A stretch of 64,000 nucleotides of DNA from Tengunoibacter tsumagoiensis (GTDB lineage: Bacteria > Chloroflexota > Ktedonobacteria > Ktedonobacterales > Ktedonobacteraceae), in the NCBI RefSeq assembly GCF_003967535.1, contig NZ_BIFR01000002.1, positions 992,001 to 1,056,000 on the forward strand. Direction: 5' to 3'. The stretch's first letter is position 1; every line of letters begins with the position of its first letter. This document shows positions 1 through 64,000 of this stretch, piece by piece. Below the pieces are notes generated by a model, which was not told the origin of the DNA, ran no database searches, and saw only the letters and a program-made list of their open reading frames with translations. Position numbers and translations under genes: made by a program.

Positions 1-330
1 TGGTCCTTCAACAAAGCGCATCTCTCCTCCACCTGGAAGGTGAAGGGTAAACCGGTGTAACGATCCATGAATGGGTTCATGGTGCTTCCTGGTTCCATCG
101 GGGAAGAGCAAACTCAGTCGGTCAGACGCATCCTTGAAACAGGTGACGCCATGTTGGAGGAGCCATCGATAGACCTGTAATTGCTCTTCTGGTTTGAGAG
201 GGGGGATCGTGATTCTTTGTTCACTGAAGTCTTCTCCCTCTTCTGATGTCAGCTCTGTAGTCGGTTTTAAAAACGCTTCCCCGCCTCGTTTTTTCTGTTT
301 ATCTAGGATTCGTTTCAGTCTCGTTAACAC
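1..330 (-). CDS. Partial gene of unknown function, runs off the left edge
   Basis: A reading frame on the minus strand stays open for 110 codons from a GTG at 330 to the window edge. AGGAG lies six bases before the GTG, which supports that start. The N-terminus (VLTRLKRILDKQKKRGG) is basic and probably helical, followed by an acidic, polar stretch and a segment ending near RFTLHLPGGGEMRFVEG. I recognise no family. It overlaps the end of the upstream receiver-like gene by about 30 bases, so the two are probably translated together. The C-terminus is outside the window. Confidence 0.55.
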   Translation of the reverse strand, partial: MLTRLKRILDKQKKRGGEAFLKPTTELTSEEGEDFSEQRITIPPLKPEEQLQVYRWLLQHGVTCFKDASDRLSLLFPDGTRKHHEPIHGSLHRFTLHLPGGGEMRFVEGP

Positions 331-694
331 TTATTTCTCCTCTTATAAGCTCGAGCAATGCTTTCACCGTAAACGGCTTGAACAAGATATGTGCGTTGTG
401 TTGATGGCGTAGTTCTTCAGCGACCTTCGTCTCTTTGGCATCCACCAGGACGATCAACCGGGCAGACGGACAACAGGAGTGAAGTCCTGTGACTATGCTC
501 GGCAGATTCTTGCTATCCAGGTCAATTACCATGAGGTCCGGTTTGATGGTGAGCTGTGGAAGTTCACTGAAAGCGATCACATGATCCTCAAAACTTTTGA
601 CAGAGAAGTGTTCTAAGCGGAGCTGGAGTTCAATGATCGCGCAGACGGAGTTCCAGGGTTTAATGATGACCGCCTTCTGTGTCAGGTCCATCAA
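299..694 (-). CDS. Receiver-like (CheY-fold) single-domain protein
   Basis: This 131-residue protein has the alternating pattern of a response-regulator receiver domain: a first strand (KAVIIKP), a central strand ending in DLMVIDLD with an Asp at the phosphoacceptor place, and a late strand with a Lys-Pro pair (ILFKPFTVKALLELI) as in receivers. The acidic pair after the first strand is missing (it reads KPWNS), so phosphorylation is uncertain. No output domain is present. The gene overlaps the small gene upstream by about 35 bases and the partial gene downstream by about 30, forming a tight three-gene minus-strand set divergent from the XRE-TPR regulator. AAGGAG precedes the double ATG start. 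It may be an atypical receiver that acts by protein contact. Confidence 0.6.
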   Translation of the reverse strand: MMDLTQKAVIIKPWNSVCAIIELQLRLEHFSVKSFEDHVIAFSELPQLTIKPDLMVIDLDSKNLPSIVTGLHSCCPSARLIVLVDAKETKVAEELRHQHNAHILFKPFTVKALLELIRGEISVNETETNPR

Positions 695-917
695 ACAGCT
701 CTCCTTTCATGTTCCATACGTCATCATCGATAAGGATGGCTCGAACCTCTTCCTGCTTTCCTGCCAGGTGCAATTGCTGTAAATGGTCATATATGCGCTC
801 CATATGGGCAGTGATTGCCTCATGATTAGAGACGACAGCGAGACCATAGAGTCCATTGCTTGCCCCTTGTGCTTCTCGCTCAAAATTCTCTCTCATCCGC
901 TGTATATTGCTTTTCAT
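660..917 (-). CDS. Small hypothetical protein, first gene of the minus-strand set
   Basis: This is an 85-residue soluble protein starting MKSNIQRMRENFEREAQGAS. I chose the ATG at 917, not the one 13 codons earlier, because GAGGGAGCA sits directly before it as a ribosome binding site. The middle is helical with several His residues (AITAHMERIYDHLQQLHLAG), and it ends in an acidic tail closing with His-His. I recognise no family. Its end overlaps the receiver-like gene, which implies coupled translation. Confidence 0.5.
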   Translation of the reverse strand: MKSNIQRMRENFEREAQGASNGLYGLAVVSNHEAITAHMERIYDHLQQLHLAGKQEEVRAILIDDDVWNMKGELFDGPDTEGGHH

Positions 918-1053
918 TGCTCCCTCAAAGTAACAGATCCAACTCATTACGAACAAACGCTTTAAAACCTGGTTTGTATTACTGTCTATTGATACAATAC
1001 CCTAGAATTATGAAGAATAGATTGCCCATACTATGACAAATGTTGCAATTTTA

Positions 1054-1081
1054 TTGATAAATGAATGAGGTATGATACAAT
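1054..1081 (+). promoter_or_regulatory. Candidate promoter for the XRE-TPR gene
   Basis: TTGATA at 1054-1059 and TACAAT at 1076-1081 are 16 bases apart, in the A+T-rich gap between the minus-strand set and the regulator. The ATG used for the regulator lies 57 bases downstream. Confidence 0.45.
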
Positions 1082-1137
1082 ATGCGTAAAATATCCATTG
1101 TTCTATGCTTGTCAATATGTTTGAGGGGAGCTGGATC

Positions 1138-2577
1138 ATGGTGCCATTAAAAAAAGGGAACGACAAGTTACGATATCAAAGGGAAGTGCGCGGTTGGTCT
1201 CAAGCTGTCGTCGCAATGAAAATAGGGACTGCTACAGAAGTAATATCTAGATGGGAAACGGGAGGGCGCACCCCTGGGCGATTTTATCAAACAAAGCTTT
1301 GTGAGCTATTTGAGCAAACAGCAGAAGAACTTGGGTTTGTTGCTCCGATAGAGGGAGAGAAGACTGCCGTCGTTGTTGAAGATTTGCCAAATGATGCCAA
1401 AACAAACTACATCTCTGTAAACCACCTCTCTACGGCAATTTCGCAAGGTATAATTGAAGCAGTAAAAGATATGGGAGGTTTGGATATGGAGAGTACACGT
1501 CGTGAGGCTCTGAAAACCATCGCAGCACTTTCTAGTGGTGCATTCTATACCTATCAGACTACTACAGATATAGAGGTTTTAGAAAGACTTTCAAAAGCTT
1601 TAAAGCGTAATCCATCTGGATTAGATCAGCAGGTCCTGGAAAGCCTGGAAGCCGTTGTCAAAAAGAAACGGTTACAATTTGCAAGTAGCGAAGGCCAGGA
1701 ATGGAAAGATATTTTACAGGACGCGTATGGAACACTTAGCCTCATAACTCAGCATCTAGAGCGCTCTCAACCTCCAAAAACGTATGCGAGACTCTGTAAC
1801 CTTGCCAGTGAGACCAGCTATCTTATAGGGAATATCTTTTATAATGAGGGACGCTATGAGATTACTGATAGATATTATGCTGAAGCATTAGAGGCAGCGA
1901 AAGAAGCGAAGAATGATGCTTTAAGCTCTGTCATTTTTACTGGTCGTGGGCTTGTTTCAATTTATATAGGTGAGCCGCTGAAAGGGTTACCGTTTCTTGA
2001 GCAAGCAAAGATTTTGGCCGCCCGTACATCTTCACATGATATGCTACGCACCTGGATTTGTGCAGTTCATAGTGAAATACATGCCAGATCACACAACTAT
2101 ACTAGCTTTCTACAAGAAATAGAGAATGCCAAGACTTTTCTGGCGAGAAATAATGGAGGTATAGCTCCCCTTTCCTTTGAGGATGCGATCATACACGCAC
2201 ATATAAGTGAGTCGAAACTATTTGGATTTGAGGGAATCGGATACATACAATTTAACAAATCAGTAGAAGCACAGAAAGCTCTTACAACGCAGCTAAATCG
2301 TATAAAAGAAACCCCGAATGCATCACGGCTGAAGGATCAGTCCGTTACCCTTGTAGATTTAGGTCTTGCCTATACACAACAGGCGGAAATTAAAGCTGCG
2401 TGTGATTGTATAGGCCAGGCCCTTGATTGTATTCAGGTGACTGGTCTAACAAGCTCTTTTCAAAGAGTCGTGAAAATAAAGCAAGAATTAAAGCCGTGGG
2501 AGCGTATGCCACAGGTAAAATCTCTCAATGAGCAGATGGCGCATACTTTAACAACTCTTCAAGGAGGATATGCATGA
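1138..2577 (+). CDS. XRE-family regulator with TPR-like helical C-terminus
   Basis: This 479-residue protein probably binds DNA through an N-terminal helix-turn-helix (residues ~8-65; LRYQREVRGWSQAVVAMKIG followed by VISRWETGGRTPG). The rest is all-helical with repeated pairs of helices (for example ITDRYYAEALEAAKEAKNDA and VDLGLAYTQQAEIKAACDCI), typical of TPR repeats that bind a peptide or partner protein. GAGGGGAG before the ATG at 1138 favours that start over the ATG at 1105. The stop overlaps the next start by four bases (ATGA), so it is translationally coupled to the flavoprotein gene. Such XRE-TPR proteins often respond to small signals in multicellular Gram-positive and Chloroflexota bacteria; the signal here is unknown. 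Confidence 0.75.
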   Translation: MVPLKKGNDKLRYQREVRGWSQAVVAMKIGTATEVISRWETGGRTPGRFYQTKLCELFEQTAEELGFVAPIEGEKTAVVVEDLPNDAKTNYISVNHLSTAISQGIIEAVKDMGGLDMESTRREALKTIAALSSGAFYTYQTTTDIEVLERLSKALKRNPSGLDQQVLESLEAVVKKKRLQFASSEGQEWKDILQDAYGTLSLITQHLERSQPPKTYARLCNLASETSYLIGNIFYNEGRYEITDRYYAEALEAAKEAKNDALSSVIFTGRGLVSIYIGEPLKGLPFLEQAKILAARTSSHDMLRTWICAVHSEIHARSHNYTSFLQEIENAKTFLARNNGGIAPLSFEDAIIHAHISESKLFGFEGIGYIQFNKSVEAQKALTTQLNRIKETPNASRLKDQSVTLVDLGLAYTQQAEIKAACDCIGQALDCIQVTGLTSSFQRVVKIKQELKPWERMPQVKSLNEQMAHTLTTLQGGYA

Positions 2578-3095
2578 CTACTTGGAGACAAGGAAAAGGT
2601 GTTCTTTACGTTGTTGCTTGTGGAAGCTCAAAGGCGGAGCTCGTCTATGCCTTTGTAGCCAGGGCACAAGAAGAGGGTTGGAATGTGTGCGCAATTGTTA
2701 CTCCAAGTGCAAAAAAATTCTTGAATATTCCGCTGCTCTCCAAAGTGACAGGATATCCAGTACGAAGCGAATATAAACAACCAGATGAGCCTGACCTCCT
2801 GCCACGTGCTGACGGTATTGTTGTGCTTCCTGCTACCTTCAACACGATAAATAAATGGGCGCTAGGCATTAGCGATACACTTGCGGTTGGTATCCTCAGT
2901 GAGTATACAGGATTACATACGCCCATTGTTGCTGTTCCCTGTTGTTCCGGTGGACTTGATACCAATCCAGCTTTCAGGCGCAGTCTTCGCATGCTCAAGC
3001 GATATGGCATACATGTGTTATCGAATGAATCATTAACGAGCGATCCCTTTCTCAATGAAACTATTTTAGACAATCTCACACGAGGTAGGGAATAA
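2574..3095 (+). CDS. Flavoprotein of the phosphopantothenoylcysteine decarboxylase-like fold
   Basis: This 173-residue protein matches the flavoprotein (HFCD) fold. It has a first strand and loop VLYVVACGSSKAELVYAFV, and the sequence PATFNTINKWALGISDTLA corresponds to the PAxxNTxxKxxxGxxD flavin-binding motif of this family. A later loop (AVPCCSGGLDTNPAF) follows a substrate-side strand. Proteins of this fold bind FMN and decarboxylate cysteine-containing compounds (CoaC, EpiD, Dfp). It is single-domain, with no CoaB part, and it is coupled by a four-base overlap to the XRE-TPR regulator, so a housekeeping CoA role is unlikely. AGGAGG precedes the start. The substrate cannot be read from the sequence. 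Confidence 0.75.
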   Translation: MTTWRQGKGVLYVVACGSSKAELVYAFVARAQEEGWNVCAIVTPSAKKFLNIPLLSKVTGYPVRSEYKQPDEPDLLPRADGIVVLPATFNTINKWALGISDTLAVGILSEYTGLHTPIVAVPCCSGGLDTNPAFRRSLRMLKRYGIHVLSNESLTSDPFLNETILDNLTRGRE

Positions 3096-3386
3096 ACCTG
3101 GGATGCTCTGATGGTTAGCGTAAGGTTGCTCCGCTAGTCGTGTCTCACACAAATCTTCTGCTACGGCCATACAAATGATCAACATATACCGAGCCAAGGG
3201 AATCTCTAGAAGCAGTTCACAGAAATATTCTATCAGATGTGGCAGGCCCTGGTGTTTTAATGATGAAAGTATAACCCCCTGATCTTTCTAAAAGAGAATC
3301 CACTCCAAAATGAATCCTCCTAACAGTGGAACTTCTTCTGGGGAAGGTGCAAGAAAGCCGAATTGGAAGTACCACTGTACCGTATA
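3096..3386. other. Intergenic, no gene seen
   Basis: This stretch lies between the flavoprotein stop and the convergent ATPase remnant. I see no open frame with family likeness and no clear hairpin terminator. Confidence 0.5.
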
Positions 3387-3713
3387 TTAAATCCTGCTAA
3401 CTTCAGTGCTTCCGTCGACAAGCTTCATTTGATACTTGTTTTCAAACTCATTAAAAACCTCGTCCTGATGTGAGACAACAATCACACATGCTAACTCGTC
3501 TTTCAATGCCTGGAGGACGTGGATCATATCTTGGCAGCCAGTTGTGTCCAGGCTTCCAAAGCCTTCATCAATAATGACAGACTCTACGCGGTGGCTTTCA
3601 CCTCCAGCGTATCGACCAATACCCATCGCCAGGCTGACAGCAATGCGGAACTGTTGACTTCCACTCAGCAATTCAACATCTAATGGCTGCTCTGTATGGT
3701 GTTTCTGGTGAGA
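3387..3713 (-). pseudogene. C-terminal remnant of an SbcC/Rad50-like ATPase
   Basis: The frame is open only back to a TAA at 3714-3716, and it encodes just the last ~108 residues of a much larger protein. It holds the ABC signature (LSGSQQFRIAVSLAMGIG) and the Walker B region with the D-loop (VESVIIDEGFGSLD), then the switch strand and His (VIVVSHQDEV). This is the C-terminal half-domain of SbcC/Rad50-type DNA-repair or defence ATPases. The N-terminal Walker A part and the coiled coil are absent, so it cannot hydrolyse ATP by itself. It lies just upstream of the type I restriction locus and probably marks a deletion point. Confidence 0.75.
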
Positions 3714-3977
3714 TTAGTCGGCTGAAGCCAGGAATTGCGTGTCTGCCATCTTGCAAGGTAGCAGACACTTGAGTTAAAATAAAAGACACATCGTGACGCT
3801 AGCAGTTCGAATGACGCTGGCAATCATTCTTCCTTTTTCTATTCTGGTGGCACTCTCTTTTTTTATAAGCAGAGTGATTGGCTCCACAACGGGACTCGTG
3901 TCATGTTCGTGTGGATGGTATCTCAAAATCTTTCCCAGACTGTACCTCTTATAGAAAGTTGATGGCAAACGTCTTTC
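3714..3977. other. Gap before hsdM with a short membrane-segment remnant
   Basis: A 53-codon plus-strand frame at 3793-3954 encodes one clear hydrophobic helix (MTLAIILPFSILVALSFFIS) followed by a basic residue. It looks like the trans-membrane piece of a lost sensor protein rather than a gene. The bases just before the hsdM ATG (3978) show no strong Shine-Dalgarno sequence. Confidence 0.3.
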
Positions 3978-6353
3978 ATGGCAGTAAAGAAAAGTGAAAT
4001 TTATAGTTCGTTGTGGAAGCTGTGCGACGAGCTTCGTGGTGGGATGGATGCCTCGCAGTATAAAGACTATATTCTGGTCCTTCTGTTTATGAAATATGTC
4101 TCCGATAAGTATGCTGGTGATCCCCATGCTGAGGTGGTCATCCCCGAGGGTGGTAGCTTTGCGGATATGGTGGCATTGGACGGCAAGAAGGATATTGGCG
4201 ATGGCATTAATAAGATTATCGCGAAACTCGCTGAGGCCAATAATCTCCGCGGCGTGATCGATGTGGCAGACTTTAATGATGAGGATAAGCTGGGCAAGGG
4301 CAAGGAGATGCAAGATCGCCTCTCAAATCTGGTGAAGATTTTTAATTCACCAGAGCTCGACTTCCGCAAGAATCGCGCTGAGGGTGATGACCTGCTGGGT
4401 GATGCCTATGAGTATCTGATGCGCCACTTTGCGACTGAGTCTGGTAAAAGTAAGGGGCAGTTCTATACTCCAGCTGAGGTCTCGCGCATTATGGCGAAAG
4501 TGATTGGTATCAGTAAAGCGACGAGCGCCAGGCAGACTCTCTATGATCCAACCTGCGGCTCCGGCTCACTACTGTTGAAGGCCGCTGATGAGTCGCCGGT
4601 GGGCATTTCGATCTATGGCCAGGAGATGGATAACTCAACCTATGCTCTGGCTACCATGAATATGTTTTTGCATAATCATCCAACTGCTGTTATCCACCGC
4701 GATAATTCGCTGGCGCACCCCTATTTTAAACAGGGCTCTGAGAATAAGCCCGAAGATACACGACTGGCGACGTTTGATTTTGCGGTTGCCAATCCCCCCT
4801 TCTCCAGCAAGGCCTGGAGCAATGGTTTTAACGCGTATGCAGACCCCTATGGACGCTTCGCACTGGGCGTGCCACCGCAGAAGAATGGAGACTATGCTTT
4901 CCTCTTGCATATCCTGCATTCGCTCAAAAGTACCGGACGTGGCGCAGTGATTCTGCCCCATGGTGTGCTGTTTCGTGGCAACGCGGAGGCGGAGATCCGT
5001 AAGAATATTATCGAGCGCGGCTATATTCGTGGCATTATCGGGCTACCTGCCAATCTGTTCTATGGAACGGGCATCCCGGCCTGCATTATTGTGCTGGATA
5101 AAGAGAACGCCCATGCCCGTACTGGGATCTTTATGATTGATGCCAGCAAGGGCTTTATGAAGGATGGCAATAAGAATCGCTTGCGCCACCAGGATATTCA
5201 TAAGATTGTCGATGTCTTTAACCGCCAGCTTGAGCTTCCGCGCTACTCGCGTATGGTGGGCCTGGATGAGATTATCGAGAATGATTATAATCTGAATATT
5301 CCCCGCTATATTGATAGCTCGGAGCCTGAGGATCTGCACGATATCGAGGCACACCTGCTCGGTGGTATCCCCGATCGCGATATCGAGGCCCTCTCAGGCT
5401 ACTGGGAGATCTTCCCATCCCTCAAACAACATCTGTTTGCCGCTGATCTGCGTCCCGGCTATAGCCAGTTGCGTGTTTCCAATGACGAGATCAAAGCGAC
5501 GATCTTTGCCCATCCCGAGTTTGTGCAGTACAACCAGGCGATCACCGAGCTCTTCAAGCGCTGGCAGGCCAATAATAGTCCAGGCCTGTATGGGCTGGGT
5601 GTTGGTAGTCATCCGAAACAGCTGATCGAGCGGCTCTCCGAGGATATCCTGCAGGTGTTTGGACAGGCTCAGCTCGTCGATAAGTACGATGTCTATCAGC
5701 ACCTGATGAGCTACTGGTCGGATGTGATGCAGGACGATGTCTACCTGATCGCGCTGGATGGCTGGAAGGCCAGCAGCGATCTGATCCCTGCTAATCTAAT
5801 CATCCAACGCTACTTCCAGACGGAGCAGCAACAGATTGAGAAGCTGGAAGCCGACAAAGAGGCGATCACGCTCAAGATGACCGAGCTGGAAGAGGAACAT
5901 ACCGGTGAGGGTGGCCTCTTAGAGGAAGCGGTGAACGAGAAGGGCAAGCTGACCCGCGCTAGCGTCAAGATCCGCATCAAAACCATTTTCGGCGAGCCCG
6001 ATAGCGAACAGGAACGCGAACTGCTCGATACCTATCTGACGCTGCTGGATCAGGAGGCCGAGGCAAGCAAGAAGGTGAAGACTGCCCAGAAGGCCCTCGA
6101 TGCAAAGGTGGTAAAGAAGTATGAGCAACTGAGCGAGGATGAGGTGAAGGTGTTGGTGATTGAAGATAAGTGGCTGGAGACTCTGAATGGAGATGTGCAG
6201 GGTGAGCTGAATCGGGTTTCGCAGGCGTTGGCGGGGCGGGTGAAGGAGCTTGCAGAGCGATATGATGTTCCGTTGCCTCTTCTTTCAAGAGATGCCGAAG
6301 AACTGACTCATAAGGTTGAAGCTCATTTAAAAAGTATGGGGCTTGTATGGTAG
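3978..6353 (+). CDS. hsdM: Type I restriction-modification system, methyltransferase subunit HsdM
   Basis: This 791-residue N6-adenine methyltransferase subunit methylates the host target and, with HsdS, forms the core of the type I complex. The N-terminal helical domain (residues ~5-150) is followed by QFYTP (161-165), the S-adenosylmethionine motif DPTCGSGSLLL (190-200) and the catalytic motif NPPF (272-275). Ordinary HsdM proteins are about 500 residues. Here about 300 more follow, including a likely coiled coil (EQQQIEKLEADKEAITLKM) and a Lys/Glu-rich helical end, which may take part in subunit contacts. The stop overlaps the hsdS start by seven bases. The first protein of the operon starts at ATG 3978 without a strong ribosome binding site. 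Confidence 0.95.
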   Translation: MAVKKSEIYSSLWKLCDELRGGMDASQYKDYILVLLFMKYVSDKYAGDPHAEVVIPEGGSFADMVALDGKKDIGDGINKIIAKLAEANNLRGVIDVADFNDEDKLGKGKEMQDRLSNLVKIFNSPELDFRKNRAEGDDLLGDAYEYLMRHFATESGKSKGQFYTPAEVSRIMAKVIGISKATSARQTLYDPTCGSGSLLLKAADESPVGISIYGQEMDNSTYALATMNMFLHNHPTAVIHRDNSLAHPYFKQGSENKPEDTRLATFDFAVANPPFSSKAWSNGFNAYADPYGRFALGVPPQKNGDYAFLLHILHSLKSTGRGAVILPHGVLFRGNAEAEIRKNIIERGYIRGIIGLPANLFYGTGIPACIIVLDKENAHARTGIFMIDASKGFMKDGNKNRLRHQDIHKIVDVFNRQLELPRYSRMVGLDEIIENDYNLNIPRYIDSSEPEDLHDIEAHLLGGIPDRDIEALSGYWEIFPSLKQHLFAADLRPGYSQLRVSNDEIKATIFAHPEFVQYNQAITELFKRWQANNSPGLYGLGVGSHPKQLIERLSEDILQVFGQAQLVDKYDVYQHLMSYWSDVMQDDVYLIALDGWKASSDLIPANLIIQRYFQTEQQQIEKLEADKEAITLKMTELEEEHTGEGGLLEEAVNEKGKLTRASVKIRIKTIFGEPDSEQERELLDTYLTLLDQEAEASKKVKTAQKALDAKVVKKYEQLSEDEVKVLVIEDKWLETLNGDVQGELNRVSQALAGRVKELAERYDVPLPLLSRDAEELTHKVEAHLKSMGLVW

Positions 6354-7615
6354 CAACATCAAAAGTCACGATGGTAAATCTGGGATATAAACAAACAGAT
6401 TTAGGCATGATTCCGGAAGATTGGGAGGCCAAAACTTTCGGTGAAGTTATGACTGGGTTTACGAGCGGGGCCACGCCTTCTCGGACACATCCCGAATTTT
6501 TTAAAGGGGATATACGTTGGATCACCAGTAGAGAGCTGGGTTACAACGTTATTAATGATACAATTGAGAAGATATCAGTTGAAGCTGTTTTCAAGACAAA
6601 TCTTAAATTGCTTCCTAAAGGAACTTTTTTAATAGCAATTACGGGAATGGAAGCAGAGGGAACAAGAGGAAGATGTGGAATTGTTGGTGAAGAGGCGACA
6701 ACTAACCAGCACTGTATGGCTCTTTTCCCATCTAAAGAGCTGAATACTTCTTATCTTTTTCACTATTATATGTATAAAGGAAAAGCTTTAGCAGTACAAT
6801 ATTGCCAAGGTACAAAACAACAAGATTATACAGGCAAGATTGTCAAATTACTTCCTATTGTGTTTCCTCCATCTATTAAAGAGCAACAAGCCATCGCCAC
6901 CGCCCTCAGCGACATAGATGCCCTGATCACCTCGCTCGACAAGCTGATCTCCAAGAAACGTGCTATCAAGCAGGCGACGATGCAGCAACTGCTGACTGGG
7001 AAGATGCGGTTGCCGGGGTTTAGTGGAAATGAAAATGGCAAATTAGGAGATCTTTTTGACCTAAATCCCAAGAGAACTTTGATTAGTGATACTGACTCAG
7101 TAACTCTTATTCGTATGGAAGACATTTCAGAAAATGGAACCATTCTTAATCAAAATGTTGTGCCCCTGTCGTTGATCAAGAAAGGGCTTACTTTTTTTGA
7201 GCGTAATGATGTGCTTGTGGCTAAGATAACTCCATGTTTTGAAAATGGAAAAGGCGCGTGCCTTGATACTCTAAAGACCAGATTTGGATTTGGTAGCACT
7301 GAGTTTCATATACTTCGGGCGAAGAGAAATGCAATTTCTCGATATATATTTTATCAAACCCAAACTGTTGAATTTAGACAGCAGTTAGAATTGGAGATGA
7401 TTGGTACCGCGGGTCAAAAGAGAGTACCACTGCAGTCTATAAGGAATTATGTATTGCCTGTGCTTCACTCGAGGGAGGAACAACAAGCCATCGCCGCCGT
7501 CCTTTCCGATATGGATACCGAGATCGAGGCGTTAGAACAGAGGCGAGACAAGACAGTCATGGTAAAGCAAGGAATGATGCAAGAGCTACTCACAGGGAAG
7601 ACGAGGTTAGTTTGA
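6347..7615 (+). CDS. hsdS: Type I restriction-modification system, specificity subunit HsdS
   Basis: This 422-residue protein chooses the two-part DNA target. It has the usual two target-recognition domains (~15-180 and ~230-380), each followed by a conserved helical spacer: EEQ-type QQAIATALSDIDALITSLDK ending in MQQLLTGKMRLPGF, and QQAIAAVLSDMDTEIEALEQ ending in MMQELLTGKTRLV. The spacer repeats are close copies of each other, as expected of the pseudo-symmetric family. Base use differs: the recognition domains are more A+T-rich than the spacers and than hsdM and hsdR, the usual sign of recombination swapping recognition domains. The start overlaps the end of hsdM, and the stop is one base before hsdR. 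Confidence 0.93.
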   Translation: MVATSKVTMVNLGYKQTDLGMIPEDWEAKTFGEVMTGFTSGATPSRTHPEFFKGDIRWITSRELGYNVINDTIEKISVEAVFKTNLKLLPKGTFLIAITGMEAEGTRGRCGIVGEEATTNQHCMALFPSKELNTSYLFHYYMYKGKALAVQYCQGTKQQDYTGKIVKLLPIVFPPSIKEQQAIATALSDIDALITSLDKLISKKRAIKQATMQQLLTGKMRLPGFSGNENGKLGDLFDLNPKRTLISDTDSVTLIRMEDISENGTILNQNVVPLSLIKKGLTFFERNDVLVAKITPCFENGKGACLDTLKTRFGFGSTEFHILRAKRNAISRYIFYQTQTVEFRQQLELEMIGTAGQKRVPLQSIRNYVLPVLHSREEQQAIAAVLSDMDTEIEALEQRRDKTVMVKQGMMQELLTGKTRLV

Positions 7616-7616
7616 T

Positions 7617-10600
7617 ATGAGCACCGTTGGCCGGCCTGAACGGGCCACGCAGGATCATGTTATCGAGCTTTTCAAGCAGCTGGGTTACACCTATCTGGGC
7701 AACTGGATCAATCGCGTGGCCAATAGCAATCTAGAGGAGGGCCTGCTGCGGGTCTATCTGCGGCGGCAGGGCTATAGTGAGATCCTCATCAATAAGACAG
7801 TGGTCACGCTGGAGAAGCTGCTCAAGGATCAGATTTGCAGTCTCTACGATATCAACAAAGACTTTTATGGGCTGTTGCGCTATGGAGTCCATGAAAAGGC
7901 CGATGTCAGCGAGAACACTGAGACCGTCTGGCTGATCGATTGGGAGCATCCGCTCAATAATGATTTTTCTATCGCCGAAGAGGTCACAATTACCGACGGC
8001 AACGAGAAGCGGCCCGACATCGTCCTGTATGTCAACGGCATCGCCCTGGGTGTACTGGAGCTCAAGAAATCAGTCACCTTTGTCAGCAAGGGCATCCGAC
8101 AGAACCTGCTCAACCAGAAGCGGGAGTTTATCGGCTCGTTTTTTTCGACTGTTCAGCTGGTCATGGCTGGCAACGAGAGCCAGGGGCTACGCTATGGCAC
8201 TACTGGCACCAGCGAAAAATATTATCTGACCTGGAAAGAAGCCAGTCCGGTCGAAGACCAGCTGGATCGTGGTCTGCTGCAGCTCTGTGCCAAAGAACGC
8301 CTGTTGGAGATCATTCACGACTTTACCATTTTTGATGGTGGCATCAAAAAGCTGTGTCGACCCAACCAATATTTTGGTGTACGAGCAGCCCAGGAGCGCG
8401 TACGCAAGCGCGAGGGTGGGATCATCTGGCACACCCAGGGGAGCGGAAAGAGTCTGACTATGGTCTGGCTCGCCAAATGGCTGCGTGAAAACATACATGA
8501 CTCCCGTATCCTGATCATCACCGATCGCGAGGAACTGGATGAACAGATCGAAGGCGTCTTCCTGGGTGTCAACGAACAGATCTATCGCACAACAAGCGGT
8601 CCGGATCTGATTACGCAACTAAATAAGACAACCCCAGCGCTGATCTGCTCGCTGATCCACAAGTTCGGCAGAAAGACCGACCGTCAGAGCGACGAAAACG
8701 ACAAAGCTGCCGTCGAAGCCTTTATTAAAGACGTCACAAACAGCCTGCCATCTGGCTTTAAGGGCAAGGGCAACATCTACATCTTTGTCGATGAATGTCA
8801 TCGCACTCAATCGGGCAAGCTGCACGAGGCCATGAAAGCCATCCTGCCCGGAGCCATGTTTATCGGCTTCACCGGCACCCCGCTGCTCAAAAACGACAAA
8901 GACAGCAGCATCGCCACCTTTGGCACCTTTATCCACACCTACAAGTATGACGAAGCTGTGCGCGACGGCGTCGTTCTCGACCTGCGCTACGAGGCCCGCG
9001 ACATCGAGCAGAGCCTCAGTTCGCCCGCAAAGGTTGATCAATGGTTTGAGGCCAAGACTAGAGGACTCAACGACATCGCCCGCGCGTATCTCAAGCAACG
9101 CTGGGCCACCATGCAAAAGGTCCTCAGCTCGCAGGATCGGTTGGAAAAGATCGTCGCCGACATCTTGCTCGACATGGAAGAGAAGCCGCGTCTCATGAAC
9201 GACCATGGCAACGCCATCCTGGTCGCAGGCAGCATCTACCAGGCCTGTCGCTACTACGAAATTTTTACCAGCAAAGGCTTCAAGAAATGTGCCATCATCA
9301 CCTCCTATAAGCCCGGTGTCAAACACATCCAGGACGAAGAGAGCGGCGAGGGCGAGACCGAACGCTTGCAGCAGTACGACATCTACATGAAAATGCTGGG
9401 TGGCAAATCGATCGAGAAGTTCGAGGACGATGTAAAAGAGCAATTCATCAAAGAGCCGGGCCAGATGAAGCTGCTCATCGTCGTCGACAAACTGCTTACC
9501 GGCTTTGATGCTCCCTCCGCCACCTACCTGTATATCGACAAAAAGATGCAGGACCATGGACTCTTTCAAGCCATCTGTCGCGTCAACCGTCTGGACGATG
9601 AAGATAAAGACTACGGCTATATCATTGACTACAAAGATCTCTTCAAGAGCCTGGAAAGCTCCGTCAAGACCTACACCTCAGAAGCCTTTGCCGGTTATGA
9701 GCAGAGCGACGTCGATGGACTGCTCAGCGACCGCATCACAAAGGGACGTGAGCGGCTGGAGGATGCACGGGAGGCCGTCAAAGCGCTCTGCGAGCCTGTG
9801 CAGCCACCAAAGGGCAGCGCCGAATATCGACGCTACTTCTGTGCTCGCGACGCCAACAACGAACTGACAGCAGAGAGCGAGCCCAGACGTTTAGAGCTCT
9901 ATAAGCTCACTACAGCCCTTGTGCGAGCCTATGCCAACCTGGCCAATGACCTTCCCACTGCTGGCTATTCAGCGCAAGAGATCGAGACCCTCAAACAAGA
10001 GGTTGACCACTACGAAAAGATCCGCCAGGAGATTCGGCTCAGCAGTGGAGACGCCATCGACCTCAAAATGTACGAGCCAGCCATGCGCCACCTGATCGAC
10101 ACCTACATTCGGGCCGAAGACAGCGAGGTCATCACCACCTTTGAGAATGCGGGTCTGCTCCAACTGCTCGTCGAGCGCGGGCCAGCGATTGTTGATAGCT
10201 TGCCAGAGGATCTCAAAGATCCGGAAGCCATGGCTGAAGCCATCGAAAACAATACACGGCGTGTCACCATCAACGAGCGGCCTCTGAACCCGGTCTACTA
10301 TGACAAGATGTCCGAACGGCTTGATGCATTGATCAAACTCCGGCAGGAAGAGGCCATCGAGTATAAAGAGTACATTCTGCGCATGCAGGCCCTGTTGAGT
10401 GAGTTAGGAAATCAGGGCAGCAGCGGCTCCTATCCTCATTCTATCAACACACGTGGCAAGCAAGCGGTGTATGATACAATACAGCGGTACGGCACAGAGC
10501 ATCAGGAGCAATCGCTTGATAGTGAGAGCCTGACCAACGGCATCAGCGAGGAGATCCGAGTCAGTGCTCATCATGGTTGGCGAGGGAACCAGATGAAAGA

Positions 10601-10694
10601 GCGAAAAATGTTTGCTCTTCTGCACAAATATATTACCGATGAAGAGTTATGCAACCAGATTCTCAAGATCATGAAGGGGCACGCAGAGTTTTAA
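7617..10694 (+). CDS. hsdR: Type I restriction-modification system, endonuclease/translocase HsdR
   Basis: This 1025-residue motor and nuclease cuts unmodified DNA after ATP-driven translocation. The N-terminal PD-(D/E)xK nuclease has RPD at 132-134 and ELK at 148-150 (RPDIVLYVNGIALGVLELKK). The SF2 translocase has Walker A GSGKS (275-279), ITDREELDEQ, DECH (392-395), motif III GFTGTPLL and a second RecA lobe with LLTGFDAPSATYLYIDK and ICRVNRLDD. A long helical C-terminus follows for binding to HsdM/HsdS. All catalytic motifs seen are intact and the length is normal, so the three-gene set is probably active. The start is one base after the hsdS stop. Confidence 0.95.
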   Translation: MSTVGRPERATQDHVIELFKQLGYTYLGNWINRVANSNLEEGLLRVYLRRQGYSEILINKTVVTLEKLLKDQICSLYDINKDFYGLLRYGVHEKADVSENTETVWLIDWEHPLNNDFSIAEEVTITDGNEKRPDIVLYVNGIALGVLELKKSVTFVSKGIRQNLLNQKREFIGSFFSTVQLVMAGNESQGLRYGTTGTSEKYYLTWKEASPVEDQLDRGLLQLCAKERLLEIIHDFTIFDGGIKKLCRPNQYFGVRAAQERVRKREGGIIWHTQGSGKSLTMVWLAKWLRENIHDSRILIITDREELDEQIEGVFLGVNEQIYRTTSGPDLITQLNKTTPALICSLIHKFGRKTDRQSDENDKAAVEAFIKDVTNSLPSGFKGKGNIYIFVDECHRTQSGKLHEAMKAILPGAMFIGFTGTPLLKNDKDSSIATFGTFIHTYKYDEAVRDGVVLDLRYEARDIEQSLSSPAKVDQWFEAKTRGLNDIARAYLKQRWATMQKVLSSQDRLEKIVADILLDMEEKPRLMNDHGNAILVAGSIYQACRYYEIFTSKGFKKCAIITSYKPGVKHIQDEESGEGETERLQQYDIYMKMLGGKSIEKFEDDVKEQFIKEPGQMKLLIVVDKLLTGFDAPSATYLYIDKKMQDHGLFQAICRVNRLDDEDKDYGYIIDYKDLFKSLESSVKTYTSEAFAGYEQSDVDGLLSDRITKGRERLEDAREAVKALCEPVQPPKGSAEYRRYFCARDANNELTAESEPRRLELYKLTTALVRAYANLANDLPTAGYSAQEIETLKQEVDHYEKIRQEIRLSSGDAIDLKMYEPAMRHLIDTYIRAEDSEVITTFENAGLLQLLVERGPAIVDSLPEDLKDPEAMAEAIENNTRRVTINERPLNPVYYDKMSERLDALIKLRQEEAIEYKEYILRMQALLSELGNQGSSGSYPHSINTRGKQAVYDTIQRYGTEHQEQSLDSESLTNGISEEIRVSAHHGWRGNQMKERKMFALLHKYITDEELCNQILKIMKGHAEF

Positions 10695-10696
10695 GT

Positions 10697-11413
10697 ATGC
10701 ATCAGATTACTGTGAATGGCTATGTTGTGGATGTGGTGAGGAAAGATATCAAGAACCTGCACCTGGGCGTGTATCCACCGGAGGGCCGGATCCGAGTGGC
10801 AGCCCCGTTGCGCGTCAACGACGAGGCCGTCCGGCTCTTCACCATCTCGAAGCTCAGCTGGATCAAGCGACAGAAAACCAAGTTCATTGACCAGGAGCGT
10901 CAGACCGAGCGTGAATATGTCTCAGGCGAGAGCCATTATTTTCAGGGGCACCGCTATCTGCTCAATGTCATCTATCGACCAGGCACTCCACAAGTCGTTT
11001 TGCGCAACCACAAATATATCGACCTCATCGTGCGACCTGACAGCAACACCTCCGATCGCGAGCGTGTGCTGTTGGGTTGGTATCGTCAGCAACTGAAAGC
11101 CGAGATCCCCGCTTTGTTGGAGAAATGGGAAAAGATTATTGATGTGCAGGTCGCCGAATGGGGTGTCAAGCAGATGAAGACGAAGTGGGGGACCTGTAAT
11201 AGCAAAGCGGGGCGTATCTGGCTCAACCTGGAGCTCGCCAAGAAACCTATGCATTGCCTGGAGTACATCATCGTCCACGAACTAGTCCACTTGCTGGAGC
11301 GGCACCATAACGAACGCTTCCAGGCATACATGGATCGTTTTTTGCCGTTATGGCACCACTACCGTGAAGAACTCAACCGGTCACCGCTGGGACATGAGAC
11401 CTGGGAGTATTAG
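10697..11413 (+). CDS. YgjP/DUF45-type zinc metallopeptidase
   Basis: This 238-residue protein starts at ATG 10697, two bases after the hsdR stop, so it is the last gene of the restriction operon. It belongs to the YgjP/SprT-like (DUF45) group, recognised by the C-terminal KWGTCNSKAGRIWLNLELA segment and the zinc motif HELVHLLERHHNERF, where two His and the Glu of HExxH plus a later His are present. The N-terminal half is beta-rich (VYPPEGRIRVAAPLRVND). Genes of this family often sit at the end of type I restriction operons. Its exact role there, perhaps quality control or protein turnover, is not established, and I infer only the association. Confidence 0.85.
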   Translation: MHQITVNGYVVDVVRKDIKNLHLGVYPPEGRIRVAAPLRVNDEAVRLFTISKLSWIKRQKTKFIDQERQTEREYVSGESHYFQGHRYLLNVIYRPGTPQVVLRNHKYIDLIVRPDSNTSDRERVLLGWYRQQLKAEIPALLEKWEKIIDVQVAEWGVKQMKTKWGTCNSKAGRIWLNLELAKKPMHCLEYIIVHELVHLLERHHNERFQAYMDRFLPLWHHYREELNRSPLGHETWEY

Positions 11414-11435
11414 AGAGCGTAAAATGCTTTGTGGA

Positions 11436-14400
11436 CTACTCATCTTTTGAGCTCATTAATAACATGTTAATGATATTAAGCTCTTGAGACATAAAGAGAT
11501 ACCTTCCTGTAAACATCTTGCTGCGAGCTTCATTAAGGGTGAGGCTGCGGAAAACAACAAATGGGAACTCTTCATAGCCTTTACCAATAGGGAGAACGCT
11601 ATCAATTGGATAGAGTGCTCGAAGATAGCGTTCCAGTAAGGTCCGAAACGATTGGCCTTCGTTGTCGTCCTCATAATCTTTTTTGTGAGAGAAATACTCT
11701 TTCATCGTATCATAAGCGAGAAACGTAACGAGTGGAAGTGCAAAGTGCTGATCTGTATGGTTGCTTTCTTGCTCATAATGAGGATCTTTATGATCGGTCA
11801 CCGTTGCTAATGCTTGAAGAAGCGTAATACCATCGCGTAGTGCGAGCTGAAAACTGGGAGGGCTGATCGGATGAGTAATGAGCTCACGCATAGCTTTAAG
11901 CAGGTCAAATTTGCGTCTTTGATCGCGTTTGAGTACTTGTTCTACCTGCATCCAGTAAGCTTCTTGTATTGACATATTAGCGATAGGAATAATCAACATA
12001 TTTCCTGCTATATGGCCGGGTTCCATCACTGCATAATCGAGAAGTCGATCAAAACCTTGACGTATTCTGTTCTGGAAATCCAGGGTAAACGTGGGAATGC
12101 GAGGAATATAGTGCTCTTTTTTCTGATCGCTCCTTTTTGTAAGATCAGCTGGGCGCAAACTAATACGTGCGTGTTCAAGAAGAAGAGAAATACTTTCGTG
12201 TATATGCAGAAGGTCGCGGATGTCAGGATTGCTATAGTAGAGGTTTTGTGCTTCTTTAATAAGACGATTCATACGTGACGTGAAAGTCTCTCCTGCTGCA
12301 TTGACTGACTTCCCACCAATTGGTATCATAATAAAATGCTGGTTTATCCCCAACTTCATACTCCCAGAGATGCGTGTCATCATTGAAAGCTTCAGAATGA
12401 GCAAAATATTCAGGATATTGAGCATACTTTCGCGGACTGAGACCTCTCGATCCATGTCTTTTGTGTAGACGACACGATCAGTCAGATAGAACGTAAGGTA
12501 TTTCTCTGCCTGATCCAGTTCTCCTCCTCTGCCTCGGTAGATAACCTGCAAAATTTCCATCAAGTTCTGCTCAATCTCAAAATGTGGTATTTCAATAAGG
12601 ATATGAGTAGCATTCGGAAAAGAAAGCCCACGGCTTGCTGATGCCGTCATAAAGACGACTTTCACTTTTGTTCGATATTTGGCAATCGCATCTCGACCAT
12701 TTTCTGAAAGATTAGCATTAATTTCTAGATAGTGAATGTATAATTCAAAAGCAGCGCGTTCTTTTTTGACCATTTGGATTAAGTCTGCCAGGCGTTTTTT
12801 ATTCTGGATATAAACTAGAAGTTGGGGGGTGTCTGTACTATCTAATGCGCTGATGATATCGGCGCAGATCCGACTTTGCGTTCTTTTTTGAAGTTCCTTA
12901 CTGCGATCAATAAAGGTCGTCTCATCATAGATCAAGGTATCGACGCCGATGCGATACGTGATATGAAGTTTGTTCGCGGGATAGGCATTGGCATTGATGA
13001 CGGCAGCGCTTCGCGTTTTGAAATCGGTATAGTCAAGACTGAGTGGTGCCATTTGTTGTTTTTGTGCTGGATTTATACGGCGGAAGTAGACTTTATCGGG
13101 TTCGTAAGTTGTATCTCTAAGATGTTGTTGGATAATTTTTGGATCGACAATAGAAGCATCTGCAACAATAACCTTAGTATCAATATATGGTGATGTGAAT
13201 AGCTCATATTGCTCTAGAAAGGAATGTAATCCATGTAAGAACTCGACGCCGCTCTCATCTCCCGTAACCTCATCAATCATGATAAAAAAGTGTCTTATTT
13301 TATTGCCTAGCTGCTGGATCTTTTGAGGGATAACCTCGCCTTGCGGACCGCGCAAGCCTTTGAAGATCTTATCAAAGTGATGAAGTGTACTGCCCTTTTC
13401 TGTGCCTAAACGTTTGAGCGATTGTATAGCTACCGTAGCAACGATAGCATGGCTTAAGGGTTTCTCTAAAGTTACATGAATTGCGCTACAGAGGCTATCA
13501 AGAACACCACTTACACTATTGCCTTTGTCGATTAATAGCCCTTCTTGTATTTCTTCAAGATGCTGTTTTTTTGTTTTTTGTCGTTTAGCATCTTCGCTAT
13601 CAGCGTGGATAAAGGAAATATTCTGTTCCACAAACGTATCCATACGTTGTTGTGAATAGTAATGAACCGCTTTTTGTGCTGCATTGTTGCGAATGATTAC
13701 GGAATTTGTCGTCAATCCAAATAAATGCTCGCAAGGGGGTTGGCCTGTATTCTCGCGAAATTTCTCTATAATATCAAGATTGACCTGTTTGCGTGGGCTA
13801 ATGTAGAGAAATAGAAAGCCCTCTCCATTTTGCTCTGCTTTTTTCAAAAAATTCACAATAGCAGTTGTTTTGCCAATACCCGGGTTACCTGTTAAGAACA
13901 CATAAGGATGTGACGACTGAAGAGTTTTTGTAACCAGTGCAGCGTGGGAATCAAGGATCGATTGCCCTTCATAGTCTTCTGGCTGGAGAACCGTTTTCGC
14001 TAGTGGATTGAGAGATTGAGCACTCAAAGGTGCGCGAGTATTGATAAATTGATCAAGGGTTTCTTGATGTTCTAGCCAGCGTATACCATCGCCTTTGTCG
14101 ACCAGATGGAGCAGATTCGAAGTGAAGTCGCGTCCTTTTTCAAAGCTCCTTGATGCTGCTTTCTGGACATCAGCAAGGACTTTATGACGAGCTTCCTTAA
14201 TGGTTGTACTACTGATATTTTGCTTATAAATTTCCGCACACTTGGCAAGCAGATCAACCTGGCTCTGGTTCACTGACATGGCATTAATGGCGCGATCCGT
14301 ATAACCAATGATATTGAAGAGAACTTCATCATCAATTTGAAGTATGCCCTTTTTGAGCAGAAAGCCATAGAAATCGTACGCATAGCTGGCAGCTTGAATA

Positions 14401-15221
14401 AGTTTGGAGGTTTCTTTATCTTCGCGTTTGAAGGCTGTAAAGTAATTTTTGAGCTGTTCCGACAGAATATTTTCTGGAGAAGTTGTTGATGTATCAGCAT
14501 CAATACTCAGATTTGTAAAGACGCTTTTAGAGCGCAGATAGCGGAGTTCAGCTTCCAGCATACGCTTAATATTATCGACATTTCTAAGGTTACGCGTCTC
14601 ATCCAAACTAGCCAGAGAGAAGATTGAAAGATCAAGGCAGAGGATACGCCAATGTTTTCTGCCATACCGAAGGAGCAGCAGTGTATCAGCTTTCAGAAAA
14701 TTGCCCTTTCGGCTATGTTCACGCCTCTCTTCGCTTGTTGTAAGCGTTGGTAAGCCTTGCGCGATCAGCTGATGCATGAGATCTTGAGCCGCAACCTCCT
14801 CATTTTTGACGAACGTGTTCAGGCTGTTTTCATCATGAAAGTTGCATTGTAGATAGACAATATGCCTTTTTAATTTAGGCCGATCCTTACTAAAGGAGTG
14901 AAGATATTCTCCAAAGAGGTTCAAACCAGCCAGAAAACCTTTTTGTATAATATAGAGCATCCACAGACGAAGAGAGTCTTTATCCAATTCGCCAAATACA
15001 CCAGTGCGTTTATACATGTTTTCTACGAGAGCAGGGAAGCGGAGTTGGTGAAGATCCTGCTTATATACATCACCGAAGTAATGTGTAATTTCTTTGTGTT
15101 GGCCAATGGCCGTAAGGAAGCCCGTATTGAAGCCAACTTCGAATATCCTGCCTAAATTCTCAGCAAATTGGCTATGAATTGGTGCTTTCTCATCATTTTT
15201 TTCATTTTTGTTCTCACGCAT
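11436..15221 (-). CDS. Very large P-loop helicase-like ATPase of an uncharacterised two-gene system
   Basis: This 1261-residue protein is the second gene of a minus-strand pair. I prefer ATG 15221 (AAAGGG five bases before it) to the TTG at 15239. Residues ~1-420 are mostly helical and match no family I know; a segment KADTLLLLRYGRKHWRILCL could be a divergent nuclease-like or recognition strand pair. An ATPase core follows: Walker A GNPGIGKTT (~445), a Walker B-like IDEVTGD (~650), a motif III-like VIVADAS (~685), and near residues 858-900 MTASASRGLSFPNATHILIE then ILQVIYRGRGG, which resemble SF2/DinG-type motifs V and VI. The C-terminal ~360 residues are helical and unrecognised. Together they suggest a nucleic-acid translocase working with the partner gene 18 bases upstream. 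Location beside restriction genes suggests defence. Confidence 0.65.
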   Translation of the reverse strand: MRENKNEKNDEKAPIHSQFAENLGRIFEVGFNTGFLTAIGQHKEITHYFGDVYKQDLHQLRFPALVENMYKRTGVFGELDKDSLRLWMLYIIQKGFLAGLNLFGEYLHSFSKDRPKLKRHIVYLQCNFHDENSLNTFVKNEEVAAQDLMHQLIAQGLPTLTTSEERREHSRKGNFLKADTLLLLRYGRKHWRILCLDLSIFSLASLDETRNLRNVDNIKRMLEAELRYLRSKSVFTNLSIDADTSTTSPENILSEQLKNYFTAFKREDKETSKLIQAASYAYDFYGFLLKKGILQIDDEVLFNIIGYTDRAINAMSVNQSQVDLLAKCAEIYKQNISSTTIKEARHKVLADVQKAASRSFEKGRDFTSNLLHLVDKGDGIRWLEHQETLDQFINTRAPLSAQSLNPLAKTVLQPEDYEGQSILDSHAALVTKTLQSSHPYVFLTGNPGIGKTTAIVNFLKKAEQNGEGFLFLYISPRKQVNLDIIEKFRENTGQPPCEHLFGLTTNSVIIRNNAAQKAVHYYSQQRMDTFVEQNISFIHADSEDAKRQKTKKQHLEEIQEGLLIDKGNSVSGVLDSLCSAIHVTLEKPLSHAIVATVAIQSLKRLGTEKGSTLHHFDKIFKGLRGPQGEVIPQKIQQLGNKIRHFFIMIDEVTGDESGVEFLHGLHSFLEQYELFTSPYIDTKVIVADASIVDPKIIQQHLRDTTYEPDKVYFRRINPAQKQQMAPLSLDYTDFKTRSAAVINANAYPANKLHITYRIGVDTLIYDETTFIDRSKELQKRTQSRICADIISALDSTDTPQLLVYIQNKKRLADLIQMVKKERAAFELYIHYLEINANLSENGRDAIAKYRTKVKVVFMTASASRGLSFPNATHILIEIPHFEIEQNLMEILQVIYRGRGGELDQAEKYLTFYLTDRVVYTKDMDREVSVRESMLNILNILLILKLSMMTRISGSMKLGINQHFIMIPIGGKSVNAAGETFTSRMNRLIKEAQNLYYSNPDIRDLLHIHESISLLLEHARISLRPADLTKRSDQKKEHYIPRIPTFTLDFQNRIRQGFDRLLDYAVMEPGHIAGNMLIIPIANMSIQEAYWMQVEQVLKRDQRRKFDLLKAMRELITHPISPPSFQLALRDGITLLQALATVTDHKDPHYEQESNHTDQHFALPLVTFLAYDTMKEYFSHKKDYEDDNEGQSFRTLLERYLRALYPIDSVLPIGKGYEEFPFVVFRSLTLNEARSKMFTGRYLFMSQELNIINMLLMSSKDE

Positions 15222-15239
15222 ATATTGACCCTTTGACAA

Positions 15240-18200
15240 TTATTTTGTATGAAGAACTGCACGCACCAATGTTAAAAAAGCGAGTGAATTGAAATGTACA
15301 TTCCCTTTCATAGCAGGGAAGATTGCATCTTTACTAACCGATGAGTCTCCGATAATATCCATATATGGATCGAGCTTGAAGCCAAGCTGACTGGATTTTT
15401 CATAGCGGGCAAAATGGAGAAGGGTAAGAAAATCCAGAATATCAACCTTTAAAGAATTGGGAAGTGGTTCGCTTAGCAGATCAGCCCAGATATACTGATC
15501 GTAGCTTGGATCATCGTACATGTTAATCAAAGTGGCATAGGAAATCACACCATTGTAAATAGCTGTTGGGTTAACCTTGATGCCGCTAAATAAATTGAAA
15601 AAGATAAGAGATTGCTTGCTTGGGTCTTTAGCGACAGATGTTAATTCCCCAATGTCATCTATGTAGAGCGAATCAGCTTTGAGATTTGGTTTGCCTGGAG
15701 ATTGTAAAGCGTTTTTGCGATTAATAACATAATATTTATCATAGAAGATGGGATAAACCTTAATGTCATTGTCAATAGAACGCATTGACTGAACGACATC
15801 TTTATTCATGAAAAAGAGATCTTCTTTACCTGTATCAGAAATATGGAGAGTGCTCGTATAAGGGGCACGGGCAACATATAAGAAGTGTTTGTAGCCAAGA
15901 GCGTGGCATTGTTTGACTTGTTCCAACAACACATGTGGTCTTTGAAACATATCTTCATTATTCTGATTAGCTGAAAAAGTCGAGAGTGTTTGTAAACGCA
16001 TTGAGCCATCTGGTTGACGTTCAATGCCAATGACTTTGCCAAGAATGGTGCCCTCGTAATACTGAGGTGAATGTATATTTTCATCGCATTTGCGGCTAGA
16101 AACAATGATAATGGCTAATTTTTGTAACATACTTGCCGGGTTATAATGCGAGATCTGTTGTGTACGGCGAAAAATGATAGGAAGCGCAGAATAGAGCGAG
16201 TGGAGAGCATTTTTCAGTTTAAACGCATGTTCGCCTCGTGCTGTATCAAGGTAAAAACCTTGAGATCCGCTAGTATAATCCACAGATAGCATATGGCTCA
16301 AAACTTTCATGAGGGAATGGATGAACGTTTCGTCTGTGTATTGCTCATTGCCTTCATCTGGTAGTTGTTCCTCAGAATGAATAGTCAGGAGAGGGCAGAA
16401 AATTTCGCGCGCCTGAATCTTTGATACACTTCCAGCGAGTATATCAAGAAACAAGTAGGCCAGTAGTGTGTAGGTAAAACGATAGACGAACGCTTGAGCG
16501 GGGTCTGAATGGACATGGGGCCGATGTCGATAATAGAGAAAAACGCGTTTGACATCCCTGTACACATCCTTATATTTCTGAGCTAATTTGCCTCCCATAG
16601 GCACAAAGAAGACGGGAAGAACTTGAATATTTTTCGTTTCATGAGTAATAGTAAATGTTTCGGCAGCATCAGCTGTAGGATAGTAATAGATAGGTTCAAA
16701 GGTCAAACGGAGTGGTAGTTTGCAGAGCGCTTCTGTACTGGTGCTATCTTCTTTAACTGAAACATATTTAAGCGCTTTCTTGCCGTTATAGCCATCAAAC
16801 GTATCCTGGAAAAAAATATTATTCATGACCATTTTATTCACATCTTTTATCAAGATACTTTTATCAAGACTGAGAACAAGAGGATCTTCAAAGCGTTTCG
16901 GTCCAATGCTTGACTGTGTTAAGAAGGCAGTCAAAAGCGATTTTAAGATCTCGATATTGCCGCTTACTTCGGGCGTGGTAATTTCATTTTTCAATTGCTG
17001 GAGTACTTGTATCTTCTCAATATCTTTCCCATCGCGCAGGATTGGGAGTAGTTGTTGTTCAAAATAGGCTCCAGCTCGGAATGTATTGTTTCTCATCTCC
17101 TTAAAAACGAAACAGTAAAGCAATGCCACTTTTACTACTTTCTCATAAAAGCGTTTCGGTGAGCGAGCTCCAGCCAGACGGGCTGTGTAATCTGTACTCT
17201 CTGGATCAAGGAGAGAGGTATTGTACTCAAAGACAGATTTGCCGCTCCCTCCATGTACATTGACAGCACCATTCAGCTTGAGCTTAATGCCAGTTGTGAA
17301 AGTTTTAGTTTGATGGTTCAGGTCAGTACTTTCTCCCAAAAAACCATCAATTTCGGTGATGATCGGAAGTTGGTCAAATGCATCTGCACGTGAGAAAATA
17401 TCGCGATAGTTGTAGGTTTGCCCACCAAAAGAAACGTCGTAGTAGCCATAGTCTTTCTCTTCCTGGCGAATGTAGGCATCCAGCCCCTGGAGCCGTTTTA
17501 TAAGGTTATTAAGTAAATGCAGTCCCTGATATTGCCTTTCTTCGTTATCATTTCTTGCTGTTTTATTGATAATATCTTTTTTCCATTCTTTTATTCCGTT
17601 GAAGAGATAGCGAAGATATCGGACTTTCGCGTCGCGGTAGATGCGAGCGACAGACTCTTTGATCAAAACAGTTCGCAACTGACTAAAATTAGATGTAGGC
17701 TGTGCAATCTCTTCTCCCAATGCTTCGCGAACCTCTTCAATATCATCATCCTGGCAGTTTTCCTGTTGTGAAAGATAGTTACAAATGTTGTCTATAATCT
17801 GCTGATGGAAACTACCAATATTACCTACAGTAAGTGTCAGCTTATGGGCTTTGAGCCAGGGAGTTGACTCTGGTTTGTGCGCATGGGCGTGCAGACGTTT
17901 TTTCTCTAAAGACTGCTCCTTAGATAAAGGGTAATTCAGACCAGTTGTTTGGTTGTTGGCAAAATCCTCCATAGGGGTGAGAAGCTGGTTGGCAAAATGT
18001 TCAAGTGAAGTTTGGCCAGTACCAGCCTTAATATGTGCGAGAATTTGTTGATGAAGTTGTGGCTGAATTTTATCTTTCAATTGTACATGAAAGGCGCTTT
18101 TTTCAGCGAGTGAGAGTGCATGAACAGTTGCATAGCTCATACCCTCTTTTATTTCAAATGGATATTCGTTACTTTTTGCGAATTGAACTGCGACTTTATC

Positions 18201-18371
18201 GGCAAGAGCATCGATGTCGAAAGCAATCAGATCTGTTTTCACATGAATTAATCGTTCTGGTGAACCCTGTTCTGAGGAAAGCTGTTTAATTGCTTGGGAG
18301 ATAGCGCTAAGAATTTTCTCATAATTTACGGGGGCTAAATGATGTTCAATGACTTCAATGTTATTACTCAT
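15240..18371 (-). CDS. Very large unknown protein, partner of the helicase-like ATPase, possible PIWI-like C-terminus
   Basis: This 1043-residue protein, first gene of the pair, has no family I can name with confidence. ATG 18371 (MSNNIEVIEHHLAPVNYEKI) is chosen; the frame is open further upstream, with ATGs at 18437 and 18542, and no strong ribosome binding site decides. Residues ~1-350 are helical with a low-complexity acidic stretch; the middle is beta/alpha mixed. From ~752 to the end the strand-helix order (LAIIIVSSRK, then GYKHFLYVARAPYTSTLHIS, then DIKVYPIFYDKYYVINRK, then SLKVDILDFLTLLHFARY) recalls a PIWI domain. The acidic residues expected after the first and second strands are not there, so it would be catalytically dead. 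It ends 18 bases before its partner. Function unknown; a defence role is inferred from context. Confidence 0.6.
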   Translation of the reverse strand: MSNNIEVIEHHLAPVNYEKILSAISQAIKQLSSEQGSPERLIHVKTDLIAFDIDALADKVAVQFAKSNEYPFEIKEGMSYATVHALSLAEKSAFHVQLKDKIQPQLHQQILAHIKAGTGQTSLEHFANQLLTPMEDFANNQTTGLNYPLSKEQSLEKKRLHAHAHKPESTPWLKAHKLTLTVGNIGSFHQQIIDNICNYLSQQENCQDDDIEEVREALGEEIAQPTSNFSQLRTVLIKESVARIYRDAKVRYLRYLFNGIKEWKKDIINKTARNDNEERQYQGLHLLNNLIKRLQGLDAYIRQEEKDYGYYDVSFGGQTYNYRDIFSRADAFDQLPIITEIDGFLGESTDLNHQTKTFTTGIKLKLNGAVNVHGGSGKSVFEYNTSLLDPESTDYTARLAGARSPKRFYEKVVKVALLYCFVFKEMRNNTFRAGAYFEQQLLPILRDGKDIEKIQVLQQLKNEITTPEVSGNIEILKSLLTAFLTQSSIGPKRFEDPLVLSLDKSILIKDVNKMVMNNIFFQDTFDGYNGKKALKYVSVKEDSTSTEALCKLPLRLTFEPIYYYPTADAAETFTITHETKNIQVLPVFFVPMGGKLAQKYKDVYRDVKRVFLYYRHRPHVHSDPAQAFVYRFTYTLLAYLFLDILAGSVSKIQAREIFCPLLTIHSEEQLPDEGNEQYTDETFIHSLMKVLSHMLSVDYTSGSQGFYLDTARGEHAFKLKNALHSLYSALPIIFRRTQQISHYNPASMLQKLAIIIVSSRKCDENIHSPQYYEGTILGKVIGIERQPDGSMRLQTLSTFSANQNNEDMFQRPHVLLEQVKQCHALGYKHFLYVARAPYTSTLHISDTGKEDLFFMNKDVVQSMRSIDNDIKVYPIFYDKYYVINRKNALQSPGKPNLKADSLYIDDIGELTSVAKDPSKQSLIFFNLFSGIKVNPTAIYNGVISYATLINMYDDPSYDQYIWADLLSEPLPNSLKVDILDFLTLLHFARYEKSSQLGFKLDPYMDIIGDSSVSKDAIFPAMKGNVHFNSLAFLTLVRAVLHTK

Positions 18372-18875
18372 AGATAGTATTGTAAACTTCTCTTTGTCTT
18401 TAGAAGAGAAGTGTTGGCTCCTTCCTGAATTTTCCATCTTTAGAAACAAAGAATATAGCACAAAACTTGAATAACTCTTAAGGCATGAATGATAACATAT
18501 GTCAAAATAGAGCGCAAGTATCACGTTTGTTCTATATGACAATTTACTGATTTCTGTAGATATATTTAATACTCTTATCAGAAAATCTACGTGCTTACGC
18601 TTCAGCTGAAAGGGAGATAGAGTACAACTTCGTTTTATGTGATACCATCTTGCTGTTTGGTTAAATAATTTATTAGTAATAAATGCCTAAAATTCCAGTG
18701 TGTGGATACCGGAGCCTGGCGAATCCGCTCAATGAGATAGTGTTCAGCAGCAATACTGGTATCTGGTGATTGTGCGCGCATATTCTTCCCCGTTTTCTTA
18801 AAATGTACGCTGTATCTGGTGGTGTGTCAATAGAAGGAGATGTTCATGTTTTTCTCACTTCTATACGAATGTATT
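18372..18875. other. Upstream region of the two-gene system, no separate gene seen
   Basis: The A+T-rich stretch includes a possible N-terminal extension of the large protein (open to 18542). I see no convincing promoter pair or other gene. Confidence 0.35.
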
Positions 18876-19005
18876 TTAGAGCATGTCAGTGGGCGGAGGA
18901 TACGTGTCAACTTGTTCTCGGATACGACGTATGACACCAGGTGCATTCAATGCATCATCTGTGGCCCGATGATGTCCACATTCCTAAATACCCAGTTCAG
19001 GATGC
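18876..19005 (-). pseudogene. C-terminal remnant of a DnaQ-like (DEDDh) exonuclease
   Basis: On the minus strand a short frame reads HPELGI, a TAG, then ECGHHRATDDALNAPGVIRR and ends after EQVDTYPPPTDML. HHRATDDA corresponds to the Exo III motif (HxAxxDA) of RNase T/DNA polymerase III epsilon-type exonucleases. Everything before it is scrambled by stops, so only about 40 codons are left. The call rests on this single motif. Confidence 0.4.
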
Positions 19006-19314
19006 TACCTTAGATCATCTTATTCAACAATTCGCCTTGTTATCTGGCATCTACAAAGCGATCGACTCTCGTATACTGGTCTCTTTACAAGTCTATAGTC
19101 ATCCCATTTGGTATGATATGAAATAGCTTCGGTTGTTACAAAATAATTTTAATGTGTTCATAATTATCGTTGCCACAAAAATATGGTAAAATACTTACCA
19201 AGTACTATATCAACGTTCTTCTTTTAACCCGATCACTGATCGTTTTTCCACTGTGGTCTCTCTTCCTCAATGAAGAAGGGAGGGTGCTCCAGGAAATCCT
19301 GGTCTCTTGAGAGA

Positions 19315-19677
19315 AGAGTGAACAGACTCTTTGAGAGTGATGCAGGAGCGTTTTTTATACATCAGGAAGATAAGACTCGCAGTGTCGTTTTGATTGATGG
19401 AGAGAATATATCTCTGCGCTTTGCCAATTTTTTCTCTTTATACCTGCTCGAGAAGGGCTTTTTACATGTGTCTGCATCTATGAGGATGCCTCGGTTCTCA
19501 AGAAATAGCAACCAACCATTGATGAACGTGTATTTGATATCTGAGAACATCAGATTGGCAAAATCTTCTTCTCTTTGCGAAGCAGTAGGGAGGATTTGCG
19601 ATATGTGCCTGGCAATAGCAGTAGCAACGCTATCAGGTTCATTTTTTTTGTGGCTTCAGGGGAGTAGAACAAATAGG
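19315..19677 (+). pseudogene. Broken NYN-domain (LabA/DUF88-like) gene
   Basis: One frame encodes FIHQEDKTRSVVLIDGENIS, the first strand and metal-binding Asp loop of NYN/PIN-fold ribonuclease-like proteins, and continues to LYLLEKGFLHV. The likely continuation, VCIYEDASVLKK, lies in a different frame around 19468 and is followed by stops. The gene is therefore frameshifted and truncated. Intact relatives are typically about 200-300 residues. Confidence 0.55.
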
Positions 19678-19748
19678 TGAAGCATGCCAGACCTATCGTA
19701 ATAGGAGAATTGAAAGGGCTTCAATTACGGTAGAAAAGGAAGAACAAT

Positions 19749-20444
19749 ATGCCCATAAAGATGGTCGTACAATGCTGCGGTCATTGTGGAAACAAGACTG
19801 CTTTTACGATTGCAGCTTCTGGATCGCAACCAAATGGCATGTTCATTCAAGAAAAAGAAATCACTATCTGGACAACCTGGCGTGTTTTGTTATGCTCAAC
19901 GTGTGCACAACCTACGCTAGAACGCGATATACAGAAGGTAAAAGGATCAACAGGATCTATTCCCCCAGGAAGGAGTGAGTCTCCAGAGGTGCTCTACCCT
20001 GTTGAGCAGTCAATCCACTGGCGGCATATTCCTCCCAGAGTTCAGTAGATGTATGATGAAGCACAAAGAGTGGAGAAAGTGTCTCCTCGTTCGTGTGCGA
20101 TGATGGTGGGTTTAGCCCTCGAGGCTATTTGTGAAGCTGAAAAAGCCAAAGGAAATACATTATCGGAACGTTTGCAGAGCCTCGCAACGCTAGGACGTAT
20201 TCCTGGCACGTTGGCGGAAATGGCTCAGCACCTCAGGCACTTTCGGAATATGAGTGTCCAGTCGTATAAAATAAAGCAAGTAAGAAAAAGAAAGATAAAA
20301 ACGTATGACTATGATGATCGCTCTGGTAGGAGATCAGCCACAGCCAAATTTTCTACCAGCATTACACTATCGTCCGGATACCATTCTGTTGGTTTACACA
20401 CAACAAAAGCAGGAAAAGTACGAATACTTAAAAATAATGCTTGA
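19749..20444 (+). pseudogene. DUF4145-like gene interrupted by an in-frame TAG and then decayed
   Basis: The frame from 19749 starts with a small zinc-ribbon-like part (CCGHCGNKTAFTI, later CSTCAQ), as in DUF4145 proteins. It reaches PPRVQ, meets TAG at 20046-20048 and goes on in the same frame with MYDEAQRVEKVSPRSCAMMV, then LALEAICEAEKAKGNTLSER and GRIPGTLAEMAQHLRHFRNM. This last part is the DUF4145 core. After FRNM the likeness stops and the frame overlaps the next gene. DUF4145 domains are common in restriction and defence proteins. As it stands it would give two peptides, so I call it broken. Confidence 0.6.
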
Positions 20445-21231
20445 ACAACAAAGGTTTACTATCATTGGGTTAGAAACGGATCCTTATAATATCACTACGA
20501 TAGTAGCCGCTTTAAAAGAGAAGATTGCTGAAATAGTTGCATTGACACCTCAACCATTGATATTCAATTTGACCGGTGCGACAAAAATCATGTCACTGGC
20601 AGCCTATCAGGTTGGAGAACAATGTAATGCATCTGCTTTGTATATGCAGAGTGAAGGTGGACAAAGTAGAGTTGATCACTATATCTGGCAACGCCACCAG
20701 CTTCTTTATCAGAAGCAAGAAATATTACCAGAGCACCTCCATCTGCGTGATGTACTAGACCTCCAACTCGGACAAGGAAAAGAGCGATGGGAAGCAAAGG
20801 GCCCAAGCAGTGATGATAAAAATTATGGCCATCTCTTTGAATTGGCGATTGCACAAGCACTACGAAATCATGGTTATGAAGTCATGTGTGGTGTCAAAGG
20901 GAAGAATAATCAGATCGATATCGATGTTATGGTTAGGTACGAAAATCAAGTAAGTATTATTGAAGCAAAGACTTCTGCAACAGGGTCGGTGACTAATCTT
21001 GATGCGGTTAAACAACTTAGTACTGCATCAAATTATTTAAGAGGAACATATATTAACTCATTTCTAGTCATTAATGGCAAAGCATCAAAAGATTTAGCGA
21101 TGATGTGTGGTTTATTGAAAATTCCTATCATTTCCCTACCACATTATAAACGAGGTGCAACGGCTTTCTCTTTGTCTGAGGAAGATAGCAAGACATTGCT
21201 AACTGAAATTGATCGCAAAATGAAGAGATGA
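20305..21231 (+). CDS. Card1/Can2-like CARF-domain nuclease (DUF1887 type)
   Basis: This 308-residue protein has an N-terminal CARF-like Rossmann domain (residues ~1-140) with the first strand MIALVGDQPQPN and the hallmark NLTGATKIMSLAAYQVG at 88-104, the ligand-loop motif of DUF1887 proteins. The C-terminal PD-(D/E)xK nuclease (~170-300) has Glu179 in the first helix (YGHLFELAIAQALRN), Asp205/Asp207 in NQIDIDVMV and Glu220-Ala-Lys222 in VSIIEAKTS, so the active site looks complete. Characterised relatives Card1 and Can2 are switched on by cyclic oligoadenylates made by type III CRISPR complexes and degrade nucleic acids. No CRISPR genes are visible here, so it would be an orphan or act with another cyclase. 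The ATG at 20305 is backed only by weak purine-rich sequence. Confidence 0.8.
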   Translation: MTMMIALVGDQPQPNFLPALHYRPDTILLVYTQQKQEKYEYLKIMLEQQRFTIIGLETDPYNITTIVAALKEKIAEIVALTPQPLIFNLTGATKIMSLAAYQVGEQCNASALYMQSEGGQSRVDHYIWQRHQLLYQKQEILPEHLHLRDVLDLQLGQGKERWEAKGPSSDDKNYGHLFELAIAQALRNHGYEVMCGVKGKNNQIDIDVMVRYENQVSIIEAKTSATGSVTNLDAVKQLSTASNYLRGTYINSFLVINGKASKDLAMMCGLLKIPIISLPHYKRGATAFSLSEEDSKTLLTEIDRKMKR

Positions 21232-21443
21232 GTGTGAGGATCGAGGACCAGCTCAAAGCCAAAATCAATGACGAGAAGAGGATGCTCTGCAAGGAACGCC
21301 TACAACTCCTGGCTGTAGATAATGCCTTCTTGAAGGCGTAAAAAGGGACATTTTAAGATGGGCAGTCATAGGCCGCTCTGTAGAACTTCTGTGTGAAGAG
21401 CGCTGTTGGAGCCAGATATTGATGATGGACCAATCAAACAAGC

Positions 21444-21740
21444 TCAACACTTGCTCCAGACCTTTGTCGAGAGGGCTTGTTTTGATATTAACATATAAGG
21501 AAAAGAACGTTCGGTAGCGTTGGAGCAAGTCCACTCTTGCTCAGCAAAATCCTCGGAAACATCTTCAATGAGCACGTTCACAGGAACCGCAAGGGCTTTG
21601 GCAAGTTTATTGATTGTTGTCGTCGCAACTTCACGATAGGGGTCTCGATAAATAGCTCGTAGGATATTGGTCGCCATATCAGCAGCCCTCGCCAACTTCC
21701 CCTGACTTAAGCCTTTCTTCAGCGCTACTTCTTTTACTCT
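21444..21740 (-). pseudogene. Small XRE-type HTH gene with damaged start
   Basis: The minus-strand frame encodes VKEVALKKGLSQGKLARAAD then MATNILRAIYRDPYREVATT and KLAKALAVPVNVLIEDVSED, a complete one-domain Cro/CI-type helix-turn-helix. The frame upstream of VKEV has a TGA, and the only nearby ATG (in ATGAAGAGT) is one base out of frame, so a deletion seems to have removed the start. Translation from the internal ATG at 21695 would lack the first two helices. A long tail (to 21444) follows that is not family-like. Confidence 0.5.
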
Positions 21741-21744
21741 TCAT

Positions 21745-22170
21745 CTTAACATACTTGGATTGTAACAAGGAAATACGCTGAGTAGAAGCTCCTTTATAGG
21801 TATATCTTTGTAGCTATTACTTCGTAAAGATATCACTAGAAATATCTACTTCTGTGAATCATTTATCGAATGGCTCATTCACTTTTGAAAAGTGCCTGTG
21901 GTGTGCATGGATGAAGATCGCATCACAGCTTTGACGAGAGATCCTGAAGGGAACCTGTTTTTTCTGCTTGCTCTGGAGTGTTCGCCGAAAAGATCAACCA
22001 CTTCCACGTGAATATGCTTACTTGGATGTTGGAAGCAGTCGATCCAGAAAGGGAGAACCGCTCTTCTCTCCACATAGAGAAATTTGAACGTAGAACAGGG
22101 TTTGCTTGTTTGTGCGCCTGTCAATTGTCATTTTTCAAACAAAATAATTTCATTTTTATGGATAAAATTG
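21745..22170. other. A+T-rich intergenic stretch with scraps only
   Basis: A short frame around 21930 reads LTRDPEGNLFFLLALE, which recalls the end of a glyoxalase/VOC-fold protein, but nothing longer is kept. The last 60 bases are the approach to a strong promoter. Confidence 0.3.
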
Positions 22171-22199
22171 TTGACATGTCAGATTTTAGTGACTATAAT
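22171..22199 (+). promoter_or_regulatory. Consensus sigma-70-type promoter with overlapping palindrome
   Basis: TTGACA at 22171-22176 and TATAAT at 22194-22199 are exactly 17 bases apart, both matching consensus at every base. A perfect 10-bp palindrome, TGACATGTCA (22172-22181), overlaps the -35 box and would be a fitting operator, perhaps for the XRE-ImmA protein encoded in the unit. The first gene begins 92 bases downstream. Confidence 0.8.
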
Positions 22200-22291
22200 T
22201 ATGGAGATACACCATGATACACCACCTGTAATGCGTCATCGTGAGCGAGTAGAAAAGTATGATGAGCCATGTGTTCAGAGGTGAGAAGCTT

Positions 22292-22927
22292 ATGCCTGAT
22301 GGTGATGAGGTACGCGAAACGGTAGGACGAAACTATCAAGGTGCCTATAAAAGAATATGTGCGGACAAAAGTGAAGACGATGATTTGGTGATTGCCGTTG
22401 TGCGCTCAACTGTCGAGCGCCTGAAGAAGTATGGAGATGAAGCTGTTCAGCTTGTAGCAAATATAGCCCATTTATGTGAAGCTATGCATCTGGACATATC
22501 CTTGTTCAGTCGTTCTATTGACTATGCCGTATTGAGAGAAAATATAGCTACTATTGCGCAAGAAACCTGTATGGATAAAAGAGCAAAGAACCTTGTGTTA
22601 CAGGGGTGTAAAGAATCTATAGAAATGATTCGTCGGGGAGGAAACGTTTCCAATATCCATATTGAAATGTTACAAAGTTACTTTTGGAGCGTCTACCGGT
22701 CCGACTTTGAGGCCTATGTTGAATCTGGGAAAGACCACATGCATAACGCATCACCTTCAGTCGTGAATGCAACCCTGGCTCGTATGAGACCACACGTGCG
22801 AGAGCGATTGCAACAGTTTGCTGAACGAGCGTATCGAGATAACACTCTCACGACATTTCGTCCAAGACTGCGGTACTCAGGAAAAGAGAAAGGGGTTCCA
22901 ATAGACCTCAACCTGTTAAACATCTAG
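22292..22927 (+). CDS. Unknown helical protein, first gene of the QueC-like/ImmA/PIN unit
   Basis: This 211-residue protein starts at ATG 22292 (AGAGGTGAG before it), in preference to ATG 22259. It looks all-helical and soluble: ERLKKYGDEAVQLVANIAHL, then a Cys-bearing middle (QETCMDKRAKNLVLQGCKES) and a basic C-terminus (ARMRPHVRERLQQF). I recognise no family and see no catalytic motif. The next gene starts 11 bases after its stop, and a consensus promoter lies 92 bases before it, so it is the first gene of a four-gene operon with the QueC-like protein. It could be an adaptor for that protein. Confidence 0.6.
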   Translation: MPDGDEVRETVGRNYQGAYKRICADKSEDDDLVIAVVRSTVERLKKYGDEAVQLVANIAHLCEAMHLDISLFSRSIDYAVLRENIATIAQETCMDKRAKNLVLQGCKESIEMIRRGGNVSNIHIEMLQSYFWSVYRSDFEAYVESGKDHMHNASPSVVNATLARMRPHVRERLQQFAERAYRDNTLTTFRPRLRYSGKEKGVPIDLNLLNI

Positions 22928-22938
22928 GAGATGAATGC

Positions 22939-24306
22939 ATGAAGAGCGATTTTGATTATACATATGAGTACCAGAGTATTCACGATGAACTCAAAAAAGG
23001 ACACGTGCTACGTGTTGATCATTGGACTGGAGAGGCCAGGAATCTTAACATTGCCCTCTGGGATAGAGATTTATTGCTGCGGACAACTGCTGATGAGGTG
23101 AGCTCCTTGATTGCTGATTTAAGCGATCTAGCAGTCGCTGTCTACGTTGCAGATCATCTTTCCGAGAGAAGAAAAAAGAGAACGACACGTCTCCTTATCA
23201 ATCTCCCAATACGGAGCGTTGAATTAAGAGAGAGGAGTACGTTCAAGCAGGAATTGCGTGATCTCTTATACTGGTTTACGGAAGACCTATGGAGTTTTCA
23301 GTTTAGTACGTATCGAACTAATGGGCGTCAATCGGAGTTGCATAAGCGTCTGATCTCTGATTATCCAAAGTCATCGAGACGCGTTGCTTTGTGGAGTGGA
23401 GGATTGGATGCGCTGGCGGGACTCTATCTGCAACTGGTGCAAGAACCGGAAACGGATTATACTCTAGTAAGTACAGGAAGTAGCCTGATGATGGGAGGGA
23501 AGCAAAAAAAAGTTTTTCAGCAAATGAATGAGATCTTTCCAGGGAGACTGAAATTAATCCAACTCCCGATCCGTCTTGGGAAAAAAGAGGTGAAAACCGA
23601 ACAGGGTAATCGAACACGTGGTTTTGTGTTCCTCTTGTTAGGAGCACTCTGCGCCCTCCAGGAAATGCAACATACGTTGTACATTCATGAGAATGGTATT
23701 GGAGCAATCAATCTTCCATTTCGTGATTGTGAAGTTGGTTTAGATCACTCTCGTTCGGTTCATCCTCTCACACTTGCACGAATGGGTACCTTTCTTGAGA
23801 AACTTCTCGGCCATCCCTTTTCATTCGAGAATCCATTTTTGGGGACAACGAAAGCTGAAATGTGTCAGCGTCTCTTGCGGGAGCATCCTGAGATTGTTTT
23901 CTCCACGATGAGTTGTGATCATTGGCATCGAGAGATCCCTTTACAGTGTGGATATTGCTCGTCCTGTTTGTTAAGGCGTCAGGCAATAGCCGTTTCTGGT
24001 ATTGAGGATACACTGTCCTATAGGATTACCGCTGCGAAAGATAGAAAAAGGCAAAAAACTGATGGTGTCCATCTCAGAGCAATGCTTGCTCAAGTGGATA
24101 CGTTGCGCGATATACGAGACACAAAAGAGGGCGACATCTGGGGAGCACTTATTGCGAAATATCCAGTGTTAGATGACATAGTCAGACAAGATGAAAGAGC
24201 TGAGAAGCAACAGCAAGTAAAGAACCAATTGTTGCATTTATACCAGACATATGTGAAGGAATGGGATCAAGTGAGCCCTCTTATACAAGAGGATATGCAT
24301 CTTTAA
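22939..24306 (+). CDS. QueC-like PP-loop ATPase (7-cyano-7-deazaguanine synthase homologue)
   Basis: This 455-residue protein carries a QueC-type domain after a ~140-residue N-terminal region of its own. The PP-loop reads RRVALWSGGLDALAGLYL (~152), with Ala in place of the usual Ser of SGGxDS. Later come the family-type segments ENGIGAINLPFRD and TKAEMCQRLL, and the zinc site with Cys at SCDHWHREIPLQCGYCSSC, matching the four-Cys arrangement of QueC. Housekeeping QueC is ~220 residues and makes preQ0 for tRNA. This longer form, in an operon with regulatory and PIN-like genes and without queD/E/F, fits the QueC-like proteins of anti-phage loci such as QatC. Its reaction here is unknown. Confidence 0.8.
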   Translation: MKSDFDYTYEYQSIHDELKKGHVLRVDHWTGEARNLNIALWDRDLLLRTTADEVSSLIADLSDLAVAVYVADHLSERRKKRTTRLLINLPIRSVELRERSTFKQELRDLLYWFTEDLWSFQFSTYRTNGRQSELHKRLISDYPKSSRRVALWSGGLDALAGLYLQLVQEPETDYTLVSTGSSLMMGGKQKKVFQQMNEIFPGRLKLIQLPIRLGKKEVKTEQGNRTRGFVFLLLGALCALQEMQHTLYIHENGIGAINLPFRDCEVGLDHSRSVHPLTLARMGTFLEKLLGHPFSFENPFLGTTKAEMCQRLLREHPEIVFSTMSCDHWHREIPLQCGYCSSCLLRRQAIAVSGIEDTLSYRITAAKDRKRQKTDGVHLRAMLAQVDTLRDIRDTKEGDIWGALIAKYPVLDDIVRQDERAEKQQQVKNQLLHLYQTYVKEWDQVSPLIQEDMHL

Positions 24307-24350
24307 AACATGAGAGCTCCACAAAGCAGCTTGATGAAAGAGGAATGAAC

Positions 24351-25571
24351 ATGAATGATATCTTAGAAACAATTGACATGAACATGTTAGGGAAAGAGCT
24401 TCAGCAAGCGCGTGTGAAAAAAGGGCTGACTCAAGAACAAGCTGCTCGTATTATCGATGTTGCACGTACGACAATGCTCTCGATTGAAAAGGGTGATAGA
24501 CGTATTAAAGCTCATGAGTTGATAGCATTAGCATCTGCTTATGATGTACAAATAAGCGACTTTCTGCGGGATCGCTCAAATCTCAACTGGTCAAAGCCAC
24601 AATTTCGTGGCCCTACATTAAGAACAGAGCAAGATGATCAGATTATTGCGCCCTATATTGAACAATTGGCTCAGTTGGCCCGCAATTATTTTGAACTAGA
24701 AAGAATAAATGCTGCACCATTCCTTCGAAAATATCCCCAAGAATATAGCATTGGTGGCCTGTCGACACGTGAAGCAGCTGAAAACATTGCTATAGAAGAA
24801 CGAATACGTCTAGGAATAGGCGATGGACAAATCCCTGTATTACGTGATATTCTTGAACAAGATGTGGGTATACGCATTTTCTACTATCCATTGCCTCCAA
24901 AGTTCTCTGCAATTTATTTATTTGAAGAACAAGTAGGAGGGTGTATCGCAATCAATAGTAACCATCCTGAGGAACGCCGTCGCTGGTCGTTAGCTCACGA
25001 TTATGGCCATTTTCTGATTCATCGAACCAAACCTATTGTGACGAGTGAAGATGGGTATCAGCGGAAACCTGAAAGTGAACGTGTGGCAGATGAATTTGCA
25101 GGCTATTTTCTTCTCCCTACCAGCGGTGTCACCCGGCGTTTCAACGATATTCGGAGAGCCAAAAAAGCGGTGACGCCAGCTGATTTATGTACGCTTGCTG
25201 ATTATTATGGAGTCTCGGTGGAAGCCATGACCCGGCGGTTAGAAGATCTAAAATTATTATCATCTGGGATATGGGAGAAATTACAGGCTCGTGGTTTTAA
25301 AGTGCGTGAAATGCAGAAACAGTTGGGGATAAATTTCAGAGAGGACCAGATACAAAAACTGCCAAAACGATATCAATATCTGGCGCTTGATGCTTTTGAG
25401 CAAAATTTAATGAGTGAAGGTATGCTGGCGCAGTTCTTAGATATTGATCTATTAGATACAAGGGCCCTTGTAGAGAGTATGAAAGGAGAGAGCATGGACG
25501 CTAATGCTTCGGTTGCATTGTTTCATGCGAGTGAGGAAGTCTCAATGCAAGAGGATGAGCATGATAGATGA
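24351..25571 (+). CDS. XRE-ImmA/IrrE (COG2856) regulator-metallopeptidase
   Basis: This 406-residue protein is predicted to start at ATG 24351 (AGAGG seven bases upstream). Residues ~10-70 form an XRE helix-turn-helix (LQQARVKKGLTQEQAARIID then VARTTMLSIEKGDRRIKAHE). After a linker comes an M78-type metallopeptidase: VGGCIAINSNHPEERRRWSL, then AHDYGHFLIH in place of the standard HExxH (Asp instead of Glu), and ERVADEFAGYFLLP carrying the third ligand. Proteins of this kind repress their own operon and are cleaved or cleave a partner on damage or phage signals. The Glu-to-Asp change could lower proteolysis. Its stop overlaps the start of the PIN-like gene, the arrangement of a toxin-antitoxin pair. 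Confidence 0.85.
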   Translation: MNDILETIDMNMLGKELQQARVKKGLTQEQAARIIDVARTTMLSIEKGDRRIKAHELIALASAYDVQISDFLRDRSNLNWSKPQFRGPTLRTEQDDQIIAPYIEQLAQLARNYFELERINAAPFLRKYPQEYSIGGLSTREAAENIAIEERIRLGIGDGQIPVLRDILEQDVGIRIFYYPLPPKFSAIYLFEEQVGGCIAINSNHPEERRRWSLAHDYGHFLIHRTKPIVTSEDGYQRKPESERVADEFAGYFLLPTSGVTRRFNDIRRAKKAVTPADLCTLADYYGVSVEAMTRRLEDLKLLSSGIWEKLQARGFKVREMQKQLGINFREDQIQKLPKRYQYLALDAFEQNLMSEGMLAQFLDIDLLDTRALVESMKGESMDANASVALFHASEEVSMQEDEHDR

Positions 25572-26151
25572 TATCGTCTGGAGGGAAGCATGTATGCTCA
25601 CTCCGTCCTGTCTTATGAACCTGTATGCATCAGGTCAAATGGAACGTATTCTAAAATCTCTTCCTGTTGCTGCAATGTGTGCTGCAATGATCTCTACGAA
25701 ACCATATTGTATCTACAGTGGGCCTGAGGAGGATGTTACTCAGAAGAAAGAATCAGTGAATATACAACCTTTTGTCGAGAAGAATTTGTTATCTATTGCC
25801 GCAATGGATCGTGATATGATGACAACTGCGGTAAATATATCATCGAGAGGTGTGATCGATGATGGAGAAGTTATTCCTGGTGCTATTGCCTTCCATAATC
25901 GATGGCTGCTCGTAACGGATAATCTCTATACCAGAACACTCTTTTCGCAGCACTTACCAGAACTCTCATCTCTATCCACAATTGATATATTTAAATATTG
26001 GGCAGATATGCTCTGTCCAGGAGCTCAAGAGATTGAAGATGCGGTCAAAAGCATGTATAAACGAGCGCGTTATATGCCTCATACAGGTCATCGATGGTAT
26101 CACTGGTGGGATCATTTAAGGCAAAATTCGAGCAATATGCGGGGCAAATAA
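25561..26151 (+). CDS. PIN-like protein paired with XRE-ImmA
   Basis: This 196-residue protein starts at ATG 25561, overlapping the preceding gene by eleven bases, with AGAGGATGAGC as ribosome binding site. The pattern LTPSCLMNLYASGQMERILK resembles the first strand and helix of a PIN-domain ribonuclease, and DDGEVIPGAIAFHNRWLLVT followed by DNLYTRTLF resembles the central acidic helix and the last acidic loop. The first catalytic Asp is replaced (LTPS), while later acidic residues remain, so activity is doubtful. Genes like this occur downstream of COG2856 regulators in predicted toxin-antitoxin pairs. The C-terminus is His/Trp-rich (HTGHRWYHWWDHL). Confidence 0.65.
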   Translation: MIDDIVWREACMLTPSCLMNLYASGQMERILKSLPVAAMCAAMISTKPYCIYSGPEEDVTQKKESVNIQPFVEKNLLSIAAMDRDMMTTAVNISSRGVIDDGEVIPGAIAFHNRWLLVTDNLYTRTLFSQHLPELSSLSTIDIFKYWADMLCPGAQEIEDAVKSMYKRARYMPHTGHRWYHWWDHLRQNSSNMRGK

Positions 26152-26645
26152 TTTCTGTATGTGATAAGAGGTCATTCGTCTGGTTAATACGTCTAATGAA
26201 GAGACATCGTCTCTTCAGAAAGAATTATTGTGAATGCAGCAATGCACTCACATTTCTCCACCCCGTCGTAGGCGACCTGGACAAGCACAGCGCCCCGATC
26301 CTCGAACTCTCCTTCCATTTTTGGTATGAACTGACTACCTCGTACTTCATAGAAGCGACGGGCAAAGGTATTGCAAACATTAAGGGGTCAGGTACGATTG
26401 CGTTGCATCAGAAGGCAGAGGAGATGCCGGATCTGCAAGTAACGTTTGTGATGCAGTGAGAAATATCATCGCAATCAGGACGCACTGCTCACGCCTTCGG
26501 AGCAGCGTCAACTCGCCAACCTACGCACGCAGCTTTCTATTGTGCAATGAGTCGAGTTTGATACAATTGAGCGAGCGTATGGTGAACTGTCCTGGTCAAC
26601 TGGGCCCTTGGGAAAGATAGCGACCGCTTTACTCAGCAACCAACC
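26152..26645. other. Decayed region after the QueC-like unit
   Basis: A plus-strand frame to 26459 includes SNALTFLHPVVGDLDKHSAP; the HPVVGDL string recalls the C-terminal ligand-binding part of MmyB-type XRE regulators, but the surroundings do not continue the likeness. I do not call a gene here. Confidence 0.3.
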
Positions 26646-26855
26646 ATGATTGAACAGGTTACCACTTTACGAATACCGAAGCTGGTCATTCAGGGTGCGC
26701 TTGACCCGCACCCTACCAGAGTAGCCCAGCATTTTGCGAAGTTGGTGCCATCCGCCAGCTACATTGAGCTTCCTCATGTGGGACATTTACCATGGATAGA
26801 ACAGCCAGATCTCTTGAAAGAAGTCCTCCGGCCATTTCTGACACCTCTCTTGTGA
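26646..26855 (+). pseudogene. C-terminal remnant of an alpha/beta hydrolase
   Basis: About 69 codons encode the end of an alpha/beta hydrolase: TLRIPKLVIQGALDPHPTRV, holding the strand and acidic residue of the triad (GALD), and ELPHVGHLPWIEQPDLLKEV, holding the catalytic His. The nucleophile half is missing, so it is inactive. Confidence 0.6.
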
Positions 26856-26888
26856 GCCGTGAAAAAGCGGAAAAGGGATACTTACTTA

Positions 26889-27021
26889 TGAGCTGATCCA
26901 ACGTTCCTTCAAACAATTGGCACCTCACCTCAAGCATGAAGTGCACCCCTATGTGATTTCACCATATCAATTCAGGCATGCGATAGCCACCGAGCAGAAA
27001 AAATGCGCGGGAGAAGTCTGA
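26889..27021 (+). pseudogene. Tyrosine-recombinase (integrase) remnant
   Basis: A 44-codon frame reads YELIQRSFKQLAPHLKHEVH then PYVISPYQFRHAIATEQ and a stop soon after. PYQFRHAIAT corresponds to the HxLRHxxAT box of phage-type integrases. Neither the other catalytic residues nor the Tyr are present. Confidence 0.5.
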
Positions 27022-27390
27022 GCAAAAGCGCCAGGCCACCTTTGCTGCAATTCGGGAGCTTCAACTTTGATCGCTACGAAGGCATGCACCGGGCTCCCTG
27101 GGGCGATCAACTCCCCTTTCATCTTCGCTAGTTAAGACCCTCCCGTTCTCAATAAGCGCATCACAATTTTCTTGCTGTGTACAGACGTGAAAAAAGGCAC
27201 TCTTTTAAGACCACCGTGTTGGATGGACCTGTTGACACAGCGCCGTCAATGCTTAGGAACATAAACTGGAGTCAGGATGACATAGAGAGGCCGAGTTGTG
27301 GGTTTCAGACGAGAGTTTCCAACCTCTGGAGACTCTCCGAAAACTGGTCAAGGTTACAATCAGCGTGTTTTTTGGTTGAGAAAGTCCGTT

Positions 27391-27660
27391 GATGAACAAC
27401 GCTTTTCATTGATTGAGTGCATCAGGAAGAGCGGAAAGTTATGTATAGTTGTACTAGAGAATAAGCTCCCGAGGCTCTCATAGAACAAGAAGGATATCAT
27501 GTTTGGACAATGGGAGATCAGGTATGCAGAGCAATGATTGGGTCAGGTCTCTCCTTTTTCTTTCTTCTTTTCCCTCGAAGCGTTTCTCTTTCTCTCTTTT
27601 TCCCTGGTTCACACTTGTTGTGAGCCAGGAGAGACAAACGGGGTAGTTTGTTTCGACGTG
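27391..27660 (+). repeat. Leader-sequence repeat, copy 1 (degraded)
   Basis: This stretch aligns by eye with 36600-36870. Shared pieces are ATTGATTGxxTGCATCAG, TATAGTTGTA, a CATGT(T/C)TGGACA box, a pyrimidine-rich run, and a hairpin at 27603-27629 (arms CCTGGTTCACA and TGTGAGCCAGG, loop CTTGT). It leads into a discoidin remnant rather than a complete gene. Confidence 0.6.
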
Positions 27661-27673
27661 ATGCATACGCACT

Positions 27674-27820
27674 GGAACCTTTACTCCCACGAGCGGAACG
27701 GTTCAGCACTTTGCCTTCACCGCGCAGACCGTCTCGTTTGTACGAGTGCAGGGCACCAATCTTCCGGGGAATGATGGTGGTACGTATAGAATGGCTTTTG
27801 CTGAAGTTGAAGCATCCTAA
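27674..27820 (+). pseudogene. C-terminal remnant of a discoidin (F5/8 type C, CBM32-like) domain
   Basis: Forty-eight codons read GTFTPTSGTVQHFAFTAQTV, then RVQGTNLPGNDGGTYRMAFA and EVEAS followed by TAA. This is nearly the same as the C-terminus of the intact GH5-like enzyme at 36.9-38.8 kb (NNLPGNDGGTYRMAFAEVEVY). The rest of the enzyme is gone, leaving leader and tail joined by a deletion. Confidence 0.7.
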
Positions 27821-27877
27821 CATTGGGTAATTGTTCAAAGCTCTGATTCTTCGCGCTCATAATAGGAAGAAGGAGAT

Positions 27878-27934
27878 TTCATCATGCTGGAGATACTTCT
27901 ATTCTCCTGGTAAAAGTATCTCCAGCATGATGAA
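27878..27934. promoter_or_regulatory. Long perfect hairpin before the GH99-like gene
   Basis: Arms of 21 bases (27878-27898 and 27914-27934) are perfectly complementary around a 15-base loop. The core is CATGCTGGAGATACTT. No T-run follows, and the GH99-like ATG is 30 bases away, so it may act on the leader RNA or as a protein site rather than as a plain terminator. Confidence 0.55.
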
Positions 27935-27963
27935 TCCACCGCTCTATAGAAAGAAAGATTGGT

Positions 27964-29127
27964 ATGACTAGTATGCATCAAGATTATATTGTCGGGGTCT
28001 ATTATTTCCCCAACTATCATCGCGACGTCCGCAATGATGAGTGGATGGGAGAAGGCTGGACTGAGTGGGATCTGCTACGGCAGGCGCAGCCGCGCTATCC
28101 TGGGCATCGCCAACCGCGTGTCTCTGCCTGGGGCCAATTTGATGAGTCGGACCCGGTATGGGCGGCACGTGAGATTGATCTGGCTACTGATCATGGTGTG
28201 AATACTTTTCTCTATGATTGGTACTGGTATGATCAGCGTCCCTATCTACAGGATGCCCTTGAGCGTGGTTTCTTGCAGGCGCCGAATCGAGAGCGGATGA
28301 ATTTTGCGCTGATGTGGGCCAATCACGATTTCCGCTCTATCTTCCCCGCCCCGCCTTCGAAAGATCAGCAGTTGTTGGCCCGGGGGAGTGTGACTGCCGA
28401 GCAGTTCGACGTAATGACTGATTATATCATCGATCATTACTTTTCTCACCCAAATTATCTTAAAGTGAACAATGCTCCCTACTTTGCGATCTATGATCTG
28501 GGAACATTTGTGAAAGGGCTTGGTGGATTAGAAGCCGCGCATAACGCGATAGAACAATTCCGTACCAAAGTGCGGGCTCTTGGATGGTCAGATTTGCATT
28601 TACATGGACATATTTTTAGTCGAACGATTCTTACCAGCGAAATGAGTCTCACTAATCCCAGCGAGGTGATTGAGCAACTCGGGCTGGCCAGCACAAGTAT
28701 TTATGCATGGCCACATTTTTATGATCCAGATGCTGGAGGTTTTCCGAAAAGCGATTACCGACTGGCCATGGCATCGATTCATGAAGCGGAAGAACAGTAC
28801 CGGACTGCTTCTGTCCCATATTATCCCTGTGTCTCTGTTGGTTGGGATTCTACCCCCCGTACTCCAGCCGAAGAGCCATATATCGCGTACGGCTATCCCT
28901 GGACCGCAGTCCTTGAGGGAAATACACCTGAAGCATTTCGTGAAGCCCTACAATGGGCGAAAGCATATGCTGACCAGACGCAAGCACAGACGCCACGCAT
29001 TATTACTATCAATGCCTGGAATGAGTGGACTGAAGGAAGTTATCTTTTACCTGATACCGATTATGGGAATGCCTATCTGGATGTTGTGCATGAGGTCTTC
29101 GGGCCATCACGAGAAATGAAGAGCTAG
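27964..29127 (+). CDS. GH99/WbsX-like glycan-processing protein
   Basis: This 387-residue soluble protein belongs to the GH99-like/WbsX group. The N-terminus has the family's YYFPNYHRD and GEGWTEWDLLRQAQPRYPGH, followed by GVNTFLYDWYWYDQRPYLQD, and the C-terminus has IITINAWNEWTEGSYLLPDT and YLDVV. No signal peptide is seen, so it would act in the cytoplasm. Members of this group occur in O-antigen clusters and in polysaccharide-degradation loci. Here the next gene, three bases on, is a rhamnosidase, which supports a role in breaking down imported rhamnose-containing oligosaccharides. ATG 27964 is taken as start; ATG 27973 is an alternative. Confidence 0.8.
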   Translation: MTSMHQDYIVGVYYFPNYHRDVRNDEWMGEGWTEWDLLRQAQPRYPGHRQPRVSAWGQFDESDPVWAAREIDLATDHGVNTFLYDWYWYDQRPYLQDALERGFLQAPNRERMNFALMWANHDFRSIFPAPPSKDQQLLARGSVTAEQFDVMTDYIIDHYFSHPNYLKVNNAPYFAIYDLGTFVKGLGGLEAAHNAIEQFRTKVRALGWSDLHLHGHIFSRTILTSEMSLTNPSEVIEQLGLASTSIYAWPHFYDPDAGGFPKSDYRLAMASIHEAEEQYRTASVPYYPCVSVGWDSTPRTPAEEPYIAYGYPWTAVLEGNTPEAFREALQWAKAYADQTQAQTPRIITINAWNEWTEGSYLLPDTDYGNAYLDVVHEVFGPSREMKS

Positions 29128-29129
29128 CG

Positions 29130-31493
29130 ATGCGTGTGATCCTTAGTAATCCTCCCTATGAGCCACACCTCCAATCGGAGCACCGCTGGCCCTGTGCCTG
29201 GATTTCACACCCTGCAGCACCTGTGCCGCCATTTGTCACCGCCTATCGTTGTTCAGTTGTACTCAACACTGCAGGGCGTATTCGATTGCATATAAGTGCC
29301 GATGAGCGGTATGTTTTCTATCTTGATGGCGAGGTTATTGGGCGGGGAAGCGAACGGGGAACACCTGAGCTCTGGTACGTGGAAACGTATGATCTGGATG
29401 TGCTGGCTGGCGAGCATATGTTCGTTGCAGTTGTCTGGTCTCTTGGTGAACTGCGTCCAGCAGCTCAAACAACTGTTGCTCCTGGCTTTCTCTGTTCGCC
29501 GCAAGAGCCTGAGTATCAGCAAATGTTAGGGACGGGCATTGCCCCATGGCAGGTCAAGCTGCTTGAGGGATATGGCTTTGCGCTCGATCCATATCTGCCA
29601 CCTCCCTATGCCTTTGGACCAGGGCAGGTGCTCGATGGCCGAAAGCTGCCCTGGGGATATGAACAAGGTGCCGGTGCTGGCTGGGTCGATGCTCACAGAG
29701 ACGCGTATGCTGGTGTTCGTTACAACCGTTATGGGTTTGCTTCTCGTCTGGAAGAGCCTGCCACTCTTCCTCCCCAATCAACGGTTTTGCGTCGTGCTGG
29801 TATTGTTCGTCATATTGACGACTGTGCTGATGATGCGCGAGTAGAGGTGCAACAGCATCGAGAAGATGAGGCACTCGGATGGGATCAGCTCATCCAGCGC
29901 GATGTAGCACTTATTTTGCCCCCACAAACGACTCGGCGTATACTTCTTGATTTGCAGGACTACATGTGTGCTTACCCACATGTTACCGTTTCTAACGGAG
30001 AGGGGAGTGTGGTCCGTATTGCATGGGCGGAATCGCTTTTCCATGATCGTAGCCTGTCAGAAAAAGGGAATCGTCACATTATCCATAATAAATATTTTAG
30101 GGGGTATCAAGATACTTTCGTCCCCGATAGTGGGGGGCAGCGGCACTTTACCACGCTCTGGTGGCGTAGCGGACGCTACTTGCTACTATCGATTACTACT
30201 GGCGAGCAACCGTTGCTGATGACGCGGCTTCAGCTGGAAGAAACCTGTTATCCACTCGAGCAAGAAACGCACTTTACAACGAATGATATTCATTTAAACT
30301 CGATTACTGGATTGAGTCTGCGTACATTGCAAATGTGCATGCATGAAATCTATATTGATTGTCCTTATTATGAGCAATTGATGTATGTAAGTGATACGCG
30401 TTTGATGTGCCTGGTAACAATGGTTATTACCCACGATGATCGACTGGTTCGTAAAGCTATTGCTCAATTTGGCGCTGCACGTTTGAGCAATGGTTTGATC
30501 CGTGCCAGTGTTCCCGGAATGCACTCACAAGTGATCCCTTCTTTTACCTTATGGTGGGTTGGTATGGTCTACGATTATGCATTATGGCGAGGTGAACCAG
30601 AGTTTGTGTATCAGTACATGCCAGTTGTGCGCATGATTATCGAGACTTTTCTGGCACGCATAAATCTGCAGGGGCTGATCCAGGTACAGGAGGGATGGAA
30701 TTTTATTGATGGCGTTCCTGAATGGGAAGATGGAAATGCTCCCGACGATGATCATAGTCGTATTACAGGGATGAATCATTGGCAGGTAGTGCTGGCGCTG
30801 GAGTATGCTGCAGCCCTGGAGGAGTGGATTGGCGAAGATGAATTAGCACAGCGTAACCGGCGACTCCAAAAGCAGTTAGCCATAAATGGTATCGAAACGT
30901 TCTGGGTCGCAGAGCGAGGTTTGTTCGCAGATGATTGTAGTCATACACGTTTTTCAGAGCATACACAATGTCTTGCGTTACTGAGTAACACCCTGCCAGA
31001 GTTCCAGCGAACAAGCCTTGCAGACACGCTCTTTACGTCGCCAGATCTTACACGCATGACGATTTCGTTTAGACACTATCTTTTTGAGGCCTGTGCTTTA
31101 CTCAACAGGCCTGATGTTCTTTTAAAACTCCTGGATGTGTGGTATGAGCTGCTGGCCAATGGCTTATATACAACCATAGAAGCGCCAGAACCAACGCGTT
31201 CAGATTGTCATGGTTGGGGAACGCATCCGCTTTACCATCAGTTTGCAACCCTGCTGGGTATTCGTCCTGCAGAAATGGGCTTTGGCACAGTGGTTATTCA
31301 TCCCCGTTTTGGGTCGTTGCAGCGGTTGAGCGGCAAGATGGTCCATCCCTCAGGCTTTATTGTGGCAGATCTTGTGCGCACTGATGAACACTTGACTGGT
31401 AGCATTGAGTTACCTGATGGGGTAACTGGTTGGTTAGAGTATGCCGATCAGCAGATAGAATTACGCTCAGGCTACCAAAAAATAAGTGTGTAA
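29130..31493 (+). CDS. Alpha-L-rhamnosidase-like glycoside hydrolase (GH78 type), first copy
   Basis: This 787-residue protein has the GH78 layout. An N-terminal beta-sandwich (RIRLHISADERYVFYLDGEV then GRGSERGTPELWYVETYDLD) is followed by the concanavalin-like domain around 250-350. The (alpha/alpha)6 barrel has the family hallmark MHEIYIDCPYYEQLMYVSDT and, later, HGWGTHPLYHQFATLLGIRP. A C-terminal beta domain ends the protein (FIVADLVRTDEHLTGSIELP). There is no signal peptide, so it should act on imported rhamnosides. It starts two bases after the GH99-like gene and forms an operon with it. A hairpin follows the stop. It is shorter than the second GH78-like protein at 55.5-58.3 kb and clearly divergent from it. 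Confidence 0.85.
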   Translation: MRVILSNPPYEPHLQSEHRWPCAWISHPAAPVPPFVTAYRCSVVLNTAGRIRLHISADERYVFYLDGEVIGRGSERGTPELWYVETYDLDVLAGEHMFVAVVWSLGELRPAAQTTVAPGFLCSPQEPEYQQMLGTGIAPWQVKLLEGYGFALDPYLPPPYAFGPGQVLDGRKLPWGYEQGAGAGWVDAHRDAYAGVRYNRYGFASRLEEPATLPPQSTVLRRAGIVRHIDDCADDARVEVQQHREDEALGWDQLIQRDVALILPPQTTRRILLDLQDYMCAYPHVTVSNGEGSVVRIAWAESLFHDRSLSEKGNRHIIHNKYFRGYQDTFVPDSGGQRHFTTLWWRSGRYLLLSITTGEQPLLMTRLQLEETCYPLEQETHFTTNDIHLNSITGLSLRTLQMCMHEIYIDCPYYEQLMYVSDTRLMCLVTMVITHDDRLVRKAIAQFGAARLSNGLIRASVPGMHSQVIPSFTLWWVGMVYDYALWRGEPEFVYQYMPVVRMIIETFLARINLQGLIQVQEGWNFIDGVPEWEDGNAPDDDHSRITGMNHWQVVLALEYAAALEEWIGEDELAQRNRRLQKQLAINGIETFWVAERGLFADDCSHTRFSEHTQCLALLSNTLPEFQRTSLADTLFTSPDLTRMTISFRHYLFEACALLNRPDVLLKLLDVWYELLANGLYTTIEAPEPTRSDCHGWGTHPLYHQFATLLGIRPAEMGFGTVVIHPRFGSLQRLSGKMVHPSGFIVADLVRTDEHLTGSIELPDGVTGWLEYADQQIELRSGYQKISV

Positions 31494-31506
31494 GGCTGCA
31501 TAGACT

Positions 31507-31549
31507 CTTTCGCGAAACACTCTTCCACCCAAAAGAGCGTTTCGCGAAG
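31507..31549 (+). terminator. Hairpin after the first rhamnosidase gene
   Basis: CTTTCGCGAAAC (31507-31518) pairs with GTTTCGCGAAG (31539-31549), and the inner ACTCTT pairs partly with AAGAG. It follows the rhamnosidase stop by 13 bases. There is no clear T-run, so rho-independent termination is likely but not certain. Confidence 0.45.
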
Positions 31550-31778
31550 CAGATAAACCTCTAAAAAATATGTCCAGCCAATCTTTTGAAATAAAAATTT
31601 TCGAAAATAATTCACTGTAGTGGGTTGCAAAGCTATTGGCTGACTCTTCGTTGAGAAACGTTGTGATAAGATTTGCCCCGGGAACAGATAGAGAGGTGCC
31701 GAAAATACTTCTTTTTGCTCGATTTTCAGATACCTTGACAATAGCTTAGCTCTCTATTATACTTTCCTTGAAAGAATA

Positions 31779-31810
31779 TTTTCCTTAATTTTTCGAAAAA
31801 TTAAGGAAAA
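31779..31810. promoter_or_regulatory. Perfect 32-bp A+T-rich palindrome, candidate LacI-type operator
   Basis: The 16-base half TTTTCCTTAATTTTTC is followed at once by its exact reverse complement, with TTCGAA at the centre. A smaller palindrome of the same kind, ATTTTCGAAAAT, lies near 31593. A LacI-family gene is 1.6 kb downstream. The site lies directly before the truncated GH39-like frame. Confidence 0.5.
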
Positions 31811-31851
31811 TTACTTACTTTTTAATTCATGCTTTTCGTTACTGGAAACAG

Positions 31852-33267
31852 TTGTACCCAAAGATCAAGTACATCGAGGTCTTGAATGAGCAATACACGT
31901 ATATGGACACCTCGATCTACTATGGTATCTACAAATCATTTTACCAGACCATCAACTACATCAATCAGACATTGAATCCAGATATCCCGCTGCTGGTTGG
32001 TGGGCCTACGACTGGCAACGATCAGTGGCAGTATTTTCTGGATACGTACAAAGCGGACACTGATCCCGCAAAACGACTCGACTTTCTATCGTACCATCCC
32101 TATATGTTTAATGGTAGCCGTCCCAACTATGGGCCTCTGGATTATCAAAACCAGTATAAGGGGGTGCGACAGTATCTTGATGGTCTATTGGCTGCACGTG
32201 GACTTTCTACAGGTATTCCAATTATTGCCTCGGAGTATGGTGCTTACCCGGTAGATAGTAGCAATAACCGTTTGATGTCTACTGCTGCTGATGCATCAAT
32301 AGACTACTACTTTCTTGATGAATCGAATACGTATCCGATCCGTTTTGCAACGCGCAAAGACAACGAAGAAGGAGTCGAGGCATTTTTTAATCAGTTTGCC
32401 ATCCAGCCTGGCAAGGTCACGACACAATACAATTTGATGCTCATGCAAAGCCAGATGAAAACAACGCGTGTTGCAGCCAGTTCTGACTCATTGGATACAC
32501 ATGGCTTTGGCGTTTATGGCGAGGCCAGTAGCGATGAGAGTGGTGTTTCAGTGATGGCGTGGAACTATCAGAGTGATCGTAGTATCCAGAACTCCTACAC
32601 GACAACCATCAATGTCAACAATCTACCAGCTCAATTCAGCGGCAAAAACATCCGCGTACAGCGTTATCTGATTGATGCTACTCACAGTAACAACCAGTTT
32701 GATGCCAGTAATTCGGATCTACAGCAGGTCGAAGATACCACTTTAGCCCCCAATAGTTCGTTCAGCGAGACAGTGAGCCTCGGCCCGAATGCAATGACCC
32801 AGATCATTCTGACCTCTGTCAGCGATTCTACTGGCAACACTATCACCGATAATCTGAATGATTGGAGTCAGCTTGGAACGAATGGTTCACATAGCGATAA
32901 TTGGCGTTTTGATGCCAGCAATGGTGCAAACTTTGAAGGTGACACCTCGCGAGCTACCAGGACAAGCGATAGTGTCGAAACAATTGTGTATAATTACACA
33001 AACATCAGTACTTTCTCTGCACGCATCTACTACTTTAATGGAGCAGCTAGCCCGATAAAGTTTTACATCTCTGGAGATGGCAGGAATTGGACACCTCTCT
33101 CCGTAAGTGCGGCCTCGACAGCATATATTACAGGCAACTGGACGCGTAGCGTGTTTAGCCCATCAACATCTTTTTCATCAGGAACGAACTATGTGAAAGT
33201 TGAGTTTTCTAGCGATAGTAATATCTGGACACCACAACTCTCACAGATGACCTTTACGACAGGCTAA
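31852..33267 (+). CDS. 5'-truncated GH39-like glycosidase with C-terminal beta domains
   Basis: The frame is open from 31789 but has no ATG; the first usable start is TTG 31852. The sequence begins in the middle of a TIM barrel: KIKYIEVLNEQYTY, with the Asn-Glu acid/base, and later TGIPIIASEYGAYP, with the nucleophile Glu. After the barrel comes a beta-sandwich (FGVYGEASSDESGVSVMAWN) and then a C-terminal domain (NLNDWSQLGTNGSHSDNWRF) resembling a carbohydrate-binding module. The signal peptide and the first part of the barrel are missing, and the sequence before 31789 is non-coding and palindromic. It was probably a secreted enzyme of clan GH-A and is now inactive or not exported. A hairpin terminator follows. 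Confidence 0.65.
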   Translation: MYPKIKYIEVLNEQYTYMDTSIYYGIYKSFYQTINYINQTLNPDIPLLVGGPTTGNDQWQYFLDTYKADTDPAKRLDFLSYHPYMFNGSRPNYGPLDYQNQYKGVRQYLDGLLAARGLSTGIPIIASEYGAYPVDSSNNRLMSTAADASIDYYFLDESNTYPIRFATRKDNEEGVEAFFNQFAIQPGKVTTQYNLMLMQSQMKTTRVAASSDSLDTHGFGVYGEASSDESGVSVMAWNYQSDRSIQNSYTTTINVNNLPAQFSGKNIRVQRYLIDATHSNNQFDASNSDLQQVEDTTLAPNSSFSETVSLGPNAMTQIILTSVSDSTGNTITDNLNDWSQLGTNGSHSDNWRFDASNGANFEGDTSRATRTSDSVETIVYNYTNISTFSARIYYFNGAASPIKFYISGDGRNWTPLSVSAASTAYITGNWTRSVFSPSTSFSSGTNYVKVEFSSDSNIWTPQLSQMTFTTG

Positions 33268-33292
33268 ATCATCTGTTTTGAGTAACTGGAGT

Positions 33293-33318
33293 GAGGGCCA
33301 TTGAAAAACAAGGCCCTC
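33293..33318 (+). terminator. Terminator-like hairpin after the GH39-like frame
   Basis: GAGGGCC (33293-33299) pairs with GGCCCTC (33312-33318), extended by TTG/CAA around an A5 loop and followed by a pyrimidine run (CCCTTTC). Confidence 0.5.
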
Positions 33319-33419
33319 CCCTTTCAGCTCCCAAAAAAGAAAAGAGCTATATATGTAGAAAACTTCATTCGCTTCAAAATGGCCTGGTTAGATGTTTGTT
33401 GGACGCATAACAAAACTTG

Positions 33420-34475
33420 TTATAATGGGCTTTTAGCGCATGATTGACGTATAATTAAGCTTGTTGGAAGTTCGACACGTGTGCTATCTAATGGTTTATT
33501 CTCCAATAGACGAAGCAGCATTGATGTCGCAGTGCGCCCCATCTCAAATAACGGCTGTCTTACCGTTGTCAATGTAGGCAGCATTTGAGAGGCAATAGGG
33601 ATATCGTCAAAACCAATGACGCTTATGTCCTGAGGGATGCGGATACCTCGTTCAAAAAGTGCTTTATAGACACCAATTGCTTGTGTGTCGTTGCTAGCAA
33701 AGATGGCTGTAGGAGGATCTGGTAAATTTAAAAGAGCATTTGCTTCCTGATAGCCCGACTTAATACCTTCAGCTTCTTCAAAGACGCCATGACGAATTAA
33801 AGCAGAGTCGACTGGAAAACCTTCTTCGGATAGCACGGTATGATAGCCAGCTAAACGATCACGTGCACAGGCTAACGTGAGCGGTCCGGTAATTATCCCA
33901 ATGCGTCGATGCCCTAAAGAAAAGAGATGGGCGACAGCGGAGCGCCCACCTGCAAAGTTGTTGATACCAACTGATGGAACTGTTGGGCCTAATTCGCTTA
34001 AATGATCGACTATTACAAAAGGGAGATGTTGTTGTTGTAAAGTATCTTCTACCTGCGCATGGTGTTGATCTCCGAAAACTAAAATTACTCCATTCAACGC
34101 TGTATCTGACAATTGCATCAGCCACTGATGAGCATGGGTAGGCTCATTGCTGCGCTTTATCAGTATCAGATGATGATTTATTTCATTTAAACCTGTATCA
34201 ACCCCGCGTAGGATCTCTAATTCATAGGAGCTCTCTAACAAAGGTAGAACCAGACAGACAGCCGTTTTTTCTCCATTTCGTGCTCTTTGTAGGGCACGCT
34301 GATCAAGATAGCCATGCTCTAACAGAATCTGTTCGACACGCTCACGTGTTGCCTGAGAACCATCATATTGCCGGCGGAGCACTTTTGATACGGTTGGCAC
34401 TGAGACTCCAGCTACTTCAGCGATCTGAGCCATGGTCATTTTCTTTCTGGTGATAATCTGACTCCTCTTCTTCAT
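33420..34475 (-). CDS. LacI-family transcriptional regulator
   Basis: This 351-residue repressor starts at ATG 34475 (MKKRSQIITRKKMTMAQIAE); an upstream ATG at 34526 lacks a site as good. The LacI-type helix-turn-helix and hinge (TMAQIAEVAGVSVPTVSKVL, RRQYDGSQATRERVEQIL) are followed by a periplasmic-binding-type sugar domain: SVGINNFAGGRSAVAHLFSL, HRRIGIITGPL, PTAIFASNDTQAIGV and ISVIGFDDIPIASQMLPTLT. Its effector is probably a mono- or oligosaccharide. It lies between the GH39-like frame and a broken ABC transporter, with long A+T-rich palindromes on each side that could be its operators. Confidence 0.93.
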   Translation of the reverse strand: MKKRSQIITRKKMTMAQIAEVAGVSVPTVSKVLRRQYDGSQATRERVEQILLEHGYLDQRALQRARNGEKTAVCLVLPLLESSYELEILRGVDTGLNEINHHLILIKRSNEPTHAHQWLMQLSDTALNGVILVFGDQHHAQVEDTLQQQHLPFVIVDHLSELGPTVPSVGINNFAGGRSAVAHLFSLGHRRIGIITGPLTLACARDRLAGYHTVLSEEGFPVDSALIRHGVFEEAEGIKSGYQEANALLNLPDPPTAIFASNDTQAIGVYKALFERGIRIPQDISVIGFDDIPIASQMLPTLTTVRQPLFEMGRTATSMLLRLLENKPLDSTRVELPTSLIIRQSCAKSPL

Positions 34476-34676
34476 GCTTACTCTTTTCTCTGTTTTGATA
34501 AAATCTATTTCAAAAAAATTATACACTGTTTTTCAAAAATTTACGAGACTTTATGAGACCATTTCCATTTCTTTGCTTTCCCTTTGTTGTTATTTGTCTG
34601 TAAAAACGCCCAAACGACCTGGTTTTTGATGCTTCTCTGAAAAGGATTGACAAGCTAATCGTTCCATTGTATGCTC

Positions 34677-34725
34677 ATCATAGTAATTATTTTTTGAAAT
34701 ATTTTCAAAAAATAATTACTATGAT
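34677..34725. promoter_or_regulatory. Perfect 23-bp inverted repeat between LacI and ABC genes
   Basis: Arms at 34677-34699 and 34703-34725 are exact reverse complements around the loop TAT; the inner part is TTTTTTGAAA / TTTCAAAAAA. It sits between the divergent LacI gene (start 34475) and the ABC permease (start 34864). A double-length operator or a folded-back mobile scrap are both possible. Confidence 0.6.
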
Positions 34726-34863
34726 AGTAAGGTTTTTGTGAACCTGTGACAAAAATTGTCTGGCGGTAGTGTGTATTGACTGGCTAGTTTTTCATACAGA
34801 GAGTTGCATGTATCACTATTTGACGCGGTTGCTGTTATTTTAGTACCAATGGAGGTATGACAC

Positions 34864-35518
34864 ATGTCGCATCTATCTGCATCTGGCAATCTAGTCCCAT
34901 ATTCCCGTTTTTCTCGACGACGTTTCCTTTTTCTATACTCCTTCAATTATTCCTGTTGTTGCCTCAGCGATCATCTGGCAGCTCATTTTTGATCGGAATT
35001 CAGGGGTGGCCAACGCGTTTGTTGAACTTTTTGGAGGTCATGCGGTTTCCTGGCTGCTTGATCCGACCGTCTTTTTTGCTCTCATTGTGATGGTGCTCTG
35101 GGGGGTAGGAGGTGGTATGGTGCTTTCGCTTGCTGGACTGCAAAGCATACCTCAGGAATTGATTGAAGCAGCACGAGTTGATGGCGCAAATGTGTTCCAG
35201 AGCTTTTTTCGTATTACTTTACCGATCCTTTCACCGGTTCTCTTTTTTCAAGCGGTGACAGGTACGATTTATGCGCTGCAGACTCTGATACAACCGCTGT
35301 TGCTATCACAAAATAAAGGCATTGGCCATTATGCTGGAACCATTCAACGCAGTAACTACCTGTATATGGTTCATGTGTATGAGCAATTTTTTGCTAATCA
35401 ACGCTTTGGCTACGGTTCAGCCCTTCTGTGGATCCTGTTTGCTATTATTCTTGCTGTCACATTGCTTGTTTTTCGGTCTAGCACATTCTGGGTTTATTAC
35501 GAAGTTGATCAGGAGTAG
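34864..35518 (+). pseudogene. ABC sugar permease (MalF/UgpA type) with internal deletion and frameshift
   Basis: GGAGG and ATG 34864 begin a normal-looking permease N-terminus (MSHLSASGNLVPYSRFSRRR). About 20 codons later the family likeness jumps, in another frame, to FYTPSIIPVVASAIIWQLIF, which is already the middle of the protein. From there the frame runs to 35518 with the EAA loop (ELIEAARVDGANVFQSFFRI then TLPILSP) and the last helices. The first helices (about 110 residues) are deleted, so the protein is very unlikely to work. The partner permease follows, but no binding protein or ATPase is near. Confidence 0.7.
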
Positions 35519-35554
35519 CTGGCTGATCTGTAAGAAAGGAAGCGCTTCTCAAAA

Positions 35555-36469
35555 ATGCTCATATCACACACATCCGTTCAACCTGAACGTACAGGAGAAA
35601 ATTCCAGCAATACAATGCAATCTGTGCAAAAAACAAAGAGACAGAATAGAGAGCTCAGGCGTGATGCAATGGTGCTGATCACGCTTTTGATCCTGGCACT
35701 CCTTTTTGTAGGACCGCTGCTCTGGCTGATAGGCGTGGCGCTGAAGACACCTGATGAGCTTTCAGCGTATCCTATTCGGTGGCTACCAGCAGTTTTTCAA
35801 TGGGAAAATTTTGCCCGCGCGCTCACTATGATTGATTTCTGGCGCTATCTGACCAATACACTGGAACTGGCAACGATCTATGCAAGCCTGGTCACTGTCT
35901 CATCAGCGCTGGTTGGGTTTGGTTTTGCACGCTTACGCGGTAAAGGAAAACAGTTGTTGTTTCTTGTCATGCTTTCAACCATTATGTTGCCACCAATTTT
36001 GACTGTTATCCCCACGTATTCGCTTTTCACTCATTTACAATTGATCGATAGTTACTGGCCCTGGGTGTTATGGGGTATTGCCAGCACACCGACAATTACG
36101 TTTCTTTTTCGACAACACTTTTCAACCATCCCTGTTGCTTTAGAGGAGGCTGCGCTGCTTGATGGCGCTTCCTACTTCCATATCTTCTGGCGCATTTTTC
36201 TGCCTCTGTCAATTCCAATCTGCGTAACGGCCTTTATTCTTTCATTTACCTGGGCCTGGGGTGATTATTTTTCACAGGCGCTTTTCCTTAGTGATGATCA
36301 GGCAACTCTGGCTGTGGCGATTGCAAATGGATACAGTGATCCTACAGGTATGCCATTTACGAACATTTTAGCTGCAGGGACGCTACTGTATATCGTCCCT
36401 ATCCTGATCCTTTTTTTGTTCGCGCAACGGACTTTTGTTCGCGGTATTGTTTTGTCTGGATTGAAGTAG
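35555..36469 (+). CDS. ABC sugar permease (MalG/UgpE type)
   Basis: This 304-residue integral membrane protein has six predicted helices (the first is MVLITLLILALLFVGPLLWL) and the EAA motif for the ATPase contact (ALEEAALLDGASYFHIFWRI then FLPLSIP). It is the second permease of a CUT1-type carbohydrate importer. It starts 36 bases after the broken first permease, with GAAAGGAAG upstream. Since the first permease is truncated and the binding-protein gene is missing, it probably has no function by itself unless another half-transporter partners it. It ends before a 44-base hairpin. Confidence 0.88.
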   Translation: MLISHTSVQPERTGENSSNTMQSVQKTKRQNRELRRDAMVLITLLILALLFVGPLLWLIGVALKTPDELSAYPIRWLPAVFQWENFARALTMIDFWRYLTNTLELATIYASLVTVSSALVGFGFARLRGKGKQLLFLVMLSTIMLPPILTVIPTYSLFTHLQLIDSYWPWVLWGIASTPTITFLFRQHFSTIPVALEEAALLDGASYFHIFWRIFLPLSIPICVTAFILSFTWAWGDYFSQALFLSDDQATLAVAIANGYSDPTGMPFTNILAAGTLLYIVPILILFLFAQRTFVRGIVLSGLK

Positions 36470-36477
36470 CACGTCTT

Positions 36478-36521
36478 GAGCCATCCTAAAGTTTTAAAAG
36501 CCGACCAATTCAGGATGGCTC
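36478..36521. repeat. Hairpin repeat element, copy 1
   Basis: GAGCCATCCT (36478-36487) pairs with AGGATGGCTC (36512-36521) around a loop containing GTTTTAAAAG and AATTC. A related element with compensating changes lies at 53910-53970. It follows the permease stop and could end transcription, but it lacks a T-run. Confidence 0.5.
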
Positions 36522-36589
36522 GTATCTCCCAGCACTTTATCGGTGTCTGTTTGAACTTCCAACTCGCAGGCCTCATGAAAATTCCACCA

Positions 36590-36890
36590 GGCAGTAAAAA
36601 CCCATTGATCAACAGCGCTTTTTTGTTGATTGATTGCATCAGAAACAGATGAATGTCATTTATAGTTGTAACAGAGAATATAGTCTTGAGTCTCTCGTGA
36701 TAAATGGGATACCTCATGTCTGGACAGCAGCAGGTCTGTGGTGCAGAGCGATGATCAGACCAGACCTTCTTTTTTCCTTTCTCCCACTTTTCTAGAGACG
36801 TTCATATTCTCCCACTTTTCTCTGGCTCACACCTGTTGTGAGCCAGAGAAAACAAACATGGTGGTTTGTTTTGACATAATGGATAGTTAA
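36590..36890 (+). repeat. Leader-sequence repeat, copy 2, with 14-bp hairpin
   Basis: This copy directly precedes the intact GH5-like gene. It contains the same boxes as copy 1 and a perfect hairpin with arms 36818-36831 and 36837-36850 (TTCTCTGGCTCACA / TGTGAGCCAGAGAA, loop CCTGT). In copy 1 one arm base differs and gives a G-T/G-U pair, so the fold is kept. AAAGGAG and the ATG at 36905 follow. It may control expression of the secreted enzyme. Confidence 0.6.
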
Positions 36891-36904
36891 AAGGAGTTTC
36901 TTCT

Positions 36905-38758
36905 ATGAAGAAGAGCGCGGTTTTTCGTCTATTGGTGGGGTGCGCAGTTATCCTTTCAGCGCTGGTGCTGGGCTTTTTGGCGACCCCATTATCCCATCCC
37001 ATCCCAGCCCATGCCGCAACTGTCAGCGGTTTTGTGACCCGCTCCGGGTCTCACCTCATGCTTAACGGCAATGTTTTTCGTGCTTCTGGTGGTAATAGCT
37101 ACTGGTGGGGTCTAGACGACACCCCCGTGACCCAGTATCGTGTGAATGATGCCTTGATCACTGCCCAGGAGATGGGTGCGACGGTGATGCGTGTGCAAAC
37201 GCTGGGGATGTCAGTTGGATGCGCTCTCTGTATTGAGCCGACATTAGGCAATTTCAGCGAAGATGCGCTCAAGCGCGATGATTATGCTGTTGCCCAGGCT
37301 GGTGCACGTGGTATCCGCCTGATCATTCCGCTGATTGATAATTATCACAATGAGGGCCTTGGCGGCAGATTCACCTTTACGGGGTGGCGCAACCTGACCA
37401 ATGATGATGACTTCTACAGTAACGCACAGGTCATCAGCGACTTTGAGCAGTACATCGGCGTGCTTATGAATCGGGTCAACACCTATACTGGCGTTGCCTA
37501 CAAAGATGATCCCGCCATCCTGGGCTGGGAAACGGGCAATGAGATCTACCCGCCTGTCAGCTGGACCACAACAATTGCCAATTACATCAAGAGCGTTGAT
37601 GGTCATCACCTGGTAATTGATGGCTTTCGTGGCGTGAACGCTGATGATTTAGCCATTGCTAACATCGATATCGTTGGCGACCATCAGTATCCCATGTCGA
37701 TCGATACAACCAATCGCTATGCTCAGCAAGCTGCCGATGGAGGTAAGGCCTATTATATTGGCGAGTATGATTGGGACAACTGGGCCGAGCAAGGAGATGG
37801 GAATGGCCCTGCATTGAGCGATTATCTTGCCAATCTTGAGTCTAATACAAACGTTTCTCTCGATACCTACTGGAATCTCTACTCGCATGATGATAACTAT
37901 GGGTATCGAAAAACTGACGGTTGGGACCTTGTGTATCCTGGGGTCAGCGCTGATAAGCAGGCCCGTGCTCAGCAGTTACGCGCCCATGCCTATCGATTAC
38001 AGGGCATCACCACCTTACCAGCTGATAGCATTCCTGCCGCACCCGTGATTACCAACATTTCTGGCAGTCAGATCGCCTGGCAAGGAGCTGCACTGGCAGC
38101 AAATTACTCAGTTGAGCGCTCAACAACGGGCACAGATGGCTCGTGGACCGTGATTTGTGATCAATGTGCGACTGATCTTCATACACCCTGGACCGATAGT
38201 ACCCAACCGACCGGCTCAAATTCCTATTACCGGGTGAGAGCCTATAATCGGGTGAACCAGCCTGGACCGTATTCCCAGGTGTTCCAGGCAGGACCAAACC
38301 TGGCAGCGGGCGCGACCGCATCGGCGAGCAGTTCAGTGGAAAATATCTCCTATGGTTGGGGACTGCGGTTTGCCAATGATGGACAACGGAGCTCGATTCC
38401 CGGTAGCTCTCTCGGGTGGATCAGCAGTAACAATACTGATATTGATCATAACGAATGGTTCGCGTATGATCTGGGGTCTGCTAAGACGATCAGCAAGGTT
38501 GTGTTGTATCCACGCAGCGACGGCAGCATGGTTGGAACTGACTTCCCCACCAATTTCGAGATTGATGTCTCCAGCAATGGCAGCAATTGGACTTCCGTGC
38601 TCCAGAAAAGTAACTACCCTCGTCCAACCGGTGGAGACGCTCAGATTTTGAGCTTTACTACCCAGACCGTGCAGTATGTGCGGGTATATGCGAACAATTT
38701 GCCTGGCAATGATGGAGGAACCTATCGTATGGCCTTTGCTGAGGTCGAAGTGTACTAA
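36905..38758 (+). CDS. Secreted GH5-like glycoside hydrolase with Fn3 and discoidin (CBM32-like) domains
   Basis: This 617-residue exported enzyme has a signal peptide (MKKSAVFRLLVGCAVILSAL, ending at PAHAA). A GH5-type TIM barrel (~residues 40-370) follows, with VSGFVTRSGSHLMLNGNVFR, the acid/base Glu in DDPAILGWETGNEIYPP and the nucleophile Glu in KAYYIGEYDWDNW. This looks closest to mannanase-like GH5 enzymes. A fibronectin-type domain (PAAPVITNISGSQIAWQG) and a C-terminal discoidin domain (NLAAGATASASSSVENISYG to RMAFAEVEVY) would hold it on a polysaccharide. AAAGGAG precedes ATG 36905. Broken copies of its N-terminus and C-terminus lie at 52.8-53.1, 53.3-53.9 and 27.7 kb. Confidence 0.88.
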   Translation: MKKSAVFRLLVGCAVILSALVLGFLATPLSHPIPAHAATVSGFVTRSGSHLMLNGNVFRASGGNSYWWGLDDTPVTQYRVNDALITAQEMGATVMRVQTLGMSVGCALCIEPTLGNFSEDALKRDDYAVAQAGARGIRLIIPLIDNYHNEGLGGRFTFTGWRNLTNDDDFYSNAQVISDFEQYIGVLMNRVNTYTGVAYKDDPAILGWETGNEIYPPVSWTTTIANYIKSVDGHHLVIDGFRGVNADDLAIANIDIVGDHQYPMSIDTTNRYAQQAADGGKAYYIGEYDWDNWAEQGDGNGPALSDYLANLESNTNVSLDTYWNLYSHDDNYGYRKTDGWDLVYPGVSADKQARAQQLRAHAYRLQGITTLPADSIPAAPVITNISGSQIAWQGAALAANYSVERSTTGTDGSWTVICDQCATDLHTPWTDSTQPTGSNSYYRVRAYNRVNQPGPYSQVFQAGPNLAAGATASASSSVENISYGWGLRFANDGQRSSIPGSSLGWISSNNTDIDHNEWFAYDLGSAKTISKVVLYPRSDGSMVGTDFPTNFEIDVSSNGSNWTSVLQKSNYPRPTGGDAQILSFTTQTVQYVRVYANNLPGNDGGTYRMAFAEVEVY

Positions 38759-38809
38759 GCTGGTTCACGCCTGAAGATCTTAAGCTTCCCTCTACTCAGC
38801 CCTGTTCAG

Positions 38810-39178
38810 ATGTTTTTTGCTTGGTTGCTCTTGATTCCCGTAGGGATATGTTTGTTTGCTCCCTTTAGCGCCATGGTTGTGATGGGGCAAGACTATCTGC
38901 CCCATCATGTGAGAGAAGCCGCAGCACGTGACATGAAGGTCTGGCTCTACGACGAATTCAACTGGCCTTCTGGAGCCGTAGGAGGTCAATTGTTGGCAGC
39001 TTATCCTCAGTATATGATGCGTGTTTTAAATGTCGAGTCGCTGATGGTACCCTTTAAGCAGGAGGTAAACATCCCTTTCCCTGGCCAGTTCTTAGCAGCT
39101 TTTTGCCTTGATGAAGAGCACAGAACGTATAGTTCCCTAGAGGGAAAGGTCATACCCACACGCGAATATATTCCGTGA
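38810..39178 (+). pseudogene. Fragment of a GH106-like (rhamnosidase/large glycosidase) gene
   Basis: Within this frame VREAAARDMKVWLYDEFNWP, SGAVGGQLLAAYPQYMMRVL and NVE match the TIM-barrel start typical of GH106/GH2-like large enzymes (xxArxxGLKVWlYDExxWPSGxxGG). The first ~33 residues are unrelated, and the protein ends early at EGKVIPTREYIP. The catalytic parts are absent. The last codons belong to a ~200-bp repeat that recurs inverted at 43.5-43.7 kb. Confidence 0.6.
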
Positions 39179-39352
39179 GAACCTCATGACCTGTAGTCAT
39201 GATGACTATTTATCTTTGCCCACCCCCGGTGCTGATCCTCCTGTACCAGAGGCTCATCGACATCATCATGCACAAAGTATAGAAGGCAAGGAACAGTAGC
39301 ACAAGATGGCCAATCAGCGAAAAACCATGTGCAGCAATGCAATCATTCTCAA
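39150..39352 (+). repeat. ~200-bp inverted-repeat pair, copy A
   Basis: This stretch, from the last codons of the GH106-like fragment to GCAATGCAATCATT, reappears in reverse at 43505-43708 with most bases the same (for example GAGAACCTCATGACCTGTAG, GCACAAAGTATAGAAGGCAA and ACAAGATGGCCAATCA). In both copies a scrap reads xDDYxSLxxPGAxPPxPEAH. Confidence 0.75.
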
Positions 39353-39696
39353 CACTCTTTACAGCTATGAATCTCGCCAGCCTCTTTAGCTCAGGAGCTC
39401 AATCCTTTCCACCAATGCCTTGCTCTCCTTACCTCCAACTTCTCCTTGGGCTGAGTCTGCATACTTACGATAGGAAAAGCCAGTTGACAAACTCAATACT
39501 CCCAGATATAATTACTTTGTGATGCAAAATAAAAAAGGTGCAATTATTTAGTGTCGCAAATTAAAAGACAAGAGAATTTCAACGTTTTTGTTTCTCTTGG
39601 ATATGGTACACTGGTCACTTTATCCATTTTGAGAAATTGTGTTCTCAGGGTCTGTAGCGTAACGATAAAGCCAAATACATATCAGGGGAGATAAAC
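39353..39696. other. Upstream region of the MarR gene, no gene seen
   Basis: The last part is A+T-rich (around 39520-39640) and may hold the MarR promoter. TTGGATATGGTACACTGG at 39597 and nearby bases show no clear consensus pair. Nothing else is recognised. Confidence 0.35.
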
Positions 39697-40212
39697 ATGT
39701 TAGGTGATAATGAGCAGGAAACACGCGTAGCCGAGAGCGGCGAACAGCGAAGGGCCGCAGCGTTTGGTGTATTCGCTCAAACGCTCCAGATGCATGTATG
39801 GCAAAGCCACAAAATGAATACTCTCGCAGCTGAGCGGATGGAGATTACCTGGCCGCAGCTTGTCTCAATGCTTGTCCTTGAAGCGCAAGAAGGAAACTGC
39901 ACAATGCAAGAATTAGCTGCACTCACCTATCAATCGGGGGCGACGGTGACTGGCATTGTGGATCGCCTTCTCAACACGGGTATGGTAACACGCAAGCATG
40001 ATGAGAAGGATCGCCGCGTTGTGGTAGTAAGCTTGACGGATGCTGGACGCGCTCAGCTCGCCAGGACAAAAGCTCAATCGGACAAAGATATCATGCAGGT
40101 GACCGAGTCATTTAGTGATGACGAGTTGGAGGAATTTACAAGGCTCATCCAGAAATTTACCGACAGCTTCAAATCACTCGTCGGCCACGATAGTCCTCCA
40201 TTTCGCCGCTAA
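39697..40212 (+). CDS. MarR-family transcriptional regulator
   Basis: This 171-residue winged-helix regulator has the MarR dimer helices at both ends and the DNA-binding core CTMQELAALTYQSGATVTGI, VDRLLNTGMVTRKHDEKDRR, VVVVSLTDAG. GGGGAG lies eight bases before ATG 39697. It is the first gene of an apparent operon with two membrane proteins, and as MarR proteins usually control neighbouring genes, it probably represses them until a small ligand or oxidant binds. The set lies between inverted copies of a ~200-bp repeat and has no visible link to the sugar genes around it. Confidence 0.92.
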   Translation: MLGDNEQETRVAESGEQRRAAAFGVFAQTLQMHVWQSHKMNTLAAERMEITWPQLVSMLVLEAQEGNCTMQELAALTYQSGATVTGIVDRLLNTGMVTRKHDEKDRRVVVVSLTDAGRAQLARTKAQSDKDIMQVTESFSDDELEEFTRLIQKFTDSFKSLVGHDSPPFRR

Positions 40213-40246
40213 TTTTTAAAGCCGCATCTTCATTAAGGGGAAACAT

Positions 40247-41416
40247 ATGTCTCAAGCAATTGGACGCCGTTCTCTATTTGGCAACCTTGCCATGCCAGTT
40301 CTACGCTGGCTTCTCAATCTACGTCTCTTCTCGGGTCTGGGTATACTCCTTGGAGGAGTGATCACCCTGGTTGGAGTGAGTTGGGATATTCAATGGCATG
40401 TTTTCGTCGGACGCGACCGTACGTTAACCGCTCCACATATTGTCATGTTGTCTGGTATCGTTATTGGAGGTGTGCTTGCACTTATGGAGGTTCTGATCGA
40501 AACAAACTGGGTGAAACGTAACTCGGCACTCAAGCAATACACGACGCGCTTTGCAGGGTTGTTTTCCAGCTCTATCGGCTCCTATATTGCGGGCTATGGC
40601 GCACTGGCATCGGGTCTCGGGTTTGTGCTCGATACCTATTGGCACGCCCTCTATGGCGTTGATGTTGCTATATGGGCTCCTTTCCACCTCATGATCTTTG
40701 TTGGGATGTCGATCATGGTGCTGGGGTCTATCTATATTATTGCCTCGGTAAGCAGGTTCACCGGGCGTGAATTGGATCTCCGCTCTGCTAAGATTGGACA
40801 CAGCGGGACTGTAGTTGCTATAGCGGTCTTCATGGGGTTTGTGAGTATTCTGGTTCCACCTGCAATCGATGCGCGTGGATCGCTACAGATTGGTGGCCTT
40901 TTGATTAATTTCTACCCATTTCTTGAGGCACTGCTCGTATCCTTCGTGTTCGTCGCTACAAAGGGAGTACTGCCTTCTCGTCTGTCTGCGACTCTCGTTA
41001 TGCTTGTGTATATAGGGGAGGCAATCCTGTTCTCTCTCATTGTCCCTCCGCTTACCAACTGGCTGCTCCCAATTGAGGGGCTCCACTACCGCCAGGGAAT
41101 TGGTCTCTTCAGCGCTATCTCTATCATTGCAGTGAACTGGCCGCTTACACCTATCGCGATAGCTCCACTTGTCGATGCCTGTTTCGTCTGGGCAAGGCGT
41201 CTGGCATGGACAGAGCGCAGGCGGAACCTCATCCTGGGAGTGATTTCTTTTATAGCTTGTATACCCGTCTTTGTTCTACCTGCTCGCGATGAGACAGAAA
41301 TTCTGGCACACGCCGGGATCGTTGGCGTCACAGTCTCGTTGCTGCTGGGCATCGTTGGTATCGTGATAGGCATTCGGCTTGGCCACTACACAGGCGAAGT
41401 GATGAACCAGAAATAG
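40247..41416 (+). CDS. Ten-helix membrane protein with a duplicated His/Asp motif
   Basis: This 389-residue protein has about ten hydrophobic helices and no family I can name. Two stretches match each other: DIQWHVFVGRDRTLTAPHIV followed by MLSG (~residues 43-66), and DTYWHALYGVDVAIWAPFHL followed by MIFVG (~125-149). Both show the D-x-x-W-H-x5-D-x5-P-(x)-H pattern at a helix end. Paired His and Asp near the membrane surface suggest metal or haem binding, and the spacing suggests an internal duplication. AAGGGGAAAC precedes ATG 40247. It is in the MarR operon, 34 bases after the regulator and 15 before the next membrane protein. Confidence 0.7.
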   Translation: MSQAIGRRSLFGNLAMPVLRWLLNLRLFSGLGILLGGVITLVGVSWDIQWHVFVGRDRTLTAPHIVMLSGIVIGGVLALMEVLIETNWVKRNSALKQYTTRFAGLFSSSIGSYIAGYGALASGLGFVLDTYWHALYGVDVAIWAPFHLMIFVGMSIMVLGSIYIIASVSRFTGRELDLRSAKIGHSGTVVAIAVFMGFVSILVPPAIDARGSLQIGGLLINFYPFLEALLVSFVFVATKGVLPSRLSATLVMLVYIGEAILFSLIVPPLTNWLLPIEGLHYRQGIGLFSAISIIAVNWPLTPIAIAPLVDACFVWARRLAWTERRRNLILGVISFIACIPVFVLPARDETEILAHAGIVGVTVSLLLGIVGIVIGIRLGHYTGEVMNQK

Positions 41417-41431
41417 GGGGTCTATAGAATC

Positions 41432-41998
41432 ATGCGTATGTTTTTACAGGTCGCGTTGCTCATTGTTGGAATCATCTCACTGGTGGTACTGCTCGCAGAC
41501 ATGGCAGTGTCTCTTCTCGCAATTTTTCCCACTGGTACGCCTGCGAAGATTGTTCAGGTAGAGGCGGGTCCGTATCCCTTGACGATTGGTTTCTCGAAGT
41601 ATCCTGGTAATGCTGGATATACCTTGCCCTTTAGTATTGCATCAACCCGGTCACTCACCTACCACGCTGAGACCATTCCTGGTAGCGGTCTTGCCGCACA
41701 GACGGTACAAGCCAGTATCAGTCCGAACACGGGCAAGCAGGTTCAAGGGGACGCAGAGATCACTGTACGCGGGCTCTGGCATCTCCATATTATTGTAGAT
41801 GGTCCGCAAGGCCGGGGCAGCGTGGAGGTCCCTCTTTCCGTGACCGCACCACCGGCCATCCCAGAATGGATGGGCTGGGTTATAGGTTTCATTCCCATCA
41901 TTTGCCTGTTCATCTTCCTCTTTATGCAGCAAGGAAGCGATAACGAGAAACCCAAAGAGACTCTGCCGCTTGGCGAACAACTTGCAACCCCCCGATAA
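41432..41998 (+). CDS. Membrane-anchored extracytoplasmic beta-domain protein (YtkA/FixH-like)
   Basis: This 188-residue protein has an N-terminal helix (MRMFLQVALLIVGIISLVVL), an outside domain of about 115 residues and a second helix near the C-terminus (MGWVIGFIPIICLFIFLFM) before a short polar tail. The outside domain is a beta-sandwich by pattern, ending DAEITVRGLWHLHIIVDGPQ then GRGSVEVPLSV, which resembles YtkA/FixH-like domains found with copper and cytochrome-oxidase proteins. This likeness is only moderate. It starts 15 bases after the ten-helix protein, so the two probably form one membrane unit under MarR control. A strong hairpin follows the stop. Confidence 0.65.
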   Translation: MRMFLQVALLIVGIISLVVLLADMAVSLLAIFPTGTPAKIVQVEAGPYPLTIGFSKYPGNAGYTLPFSIASTRSLTYHAETIPGSGLAAQTVQASISPNTGKQVQGDAEITVRGLWHLHIIVDGPQGRGSVEVPLSVTAPPAIPEWMGWVIGFIPIICLFIFLFMQQGSDNEKPKETLPLGEQLATPR

Positions 41999-42065
41999 GG
42001 CCAGTGCGAAATAGCGGTTATTGCATGCAGTGGCGAACGCCGCTCTCCTCTTGTCTGCCAGACGA

Positions 42066-42117
42066 CAACGGACATGCGCCCCGGCTCCGCCCAGGCGTCT
42101 GGGGCGCATGTCCGTTG
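42066..42117 (+). terminator. Strong G+C-rich hairpin after the MarR operon
   Basis: CAACGGACATGCGCCCC (42066-42082) is perfectly complementary to 42101-42117 (17 bp, 18-base loop). It lies about 70 bases after the operon's last stop. No T-run follows. Confidence 0.55.
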
Positions 42118-42187
42118 CAGCGATGATTCGCAAGGATGGAACGCGCCACCGATCGAGGTAGGCCCAGGATAAGTGTAAAATTCTAGC

Positions 42188-43105
42188 GTGCTGTGTCAGG
42201 TACATATGAAATCCCTACTACTCTGTCAAACTTCATTCGTTGGCGATTGGTACAGTTATGGAGAAGGTAAATACATCTCTATCACCATCGAGCAGGATGG
42301 GACTGGTATCTATAAAGGTCCCGCAGGCTACAGCGGCTGGACCTACGGTGACCCATTCTACAAAAATATTCGAGGGAGCGGGGCCTCGTTCACGGGAGAC
42401 CGCTATATTAGCCCTATCAGTAGCAGTATAGTGTCCAGTCAAATCTCAGTCAGTTCCGATGACTCCTCCTTCACCAAAACTCTTCCTGGATAGGGCAACT
42501 TTACCTGCTACCGCAATCAATGTCAGGCGCATACTCCCCAATATACCTATGGCGATACCATCCAGGCCTCCAACTTTGACGACAATGGCGGCAATACCAG
42601 GATATTGACTCCCACAGACAATGGGGCTGATGTGATGAGTCTTGGCAATCTGGATGAGGGTAGTTGGGCTAAATATAGCTGTGTTGATCTCAGTCAGGGT
42701 GTTAGCGCTATCGATGCTGATTATGCAACTGGCTCTAACTTCGGTGGCACTCTCGATATCCATATGGACAAACTCGATGGTCCATTGCTGGGTACCATCC
42801 AGACCAGCAGTACCAGCGCCCCAGATATCTATACAACGCTCGACACCAATCTCTCCAGTGCCACCGTCGCCACCACTGGCGGGACCAGCATCCCTGCTAC
42901 CAGCGTCACCGGAATACACGATTTCTATGTTGTCGCTCATCTTACCACTGTTTCTAGCTATGTCGCCAACCTGCTTAGTCTCAAGGTGCAACCCAATAAG
43001 TCCTTCAAGGGTTCAGTGCTCCTATTCTATTGCATGGCTTCAACAATAAGGGTGATGGTTCCAGCAGTCAGACCGCCTGTTCAAATGAACATGTACCTGA
43101 TTTAG
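42188..43105 (+). pseudogene. Secreted-type protein with CBM6-like domain, split by an in-frame TAG
   Basis: A single frame runs from about 42188 to 43105, broken only by TAG at 42491-42493. The part before encodes a beta-rich segment (FVGDWYSYGEGKYISITIEQ). The part after encodes a CBM6-type carbohydrate-binding module: YGDTIQASNFDDNGGNTRIL, EGSWAKYSCVDLSQGVSAID and FGGTLDIHMDKLDGPLLGTI, then VTGIHDFYVVAHLTTVSS. There is no start with a signal peptide, so the 5' end is missing as well. It is a relic of a secreted glycan-binding protein. Confidence 0.6.
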
Positions 43106-43504
43106 TCGAAGAGAAGGACAATAGATCGCCTGACGATTATTATTCTGCTTTCAAGCCCATGGTAATGGTATGTCGATTTCCAGGGCTGGAGAGAGAAAAA
43201 ATGGAATTGGTTTCTATAAATAGAAAAGAAAAAAGCTTTGATATGGTGCAGTCAATCAACGAAAAGGAGTAACTGATCAATGCATCTGTTGGAAGCTCAT
43301 GCTAAAGTATGAAGAGTAGGTCTGCCAGTGCGTCGAGCAGAGAGTGAGAATATGATAGACTCATGTGGGGCTGTTCTCCAGCTGACTTCAGAGAGCCGCC
43401 TCTGGATAGGGAGAGGATGGCACAGGTTTTTCAAGAGTATGGTATGCATCCGGTAAGCGAGCCAGATGTGCTACGCCATGAAAGAGGGATCAAAGAGCCT
43501 TAAG
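43106..43504. other. No intact gene; scraps only
   Basis: A plus-strand frame around 43410-43504 reads DRERMAQVFQEYGMHPVSEP then DVLRHERGIKEP and a stop. It could be the end of a lost protein, but no start or domain is kept. Confidence 0.3.
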
Positions 43505-43708
43505 AGACAATGATTGCATTGATGCGCATGGTTTTTCGTTGATTGGCCATCTTGTGTCACTGTTCCTTGCCTTCTATACTTTGTGCATGATGATTGTCAA
43601 TGAGCCTCTGGTATAGGCGGAGCAGCACCAGGAGCGAGTAAAGATGAATAGTCATCACGACTACAGGTCATGAGGTTCTCATACAATGTATTTGCGTGTG
43701 GGAACAAT
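43505..43708 (-). repeat. ~200-bp inverted-repeat pair, copy B
   Basis: This is the inverted partner of 39150-39352. Read on the minus strand, it begins with VPTRKYIV and a stop (copy A: IPTREYIP and a stop) and continues with the same non-coding sequence. It ends 28 bases before the start of the first sugar-binding protein gene. Confidence 0.75.
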
Positions 43709-43736
43709 GTTTTCTTGACTCAGGAGGTCTGGTATT

Positions 43737-45227
43737 ATGTATAGAATGCAAGAAGCTCTGGCACAGACGAGTCGCCGTCGCGTTTTGCAAGCAGCGGCAG
43801 GTATCGCAGGCACTGCTGTCTTTGGTGATCTATTAGCAGCCTGTGGTGGATCTACCGCATCAACCACAGCGACAATCAATCATTGGGATTGGTGGGTATC
43901 GCAGGCCCCCTGGCTTGACAATGAGATTAAGCTTTTCCAGGCTGCCAACTCTAGCATCAAGATCAAAAAGACGACCCATAGCAATTCGTATGATACGCTT
44001 TTCTCTCTGGCGTATAAGAACAAAACCACTCCCGACGTTTTCATGATTCCGCAAAGCTTCAAGCTCAATGAGCAGGTTGCGAAAGGCTGGCTTTTACCAC
44101 TCGACAAATGGGCCACCAGCTCATGGCGTTCTCGCTTCCCCGAAGGAACCTTTTACGAAGGCAACAACATGATCAACGGGAAGCTATACACGGCACCATT
44201 AACTGGATCTGCCTCCATCTTACAGCTCTATGTCAACAACGCTGTTTTCAAGCAGGCAGGACTTACCAATAGTGATGGTTCCGTCAAAATACCCCAGACC
44301 TGGGATGATCTGTCAAATGCCGCAGATGCCATTGTTAAGAAGAGTAATGGGAACGTCTATGGCTTCGGCATTGGAAACTCGAGTGCGATTTTCCCCTGGT
44401 GGTTGGAGGTCCTGGTCCGTGGAGCTGGTTCACCAGGAGGTGGTGCTGGTACTTTTGGTCCGCTGGGCAGTATGGACTACCGTGTTGGCAAATACACCTA
44501 TGCTACCGATCGCAATTATGCAGATGTGTACAACCTCATTCTGGACTGGAAAAACCACAAATACTTTTACCCCGACTCAATGAGCATTGGTGATGAGGCA
44601 GCACGTGTGCTCTTCGAGCAAGGAAAGTTCGGCATGACTGTTGGTGGTGTGTGGAATCAGGCTGAGTGGTCACAGCATAATTTTACTGATTATTCGTTAG
44701 TCCCGCTTGTCGCCCCCTCAAAGACGCTGCAAGGATACTACTATCATGTGCCAGGAGGTCAGTTCCTCGCTATTTCGTCGCAAACGAAGCATCCTGATGA
44801 AGCATGGGAATGGTTCAATTGGATGTATAGCCTGGATACTGCGAAGCGTTGGGTGCAGGCTGGCGAGGACATTTCGGTCTTCTCACAGGCGAATGATCCT
44901 GCTTCAATTAAGTTCAAGCCTTTTGCCCAATATGCAGCCACAAGTCAGGTGTCACTGGTTGGTCCAAACATTTCTCAACGCAATCCAAAGACTGCGAATG
45001 TGATTTTGCCAGCTGTGAAACCCGATATCTCTGATGTGTCTACAGGCATCTATACAGGCCAGATCGGTGATATTCATGCGGCACTCTCTGACCTCGCTGA
45101 TCGCTCACAACAGGCTGTTGACAAGGCTCTTGCACAGGCGCAGCAGCAAGGAAATAATGTAACTATTAACGATTACATTTTCTCTGACTGGGATATCACC
45201 AAGCCATATACGACAAAACCTGCGTAA
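43737..45227 (+). CDS. ABC sugar-binding lipoprotein 1 (CUT1 family)
   Basis: This 496-residue extracellular solute-binding protein has a Tat-like signal with twin Arg (SRRRVLQAAAGIAGTAVFGD) ending in a lipobox (LLAACGG), so it would be a folded-export lipoprotein. The mature part is family 1 sugar-binding: INHWDWWVSQAPWLDNEIKL, TPDVFMIPQ, MINGKLYTAPLTGSASILQL, VLFEQGKFGMTVGGVWNQAE and KHPDEAWEWFNWM. AGGAGG nine bases before ATG 43737 gives strong translation. It is the first gene of the uptake operon and is a close paralogue of the binding protein at 47.4 kb. An intercistronic hairpin follows, as often seen after highly expressed binding-protein genes. Confidence 0.93.
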   Translation: MYRMQEALAQTSRRRVLQAAAGIAGTAVFGDLLAACGGSTASTTATINHWDWWVSQAPWLDNEIKLFQAANSSIKIKKTTHSNSYDTLFSLAYKNKTTPDVFMIPQSFKLNEQVAKGWLLPLDKWATSSWRSRFPEGTFYEGNNMINGKLYTAPLTGSASILQLYVNNAVFKQAGLTNSDGSVKIPQTWDDLSNAADAIVKKSNGNVYGFGIGNSSAIFPWWLEVLVRGAGSPGGGAGTFGPLGSMDYRVGKYTYATDRNYADVYNLILDWKNHKYFYPDSMSIGDEAARVLFEQGKFGMTVGGVWNQAEWSQHNFTDYSLVPLVAPSKTLQGYYYHVPGGQFLAISSQTKHPDEAWEWFNWMYSLDTAKRWVQAGEDISVFSQANDPASIKFKPFAQYAATSQVSLVGPNISQRNPKTANVILPAVKPDISDVSTGIYTGQIGDIHAALSDLADRSQQAVDKALAQAQQQGNNVTINDYIFSDWDITKPYTTKPA

Positions 45228-45291
45228 GCGCTGTGCTTTCTTTCTTATCCTTTATGTATCAGTTACCGCTTATCTTGAGGCATGACAAAAA

Positions 45292-45321
45292 GGAGACCTG
45301 GTAGAACAATACCAGGTCTCC
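45292..45321 (+). promoter_or_regulatory. Intercistronic hairpin between binding protein and permease
   Basis: GGAGACCTGGTA (45292-45303) pairs perfectly with TACCAGGTCTCC (45310-45321) across GAACAA. No T-run follows. It probably protects the upstream mRNA or reduces read-through, so that more binding protein than permease is made. Confidence 0.6.
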
Positions 45322-45347
45322 CAAAGTACTAGAAAAGAGCCTTTGCC

Positions 45348-46328
45348 ATGCAAGCACCATCTTTGCCAACGACGCCACCGCAGATCCCATCGAGGCGAGC
45401 TATACCGCAGAAGCGTAGCCTCTGGATACAGATACTGAGTAGTGGCTGGTCATATGTGTATCTGACCCCAATGCTCATTCTGCTGGTTGTTTTTGTTATT
45501 TACCCCATCTTTGCCTCACTGACCTATAGCTTTTATCAGTGGAATGGCATTGGAGACCCAACGCTGTATGTTGGACTGGACAACTTTACAAGCGTCATAC
45601 ATGATTCCATTTTCTGGGGTGCATTTCTGCATACCTTCATATATATGGCGACCCTGGTTCCTATCCAATTGTTCCTGGCGCTGATTCTCGCGCTTGTTTT
45701 AAACAATCCCAAATTGCGTTTTTCACCTTTTTACCGCTCTGTCTATTTTATTCCGGCTGTGACATCTGCAGCGGTCGTTGGTGTGGTGTTTCAATTGATT
45801 CTCGCGGACTTTGGAAACAACATCAATCAGCTCCTGCTCAATCTGCATATCATCCGTGACCATATTGATTGGCTGGGCGATCCGCGCTTTGCTTTGGGTT
45901 GCGTGATTGTGATTGGCATCTGGAACACGTTGGGGTATAACATGGTCTACCTGCTGGCCGGTCTGCAGACGATTCCAGCAGAGCTCTACGAAGCGGCAAG
46001 GATCGATGGGACAGGAGCATTTGGGCGACTTTTTTATATTACCCTACCGCAGCTCCGCGGGATTGGTATCATGGTGCTGATCCTGTCAATACTTGGCAGT
46101 TTGCAAGTGTTTGATCTGGTACAGGTTTTGACCCATGGCGGTCCTTACTTTGCTACAGAAGTCGTCAATACTTATATCTATCATCAGGCCTTTGGGGATA
46201 CGGCGGCCTCAGTTGTGGAGCCAAATGTTGGCTTCGCCTCGGCAGCCTCCTTTTTTTACGGGCTGATTTTATTAGCGCTTTCGATAATGCAATACTTCGT
46301 CTTTCGCATTATCCGCCGCCAGCAATAA
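45348..46328 (+). CDS. ABC sugar permease 1 (MalF/UgpA type)
   Basis: This 326-residue permease has six helices (the first is YLTPMLILLVVFVIYPIFAS) and a complete EAA loop (AELYEAARIDGTGAFGRLFY then ITLPQLRG). It forms the membrane channel with the next gene. The N-terminus is cytoplasmic and Pro/Arg-rich. It follows the hairpin after binding protein 1 and is 49 bases before permease 2. The operon has no ATPase gene, so an MsmX/MalK-like shared ATPase encoded elsewhere must power it. Confidence 0.93.
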   Translation: MQAPSLPTTPPQIPSRRAIPQKRSLWIQILSSGWSYVYLTPMLILLVVFVIYPIFASLTYSFYQWNGIGDPTLYVGLDNFTSVIHDSIFWGAFLHTFIYMATLVPIQLFLALILALVLNNPKLRFSPFYRSVYFIPAVTSAAVVGVVFQLILADFGNNINQLLLNLHIIRDHIDWLGDPRFALGCVIVIGIWNTLGYNMVYLLAGLQTIPAELYEAARIDGTGAFGRLFYITLPQLRGIGIMVLILSILGSLQVFDLVQVLTHGGPYFATEVVNTYIYHQAFGDTAASVVEPNVGFASAASFFYGLILLALSIMQYFVFRIIRRQQ

Positions 46329-46377
46329 CAAGTTGTTTGTCTTTTTGTACGTGTACAAATAGAAAGAAGGTACCTTC

Positions 46378-47259
46378 ATGGCAACACGTGTTTCAAGATA
46401 TCGGCAGAAGAAGCGGCTCCCGGCGTATAAACGTCGCCAGCGTCTCAGCAGCCTACTAACACATATGGTGTTAATTGCTGGCGGTTTTCTCTGGGTTTAT
46501 CCATTTCTCTGGGTGTTTTCAAGCTCACTACGCAAACCGGAGCACTTTTTTACAGAAGGGCTGAACCTGATTCCTAAAGAACTGGCTTTATCAAACTATG
46601 TAAATACCTGGAATGACGCCTCCTTTGGTGCTTACTTCTTCAATTCAGTTTTTACGACTGTTTTGACCGTGGTCCTCACTCTTTTTGTTACGTCTATGGC
46701 TGGTTTTGTACTTGCGCGCAAGACATTTCCCGGCAAAAGGGCTATCATTGTTCTGGTTGGAATAACGCTTTTCTTGCCGCATGGTTATACTATTATTCCC
46801 ATTTTCGATATTATGCAGAGGTTGGGGTTGTTAGACACGTTATGGTCAATTGTTATTGCTGAGACCGCGGGTGGTCTGGTGTTCAGTACCTTTTTGTTCA
46901 TGGGCTACTTTTCGACCATGGATAGACAGATTGAGGATGCTGCGCGTGTTGACGGGGCAGGATTTCATCAGTTATACTGGCGAGTCTTATTCCCACTGGC
47001 AGGTCCGATGGTTGCGACAGTAGCATTATTCACTTTTATCAGTTCCTGGAATAACTTTCTGATCCCGCTGGTTTTTACGCTTGGGCGACCAGACCTCAAT
47101 ACCCTGGCGATTGGACTTTATTCGTTTATTGGAGAGCACTCCACCAACTGGACTTATGTCTGCGCTGGTTCAGTAATTACATTAGGTCCTATTATGCTGA
47201 TCTTCGTCCTGTTGCAGCGCTATTTTATTGATGGTGTCAGTGGAGCGGTCAAAGCATGA
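46378..47259 (+). CDS. ABC sugar permease 2 (MalG/UgpE type)
   Basis: This 293-residue permease has six helices, a basic cytoplasmic N-terminus (RYRQKKRLPAYKRRQRLSSL), and the EAA loop QIEDAARVDGAGFHQLYWRV then LFPLAGP, followed by the family's SSWNNFLIPLVFTLGRPDLN. It is the second half of the CUT1 channel. AGAAAGAAGG lies before ATG 46378. After its stop comes a G+C-rich purine/pyrimidine stretch with T-rich end (47290-47325), which may be an attenuator before binding protein 2. Confidence 0.93.
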   Translation: MATRVSRYRQKKRLPAYKRRQRLSSLLTHMVLIAGGFLWVYPFLWVFSSSLRKPEHFFTEGLNLIPKELALSNYVNTWNDASFGAYFFNSVFTTVLTVVLTLFVTSMAGFVLARKTFPGKRAIIVLVGITLFLPHGYTIIPIFDIMQRLGLLDTLWSIVIAETAGGLVFSTFLFMGYFSTMDRQIEDAARVDGAGFHQLYWRVLFPLAGPMVATVALFTFISSWNNFLIPLVFTLGRPDLNTLAIGLYSFIGEHSTNWTYVCAGSVITLGPIMLIFVLLQRYFIDGVSGAVKA

Positions 47260-47369
47260 GTGAAGCATGGAGTAATGTATACGAAGACAGGGGGAGGCCT
47301 CTCCTCCTGCTTTTCTTTTTCCTCTATATGTTGTAGAGTATAAAACAAAGACAAGGGGGTCTTGATCAT

Positions 47370-48872
47370 ATGAGTCATCTTCAACAAGCATCGATACGTA
47401 GAAGCCGCCGCAGCATTTTACAGGCTGCGGTGACTGCGGCTGGTGCTCTAACTTTGAGCGAACTTCTCTCAGCTTGTAGCGAGCGACCAACAACCTCCCC
47501 CTCTACTGTCAATCTGGTCTACTGGGACTGGTTGATAGCGCAGGCCCCCTGGGTGAACAACGAGATCAGGCTGTTTGAAAAAAGCCACCCTCACATCAAG
47601 ATCCGCAAGGTTACGCAAGGCACTGGCCTCTATGACACGCTTTTTGCGCTGGCAATCAAGGGTAATCAGGTTCCAGATATTTTTATGATCCCTGAGACAC
47701 CAATGATGAACAAGCAGATCGCAAAAGGCTGGTTATTGCCGGTGGACAGGTGGGCTGATCATGCCTGGAAAGCCAGGTTTCCGACGGGCGCACTGCAGGA
47801 AGGAAGCAATATTTTTAACGGCAAGCTCTATACTGCGCCATTAAGTGGAATGGCGCCAGGGCTACTGCTTTATATCAATAACGCGGTTTTTAAACAGGCT
47901 GGATTGGTCAACAGAGACGGAAGCGTGCTTGTTCCACAGACATGGGATGATGTCACACACGCGGCTGAGAGTATTCAAAAGAAGAGTAATGGCACAGTGT
48001 ATGGCTTCGGCTTTGGAAATGTCGGATTTTCGGTGTTGTCCTGGTGGATGGATGTTTTTATACGGGGTGCTGGCTCAGTAGGGGGCGCAGGCAACACCTT
48101 TGGTTTGTTTGGCAATCTTGATTATCGCGTTGGCAAATATACCTATGCTACCGATCGCAATTACGCTGATTGTATCGATCTTTTTCTTGACTGGAAACGG
48201 CGCAACTATTTTTATCCTGATTCTTTGAGCGTAAGCGATGAGGTGGCACGTGTGTTTTTTGAGCAAGGGAAATTTGGGATGATTGTAGGCGGAGTGTGGA
48301 ACCAGGCTGAATGGACATCCCATCATTTTACTGATTATAGTCTGACAACACTTGTATCGCCCACAACGATCCCCGCAGGGTACTTTTACCACACAAATGG
48401 AGGAAGTTTTTTCGGAATTTCGGCGAAGACTCAGCATCCAGAGGAAGCGTGGGCCTGGTTTGACTGGCTCTACAGCCCCGAAACCGGGAAACGCTGGGTG
48501 CAGATGGGTGAGGATCTCTCAGTTTACCCACAGAATAACGATCCTGCACTCGTAACTCTTGCACCTTTTAGGCAATATATAGGTATGACGAATTATACCC
48601 TGGCTGGCCCTGATCCATCCATACGCAATCCTGAGACCGCACATGTCCTGCTTACGCCTATGAAGCCCGATATTGGAGATGTATTGACTGGAATCTATAC
48701 AGGGCAGATAGCAGATAGCAGTGAAGCGCTTTCTGCGCTTGCCAACCGGTCGCAGAACATTCTGAGTGATTCTATAACGTTAGCGCAACAGCAGGGGTAC
48801 AATGTGAGCATCAATGATTTTATCTTTCCTGATTGGGATATTTTGCAGCCGTATATTACGAGATCAGTATAA
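47370..48872 (+). CDS. ABC sugar-binding lipoprotein 2, paralogue of binding protein 1
   Basis: This 500-residue binding protein is highly similar throughout to binding protein 1: WDWLIAQAPWVNNEIRLFEK, PDIFMIPETPMMNKQIAKGW, IFNGKLYTAPLSGMAPGLLL, DYRVGKYTYATDRNYAD (identical in both) and VFFEQGKFGMIVGGVWNQAE. It also has a twin-Arg signal (RSRRSILQAAVTAAGALTLS) and lipobox (LLSACS). AAGGGGG precedes ATG 47370. It directly precedes the sensor kinase. The two paralogues in one operon probably take related but different oligosaccharides to the same permeases, or one of them serves sensing. Confidence 0.93.
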   Translation: MSHLQQASIRRSRRSILQAAVTAAGALTLSELLSACSERPTTSPSTVNLVYWDWLIAQAPWVNNEIRLFEKSHPHIKIRKVTQGTGLYDTLFALAIKGNQVPDIFMIPETPMMNKQIAKGWLLPVDRWADHAWKARFPTGALQEGSNIFNGKLYTAPLSGMAPGLLLYINNAVFKQAGLVNRDGSVLVPQTWDDVTHAAESIQKKSNGTVYGFGFGNVGFSVLSWWMDVFIRGAGSVGGAGNTFGLFGNLDYRVGKYTYATDRNYADCIDLFLDWKRRNYFYPDSLSVSDEVARVFFEQGKFGMIVGGVWNQAEWTSHHFTDYSLTTLVSPTTIPAGYFYHTNGGSFFGISAKTQHPEEAWAWFDWLYSPETGKRWVQMGEDLSVYPQNNDPALVTLAPFRQYIGMTNYTLAGPDPSIRNPETAHVLLTPMKPDIGDVLTGIYTGQIADSSEALSALANRSQNILSDSITLAQQQGYNVSINDFIFPDWDILQPYITRSV

Positions 48873-48896
48873 GTGTTGTATAGGAAAAGCGAGGCA

Positions 48897-50699
48897 ATGA
48901 TGCTCCATATTTCTCTCCGTCATGATGGTATCTTATTGTTTCGCACGCAGCTTTTTCTCCTGCTTTTTCCCTTAATTATCGTGCCAGTACTGGTTGTAGG
49001 TCTCATCTCATATGCTGTTTCCGCGCAGGCGTTACAAAATCGTTCAACGGCGACAGTCGATAGTATATCGACCCTGCTCAATCAGAACATGGATACCACA
49101 TTGCATCAGATGACCCAACTCGCCCAGATGTCATTATATAATCCGAAACTTTTGCGGATCGTCACCGATTATACACAGCATCCAGAGCGTCAATTGAGCA
49201 TCAATGATACTGTCCAATTACGGGACGCGCTGAACCAGATCATGATCGAGGACAACTCAATTGTCTCGGTCGATGTGTACACTGAGGGGCAGGTTACGTT
49301 CAGTCAGCCGGTACAATACAGTGTTCTGCCAGCATGGAAACAGCAAGCATGGTACAATCGTGTAACGCAAACTGCCACGCGCACCGTCTTTTTGCCGACG
49401 CATCAACTTCCATCAGATATGATGGAGCGTTTGCGACCGCGTATTTCCGTCTTTTCCATTGTGCAGACGCTGGTCAACCTGGATACATTACAGCCAGTTG
49501 GGGTAGTAGTTATTAACGTTGATGCTCGGACGCTCGAACAGACCATTAGTAATTCGCAAGGTGCGACTGACACCAAATTTTTAATCTATGATGAGAAACA
49601 GCAACCTGTGTATCCTCTCGTTGCCACCTCGGAGAAAGACCTGAATATTACGAATGCCGTCTCACATGCGATACAGCACAAGCAGCAGCAACTGAACTGG
49701 GAGCAGACCGATTATTTTCTTTCGAGCAATACTTCTCTTTTATCAAGGTGGACCGTCGTAGCGCTTGTTCCTACCCAGAGTCTTTTGCGTGATATTGATG
49801 GCATAACCAGAACGACGTTCATTGTAAGTGCGCTCGTTCTCGTTTGCACACTGTTCTTACTGTTCTTTTTTGTCAATGGAGTGAGCAGCCAGGTCACACT
49901 GCTCAGGCAACTCATGCAAAAAGTAGAGCGAGGCAACCTGGACATCCAGTTTCAGCATCGTGGAAAAAGTGAAATTATCATCTTAGGGCAGAGCTTTAAC
50001 CGGATGGTTGAGCAATTGCGACAGCTTATTCAGGATAAATATGAGGCGCAGCTACAACGACAGCGAGCGGAGCTGGCGGCATTGCAGAGCCAATTGAATC
50101 CGCATTTTTTATACAACACGCTCTCTACATTTCAGATGCTAGCGATCAGTGAAGGGAATGATGCTCTGGCTGAGATGTCGTACGCTTTAGGGCAGATGAT
50201 GCGTTATTCGCTGGCCGCCGAAGAGATTGGAATGCTTGGCAGAGAAGTAGAACATCTGCAAAACTTTTTGCTCTTAATGAAATTTCGCTTTAATGATCGG
50301 CTTCATTATCGTATAGATATTGCAGAGGAGCTCTATAATTGCTTTTTACCCAGATTAACATTGCAACCTCTGGTCGAGAACGCAATTTATCATGGAATTG
50401 ATCCCAGAATAGAAGGGGGGAGCGTGATCGTGCGTGGTTTTGTCCAGGAGGATCTTTTGATTCTGGAGATAGATGATGATGGAGTTGGTATGACCGAGGA
50501 AGTAGAGCGACGCTTGCAAGCGTCGCTCTCGTATGATGCAAATTTCGTAAGGAGGTCAAAGCATATAGGAATGCTCAATATCCAGGGGCAATTGCAAAGA
50601 ATTTTTGGGCCCGACTATGGTCTCTCTGTATCTCGTGGGGAGAGAAGTGGAGTAACCGTCAGAATACGGGTGCCAATCACAAGAGATGGAGTAGTGTAA
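48897..50699 (+). CDS. LytS/YesM-type sensor histidine kinase
   Basis: This ~600-residue membrane kinase has an N-terminal helix (FLLLFPLIIVPVLVVGLISY), an outside dCache-like domain (~45-290), a second helix (TFIVSALVLVCTLFLLFFFV) and a HAMP linker. The His-kinase domain has its phospho-His in LNPHFLYNTLSTFQM, and an HATPase domain carries LQPLVENAIYHGI and IDDDGVGMT. ATG 48897 or 48900 is favoured by GAGG just before; an in-frame GTG at 48873 is less likely. YesM-type kinases sense extracellular sugars and phosphorylate AraC-type regulators such as the one encoded next. The start lies about 25 bases after binding protein 2. Confidence 0.93.
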   Translation: MMLHISLRHDGILLFRTQLFLLLFPLIIVPVLVVGLISYAVSAQALQNRSTATVDSISTLLNQNMDTTLHQMTQLAQMSLYNPKLLRIVTDYTQHPERQLSINDTVQLRDALNQIMIEDNSIVSVDVYTEGQVTFSQPVQYSVLPAWKQQAWYNRVTQTATRTVFLPTHQLPSDMMERLRPRISVFSIVQTLVNLDTLQPVGVVVINVDARTLEQTISNSQGATDTKFLIYDEKQQPVYPLVATSEKDLNITNAVSHAIQHKQQQLNWEQTDYFLSSNTSLLSRWTVVALVPTQSLLRDIDGITRTTFIVSALVLVCTLFLLFFFVNGVSSQVTLLRQLMQKVERGNLDIQFQHRGKSEIIILGQSFNRMVEQLRQLIQDKYEAQLQRQRAELAALQSQLNPHFLYNTLSTFQMLAISEGNDALAEMSYALGQMMRYSLAAEEIGMLGREVEHLQNFLLLMKFRFNDRLHYRIDIAEELYNCFLPRLTLQPLVENAIYHGIDPRIEGGSVIVRGFVQEDLLILEIDDDGVGMTEEVERRLQASLSYDANFVRRSKHIGMLNIQGQLQRIFGPDYGLSVSRGERSGVTVRIRVPITRDGVV

Positions 50700-50714
50700 A
50701 CACAGGAGAACTGT

Positions 50715-51470
50715 ATGCAGCCACGTTTAGAAGGATCGATCCTCGTCGCAGATGACGAAGATGTTACGCGCAAGGGGCTCTGTCGTCTCATTCAGCGGAC
50801 AAATGGCTCTTTTCCTGTATTAGAAGCATCAAACGGCCTGGAAACATGGGAGATCATGCGTTCCGTCAGCACTCTCTCGCTTGCATTTATTGATATTCGG
50901 ATGCCAGGAATCGATGGTTTAACCGTCTGCGAAAAGGCCAGGGCGGCCAGTCTCGCGACCAGGATCGTCATTATTTCAGGTTTTAAAGAATTTGAATATG
51001 CGCGTCAGGCGTTACGGTATGGAGTATCTGACTATCTTCTCAAGCCCGTAAAGCCCTCCGATATTGTACACCTGATCGGCAATATCAATGCCCCACTTAA
51101 TCGAGAGCCTGTCCATGATGAGAGTCAAGAGCGTATGATCATCGAGTGGGTAAGAACATATGTCTACGACTACCTGGATAAAGATCTCACGCTTGCAGAG
51201 ATAGCCGAGAAATTGCATTACACGCCAAACTACCTTGGCGTGCTTTTTAAGCGGGCTCTTGGCAAAGGTTTCCAGGAATACCTCATGGATTGCCGCTTGC
51301 AGCGAGCAAAACTCCTTTTGCAAGACCCCTCTTTGCGCCTCTCAGAAATTTCGGAGCGTGTAGGGTATACCAACACGAGAGCCTTCACGCTCGCATTCCG
51401 AAAAGTCTATGGACGGTCACCGAAAGAATATCGAGAGGCTGCCGGGCTGGTGACAGGGGAGATGGAATGA
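50715..51470 (+). CDS. YesN-type response regulator (receiver plus AraC DNA-binding domain)
   Basis: This 251-residue regulator has a receiver (residues ~8-125) with the acidic pair in LVADDEDVTRKG, the phosphoacceptor Asp in LAFIDIRMPGIDGL and the Lys in YLLKPVKPSD. The C-terminal AraC-type double helix-turn-helix follows: LTLAEIAEKLHYTPNYLGVL, FKRALGKGFQEYLMDCRLQR and LRLSEISERVGYTNTRAFTL. CACAGGAG precedes ATG 50715. It is the partner of the kinase 15 bases upstream and should activate the uptake and hydrolase genes. It is shorter than most YesN proteins because the linker between domains is brief. Confidence 0.94.
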   Translation: MQPRLEGSILVADDEDVTRKGLCRLIQRTNGSFPVLEASNGLETWEIMRSVSTLSLAFIDIRMPGIDGLTVCEKARAASLATRIVIISGFKEFEYARQALRYGVSDYLLKPVKPSDIVHLIGNINAPLNREPVHDESQERMIIEWVRTYVYDYLDKDLTLAEIAEKLHYTPNYLGVLFKRALGKGFQEYLMDCRLQRAKLLLQDPSLRLSEISERVGYTNTRAFTLAFRKVYGRSPKEYREAAGLVTGEME

Positions 51471-52762
51471 ACGAACGTTTGACGCGTCGTCAGTTGCTCA
51501 AGGATGCATCACTGCTTGCGAGTACTGGTGTACTCATGAATGCTTGCAATCAGAGTACATTGACACATGCAACCACAGAACCCACCGTCGTAACTGCGTA
51601 TTCCTGGTTAGGGCCCGACAACGTACAACAAAACGTCGTGGCCTTTAACGCACTCTTTGATGGCTTTCATCAAGCTCATCCTGATATCTCCATCAAATGG
51701 ACGCTCCTGAGCGCCGAAGATTACGACATGATGCTCAGGGTTCGTGTCGCTGCAGGTACAGCCGCAGACCTGTTGATGCTGCATCCGGGTACAGAGATGT
51801 ATCGCTATATCAATGCAGGAACCTTAACTGATCTTTCCAAAGAAACCTGGACAAAATATGTAGAGCCTGGTGCGCAAAGGGTTGCTTCCTATCATCAGAA
51901 GATCTATGGCTTGCCCGTGGGCCAATCGGCATTGGGAGTCATCTACAACCAGAAGATTTTTCAGGAATTGCACCTCGTTGTGCCCTCCAACTGGAGCGAG
52001 TTTCTTCAGACATGCCGCATGCTCAAGGCGAAAGGTTTCACGCCTCTCGCTCTGGGGATGAACGGAGCGGAAACCGCAGAGTATATCCCCTATGCTATGG
52101 CACCATCGGCTCTCTATCAGCATGATCTCGATTTCGATGAGCGAATGCGTCATGAGCAGGCTACATTTAGCAGCTCGGTGTGGAAAGATATGTTGCAAGA
52201 TTACCTTGCGCTTTATCACCAGGGATTTTTTACAGCCGATCCTTTACATACGACCTCTGATCAGGCAATACAGTATATTGCCGAAGAGAAAGCGGCAATG
52301 ATTATTGAGGGGAACTGGAGTATCCTATCTATCCAACAGGCAAATCCTGGCATACAACTGGGAATGTTTCCCTTGCCCTATGTTACAGGAGATACCTTAC
52401 CATGGGTTTCCTCTGCGGTCAGTGCAGTTCTGGGTATCTCAGCCCAGACAAAAGTGCCCGAGCAAGCAAAAACGTTTTTGCGTTACTGGTCCCAGCCAGA
52501 AGTGATGAAAAGCTTTGTGGAGACTACATTGACGTACTCAAGCTTTTCGAACGTAGATGTCGTTATGACAAGTCCCGTTGGTGATATGATTCCTTACTTA
52601 AAGTTTGGATCATACCCTTTTCTGAATCAACAATGGCCAGATGGAGTACAAGCAACGATGCTGAGAGATATTCAAGAGCTTTTTAGTGGAACCATCAGTA
52701 TAGATCAGATGCTTTCTGACATGGATATGGTCTTTCAGCAACACCGTACTCAAGTTGAGTAA
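51467..52762 (+). CDS. Sugar-binding lipoprotein 3, coupled to the two-component genes
   Basis: This 431-residue family 1 binding protein starts at ATG 51467, overlapping the regulator stop by four bases. Its signal has twin Arg (MNERLTRRQLLKDASLLAST) and a lipobox-like end (LMNACN). The mature part has PDISIKWTLLSAEDYDMMLR, YGLPVGQSALGVIYNQKIFQ, CRMLKAKGFTPLALGMNG, KAAMIIEGNWSIL and SWSQ-type C-terminal helices. It is not a close relative of binding proteins 1 and 2. Placement after the kinase and regulator, with no permease of its own, suggests that it delivers a sugar signal to the kinase, as in three-component sugar-sensing systems; supply to the shared permeases is the alternative. Confidence 0.9.
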   Translation: MNERLTRRQLLKDASLLASTGVLMNACNQSTLTHATTEPTVVTAYSWLGPDNVQQNVVAFNALFDGFHQAHPDISIKWTLLSAEDYDMMLRVRVAAGTAADLLMLHPGTEMYRYINAGTLTDLSKETWTKYVEPGAQRVASYHQKIYGLPVGQSALGVIYNQKIFQELHLVVPSNWSEFLQTCRMLKAKGFTPLALGMNGAETAEYIPYAMAPSALYQHDLDFDERMRHEQATFSSSVWKDMLQDYLALYHQGFFTADPLHTTSDQAIQYIAEEKAAMIIEGNWSILSIQQANPGIQLGMFPLPYVTGDTLPWVSSAVSAVLGISAQTKVPEQAKTFLRYWSQPEVMKSFVETTLTYSSFSNVDVVMTSPVGDMIPYLKFGSYPFLNQQWPDGVQATMLRDIQELFSGTISIDQMLSDMDMVFQQHRTQVE

Positions 52763-52816
52763 TGTGAGGAAATCCTTGTGTGTGCAGCACTACGCGTCCT
52801 CCACTACGAGCATACG

Positions 52817-53104
52817 CTACAATTGCGGAAGCCACCTGCGAGTGGCAGATACTCCACTGGAGGAATCACTAGCAGCCGATAGGTTCCTCTCCTTTGCAGC
52901 ATTCATGGTATCGTCGACCTGATACTGGCTGGGATAGTCGCAGGCCTCGTTGTTCCCATATGAATTGCAGATACCATTGCCGACTCCTTCGTCTAAACCC
53001 AGATAAAACATATTTGGGCCTGAAACTCGAAATGGATTTCCATTAAGCGTTAGTTGAGACCCGGAACGGGTCTCAAAACCACTCACCGCAGCATGCGCTT
53101 TCTG
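52817..53104 (-). pseudogene. Inverted N-terminal fragment of a GH5-like gene
   Basis: Read on the minus strand, KAHAAVSGFETRSGSQLTLN, GNPFRVSGPNMFYLGLDEGV and SQYQVDDTMNAAK match the mature N-terminus of the secreted enzyme at 36.9 kb (AHAATVSGFVTRSGSHLMLN). Only the signal-cleavage site and about 65 residues are kept; the likeness stops after NAAK. It lies back to back with the leader and discoidin remnants on the plus strand. Confidence 0.7.
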
Positions 53105-53130
53105 ATGAGATGATGAAACAAGCGCAAAAG

Positions 53131-53300
53131 CTCATTGATTATCAGCACTTTTTTGTTGATTGACTACGTCATACATGTGCCATTTTCATTTATAGTTAGA
53201 ATGGTGTCTATGCTTCTGAAAAAAGCTTACCACTTCAATCCCTTCAGACCTGTATGCAAATTGGTCTGGAGCATACAAACAACGCTGTTTATGTATAAAA
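53131..53300 (+). repeat. Leader-sequence repeat, copy 3 (partial)
   Basis: CACTTTTTTGTTGATTGACT and CATTTATAGTTAGAATG match the first part of the leader before the GH5-like gene (GCTTTTTTGTTGATTGATTG and CATTTATAGTTGTAAC at 36616-36672). The likeness fades after about 53200 and the hairpin part is absent. Confidence 0.5.
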
Positions 53301-53320
53301 TGAAGGCCAAAAGGAGGATC

Positions 53321-53877
53321 TTCGTACGCATCAGCGCCAGTACCCTTCCTGGTGACGATGGAGGGACCTATCGCATGGCTTTCGCTGAAGTCGAAGCTTA
53401 TGCACTGGTGAATGTGGCTCGCACGGCAACGCCCCTGGCCACAAGCTCAGTTGAGGATACCAACATCAAGTGGGGATTGCAATACGTGAACGATGGACAG
53501 CACAATTCGATCCTGTATTCCTCATTGGGTTGGATCAGCAGCAATAGCTTGCAAAACAATCATACAGAGACACTCACGCTCAACCTGGGAACTGCCAAAA
53601 CCTTTACCTATGTTGATCTCTATCCTCGCAACGATACTGGCGTAGTCGGGACCGACTTTCCGGTTGATTTCACTATCGATGCTTCCAGCGATGGTACGAC
53701 CTGGGCTCCCCTCGTGACCAGGCTGGCTACCCCACTCCCAGTGATGGCGGTGTGCAACGCTTTAGCTTCGTTACCCAGACAATACAGTATCTGCGTATAC
53801 AAGCGACGAAACTGCGTGGAGATGGGGACGGAGGTACGACCTATCGTGTGGCCTTCGCCGAAGTCGAAGCTTACTAG
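53321..53877 (+). pseudogene. Tandem discoidin-domain remnant with frameshift
   Basis: The frame begins at the very end of one discoidin domain (FVRISASTLPGDDGGTYRMA then FAEVEAY), runs through a second (ARTATPLATSSVEDTNIKWG, SSLGWISSNSLQNNHTETLT, YPRNDTGVVGTDFPVDF), and shifts frame near 53735. The true end, FVTQTIQYLRIQATKLRGDG then TTYRVAFAEVEAY, lies in the next frame and stops at 53877. It is the decayed tail of a second GH5-discoidin-type enzyme. Confidence 0.7.
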
Positions 53878-53909
53878 GAGACCGCTCGCTTTGAACAGAT
53901 AACTTTATG

Positions 53910-53970
53910 ATGAGTCATCGCGAATGTTCGAAGAGTTAAAAGGGCTCCTCGGCAATTCGGGATGACTCAT
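53910..53970. repeat. Hairpin repeat element, copy 2
   Basis: ATGAGTCATCGCGAAT (53910-53925) pairs with ATTCGGGATGACTCAT (53955-53970), with one mismatch. The loop contains AGAGTTAAAAG, like GTTTTAAAAG in copy 1 at 36478-36521. Confidence 0.5.
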
Positions 53971-54044
53971 AGAAGCTCTTCTGGGAGCGTAGTTTGTAAC
54001 CACTGGGGGCTTACCAAGCTCCCTCACAGTTAAGGAGGAATGAT

Positions 54045-55424
54045 ATGGCTGGATGGGATATATTGGAGAACCTTGTTCGCCAGGAAGTGATCCAGAGACG
54101 AGAGGAAGGGTGTGGAACTGAAGGCTTTATTCAGCAGATAGAGCAGGCCGCAGGACAGGAGCAACGACTGATGGAGATATATATGGCTTTGCAAGCGCTT
54201 CCTATACAGACTGATTTTCCTTTTGCTGAACCAAATGATTTGGAAGCTATTCGTGCTGAGCGACCGGAGCCGGTAGATCTCTCTCCCAGGGACCTTTCTG
54301 AAGAGGACTGGTACGATAAATTTCTGGGGGCCTGGTTGGGACGTTGTGCTGGTTGTGCCCTGGGGAAACCTCTTGAAACGGGGCTTTTTATGCACGGTGG
54401 TTGGACGTATGTCAAACGCTGGTTTGAAGGTGCAGATGCCTGGCCTATCACAGGCTATACTCCTGCACAATCGCGCGCACAAGCAGAAGATGGTCTTGAG
54501 ATTACGAACAGCAGCATCAAGAGCACGCGGGAACATATCCGTTTCATGGAGACCGACGATGATATACGCTATACCGTCTTAGGTTTGTTGCTGTTAGAGG
54601 AACGCGGCAGCAACTTTGACGCATGGGATATTGGCAAACTCTGGCATCGTACACTTCCCTATGAATATGTGGCGACAGCAGAGGCGCAAAGTTATCTGAA
54701 TTTCTCGCAGGTGACATCTCATGCCCAAAGAAACGAAGTGCCTTCCAATTGGAACATCCAGACACAGGACTGGGTACGGACATATCTTAATCCCTATCGT
54801 GAGTGGATCGGCGCACAGATTCGGGTCGACGGTTGGGCATATGGTGCGGCAGGACGGCCTGAACTGGCTGCTGAACTGGCCTGGCGTGATGCATCGTTCT
54901 CACATGTCAAAAACGGTATCTATGGGGCGATGTTTATGGCCGCCATGATTTCAGCTGCCTTTATTGAAGACGACATGGAGCGCATCATCGCGATTGGCTT
55001 GAGCAAAATTCCGCGCAATTGCCGTCTGGCACATGATATTCGGCGCGCTTGTGAGATCGCGCATGCGGCTCAGAGCCAGGAAGAATTGGTTGAGTCAATC
55101 TGGCAAGCGTTCAAGCACTATGGACATGTGCATACAAATAACAATGCAGCGCTGGTGGTGGCCGCGCTTCTTTTTGCGCAGGATGATTATCAGACCGCAA
55201 TAACAACTGCGGTACTGGGTGGTTGGGATACCGACTGTAATGGAGCGACGGTTGGCTCTATCATGGGCGCGAAACTGGGTGCGCGGGCCATTCCAGAGCA
55301 TTGGACTGCGCCGCTGCATGACATGTTGTATGCCGAGATTCATGGCTTCGATCCAATCTCAATCTCTACCTGCGCTAAACGAAGCTATAAAGTCTTTCAA
55401 CGTTTGCGCGGCCAGCAGCTCTAA
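54045..55424 (+). CDS. ADP-ribosylglycohydrolase-family (DraG-like) protein
   Basis: This 459-residue protein has an N-terminal helical region (~1-95) and then the DraG fold: WYDKFLGAWLGRCAGCALGK, the metal-site Asp cluster METDDDIRYTVLGLLLLEER, and the late metal/ribose motif VLGGWDTDCNGATVGSIMGA. These are the residues that bind two Mg ions in ADP-ribosylhydrolases. AAGGAGG and ATG 54045 give a strong start. Many relatives lie in carbohydrate-utilisation loci, and this one sits 50 bases before a rhamnosidase-type gene, so hydrolysis of an unusual glycoside is as likely as removal of ADP-ribose from a protein. Confidence 0.85.
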   Translation: MAGWDILENLVRQEVIQRREEGCGTEGFIQQIEQAAGQEQRLMEIYMALQALPIQTDFPFAEPNDLEAIRAERPEPVDLSPRDLSEEDWYDKFLGAWLGRCAGCALGKPLETGLFMHGGWTYVKRWFEGADAWPITGYTPAQSRAQAEDGLEITNSSIKSTREHIRFMETDDDIRYTVLGLLLLEERGSNFDAWDIGKLWHRTLPYEYVATAEAQSYLNFSQVTSHAQRNEVPSNWNIQTQDWVRTYLNPYREWIGAQIRVDGWAYGAAGRPELAAELAWRDASFSHVKNGIYGAMFMAAMISAAFIEDDMERIIAIGLSKIPRNCRLAHDIRRACEIAHAAQSQEELVESIWQAFKHYGHVHTNNNAALVVAALLFAQDDYQTAITTAVLGGWDTDCNGATVGSIMGAKLGARAIPEHWTAPLHDMLYAEIHGFDPISISTCAKRSYKVFQRLRGQQL

Positions 55425-55474
55425 TAGTATCTATTTTCACTATTTGAACAAAGAGAACATGGAAGAGTAATAGT

Positions 55475-58312
55475 ATGCAGTTTCAAGCCCATTGGATATG
55501 GAAGAGAGGCGAAGCGATACCCCGGAATGTGGTGATGCAATTTCGTCAGACGTTTCACCTGACACAGCCTCTTCCCAGTATGTCTTTACATATCAGTGCA
55601 GATAGTCGTTATATTCTCTTTCTCAATGGGGTACGTCTGGGATATGGTCCAGCGCGCGCCTTTCATGAGCACTATGAGTATGATACCTATGATGTGTCGC
55701 CCCATCTTGCTGAAGGCATAAATGTCATCGCCGTCATGGTTCAGCATTGGGGTGAAGGAACATTTTTGCAAAGAGTTGGACGTGCTGGTCTGCTCGTACA
55801 ATTGGATAACCAGTTGACCCATGAGACGGTGGTGGCAACAACTGAAGATTGGCGTGTCAAGCGTGCCTATAGCTATCGACAAGATACTGTACGTATCGCC
55901 TGTCAGCTCCCCTGGGAAGAACAATTTGATGCACGCTTAGAGGAGAAAGGATGGACAACTACTCTTTTTGACGATACCACATGGGAACACGCTGTGGAAC
56001 TTGGCCCGGTAGGCATGCAGCCATGGGGTGACCTTCTGGCCCGCACTATTCCATTTCTCAGCGACGAGCCAGTGTCGCCGGTACGGATAACCGCCGCCGG
56101 ACTCTGGCGACGTCCAGAGGTCGTGGCAGCCATCCATCTCCTACCGTATATTGCCCCTGGCGATCTCACTGTTAAAAAGCAGTATATAGATATAGTACTT
56201 GCCACTATTCTACAGATGCCAGAAAAGGGTGAGGTAACAGTGAAGATCTGCAGCCCATATGGGCAAGGTCCACAACTTATCATCGATGGGCAAGTGAGTG
56301 AATGGCAACCGTCATCCTCAGATAGAGAAGTAGAGTGTCAGCTCGCTCAAGGCGACCATGTGTTGTTATTGAATTGGCAGGGTGAGGGGCATGATCTAGA
56401 CATCACTATCACAGTCAGCGGTCAAGAGGGTATGAGCGTGAGGCCACTCCTTGAGAACAGTGAAAGCTGCTGGTATATTGCTGTTACACCGTGGGAGAGC
56501 CGTGCAGCAATTTTACATGCAACCACTATTGATGAATTACTGGCCAGTGGAGGTACCTGGCAGGTGGTTTCAGCCCTGAATGCACCAACCGTTGATGTGT
56601 ATATGGATATTACCTCCAGTCGTGTCGTGATAGAACAACACAGTCAAGTTAGCTTGCCCATTGACGTACCTGCAACAGAGCCACAGCTTGCACAACACTA
56701 TCTTATTGATTTTGGGCGTGAAGTTATTGGCTGGATTACATTCGAGCTAGAAGCACCTGCAGGGGCAATTATCGATCTGGTAGGCATCGAAGGTATTCAA
56801 AAGGGGCAGCTTCAATGGACAGAGTATATGAATAACTCGCTGCGCTACACCTGTCGGGATGGATTGCAGACATACACTTCGACAACACGGCGTGGCTTTC
56901 GCTATCTCGTAATCGCAGTTCATAGTGCCACTGCTCCTGTACGACTGAATACTCTGCTCACCTCACTCTCAACCTACCCTGGTCGTCAACGCGGGAGCTT
57001 CCGTTGCTCCGATGTACGTCTGACCCAGATCTGGGAGATGTGTGCCTATACGCTCAGAATGTGTACAGAAGATACTTTTACCGACTGCCCCGCCTATGAG
57101 CAGACGTTATGGACAGGTGATGCCTACATTGACACCATGGTTCATGCGGTTGTCCATGGAGATCCGCGTATCGTGAAGCGAAACCTGAAGCTGGTGGCCG
57201 ATTCTTTGCGTTATCTACCAGTGGTTAATTCTCAGGTGCCGAGCGATTGGGAAGAAGACCTCATTCCCAACTGGAGTTGGTTATGGACTCTGGGATGTCT
57301 AGAGTACTATCACTATACAGGCGATCTGCAGACGATACAAGAACTCTATCCGGCCCTTGTACAGCAGGCTGATTTTATTTTGCAGGCGCGCAATACGTTT
57401 GGGCTCTTTGAAATGCGTGGTGTATGGCATCTGTTGGATTGGGCACCGCTGGATGATAGAGAACCGAACATCATTGCACACGAAAATATATTCGCAGTCG
57501 CTGCCTTGCGTGCGACTGCTGCTTTAGCCAGAATCGTCAACGATATGTCAGCTGTAGAGCGCTATGAGCAGGGAGCTGATCAGATGCAGAGCGCCATCAA
57601 CAACGTTTTCTGGTCTGAGCAAGAACAGGCATATGTTGACAGTCTCCATGGTGATGGAGAGCTGAGCACAACCATCTCGCAGCCGACCAATATCAGTGCG
57701 CTTTTTGTAGAGGTGGCTACTAAGCAGCGGGCGAGTGTGCTCATGCCTGCTGTCGTAAAGAAGCCTGATCACTGGGTACGCACGGGAAGTCCGTGGATGT
57801 TATCCTTCAACCTTCAGGTGCTGGCACGTGAAAAGAAAAGTTCAGAGATGCTTACAATGATCCGCAATTATTGGGGCGATATGCTTGATAAAGGAGCCAC
57901 CACCACCTGGGAGGCCTTCGCAGGCTGGATGCCCAATGGACGCTGGTCTCGTTCCTGGTGTCATGCCTGGTCAACGATGCCCGCCTATGTACTCTCATCG
58001 GTTGTACTTGGTATTCGTCCGCTTGAAGCGGGTTTTGCGCATAGTTTGATTGCGCCTCAACTCTGTGGGATGTCCTGGGCGCAGGGTAGTATGCCTACGC
58101 CACATGGAGAGATCGACGTATGGATAGAAGCTGAAGCAGGAAGTTTGATGTTACAGGTTCACTTGCCGTCTGAGATCTCAGCAGAAGTGCGTTTACCAGT
58201 CCATAAAAAGAGTAATCCTGGCGTTATCGGCTCAATAGCCCGAATAACGCAGGTAGATAATGAATGGCGTATCGCACTGCCTCAGGGTTCAAGAGTAACT
58301 ATAGAAGTGTAA
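55475..58312 (+). CDS. Alpha-L-rhamnosidase-like glycoside hydrolase (GH78 type), second copy
   Basis: This 945-residue cytoplasmic-type protein (no signal peptide) has the full GH78 arrangement. It includes N-terminal beta-sandwich domains (PSMSLHISADSRYILFLNGV then GYGPARAFHEHYEYDTYDVS), a further beta domain (~200-420), the (alpha/alpha)6 barrel with MCTEDTFTDCPAYEQTLWTG, WTLGCLEYYHYTGDLQTIQE and SWCHAWSTMPAYVLSSVVLG, and a C-terminal beta domain with WAQGSMPTPHGEIDV. It is longer than the first copy by an extra N-terminal domain. The DraG-like gene precedes it by 50 bases and the beta-helix gene follows closely, so the three are probably one operon. The ribosome binding site is weak (GAAGAGTAATAGT). 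Confidence 0.87.
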   Translation: MQFQAHWIWKRGEAIPRNVVMQFRQTFHLTQPLPSMSLHISADSRYILFLNGVRLGYGPARAFHEHYEYDTYDVSPHLAEGINVIAVMVQHWGEGTFLQRVGRAGLLVQLDNQLTHETVVATTEDWRVKRAYSYRQDTVRIACQLPWEEQFDARLEEKGWTTTLFDDTTWEHAVELGPVGMQPWGDLLARTIPFLSDEPVSPVRITAAGLWRRPEVVAAIHLLPYIAPGDLTVKKQYIDIVLATILQMPEKGEVTVKICSPYGQGPQLIIDGQVSEWQPSSSDREVECQLAQGDHVLLLNWQGEGHDLDITITVSGQEGMSVRPLLENSESCWYIAVTPWESRAAILHATTIDELLASGGTWQVVSALNAPTVDVYMDITSSRVVIEQHSQVSLPIDVPATEPQLAQHYLIDFGREVIGWITFELEAPAGAIIDLVGIEGIQKGQLQWTEYMNNSLRYTCRDGLQTYTSTTRRGFRYLVIAVHSATAPVRLNTLLTSLSTYPGRQRGSFRCSDVRLTQIWEMCAYTLRMCTEDTFTDCPAYEQTLWTGDAYIDTMVHAVVHGDPRIVKRNLKLVADSLRYLPVVNSQVPSDWEEDLIPNWSWLWTLGCLEYYHYTGDLQTIQELYPALVQQADFILQARNTFGLFEMRGVWHLLDWAPLDDREPNIIAHENIFAVAALRATAALARIVNDMSAVERYEQGADQMQSAINNVFWSEQEQAYVDSLHGDGELSTTISQPTNISALFVEVATKQRASVLMPAVVKKPDHWVRTGSPWMLSFNLQVLAREKKSSEMLTMIRNYWGDMLDKGATTTWEAFAGWMPNGRWSRSWCHAWSTMPAYVLSSVVLGIRPLEAGFAHSLIAPQLCGMSWAQGSMPTPHGEIDVWIEAEAGSLMLQVHLPSEISAEVRLPVHKKSNPGVIGSIARITQVDNEWRIALPQGSRVTIEV

Positions 58313-58354
58313 TGATGTATAGTTGACCATTTATTGAGTAGCATGGAGTATAAG

Positions 58355-59986
58355 ATGATACGTTGGCATAGCTTCCTTCTCTTCATTTTTATGAGTGGTA
58401 TCTGTCTGACGGGTACGTTTTTGGTCATGATGCAGACGAGCAGAGCAGCAGGGGCAGTCTATTATGTTTCGACCACAGGTAATGATAACAATGTGGGTAC
58501 GATTGATCAGCCTTTTGCATCAATCAGTCGTGCAGGCTCTGTGGCGAAGGCAGGTGACAGAATAGATGTGCGTGGCGGCGTCTATGCGCTCTCTGACGGA
58601 GTGCTGATTGGAACTACAGGGAGCCCTGGCGCTTTGATTACCTACGAGGCCTATCCTGGTGAGCAAGTTATATTGGATGGAAGCCATGCAAAAGCGGATG
58701 CAACCTGTCTGGTTATCATGGGCCAATATAACAGCGTGAAAAATTTCACCTGCCAGGGTCCCTGGTTTCAAGGTATTCTGGCGTGGAATGCCCAGCACGA
58801 TCAGATTATCGGTAATAGTGTACATGATACAACCGCGTATGGCATGTTAATTGCAGGCGATAAAATGGGGAGTACGGCCGATATTTTTGTGCAAGGTAAT
58901 ACTATTTTTCACAATGGCGGTGTCCAGAATGGCACGGGTGGGATCGATGCTACCTATGCGACTGCTGTGACGCTTGCTGGAAATATTATTTATGGGAACC
59001 GTGGGCTCGGTTTAGACATTAATGGGTGTGATACCGTTGATATGGTGGGAAATGTCTTACATGATAATACTGGTGTCGAGATCCAATATAACAACACCAT
59101 AAATACCACAGCTGAACAGAATTTTGTGTACGAGTCGACAAGTGCGAGCAATCATGCTGATGGGAAGCTTCCCCATGGAGTCCAATTTGGCAATTTTTCA
59201 GATATTGGCGCAAACCCCATCAATAACAATGTTGTACGGAACAATATTTTCGTTGGACAAGATACAGGGTTTATATATGTGAGTGTGGGGCTTGGAGGTG
59301 GTCTGAAAAACACAGTGGTCGCGAACAATACCTTTTATGGTGGACCAGGTGGTTTTGTCGTCTATATCGATCCAGATGCCGGGCACCAGAACACCCAGTT
59401 TGTCAATAACATTTTTATGGGTACCCATTCGGGCTGGGTTGGTGATGTACCGCAGAGTGCTGGCTTGCAATTTCAACACAATACCTGGTGGGGAGGCGAT
59501 GGAAATGCTATAGGGGGAGCCAGTGCCAGTGATGTTAATGCCAATCCACAATTTGTTGGTGAAGGATCGTTGGATGCTGCAAGCTATCAATTGCAGGCTG
59601 CTTCTGCCCTACGTGGCAAAGGTGTTCATCTCGCCACTGTGACGAATGATTTTGCTGGCAGCAAACGTCCTATTCAAGGTAGCTATGATATTGGTGCATA
59701 TCAATATGCCAGTGCTCAAGCCGTAGATGTGACACCACAGCCAACTCCGATTGTAACTCCGACCCCAACCCAGGCATGGCGTACGCAGGTTGTTTTCGGT
59801 GCTCCAAAGACAACAAAATATGCAGTCCAGGGTCCCCCTGCAACTATCAAGGGTCATACAAACACTTCACCATTCAGCCCTCTGCTGTATATCGTTGGGG
59901 GCGTTGGTGCTCTACTGTTGCTAGGAGGTGCCATTTTTTGGGTATGGTCAAGAAGAAACAAGTCAAAAACACCTATAGTAGAGTAA
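58355..59986 (+). CDS. Cell-surface right-handed beta-helix protein with C-terminal membrane anchor
   Basis: This ~543-residue protein has a signal peptide (MIRWHSFLLFIFMSGICLTG, cleaved near SRAAGA); ATG 58355 is favoured by TGGAG upstream, with ATG 58334 and 58343 as alternatives. The DUF1565-like start VYYVSTTGNDNNVGTIDQPF leads into a parallel beta-helix with many N-x-I/V turns (NIIYGNRGLGLDINGC, NNVVRNNIFVGQDTG). Then comes a Pro/Thr-rich spacer (TPQPTPIVTPTPTQ), one helix (LLYIVGGVGALLLLGGAIFW) and a basic tail (RRNKSK). It is probably a polysaccharide lyase or glycosidase held on the outer face of the membrane. It lacks a sortase LPxTG motif. Confidence 0.8.
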   Translation: MIRWHSFLLFIFMSGICLTGTFLVMMQTSRAAGAVYYVSTTGNDNNVGTIDQPFASISRAGSVAKAGDRIDVRGGVYALSDGVLIGTTGSPGALITYEAYPGEQVILDGSHAKADATCLVIMGQYNSVKNFTCQGPWFQGILAWNAQHDQIIGNSVHDTTAYGMLIAGDKMGSTADIFVQGNTIFHNGGVQNGTGGIDATYATAVTLAGNIIYGNRGLGLDINGCDTVDMVGNVLHDNTGVEIQYNNTINTTAEQNFVYESTSASNHADGKLPHGVQFGNFSDIGANPINNNVVRNNIFVGQDTGFIYVSVGLGGGLKNTVVANNTFYGGPGGFVVYIDPDAGHQNTQFVNNIFMGTHSGWVGDVPQSAGLQFQHNTWWGGDGNAIGGASASDVNANPQFVGEGSLDAASYQLQAASALRGKGVHLATVTNDFAGSKRPIQGSYDIGAYQYASAQAVDVTPQPTPIVTPTPTQAWRTQVVFGAPKTTKYAVQGPPATIKGHTNTSPFSPLLYIVGGVGALLLLGGAIFWVWSRRNKSKTPIVE

Positions 59987-60790
59987 CTTCCTGCTAAGCT
60001 GCTGATATTTAGATGAGATGACCAGACCTGGTATATAATGTTACTCTTCGATCTCTTCAAGTGCAGGAATCAGACGAAGATAGCTAATTGGCTTGATAAA
60101 TTCTGTATGTAATCCGTGTTGTTGTGGCTTTTGCTGAGCATGTGCAACTTTCTCAGAATAAGCTGGGTACGAGACGTGCAAACTGTAATCGACAACAGAA
60201 AGCCCACTGGTACGACGCTTCTCATGTTCCCGACCAAACAGACCATTCCAGGCTCCTGTATCACAGGAAACAACGCCAGGAAGTACAATGCCTGCTTGCA
60301 GCGTCTTTTTTGGAAACAAGCAGAGGTCCCTATTCTTCTTTATCAGAGAATGAGGCTCAACGATAAAGGTTGAATAAGTGAAAGATGCCTCTCTTTCACT
60401 TTTAAGCAAAGAAGTGAGTTCTCGTAAGAATAAGACCACTTTCCAAGCAAGTCAAAAGAAAACGGATGGTACCTATGCTAGAGTTTAGCACGGAACGTAC
60501 TAAAGACCCGCCTTTGGAGGTCACCTCCAATTCTTGGAGAGACCTGATGCATTTTATCTCTCCCATCCCCCTATCGCAACAAGAAAGCATTTGTGGGGGC
60601 CAATCAATTCTTCATTTGAAAAAGGCAGTCTATGAATACAGGCGTTCTACTGCCAGACTGGACTATGTGAGGAGAGATGCAGGACAGGGCTTTTTGGTTG
60701 TCCCGAAAGTCATGAGTGGGTGCAAAAAACGTCATTTCTTGCCAGGATAACGAAATTCCAAAACCGTTAAGAAAGTGAGAAATGACGTAA
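59987..60790. other. Region without an intact gene; possible IS left end
   Basis: Several overlapping short frames occur on both strands, but I recognise none. Near the right end, ACGTCATTTCT (~60729) and AGAAATGACGT (~60779) form an inverted repeat just before the transposase remnant. Confidence 0.35.
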
Positions 60791-60976
60791 ATGTACCTTA
60801 CCATATTCGGCGAAGTCGAGCAACATGAGCACGTCTCATTGGAGATTGATGTCGCTTCTTTGTACTCGGCATTTGAAAAAGTGAAAGACGGGCGGAAAGA
60901 CAGAGGAAAGCGCTATCCGATTGCGTTGATATTGATGCTCCTGTGTATGATCAGTCCCGTCATACCAGGGGAGTGA
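60791..60976 (+). pseudogene. N-terminal fragment of an ISAs1/H-repeat-type transposase
   Basis: SLYSAFEKVKDGRKDRGKRY then PIALILMLLCM matches the conserved start of ISAs1-family DDE transposases (LxxxFxxVxDxRxxxGxRYPLxxIL). The frame stops after 61 residues, and the DDE catalytic part is absent. An inverted repeat lies just upstream. Confidence 0.6.
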
Positions 60977-61088
60977 CGCAAGCTCGTGCAAAAGTACAAC
61001 GGACGAAATTGGAGGCACAGGAGTACACATCCGATGCAGAATAAGGGAGGAAAAAGCCGTCAGAAGAGTCTGAAGAAATCGAAAGTAT

Positions 61089-61307
61089 GTGAGTCTGGAA
61101 CGTGCCATTCAGGACTATCTCGATGACCATGAAGGCGGCAACCATAGTGAAAAAACGATCGAGTGGCATGCAACCGCTCTTGGACTCCTGAGAGGTTTTC
61201 TTGAGGGACGAGGTATCCTGCGCGTTATTGACGTTGATGCCCCAGATATCAGCGCGTGGTTTGTGCTCTTTGACATAGCGGGGCGAGGAGTCAGTTACGG
61301 GCGATAA
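61089..61307 (+). pseudogene. N-terminal fragment of a tyrosine recombinase
   Basis: From GTG 61089 the frame encodes SLERAIQDYLDDHEGGNHSE then KTIEWHATALGLLRGFLEGR and DVDAPDISAWF. This is the SAM-like core-binding domain of phage-type integrases. After 58 residues the likeness is lost, and the catalytic domain is missing. Confidence 0.6.
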
Positions 61308-61692
61308 TGTTACACAAGCTTTGATCTGTGTCACTACTCTCATTGTAGACGCCATGTCTTTTCTGTCGCTTGCTCAATTCGGTCTGTTTGCTGCGGCGCT
61401 CCTGGTCGCAGAGGGTATCGGTGGGAACGAACCAGATTGCTTGCTGAGGGCTAGAGAGATAGGGGGCAACGCATTGAGGGAAAAAGTTGCCCTCTGCGCC
61501 CCCTGCAACGATAACATTCTCTCCAGGCAGGATCAGGAGATCCTCAATGACCAGGGCGAAGTTCCTGGGCCACGATTCAACTGTCTCCCGGAATAGTTCT
61601 TCAACCGGGCGCTGAATCCAGCGCTGGTTCATATTCATAGAGAGAAATTTTTGAGCTTCGATGTCCTCTCCTCCCAGGCTTCCCTTTTATCT
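61291..61692 (-). pseudogene. Fragment of a nucleotide-kinase-like (P-loop family) gene
   Basis: The minus-strand frame is open back to a TAA near 61695 and encodes EAQKFLSMNMNQRWIQRPVE, LFRETVESWPRNFALVIEDL, LILPGENVIVAGGAEGNFFP and PYLSSPQQAIWFVPTD. The pattern resembles the middle part of small P-loop kinases, but the first half with the phosphate loop is missing and the C-terminus becomes irregular. Confidence 0.45.
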
Positions 61693-61782
61693 CCTCTCAG
61701 CAACCAGGCGGTGACTTGAAAAAGGAGTCTGGGCGTGGTACAGTGCCGAGAAATTATAAATTCATCTTTAAGGAGTTGTCTT

Positions 61783-62964
61783 TTGTTCACACAGCCGACG
61801 GCGTTGCGAACGGCACGTTATGCTATATCTCTTATGTTTTTTGTCAATGGGATGCTCCTGGCAAGCTGGGCGTCACGTATCCCCACAGTGCAACAGCAGC
61901 TACAGTTAGATCCTGGTCCACTGGGAATCGCCCTCTGGGGTCTTGCGGTAGGCTCGCTTGTAGCGTTTTCTTTTGTGGGCTGGCTGATTGTTCATGTGGG
62001 GAGCCGCCTGTCTACGACGATAGCCGCTATTGTCTGCTGCCTGGGCCTGATTGTTCCGGCCTTTGCGCCCAATCTGCTGCTTCTCTGGATCTCACTCTTT
62101 TTGCTGGGTATGGGCAATAGCGTTATGGATGTGTCGATGAATGCCCAGGCCGCCGCATTGGAAGAGCTTTACCGTCGGCCAATTATGTCGTCTTTCCATG
62201 GACTCTGGAGCGTGGGGGCCCTGGTTGGGGCAAGTCTGGGTAGCTTGATGGCCTGGCTGAATATCATCCCCCTATTCCATTTCATGCTTGTCGCCAACCT
62301 GCTTTTCCTGGTAGTGGTGTTTGCCAGTCGCTGGCTCTTGCCGACAATGACAAAGCCTACCGAGAAAACACCTGTCTTTGCGCGTCCAACAAAGGCTCTG
62401 CTGGGCCTGGGTATTATCGGCCTCTGTTCTTTTATGAGTGAAGGCGCGATGGCGGACTGGAGTGGTGTTTACCTGCATTTTTCGCTGGGTACTGGTGTTG
62501 GTCTGGCGGCTATGGCTTTTACCGTGTATTCCTTTGCAATGACCATTGCGCGCCTGCTGGGTGATTCTGTGACAAAACGGATTGGCCCCGTGCTGCATGT
62601 GCGCCTGGGTGGTCTGCTGGCGGCTTTAGGACTGGGCGTGGCCCTGGTATTTCATCAGCCTATCGTGGCCCTTGTGGGCTTTGCCTTCGTGGGAATTGGA
62701 CTGGCCTGCATGGCTCCCCTGGCCTTTAGTACCGCGAGTCGGGCCCCTAACCAGGCTCCTGGCCTGGCTCTGGCCGCTGTGGCGACTATGTCTTATGCTG
62801 GTTTGCTGGTGGGGCCTCCTGTTATCGGGCAACTGGCGCAAGTCTTCTCTCTACCTTTTGCGCTGGGTTTTCTGGTCCTGCTGGCCCTGGTCATTGTGTT
62901 GTTTGCTCCTACGCTCGCACGCACACCCCAGCCTCAGGAGGCGGAAGCTGCTGAAGTAGGTTGA
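61783..62964 (+). CDS. MFS transporter
   Basis: This ~393-residue transporter has twelve predicted helices in two halves joined by a cytoplasmic loop (PTMTKPTEKTPVFARPTKAL). It resembles MFS proteins of the YbjJ/FucP-like type: SWASRIPTVQQQLQLDPGPL, SVMDVSMNAQAAALEELYRR and SSFHGLWSVGALVGASLGSL near the start, and MSEGAMADWSGVYLHFSLGT in the second half. AAGGAG lies seven bases before TTG 61783, so I prefer this start to the GTG at 61735 that extends the frame. The substrate is unknown, possibly sugars or drugs. A strong terminator follows. Confidence 0.88.
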   Translation: MFTQPTALRTARYAISLMFFVNGMLLASWASRIPTVQQQLQLDPGPLGIALWGLAVGSLVAFSFVGWLIVHVGSRLSTTIAAIVCCLGLIVPAFAPNLLLLWISLFLLGMGNSVMDVSMNAQAAALEELYRRPIMSSFHGLWSVGALVGASLGSLMAWLNIIPLFHFMLVANLLFLVVVFASRWLLPTMTKPTEKTPVFARPTKALLGLGIIGLCSFMSEGAMADWSGVYLHFSLGTGVGLAAMAFTVYSFAMTIARLLGDSVTKRIGPVLHVRLGGLLAALGLGVALVFHQPIVALVGFAFVGIGLACMAPLAFSTASRAPNQAPGLALAAVATMSYAGLLVGPPVIGQLAQVFSLPFALGFLVLLALVIVLFAPTLARTPQPQEAEAAEVG

Positions 62965-62968
62965 TTCT

Positions 62969-63025
62969 GGTTCCCAAAAAGCATCAGGGCCGCTCTCAAG
63001 TGGCCCCTGATGCTTTTTGGGAACC
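62969..63025 (+). terminator. Terminator hairpin after the MFS gene
   Basis: Arms at 62969-62991 and 63002-63025 pair over 23 bases with one bulge; the outer part is GGTTCCCAAAAAGCATCAGG. The arm CTTTTTGGGAACC includes a T-run within the stem. The hairpin begins five bases after the MFS stop. Confidence 0.65.
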
Positions 63026-63297
63026 TTGTGTTTATAGTGGTTTGACGTGGTTTGACATCTTCAGGCAGGAGGTTCAAATAAGCTTGATAGTCAGCCTGGG
63101 CTTCAGTGGGATGCACGAGTTCTTTATGGCAGCTCTGCGCTCGGGTAAGGTAAGACATGGGACGCGATCCTCTGGTTTGTTCTGGTCCGACATCTCGACA
63201 CGCGTAGACTGTATCAGCTTGCATCAGCTTGATACAATACAGAATGAGAATGAGCGATCCTCCAAAGCACAGGGGACAGTAAAAGGGGGGCGTTGGC
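63026..63297. other. Gap before the PAS sensor gene
   Basis: A short minus-strand frame (MSYLTRAQSCHKELVHPTEA) is seen but not recognised. TTGATACAAT near 63230 recalls the regulator promoter at 1 kb and may be part of the sensor gene's promoter. No other feature is supported. Confidence 0.3.
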
Positions 63298-64000
63298 GTG
63301 GATATGAAAATCAGAGAGAGAAGGGCTGACCTGACCCATACACAACAAGAGGCAGAAGCACTGGATGGGCAGTTGCAGGAAATACAAGAACGACTTCAAT
63401 TGGTACAACAGGCCGCAAATGTAGGCATCTTTGAGTGGGACATGCGGACCAGAATCATTACCTGGACAAAAGAGGCTGAGGCTCTTTTCGGACTCCAACC
63501 AGGAAGCTTCGGCGGAGACTTTGCTTCCTGGGAAAAAACTGTGCATCCAGACGATCTATCAGAAGCTTGTACAAAGGTTTTTGAATCAGTAACACAAAAA
63601 ACCAGGCTGGATGTACAATTTCGCACCATCTGGCCTGATGGCAGCATTCACTGGATTTATACGAAAGCGCGCACTTTCTACGATACTCAAGGGAACCCTC
63701 TGCGCATGCTTGGCATTAATATTGATATTACCGAGCGGAAAAACGACGAAGAGCAATTACGCCTTTCAAGAGAGCAACTCCGTCTCTTCGCGGAAAGCGA
63801 TATTGTTGGGGTGTTTATTGCTGATATTTACGGCACTATCTACCACGCAAACGATGCGTTTTTACAGATCGTTGGTTATAGCCGCACAGAACTTTGCGAA
63901 GGAAAGATTCGCTGGACAAATATGACGCCACCAGAATGGCTGCCTTTTGATCAAGAAAAGCTTCGTCAGGCACAGCAAGCCGAAACGCCGATGATCTATG
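63298..64000 (+). CDS. PAS-domain sensor protein, partial (runs off the right edge)
   Basis: The frame starts at GTG 63298 (GGGGGG seven bases before it) or ATG 63304, and has 234 codons in the window. A short coiled coil (HTQQEAEALDGQLQEIQERL) leads to a first PAS domain with PAC motif (VGIFEWDMRTRIITWTKEAE to MLGINIDITERKNDEEQLRL) and then a second PAS domain (VGVFIADIYGTIYHANDAFL then QIVGYSRTEL). No membrane segment is seen, so it is probably cytosolic. The output part, most likely a histidine kinase or a GGDEF domain, lies outside the window. Confidence 0.88.
   Translation, partial: MDMKIRERRADLTHTQQEAEALDGQLQEIQERLQLVQQAANVGIFEWDMRTRIITWTKEAEALFGLQPGSFGGDFASWEKTVHPDDLSEACTKVFESVTQKTRLDVQFRTIWPDGSIHWIYTKARTFYDTQGNPLRMLGINIDITERKNDEEQLRLSREQLRLFAESDIVGVFIADIYGTIYHANDAFLQIVGYSRTELCEGKIRWTNMTPPEWLPFDQEKLRQAQQAETPMIY

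Follow-up and report, generated by a model that had tools for sequence, protein, structure and literature searches.

What kind of system is formed by two very large adjoining genes in a 64,000-nucleotide stretch of the genome of the soil bacterium Tengunoibacter tsumagoiensis (hereafter the window)? An initial annotation, made from the letters of the window, had taken the pair for an undescribed two-gene system that targets nucleic acids. The Argonaute-like fold of the first protein, the SF2 helicase of the second and the co-occurrence and co-evolution of the two across phyla support that view, and the pair is probably a guided defence against foreign DNA that has no existing name.

The gene pair and its setting

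The open reading frame listing and the sequence agree with the earlier description of two very large minus-strand genes separated by 18 bases. Gene A (15240–18371, ATG at 18371) encodes an Argonaute-like protein of 1043 aa, and gene B (11436–15221, ATG at 15221) encodes an SF2 helicase of 1261 aa with a nuclease-like N-terminal domain; the gap between the stop codon of A and the ATG of B spans 15222–15239. Both start codons concur with those of the homologues, spacing is tight or overlapping in most relatives, and A and B are a probable single operon. Given their size and their full-length conservation in other phyla, the two frames have not arisen by chance. Relatives were found in Dictyobacter, Ktedonobacter, Ktedonosporobacter and Thermogemmatispora, as befits a genome of Ktedonobacteria type.

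On the left, as first described, lies an intact type I restriction-modification operon (3978–11413) encoding HsdM, HsdS, HsdR and a YgjP-like zinc metallopeptidase, the gene of which (10649–11410) overlaps the end of HsdR. On the right (20305–25568) are genes for a CARF-PD-(D/E)XK nuclease of the Card1 type (20305–21228), a QatC-like protein (22939–24303; PADLOC, 1.7e-44) and an XRE-ImmA protein. A complete Qat operon is not obvious around the QatC-like gene; the gene that precedes it (222 aa, at 22259) had no PADLOC match and only a sub-threshold Pfam match.

Predicted folds of the two proteins

Protein A, "unknown" to the initial annotation, had no sequence-family match in Pfam, NCBIfam or PADLOC. 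Structure prediction reveals an Argonaute-like protein, which that annotation had overlooked. The AlphaFold2 model of A, built with 49 homologues, has a pLDDT of 84 and a pTM of 0.84. All 32 Foldseek hits to the PDB at E ≤ 1e-3 were Argonautes, with TtAgo at the top (1.9e-6, probability 1.00). The TM-scores are low (0.15–0.25 of the query), which indicates an overall arrangement unlike that of known Argonautes. Alignment of A by hhalign to pAgo and pPIWI-RE profiles gave nothing significant; the best of these insignificant alignments sets the QG of A next to the MID glutamine of pAgo, which we do not count as proof. The Pfam Piwi and pPIWI_RE models did not match A, and pPIWI_RE matched none of 16 A-family members. 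As the profile comparisons are negative, we assign A to the Argonaute/PIWI superfamily at the level of fold only, by its modelled MID-PIWI architecture.

The secondary structure of the model suggests a MID-like region at approximately residues 605–745 (16137–16559, minus strand), with a boundary that we infer. Among 64 sequences, K689 is conserved in 44, Q704-G705 in 63 and K/R718 in 50. A thus appears to keep three residues of the predicted guide-pocket motif K...QG...K/R, which also resembles the pocket of long-B pAgos. Read as the Y/H-K-Q-K pocket, in a register that we infer, it mostly lacks the first aromatic residue. The strand-helix order of the model points to a PIWI/RNase H-like region at approximately residues 750–1043 (15243–16124, minus strand). 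Where the first two catalytic aspartates are expected, by topology and not by superposition, A has S758-S759 in beta 1 and A834 followed by Lys, His or Gln at 835 in beta 4. With Ser or Ala/Lys/His/Gln at two of its Asp positions, the DEDX tetrad of active pAgos appears to be lost, and on the strength of these replacements the PIWI region is probably catalytically inactive. Altogether, A looks like a highly diverged, inactive Argonaute. By Foldseek it shares the MID-PIWI fold of the classical long prokaryotic Argonautes (Piwi, PF02171), and it differs from them in the missing Piwi Pfam hit, the missing catalytic Asp at the expected positions, its larger size (~1040 aa) and the almost constant company of B.

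The helicase-like motifs noted earlier in the second protein are borne out by a Pfam Helicase_C match (7.8e-6, above the Pfam cut-off) and by their invariance in 58 of 58 sequences. Motif I (GNPGIGKT, residues 445–452; 13866–13889) holds the invariant K451 and T452, motif II (DEVTGD, residues 650–655; 13257–13274) the invariant D650, E651, G654 and D655, and motif VI (QVIYRGRG, residues 892–899; 12525–12548) the invariant Q892, Y895, R896, R898 and G899, all encoded on the minus strand. The AlphaFold2 model of a full-length relative (L117, pLDDT 81) matched Brr2, MrfA, UvrB and RecQ in Foldseek, with E-values down to 9e-9. These three motifs, together with two RecA-like folds, make B an SF2 helicase.

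Upstream of the helicase, B has a PD-(D/E)XK-like N-terminal domain (14322–15044, minus strand) marked by E105, D179, D/E197-x-S199, K269, K273 and Q276xxxY280. These residues are essentially invariant from Ktedonobacteria to Acinetobacter: D179, D/E197, K269, K273, Q276 and Y280 occur in 58 of 58 sequences, E105 and S199 in 57 of 58. In the L117 model the domain follows an alpha-beta-beta-beta-alpha-beta order. Serine stands in place of the usual lysine of (D/E)xK, and an invariant lysine of a helix may substitute for it. Comparison of the domain with Cas4 and PDDEXK_1 by hhalign, with shuffled controls, gave nothing significant; its invariant residues and model topology predict a likely PD-(D/E)XK nuclease.

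Distribution, co-inheritance and neighbourhoods

B has homologues in Ktedonobacteria, cyanobacteria and proteobacteria, and in nearly every case A adjoins. An alignment scan with B detected 216 B loci in GTDB genomes, and our locus set comprises the best 80 of these, mostly from filamentous cyanobacteria. At 73 of these 80 loci the retrieved sequence includes A, whole or in part, with few exceptions immediately upstream of B; at the A-less loci among the best 80 of 216 a contig end mostly intervenes. Neighbour families at the best 80 of 216 loci included no third gene common to the loci. In the relatives search 14 of 101 genomes, including that of T. tsumagoiensis, had a match to A. B is present in 13 of the 14 Ktedonobacteria-order genomes with A or an A fragment; the one without it (G017) has only a fragment of A. 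A pattern scan of genome contigs with A alone used patterns that were too specific and gave no match, and a search of viral contigs and phage records found no relatives of B.

Among 339 cyanobacterial genomes, 48 contain B and 41 contain A, and every one of the 41 A-positive genomes also has B. Six of the seven B-only genomes carry a divergent, low-scoring B, and the seventh has internal stops in B. Set against Pfam Piwi (17/194) and pPIWI-RE (4/146), these counts put the A/B family, which sequence models miss entirely, level with or above the recognised Argonautes in frequency among the sampled cyanobacteria. Exactly one A was found in each of nine genomes tested; these include the two (of loci L085 and L092) in which A does not lie beside B but elsewhere. 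One genome (G011) has a single B and a second A (L032) with no adjoining B, which we treat as a solo paralogue.

Distances among A proteins closely track those among B proteins (Mantel r 0.966, n = 45 pairs; none of 2000 permutations reached this value). The pair is genuine and old, its two proteins diverge in parallel, and across phyla the genes are passed on, or lost, as a unit. In one cyanobacterium stop codons run throughout both genes (G160:C1:2059295-2063697), consistent with joint decay. Two other cyanobacteria have tandem units, A-B-A-B with the contig cut (L058) and A-B-A (L059).

The pair also travels on plasmids. Six conjugative cyanobacterial plasmids carry it, and plasmids of Cupriavidus, Acinetobacter and Acetobacter carry a divergent version. 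The B of this divergent branch is ~1300 aa long and on the proteobacterial plasmids (L038-L041) has an A-like neighbour of 1100–1200 aa; the branch also occurs in six cyanobacteria (G117, G136, G173, G202, G257, G305), where the A3 profile detected no A partner.

In Ktedonobacteria other than Thermogemmatispora the pair often adjoins defence genes. In Ktedonosporobacter rubrisoli (L044, 13944–23597) a complete HmaA-HmaB-HmaC set directly follows it, a DndH-like gene lies near another copy (L043), and drmD of DISARM lies near a Nostoc plasmid copy. One to five related methyltransferase genes follow the pair in Thermogemmatispora (L046-L049, L054) and were not seen there in other genera. Most cyanobacterial chromosomal copies stand in conserved housekeeping synteny and not in defence islands, with the order purQ-A-B-trpE in Nostocales and pheT-YciI-A-B-bcp in Microcoleus-like genera; the PADLOC top hits among their neighbours are almost all to kinase-type models. 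The pair is therefore sometimes mobile and sometimes a long-term resident.

The initial annotation had named housekeeping settings as evidence against a defence system, and on account of the conserved synteny of the cyanobacterial chromosomal copies this objection applies to half of the picture: those copies do sit among housekeeping genes, whereas the Ktedonobacteria copies outside Thermogemmatispora often lie near defence genes, as do some plasmid copies. The pair might accordingly be a chromosomal housekeeping or genome-maintenance complex, acting for example in R-loop, repair or replication-fork processing, in which the PIWI/RNase H-like fold works without guides. Such a complex would fit the synteny with purQ, trpE, pheT and bcp kept in many cyanobacteria, the generally single copy per genome and the presence of the RNase H-like NurA lower in the Foldseek list of A. 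We nevertheless consider it unlikely, as the pair occurs in only ~14% of the sampled cyanobacteria, stop codons interrupt both genes in G160, and there are copies on plasmids and, in Ktedonobacteria, next to defence systems. With cyanobacterial chromosomal copies in fixed housekeeping synteny, a defence role is likely for the pair and falls short of proof; the case for it comes from homology of plan with known systems and from the copies in Ktedonobacteria and on plasmids.

Relation to known Argonaute-helicase systems

The pair is unnamed in PADLOC, NCBIfam, Pfam and the open-access journal papers searched. PADLOC gave no match to BREX, DISARM, Hma, Druantia or Wadjet, in keeping with the earlier failure to place the pair in BREX, DISARM, Druantia or Wadjet. 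What the initial annotation overlooked were the nearest relatives in working principle, DdmDE and ApsAB. In DdmDE of Vibrio cholerae an inactive, guide-loaded Argonaute brings a helicase-nuclease to plasmid DNA (PMC12409362), and ApsAB from E. coli ST38 consists of an Argonaute-like protein and a nuclease/helicase protein (PMC11096173). These two systems define the kind to which the pair probably belongs. It departs from them in the order of its genes, the order of its domains and its motifs, and it has no library sequence match.

Like DdmDE, in which a catalytically inactive Argonaute-like protein accompanies an SF2 helicase bearing a PD-(D/E)XK-type nuclease, the pair has two genes, here for a probably inactive Argonaute-like protein and an SF2 helicase with a putative nuclease domain of that type. 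DdmD has an N-terminal helicase and a C-terminal nuclease (PMC12409362), whereas the nuclease-like domain of B precedes the helicase. No PDB sequence hit connected the pair to DdmD or DdmE at E ≤ 1 for B and E ≤ 10 for A, and PADLOC gave no DdmDE match to A or B, a result that bears on DdmDE only if the library includes it.

The pair could instead be a divergent member of ApsAB/DdmDE proper, in which case B would be ApsA/DdmD in rearranged form and A would be related to ApsB. The two-component logic is identical, and ApsAB-like systems have been reported in cyanobacteria. The ApsB motif Y[X]3K[X]nQG[X]nK is functional, with K413A abolishing ApsAB activity (PMC11096173), and its K...QG...K signature recurs in A as K...QG...K/R; the tyrosine of ApsB is not conserved in A. 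Several differences nonetheless make membership quite unlikely. ApsB reportedly has neither PIWI nor PAZ (PMC11096173), whereas A has a PIWI-like fold. The gene order is reversed, with apsA first in ApsAB and A first here, and ApsA and DdmD carry the nuclease at the C-terminus, whereas the nuclease-like domain of B, if it is one, lies at the N-terminus. The helicase motifs of ApsA (GFGKS, DELH, QAVGRVER) are unlike those of B (GIGKT, DEVT, QVIYRGRG) and are spaced differently, and the PADLOC and PDB searches gave no sequence match. The distinction from ApsAB is drawn from its published description and not from a sequence comparison; a degenerate QAVGRVER pattern run on viral contigs returned unrelated proteins only.

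On balance we favor, with moderate confidence, a two-protein, guide-directed nucleic-acid defence that works like DdmDE and ApsAB and is a separate variant. The fold of A, the pairing and the helicase of B are computed here, and DdmDE offers the analogy for the guides, target, recruitment and nuclease activity that follow. The MID-like pocket of A would hold a short guide by its 5′ end, and A would pair this guide with incoming foreign DNA, for instance a plasmid or a conjugating element. Unable to cut, its PIWI active site being lost, A would recruit B, which would load on the displaced strand and unwind the target, while its N-terminal PD-(D/E)XK-like domain would nick or degrade it. It is highly improbable that the pair defends by abortive infection, with A a guide-independent sensor and the helicase protein killing or arresting the cell. 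In favour of this reading, other inactive prokaryotic Argonautes work via auxiliary effectors (PMC11442185), and the pair is enriched in multicellular bacteria, Ktedonobacteria and filamentous cyanobacteria among them. Against it, the MID pocket residues are conserved, and B is no typical NADase or membrane toxin but a helicase that retains every motif.

Tentatively, and at somewhat less than even chances, the guide-directed pair may represent a third independent lineage of Argonaute plus helicase/nuclease, distinguished by a helicase family of its own, a nuclease-like domain at the opposite end and a deep-branching Argonaute. In cyanobacterial orders it would be a fixed chromosomal pair, commoner there than recognised Argonautes, whose guides police plasmids or transcribed foreign DNA. 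If the pair is indeed a guided defence against plasmids or phages, it could restrict the flow of DNA into Ktedonobacteria and filamentous cyanobacteria, and the Argonaute-helicase partnership would have been assembled more than once. The two genes offer a compact pair in which to study how an inactive Argonaute recruits a helicase.

The pair also resembles pPIWI-RE, in which the gene for a diverged bacterial PIWI protein accompanies those for an SF2 helicase and a nuclease (PMC3702460). It differs in having only two genes, whereas pPIWI-RE has three, with a DinG-type helicase and a separate REase (PMC3702460). In Thermosporothrix hazakensis (L050, 16394–22793) a pPIWI-RE/DinG set lies a few kb from the pair (PADLOC: PprDinG, 7.7e-121; PprPIWI, 9.3e-53). 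BLAST detected no similarity between A and this PprPIWI neighbour, and the arrangement places two distinct PIWI-helicase systems side by side.
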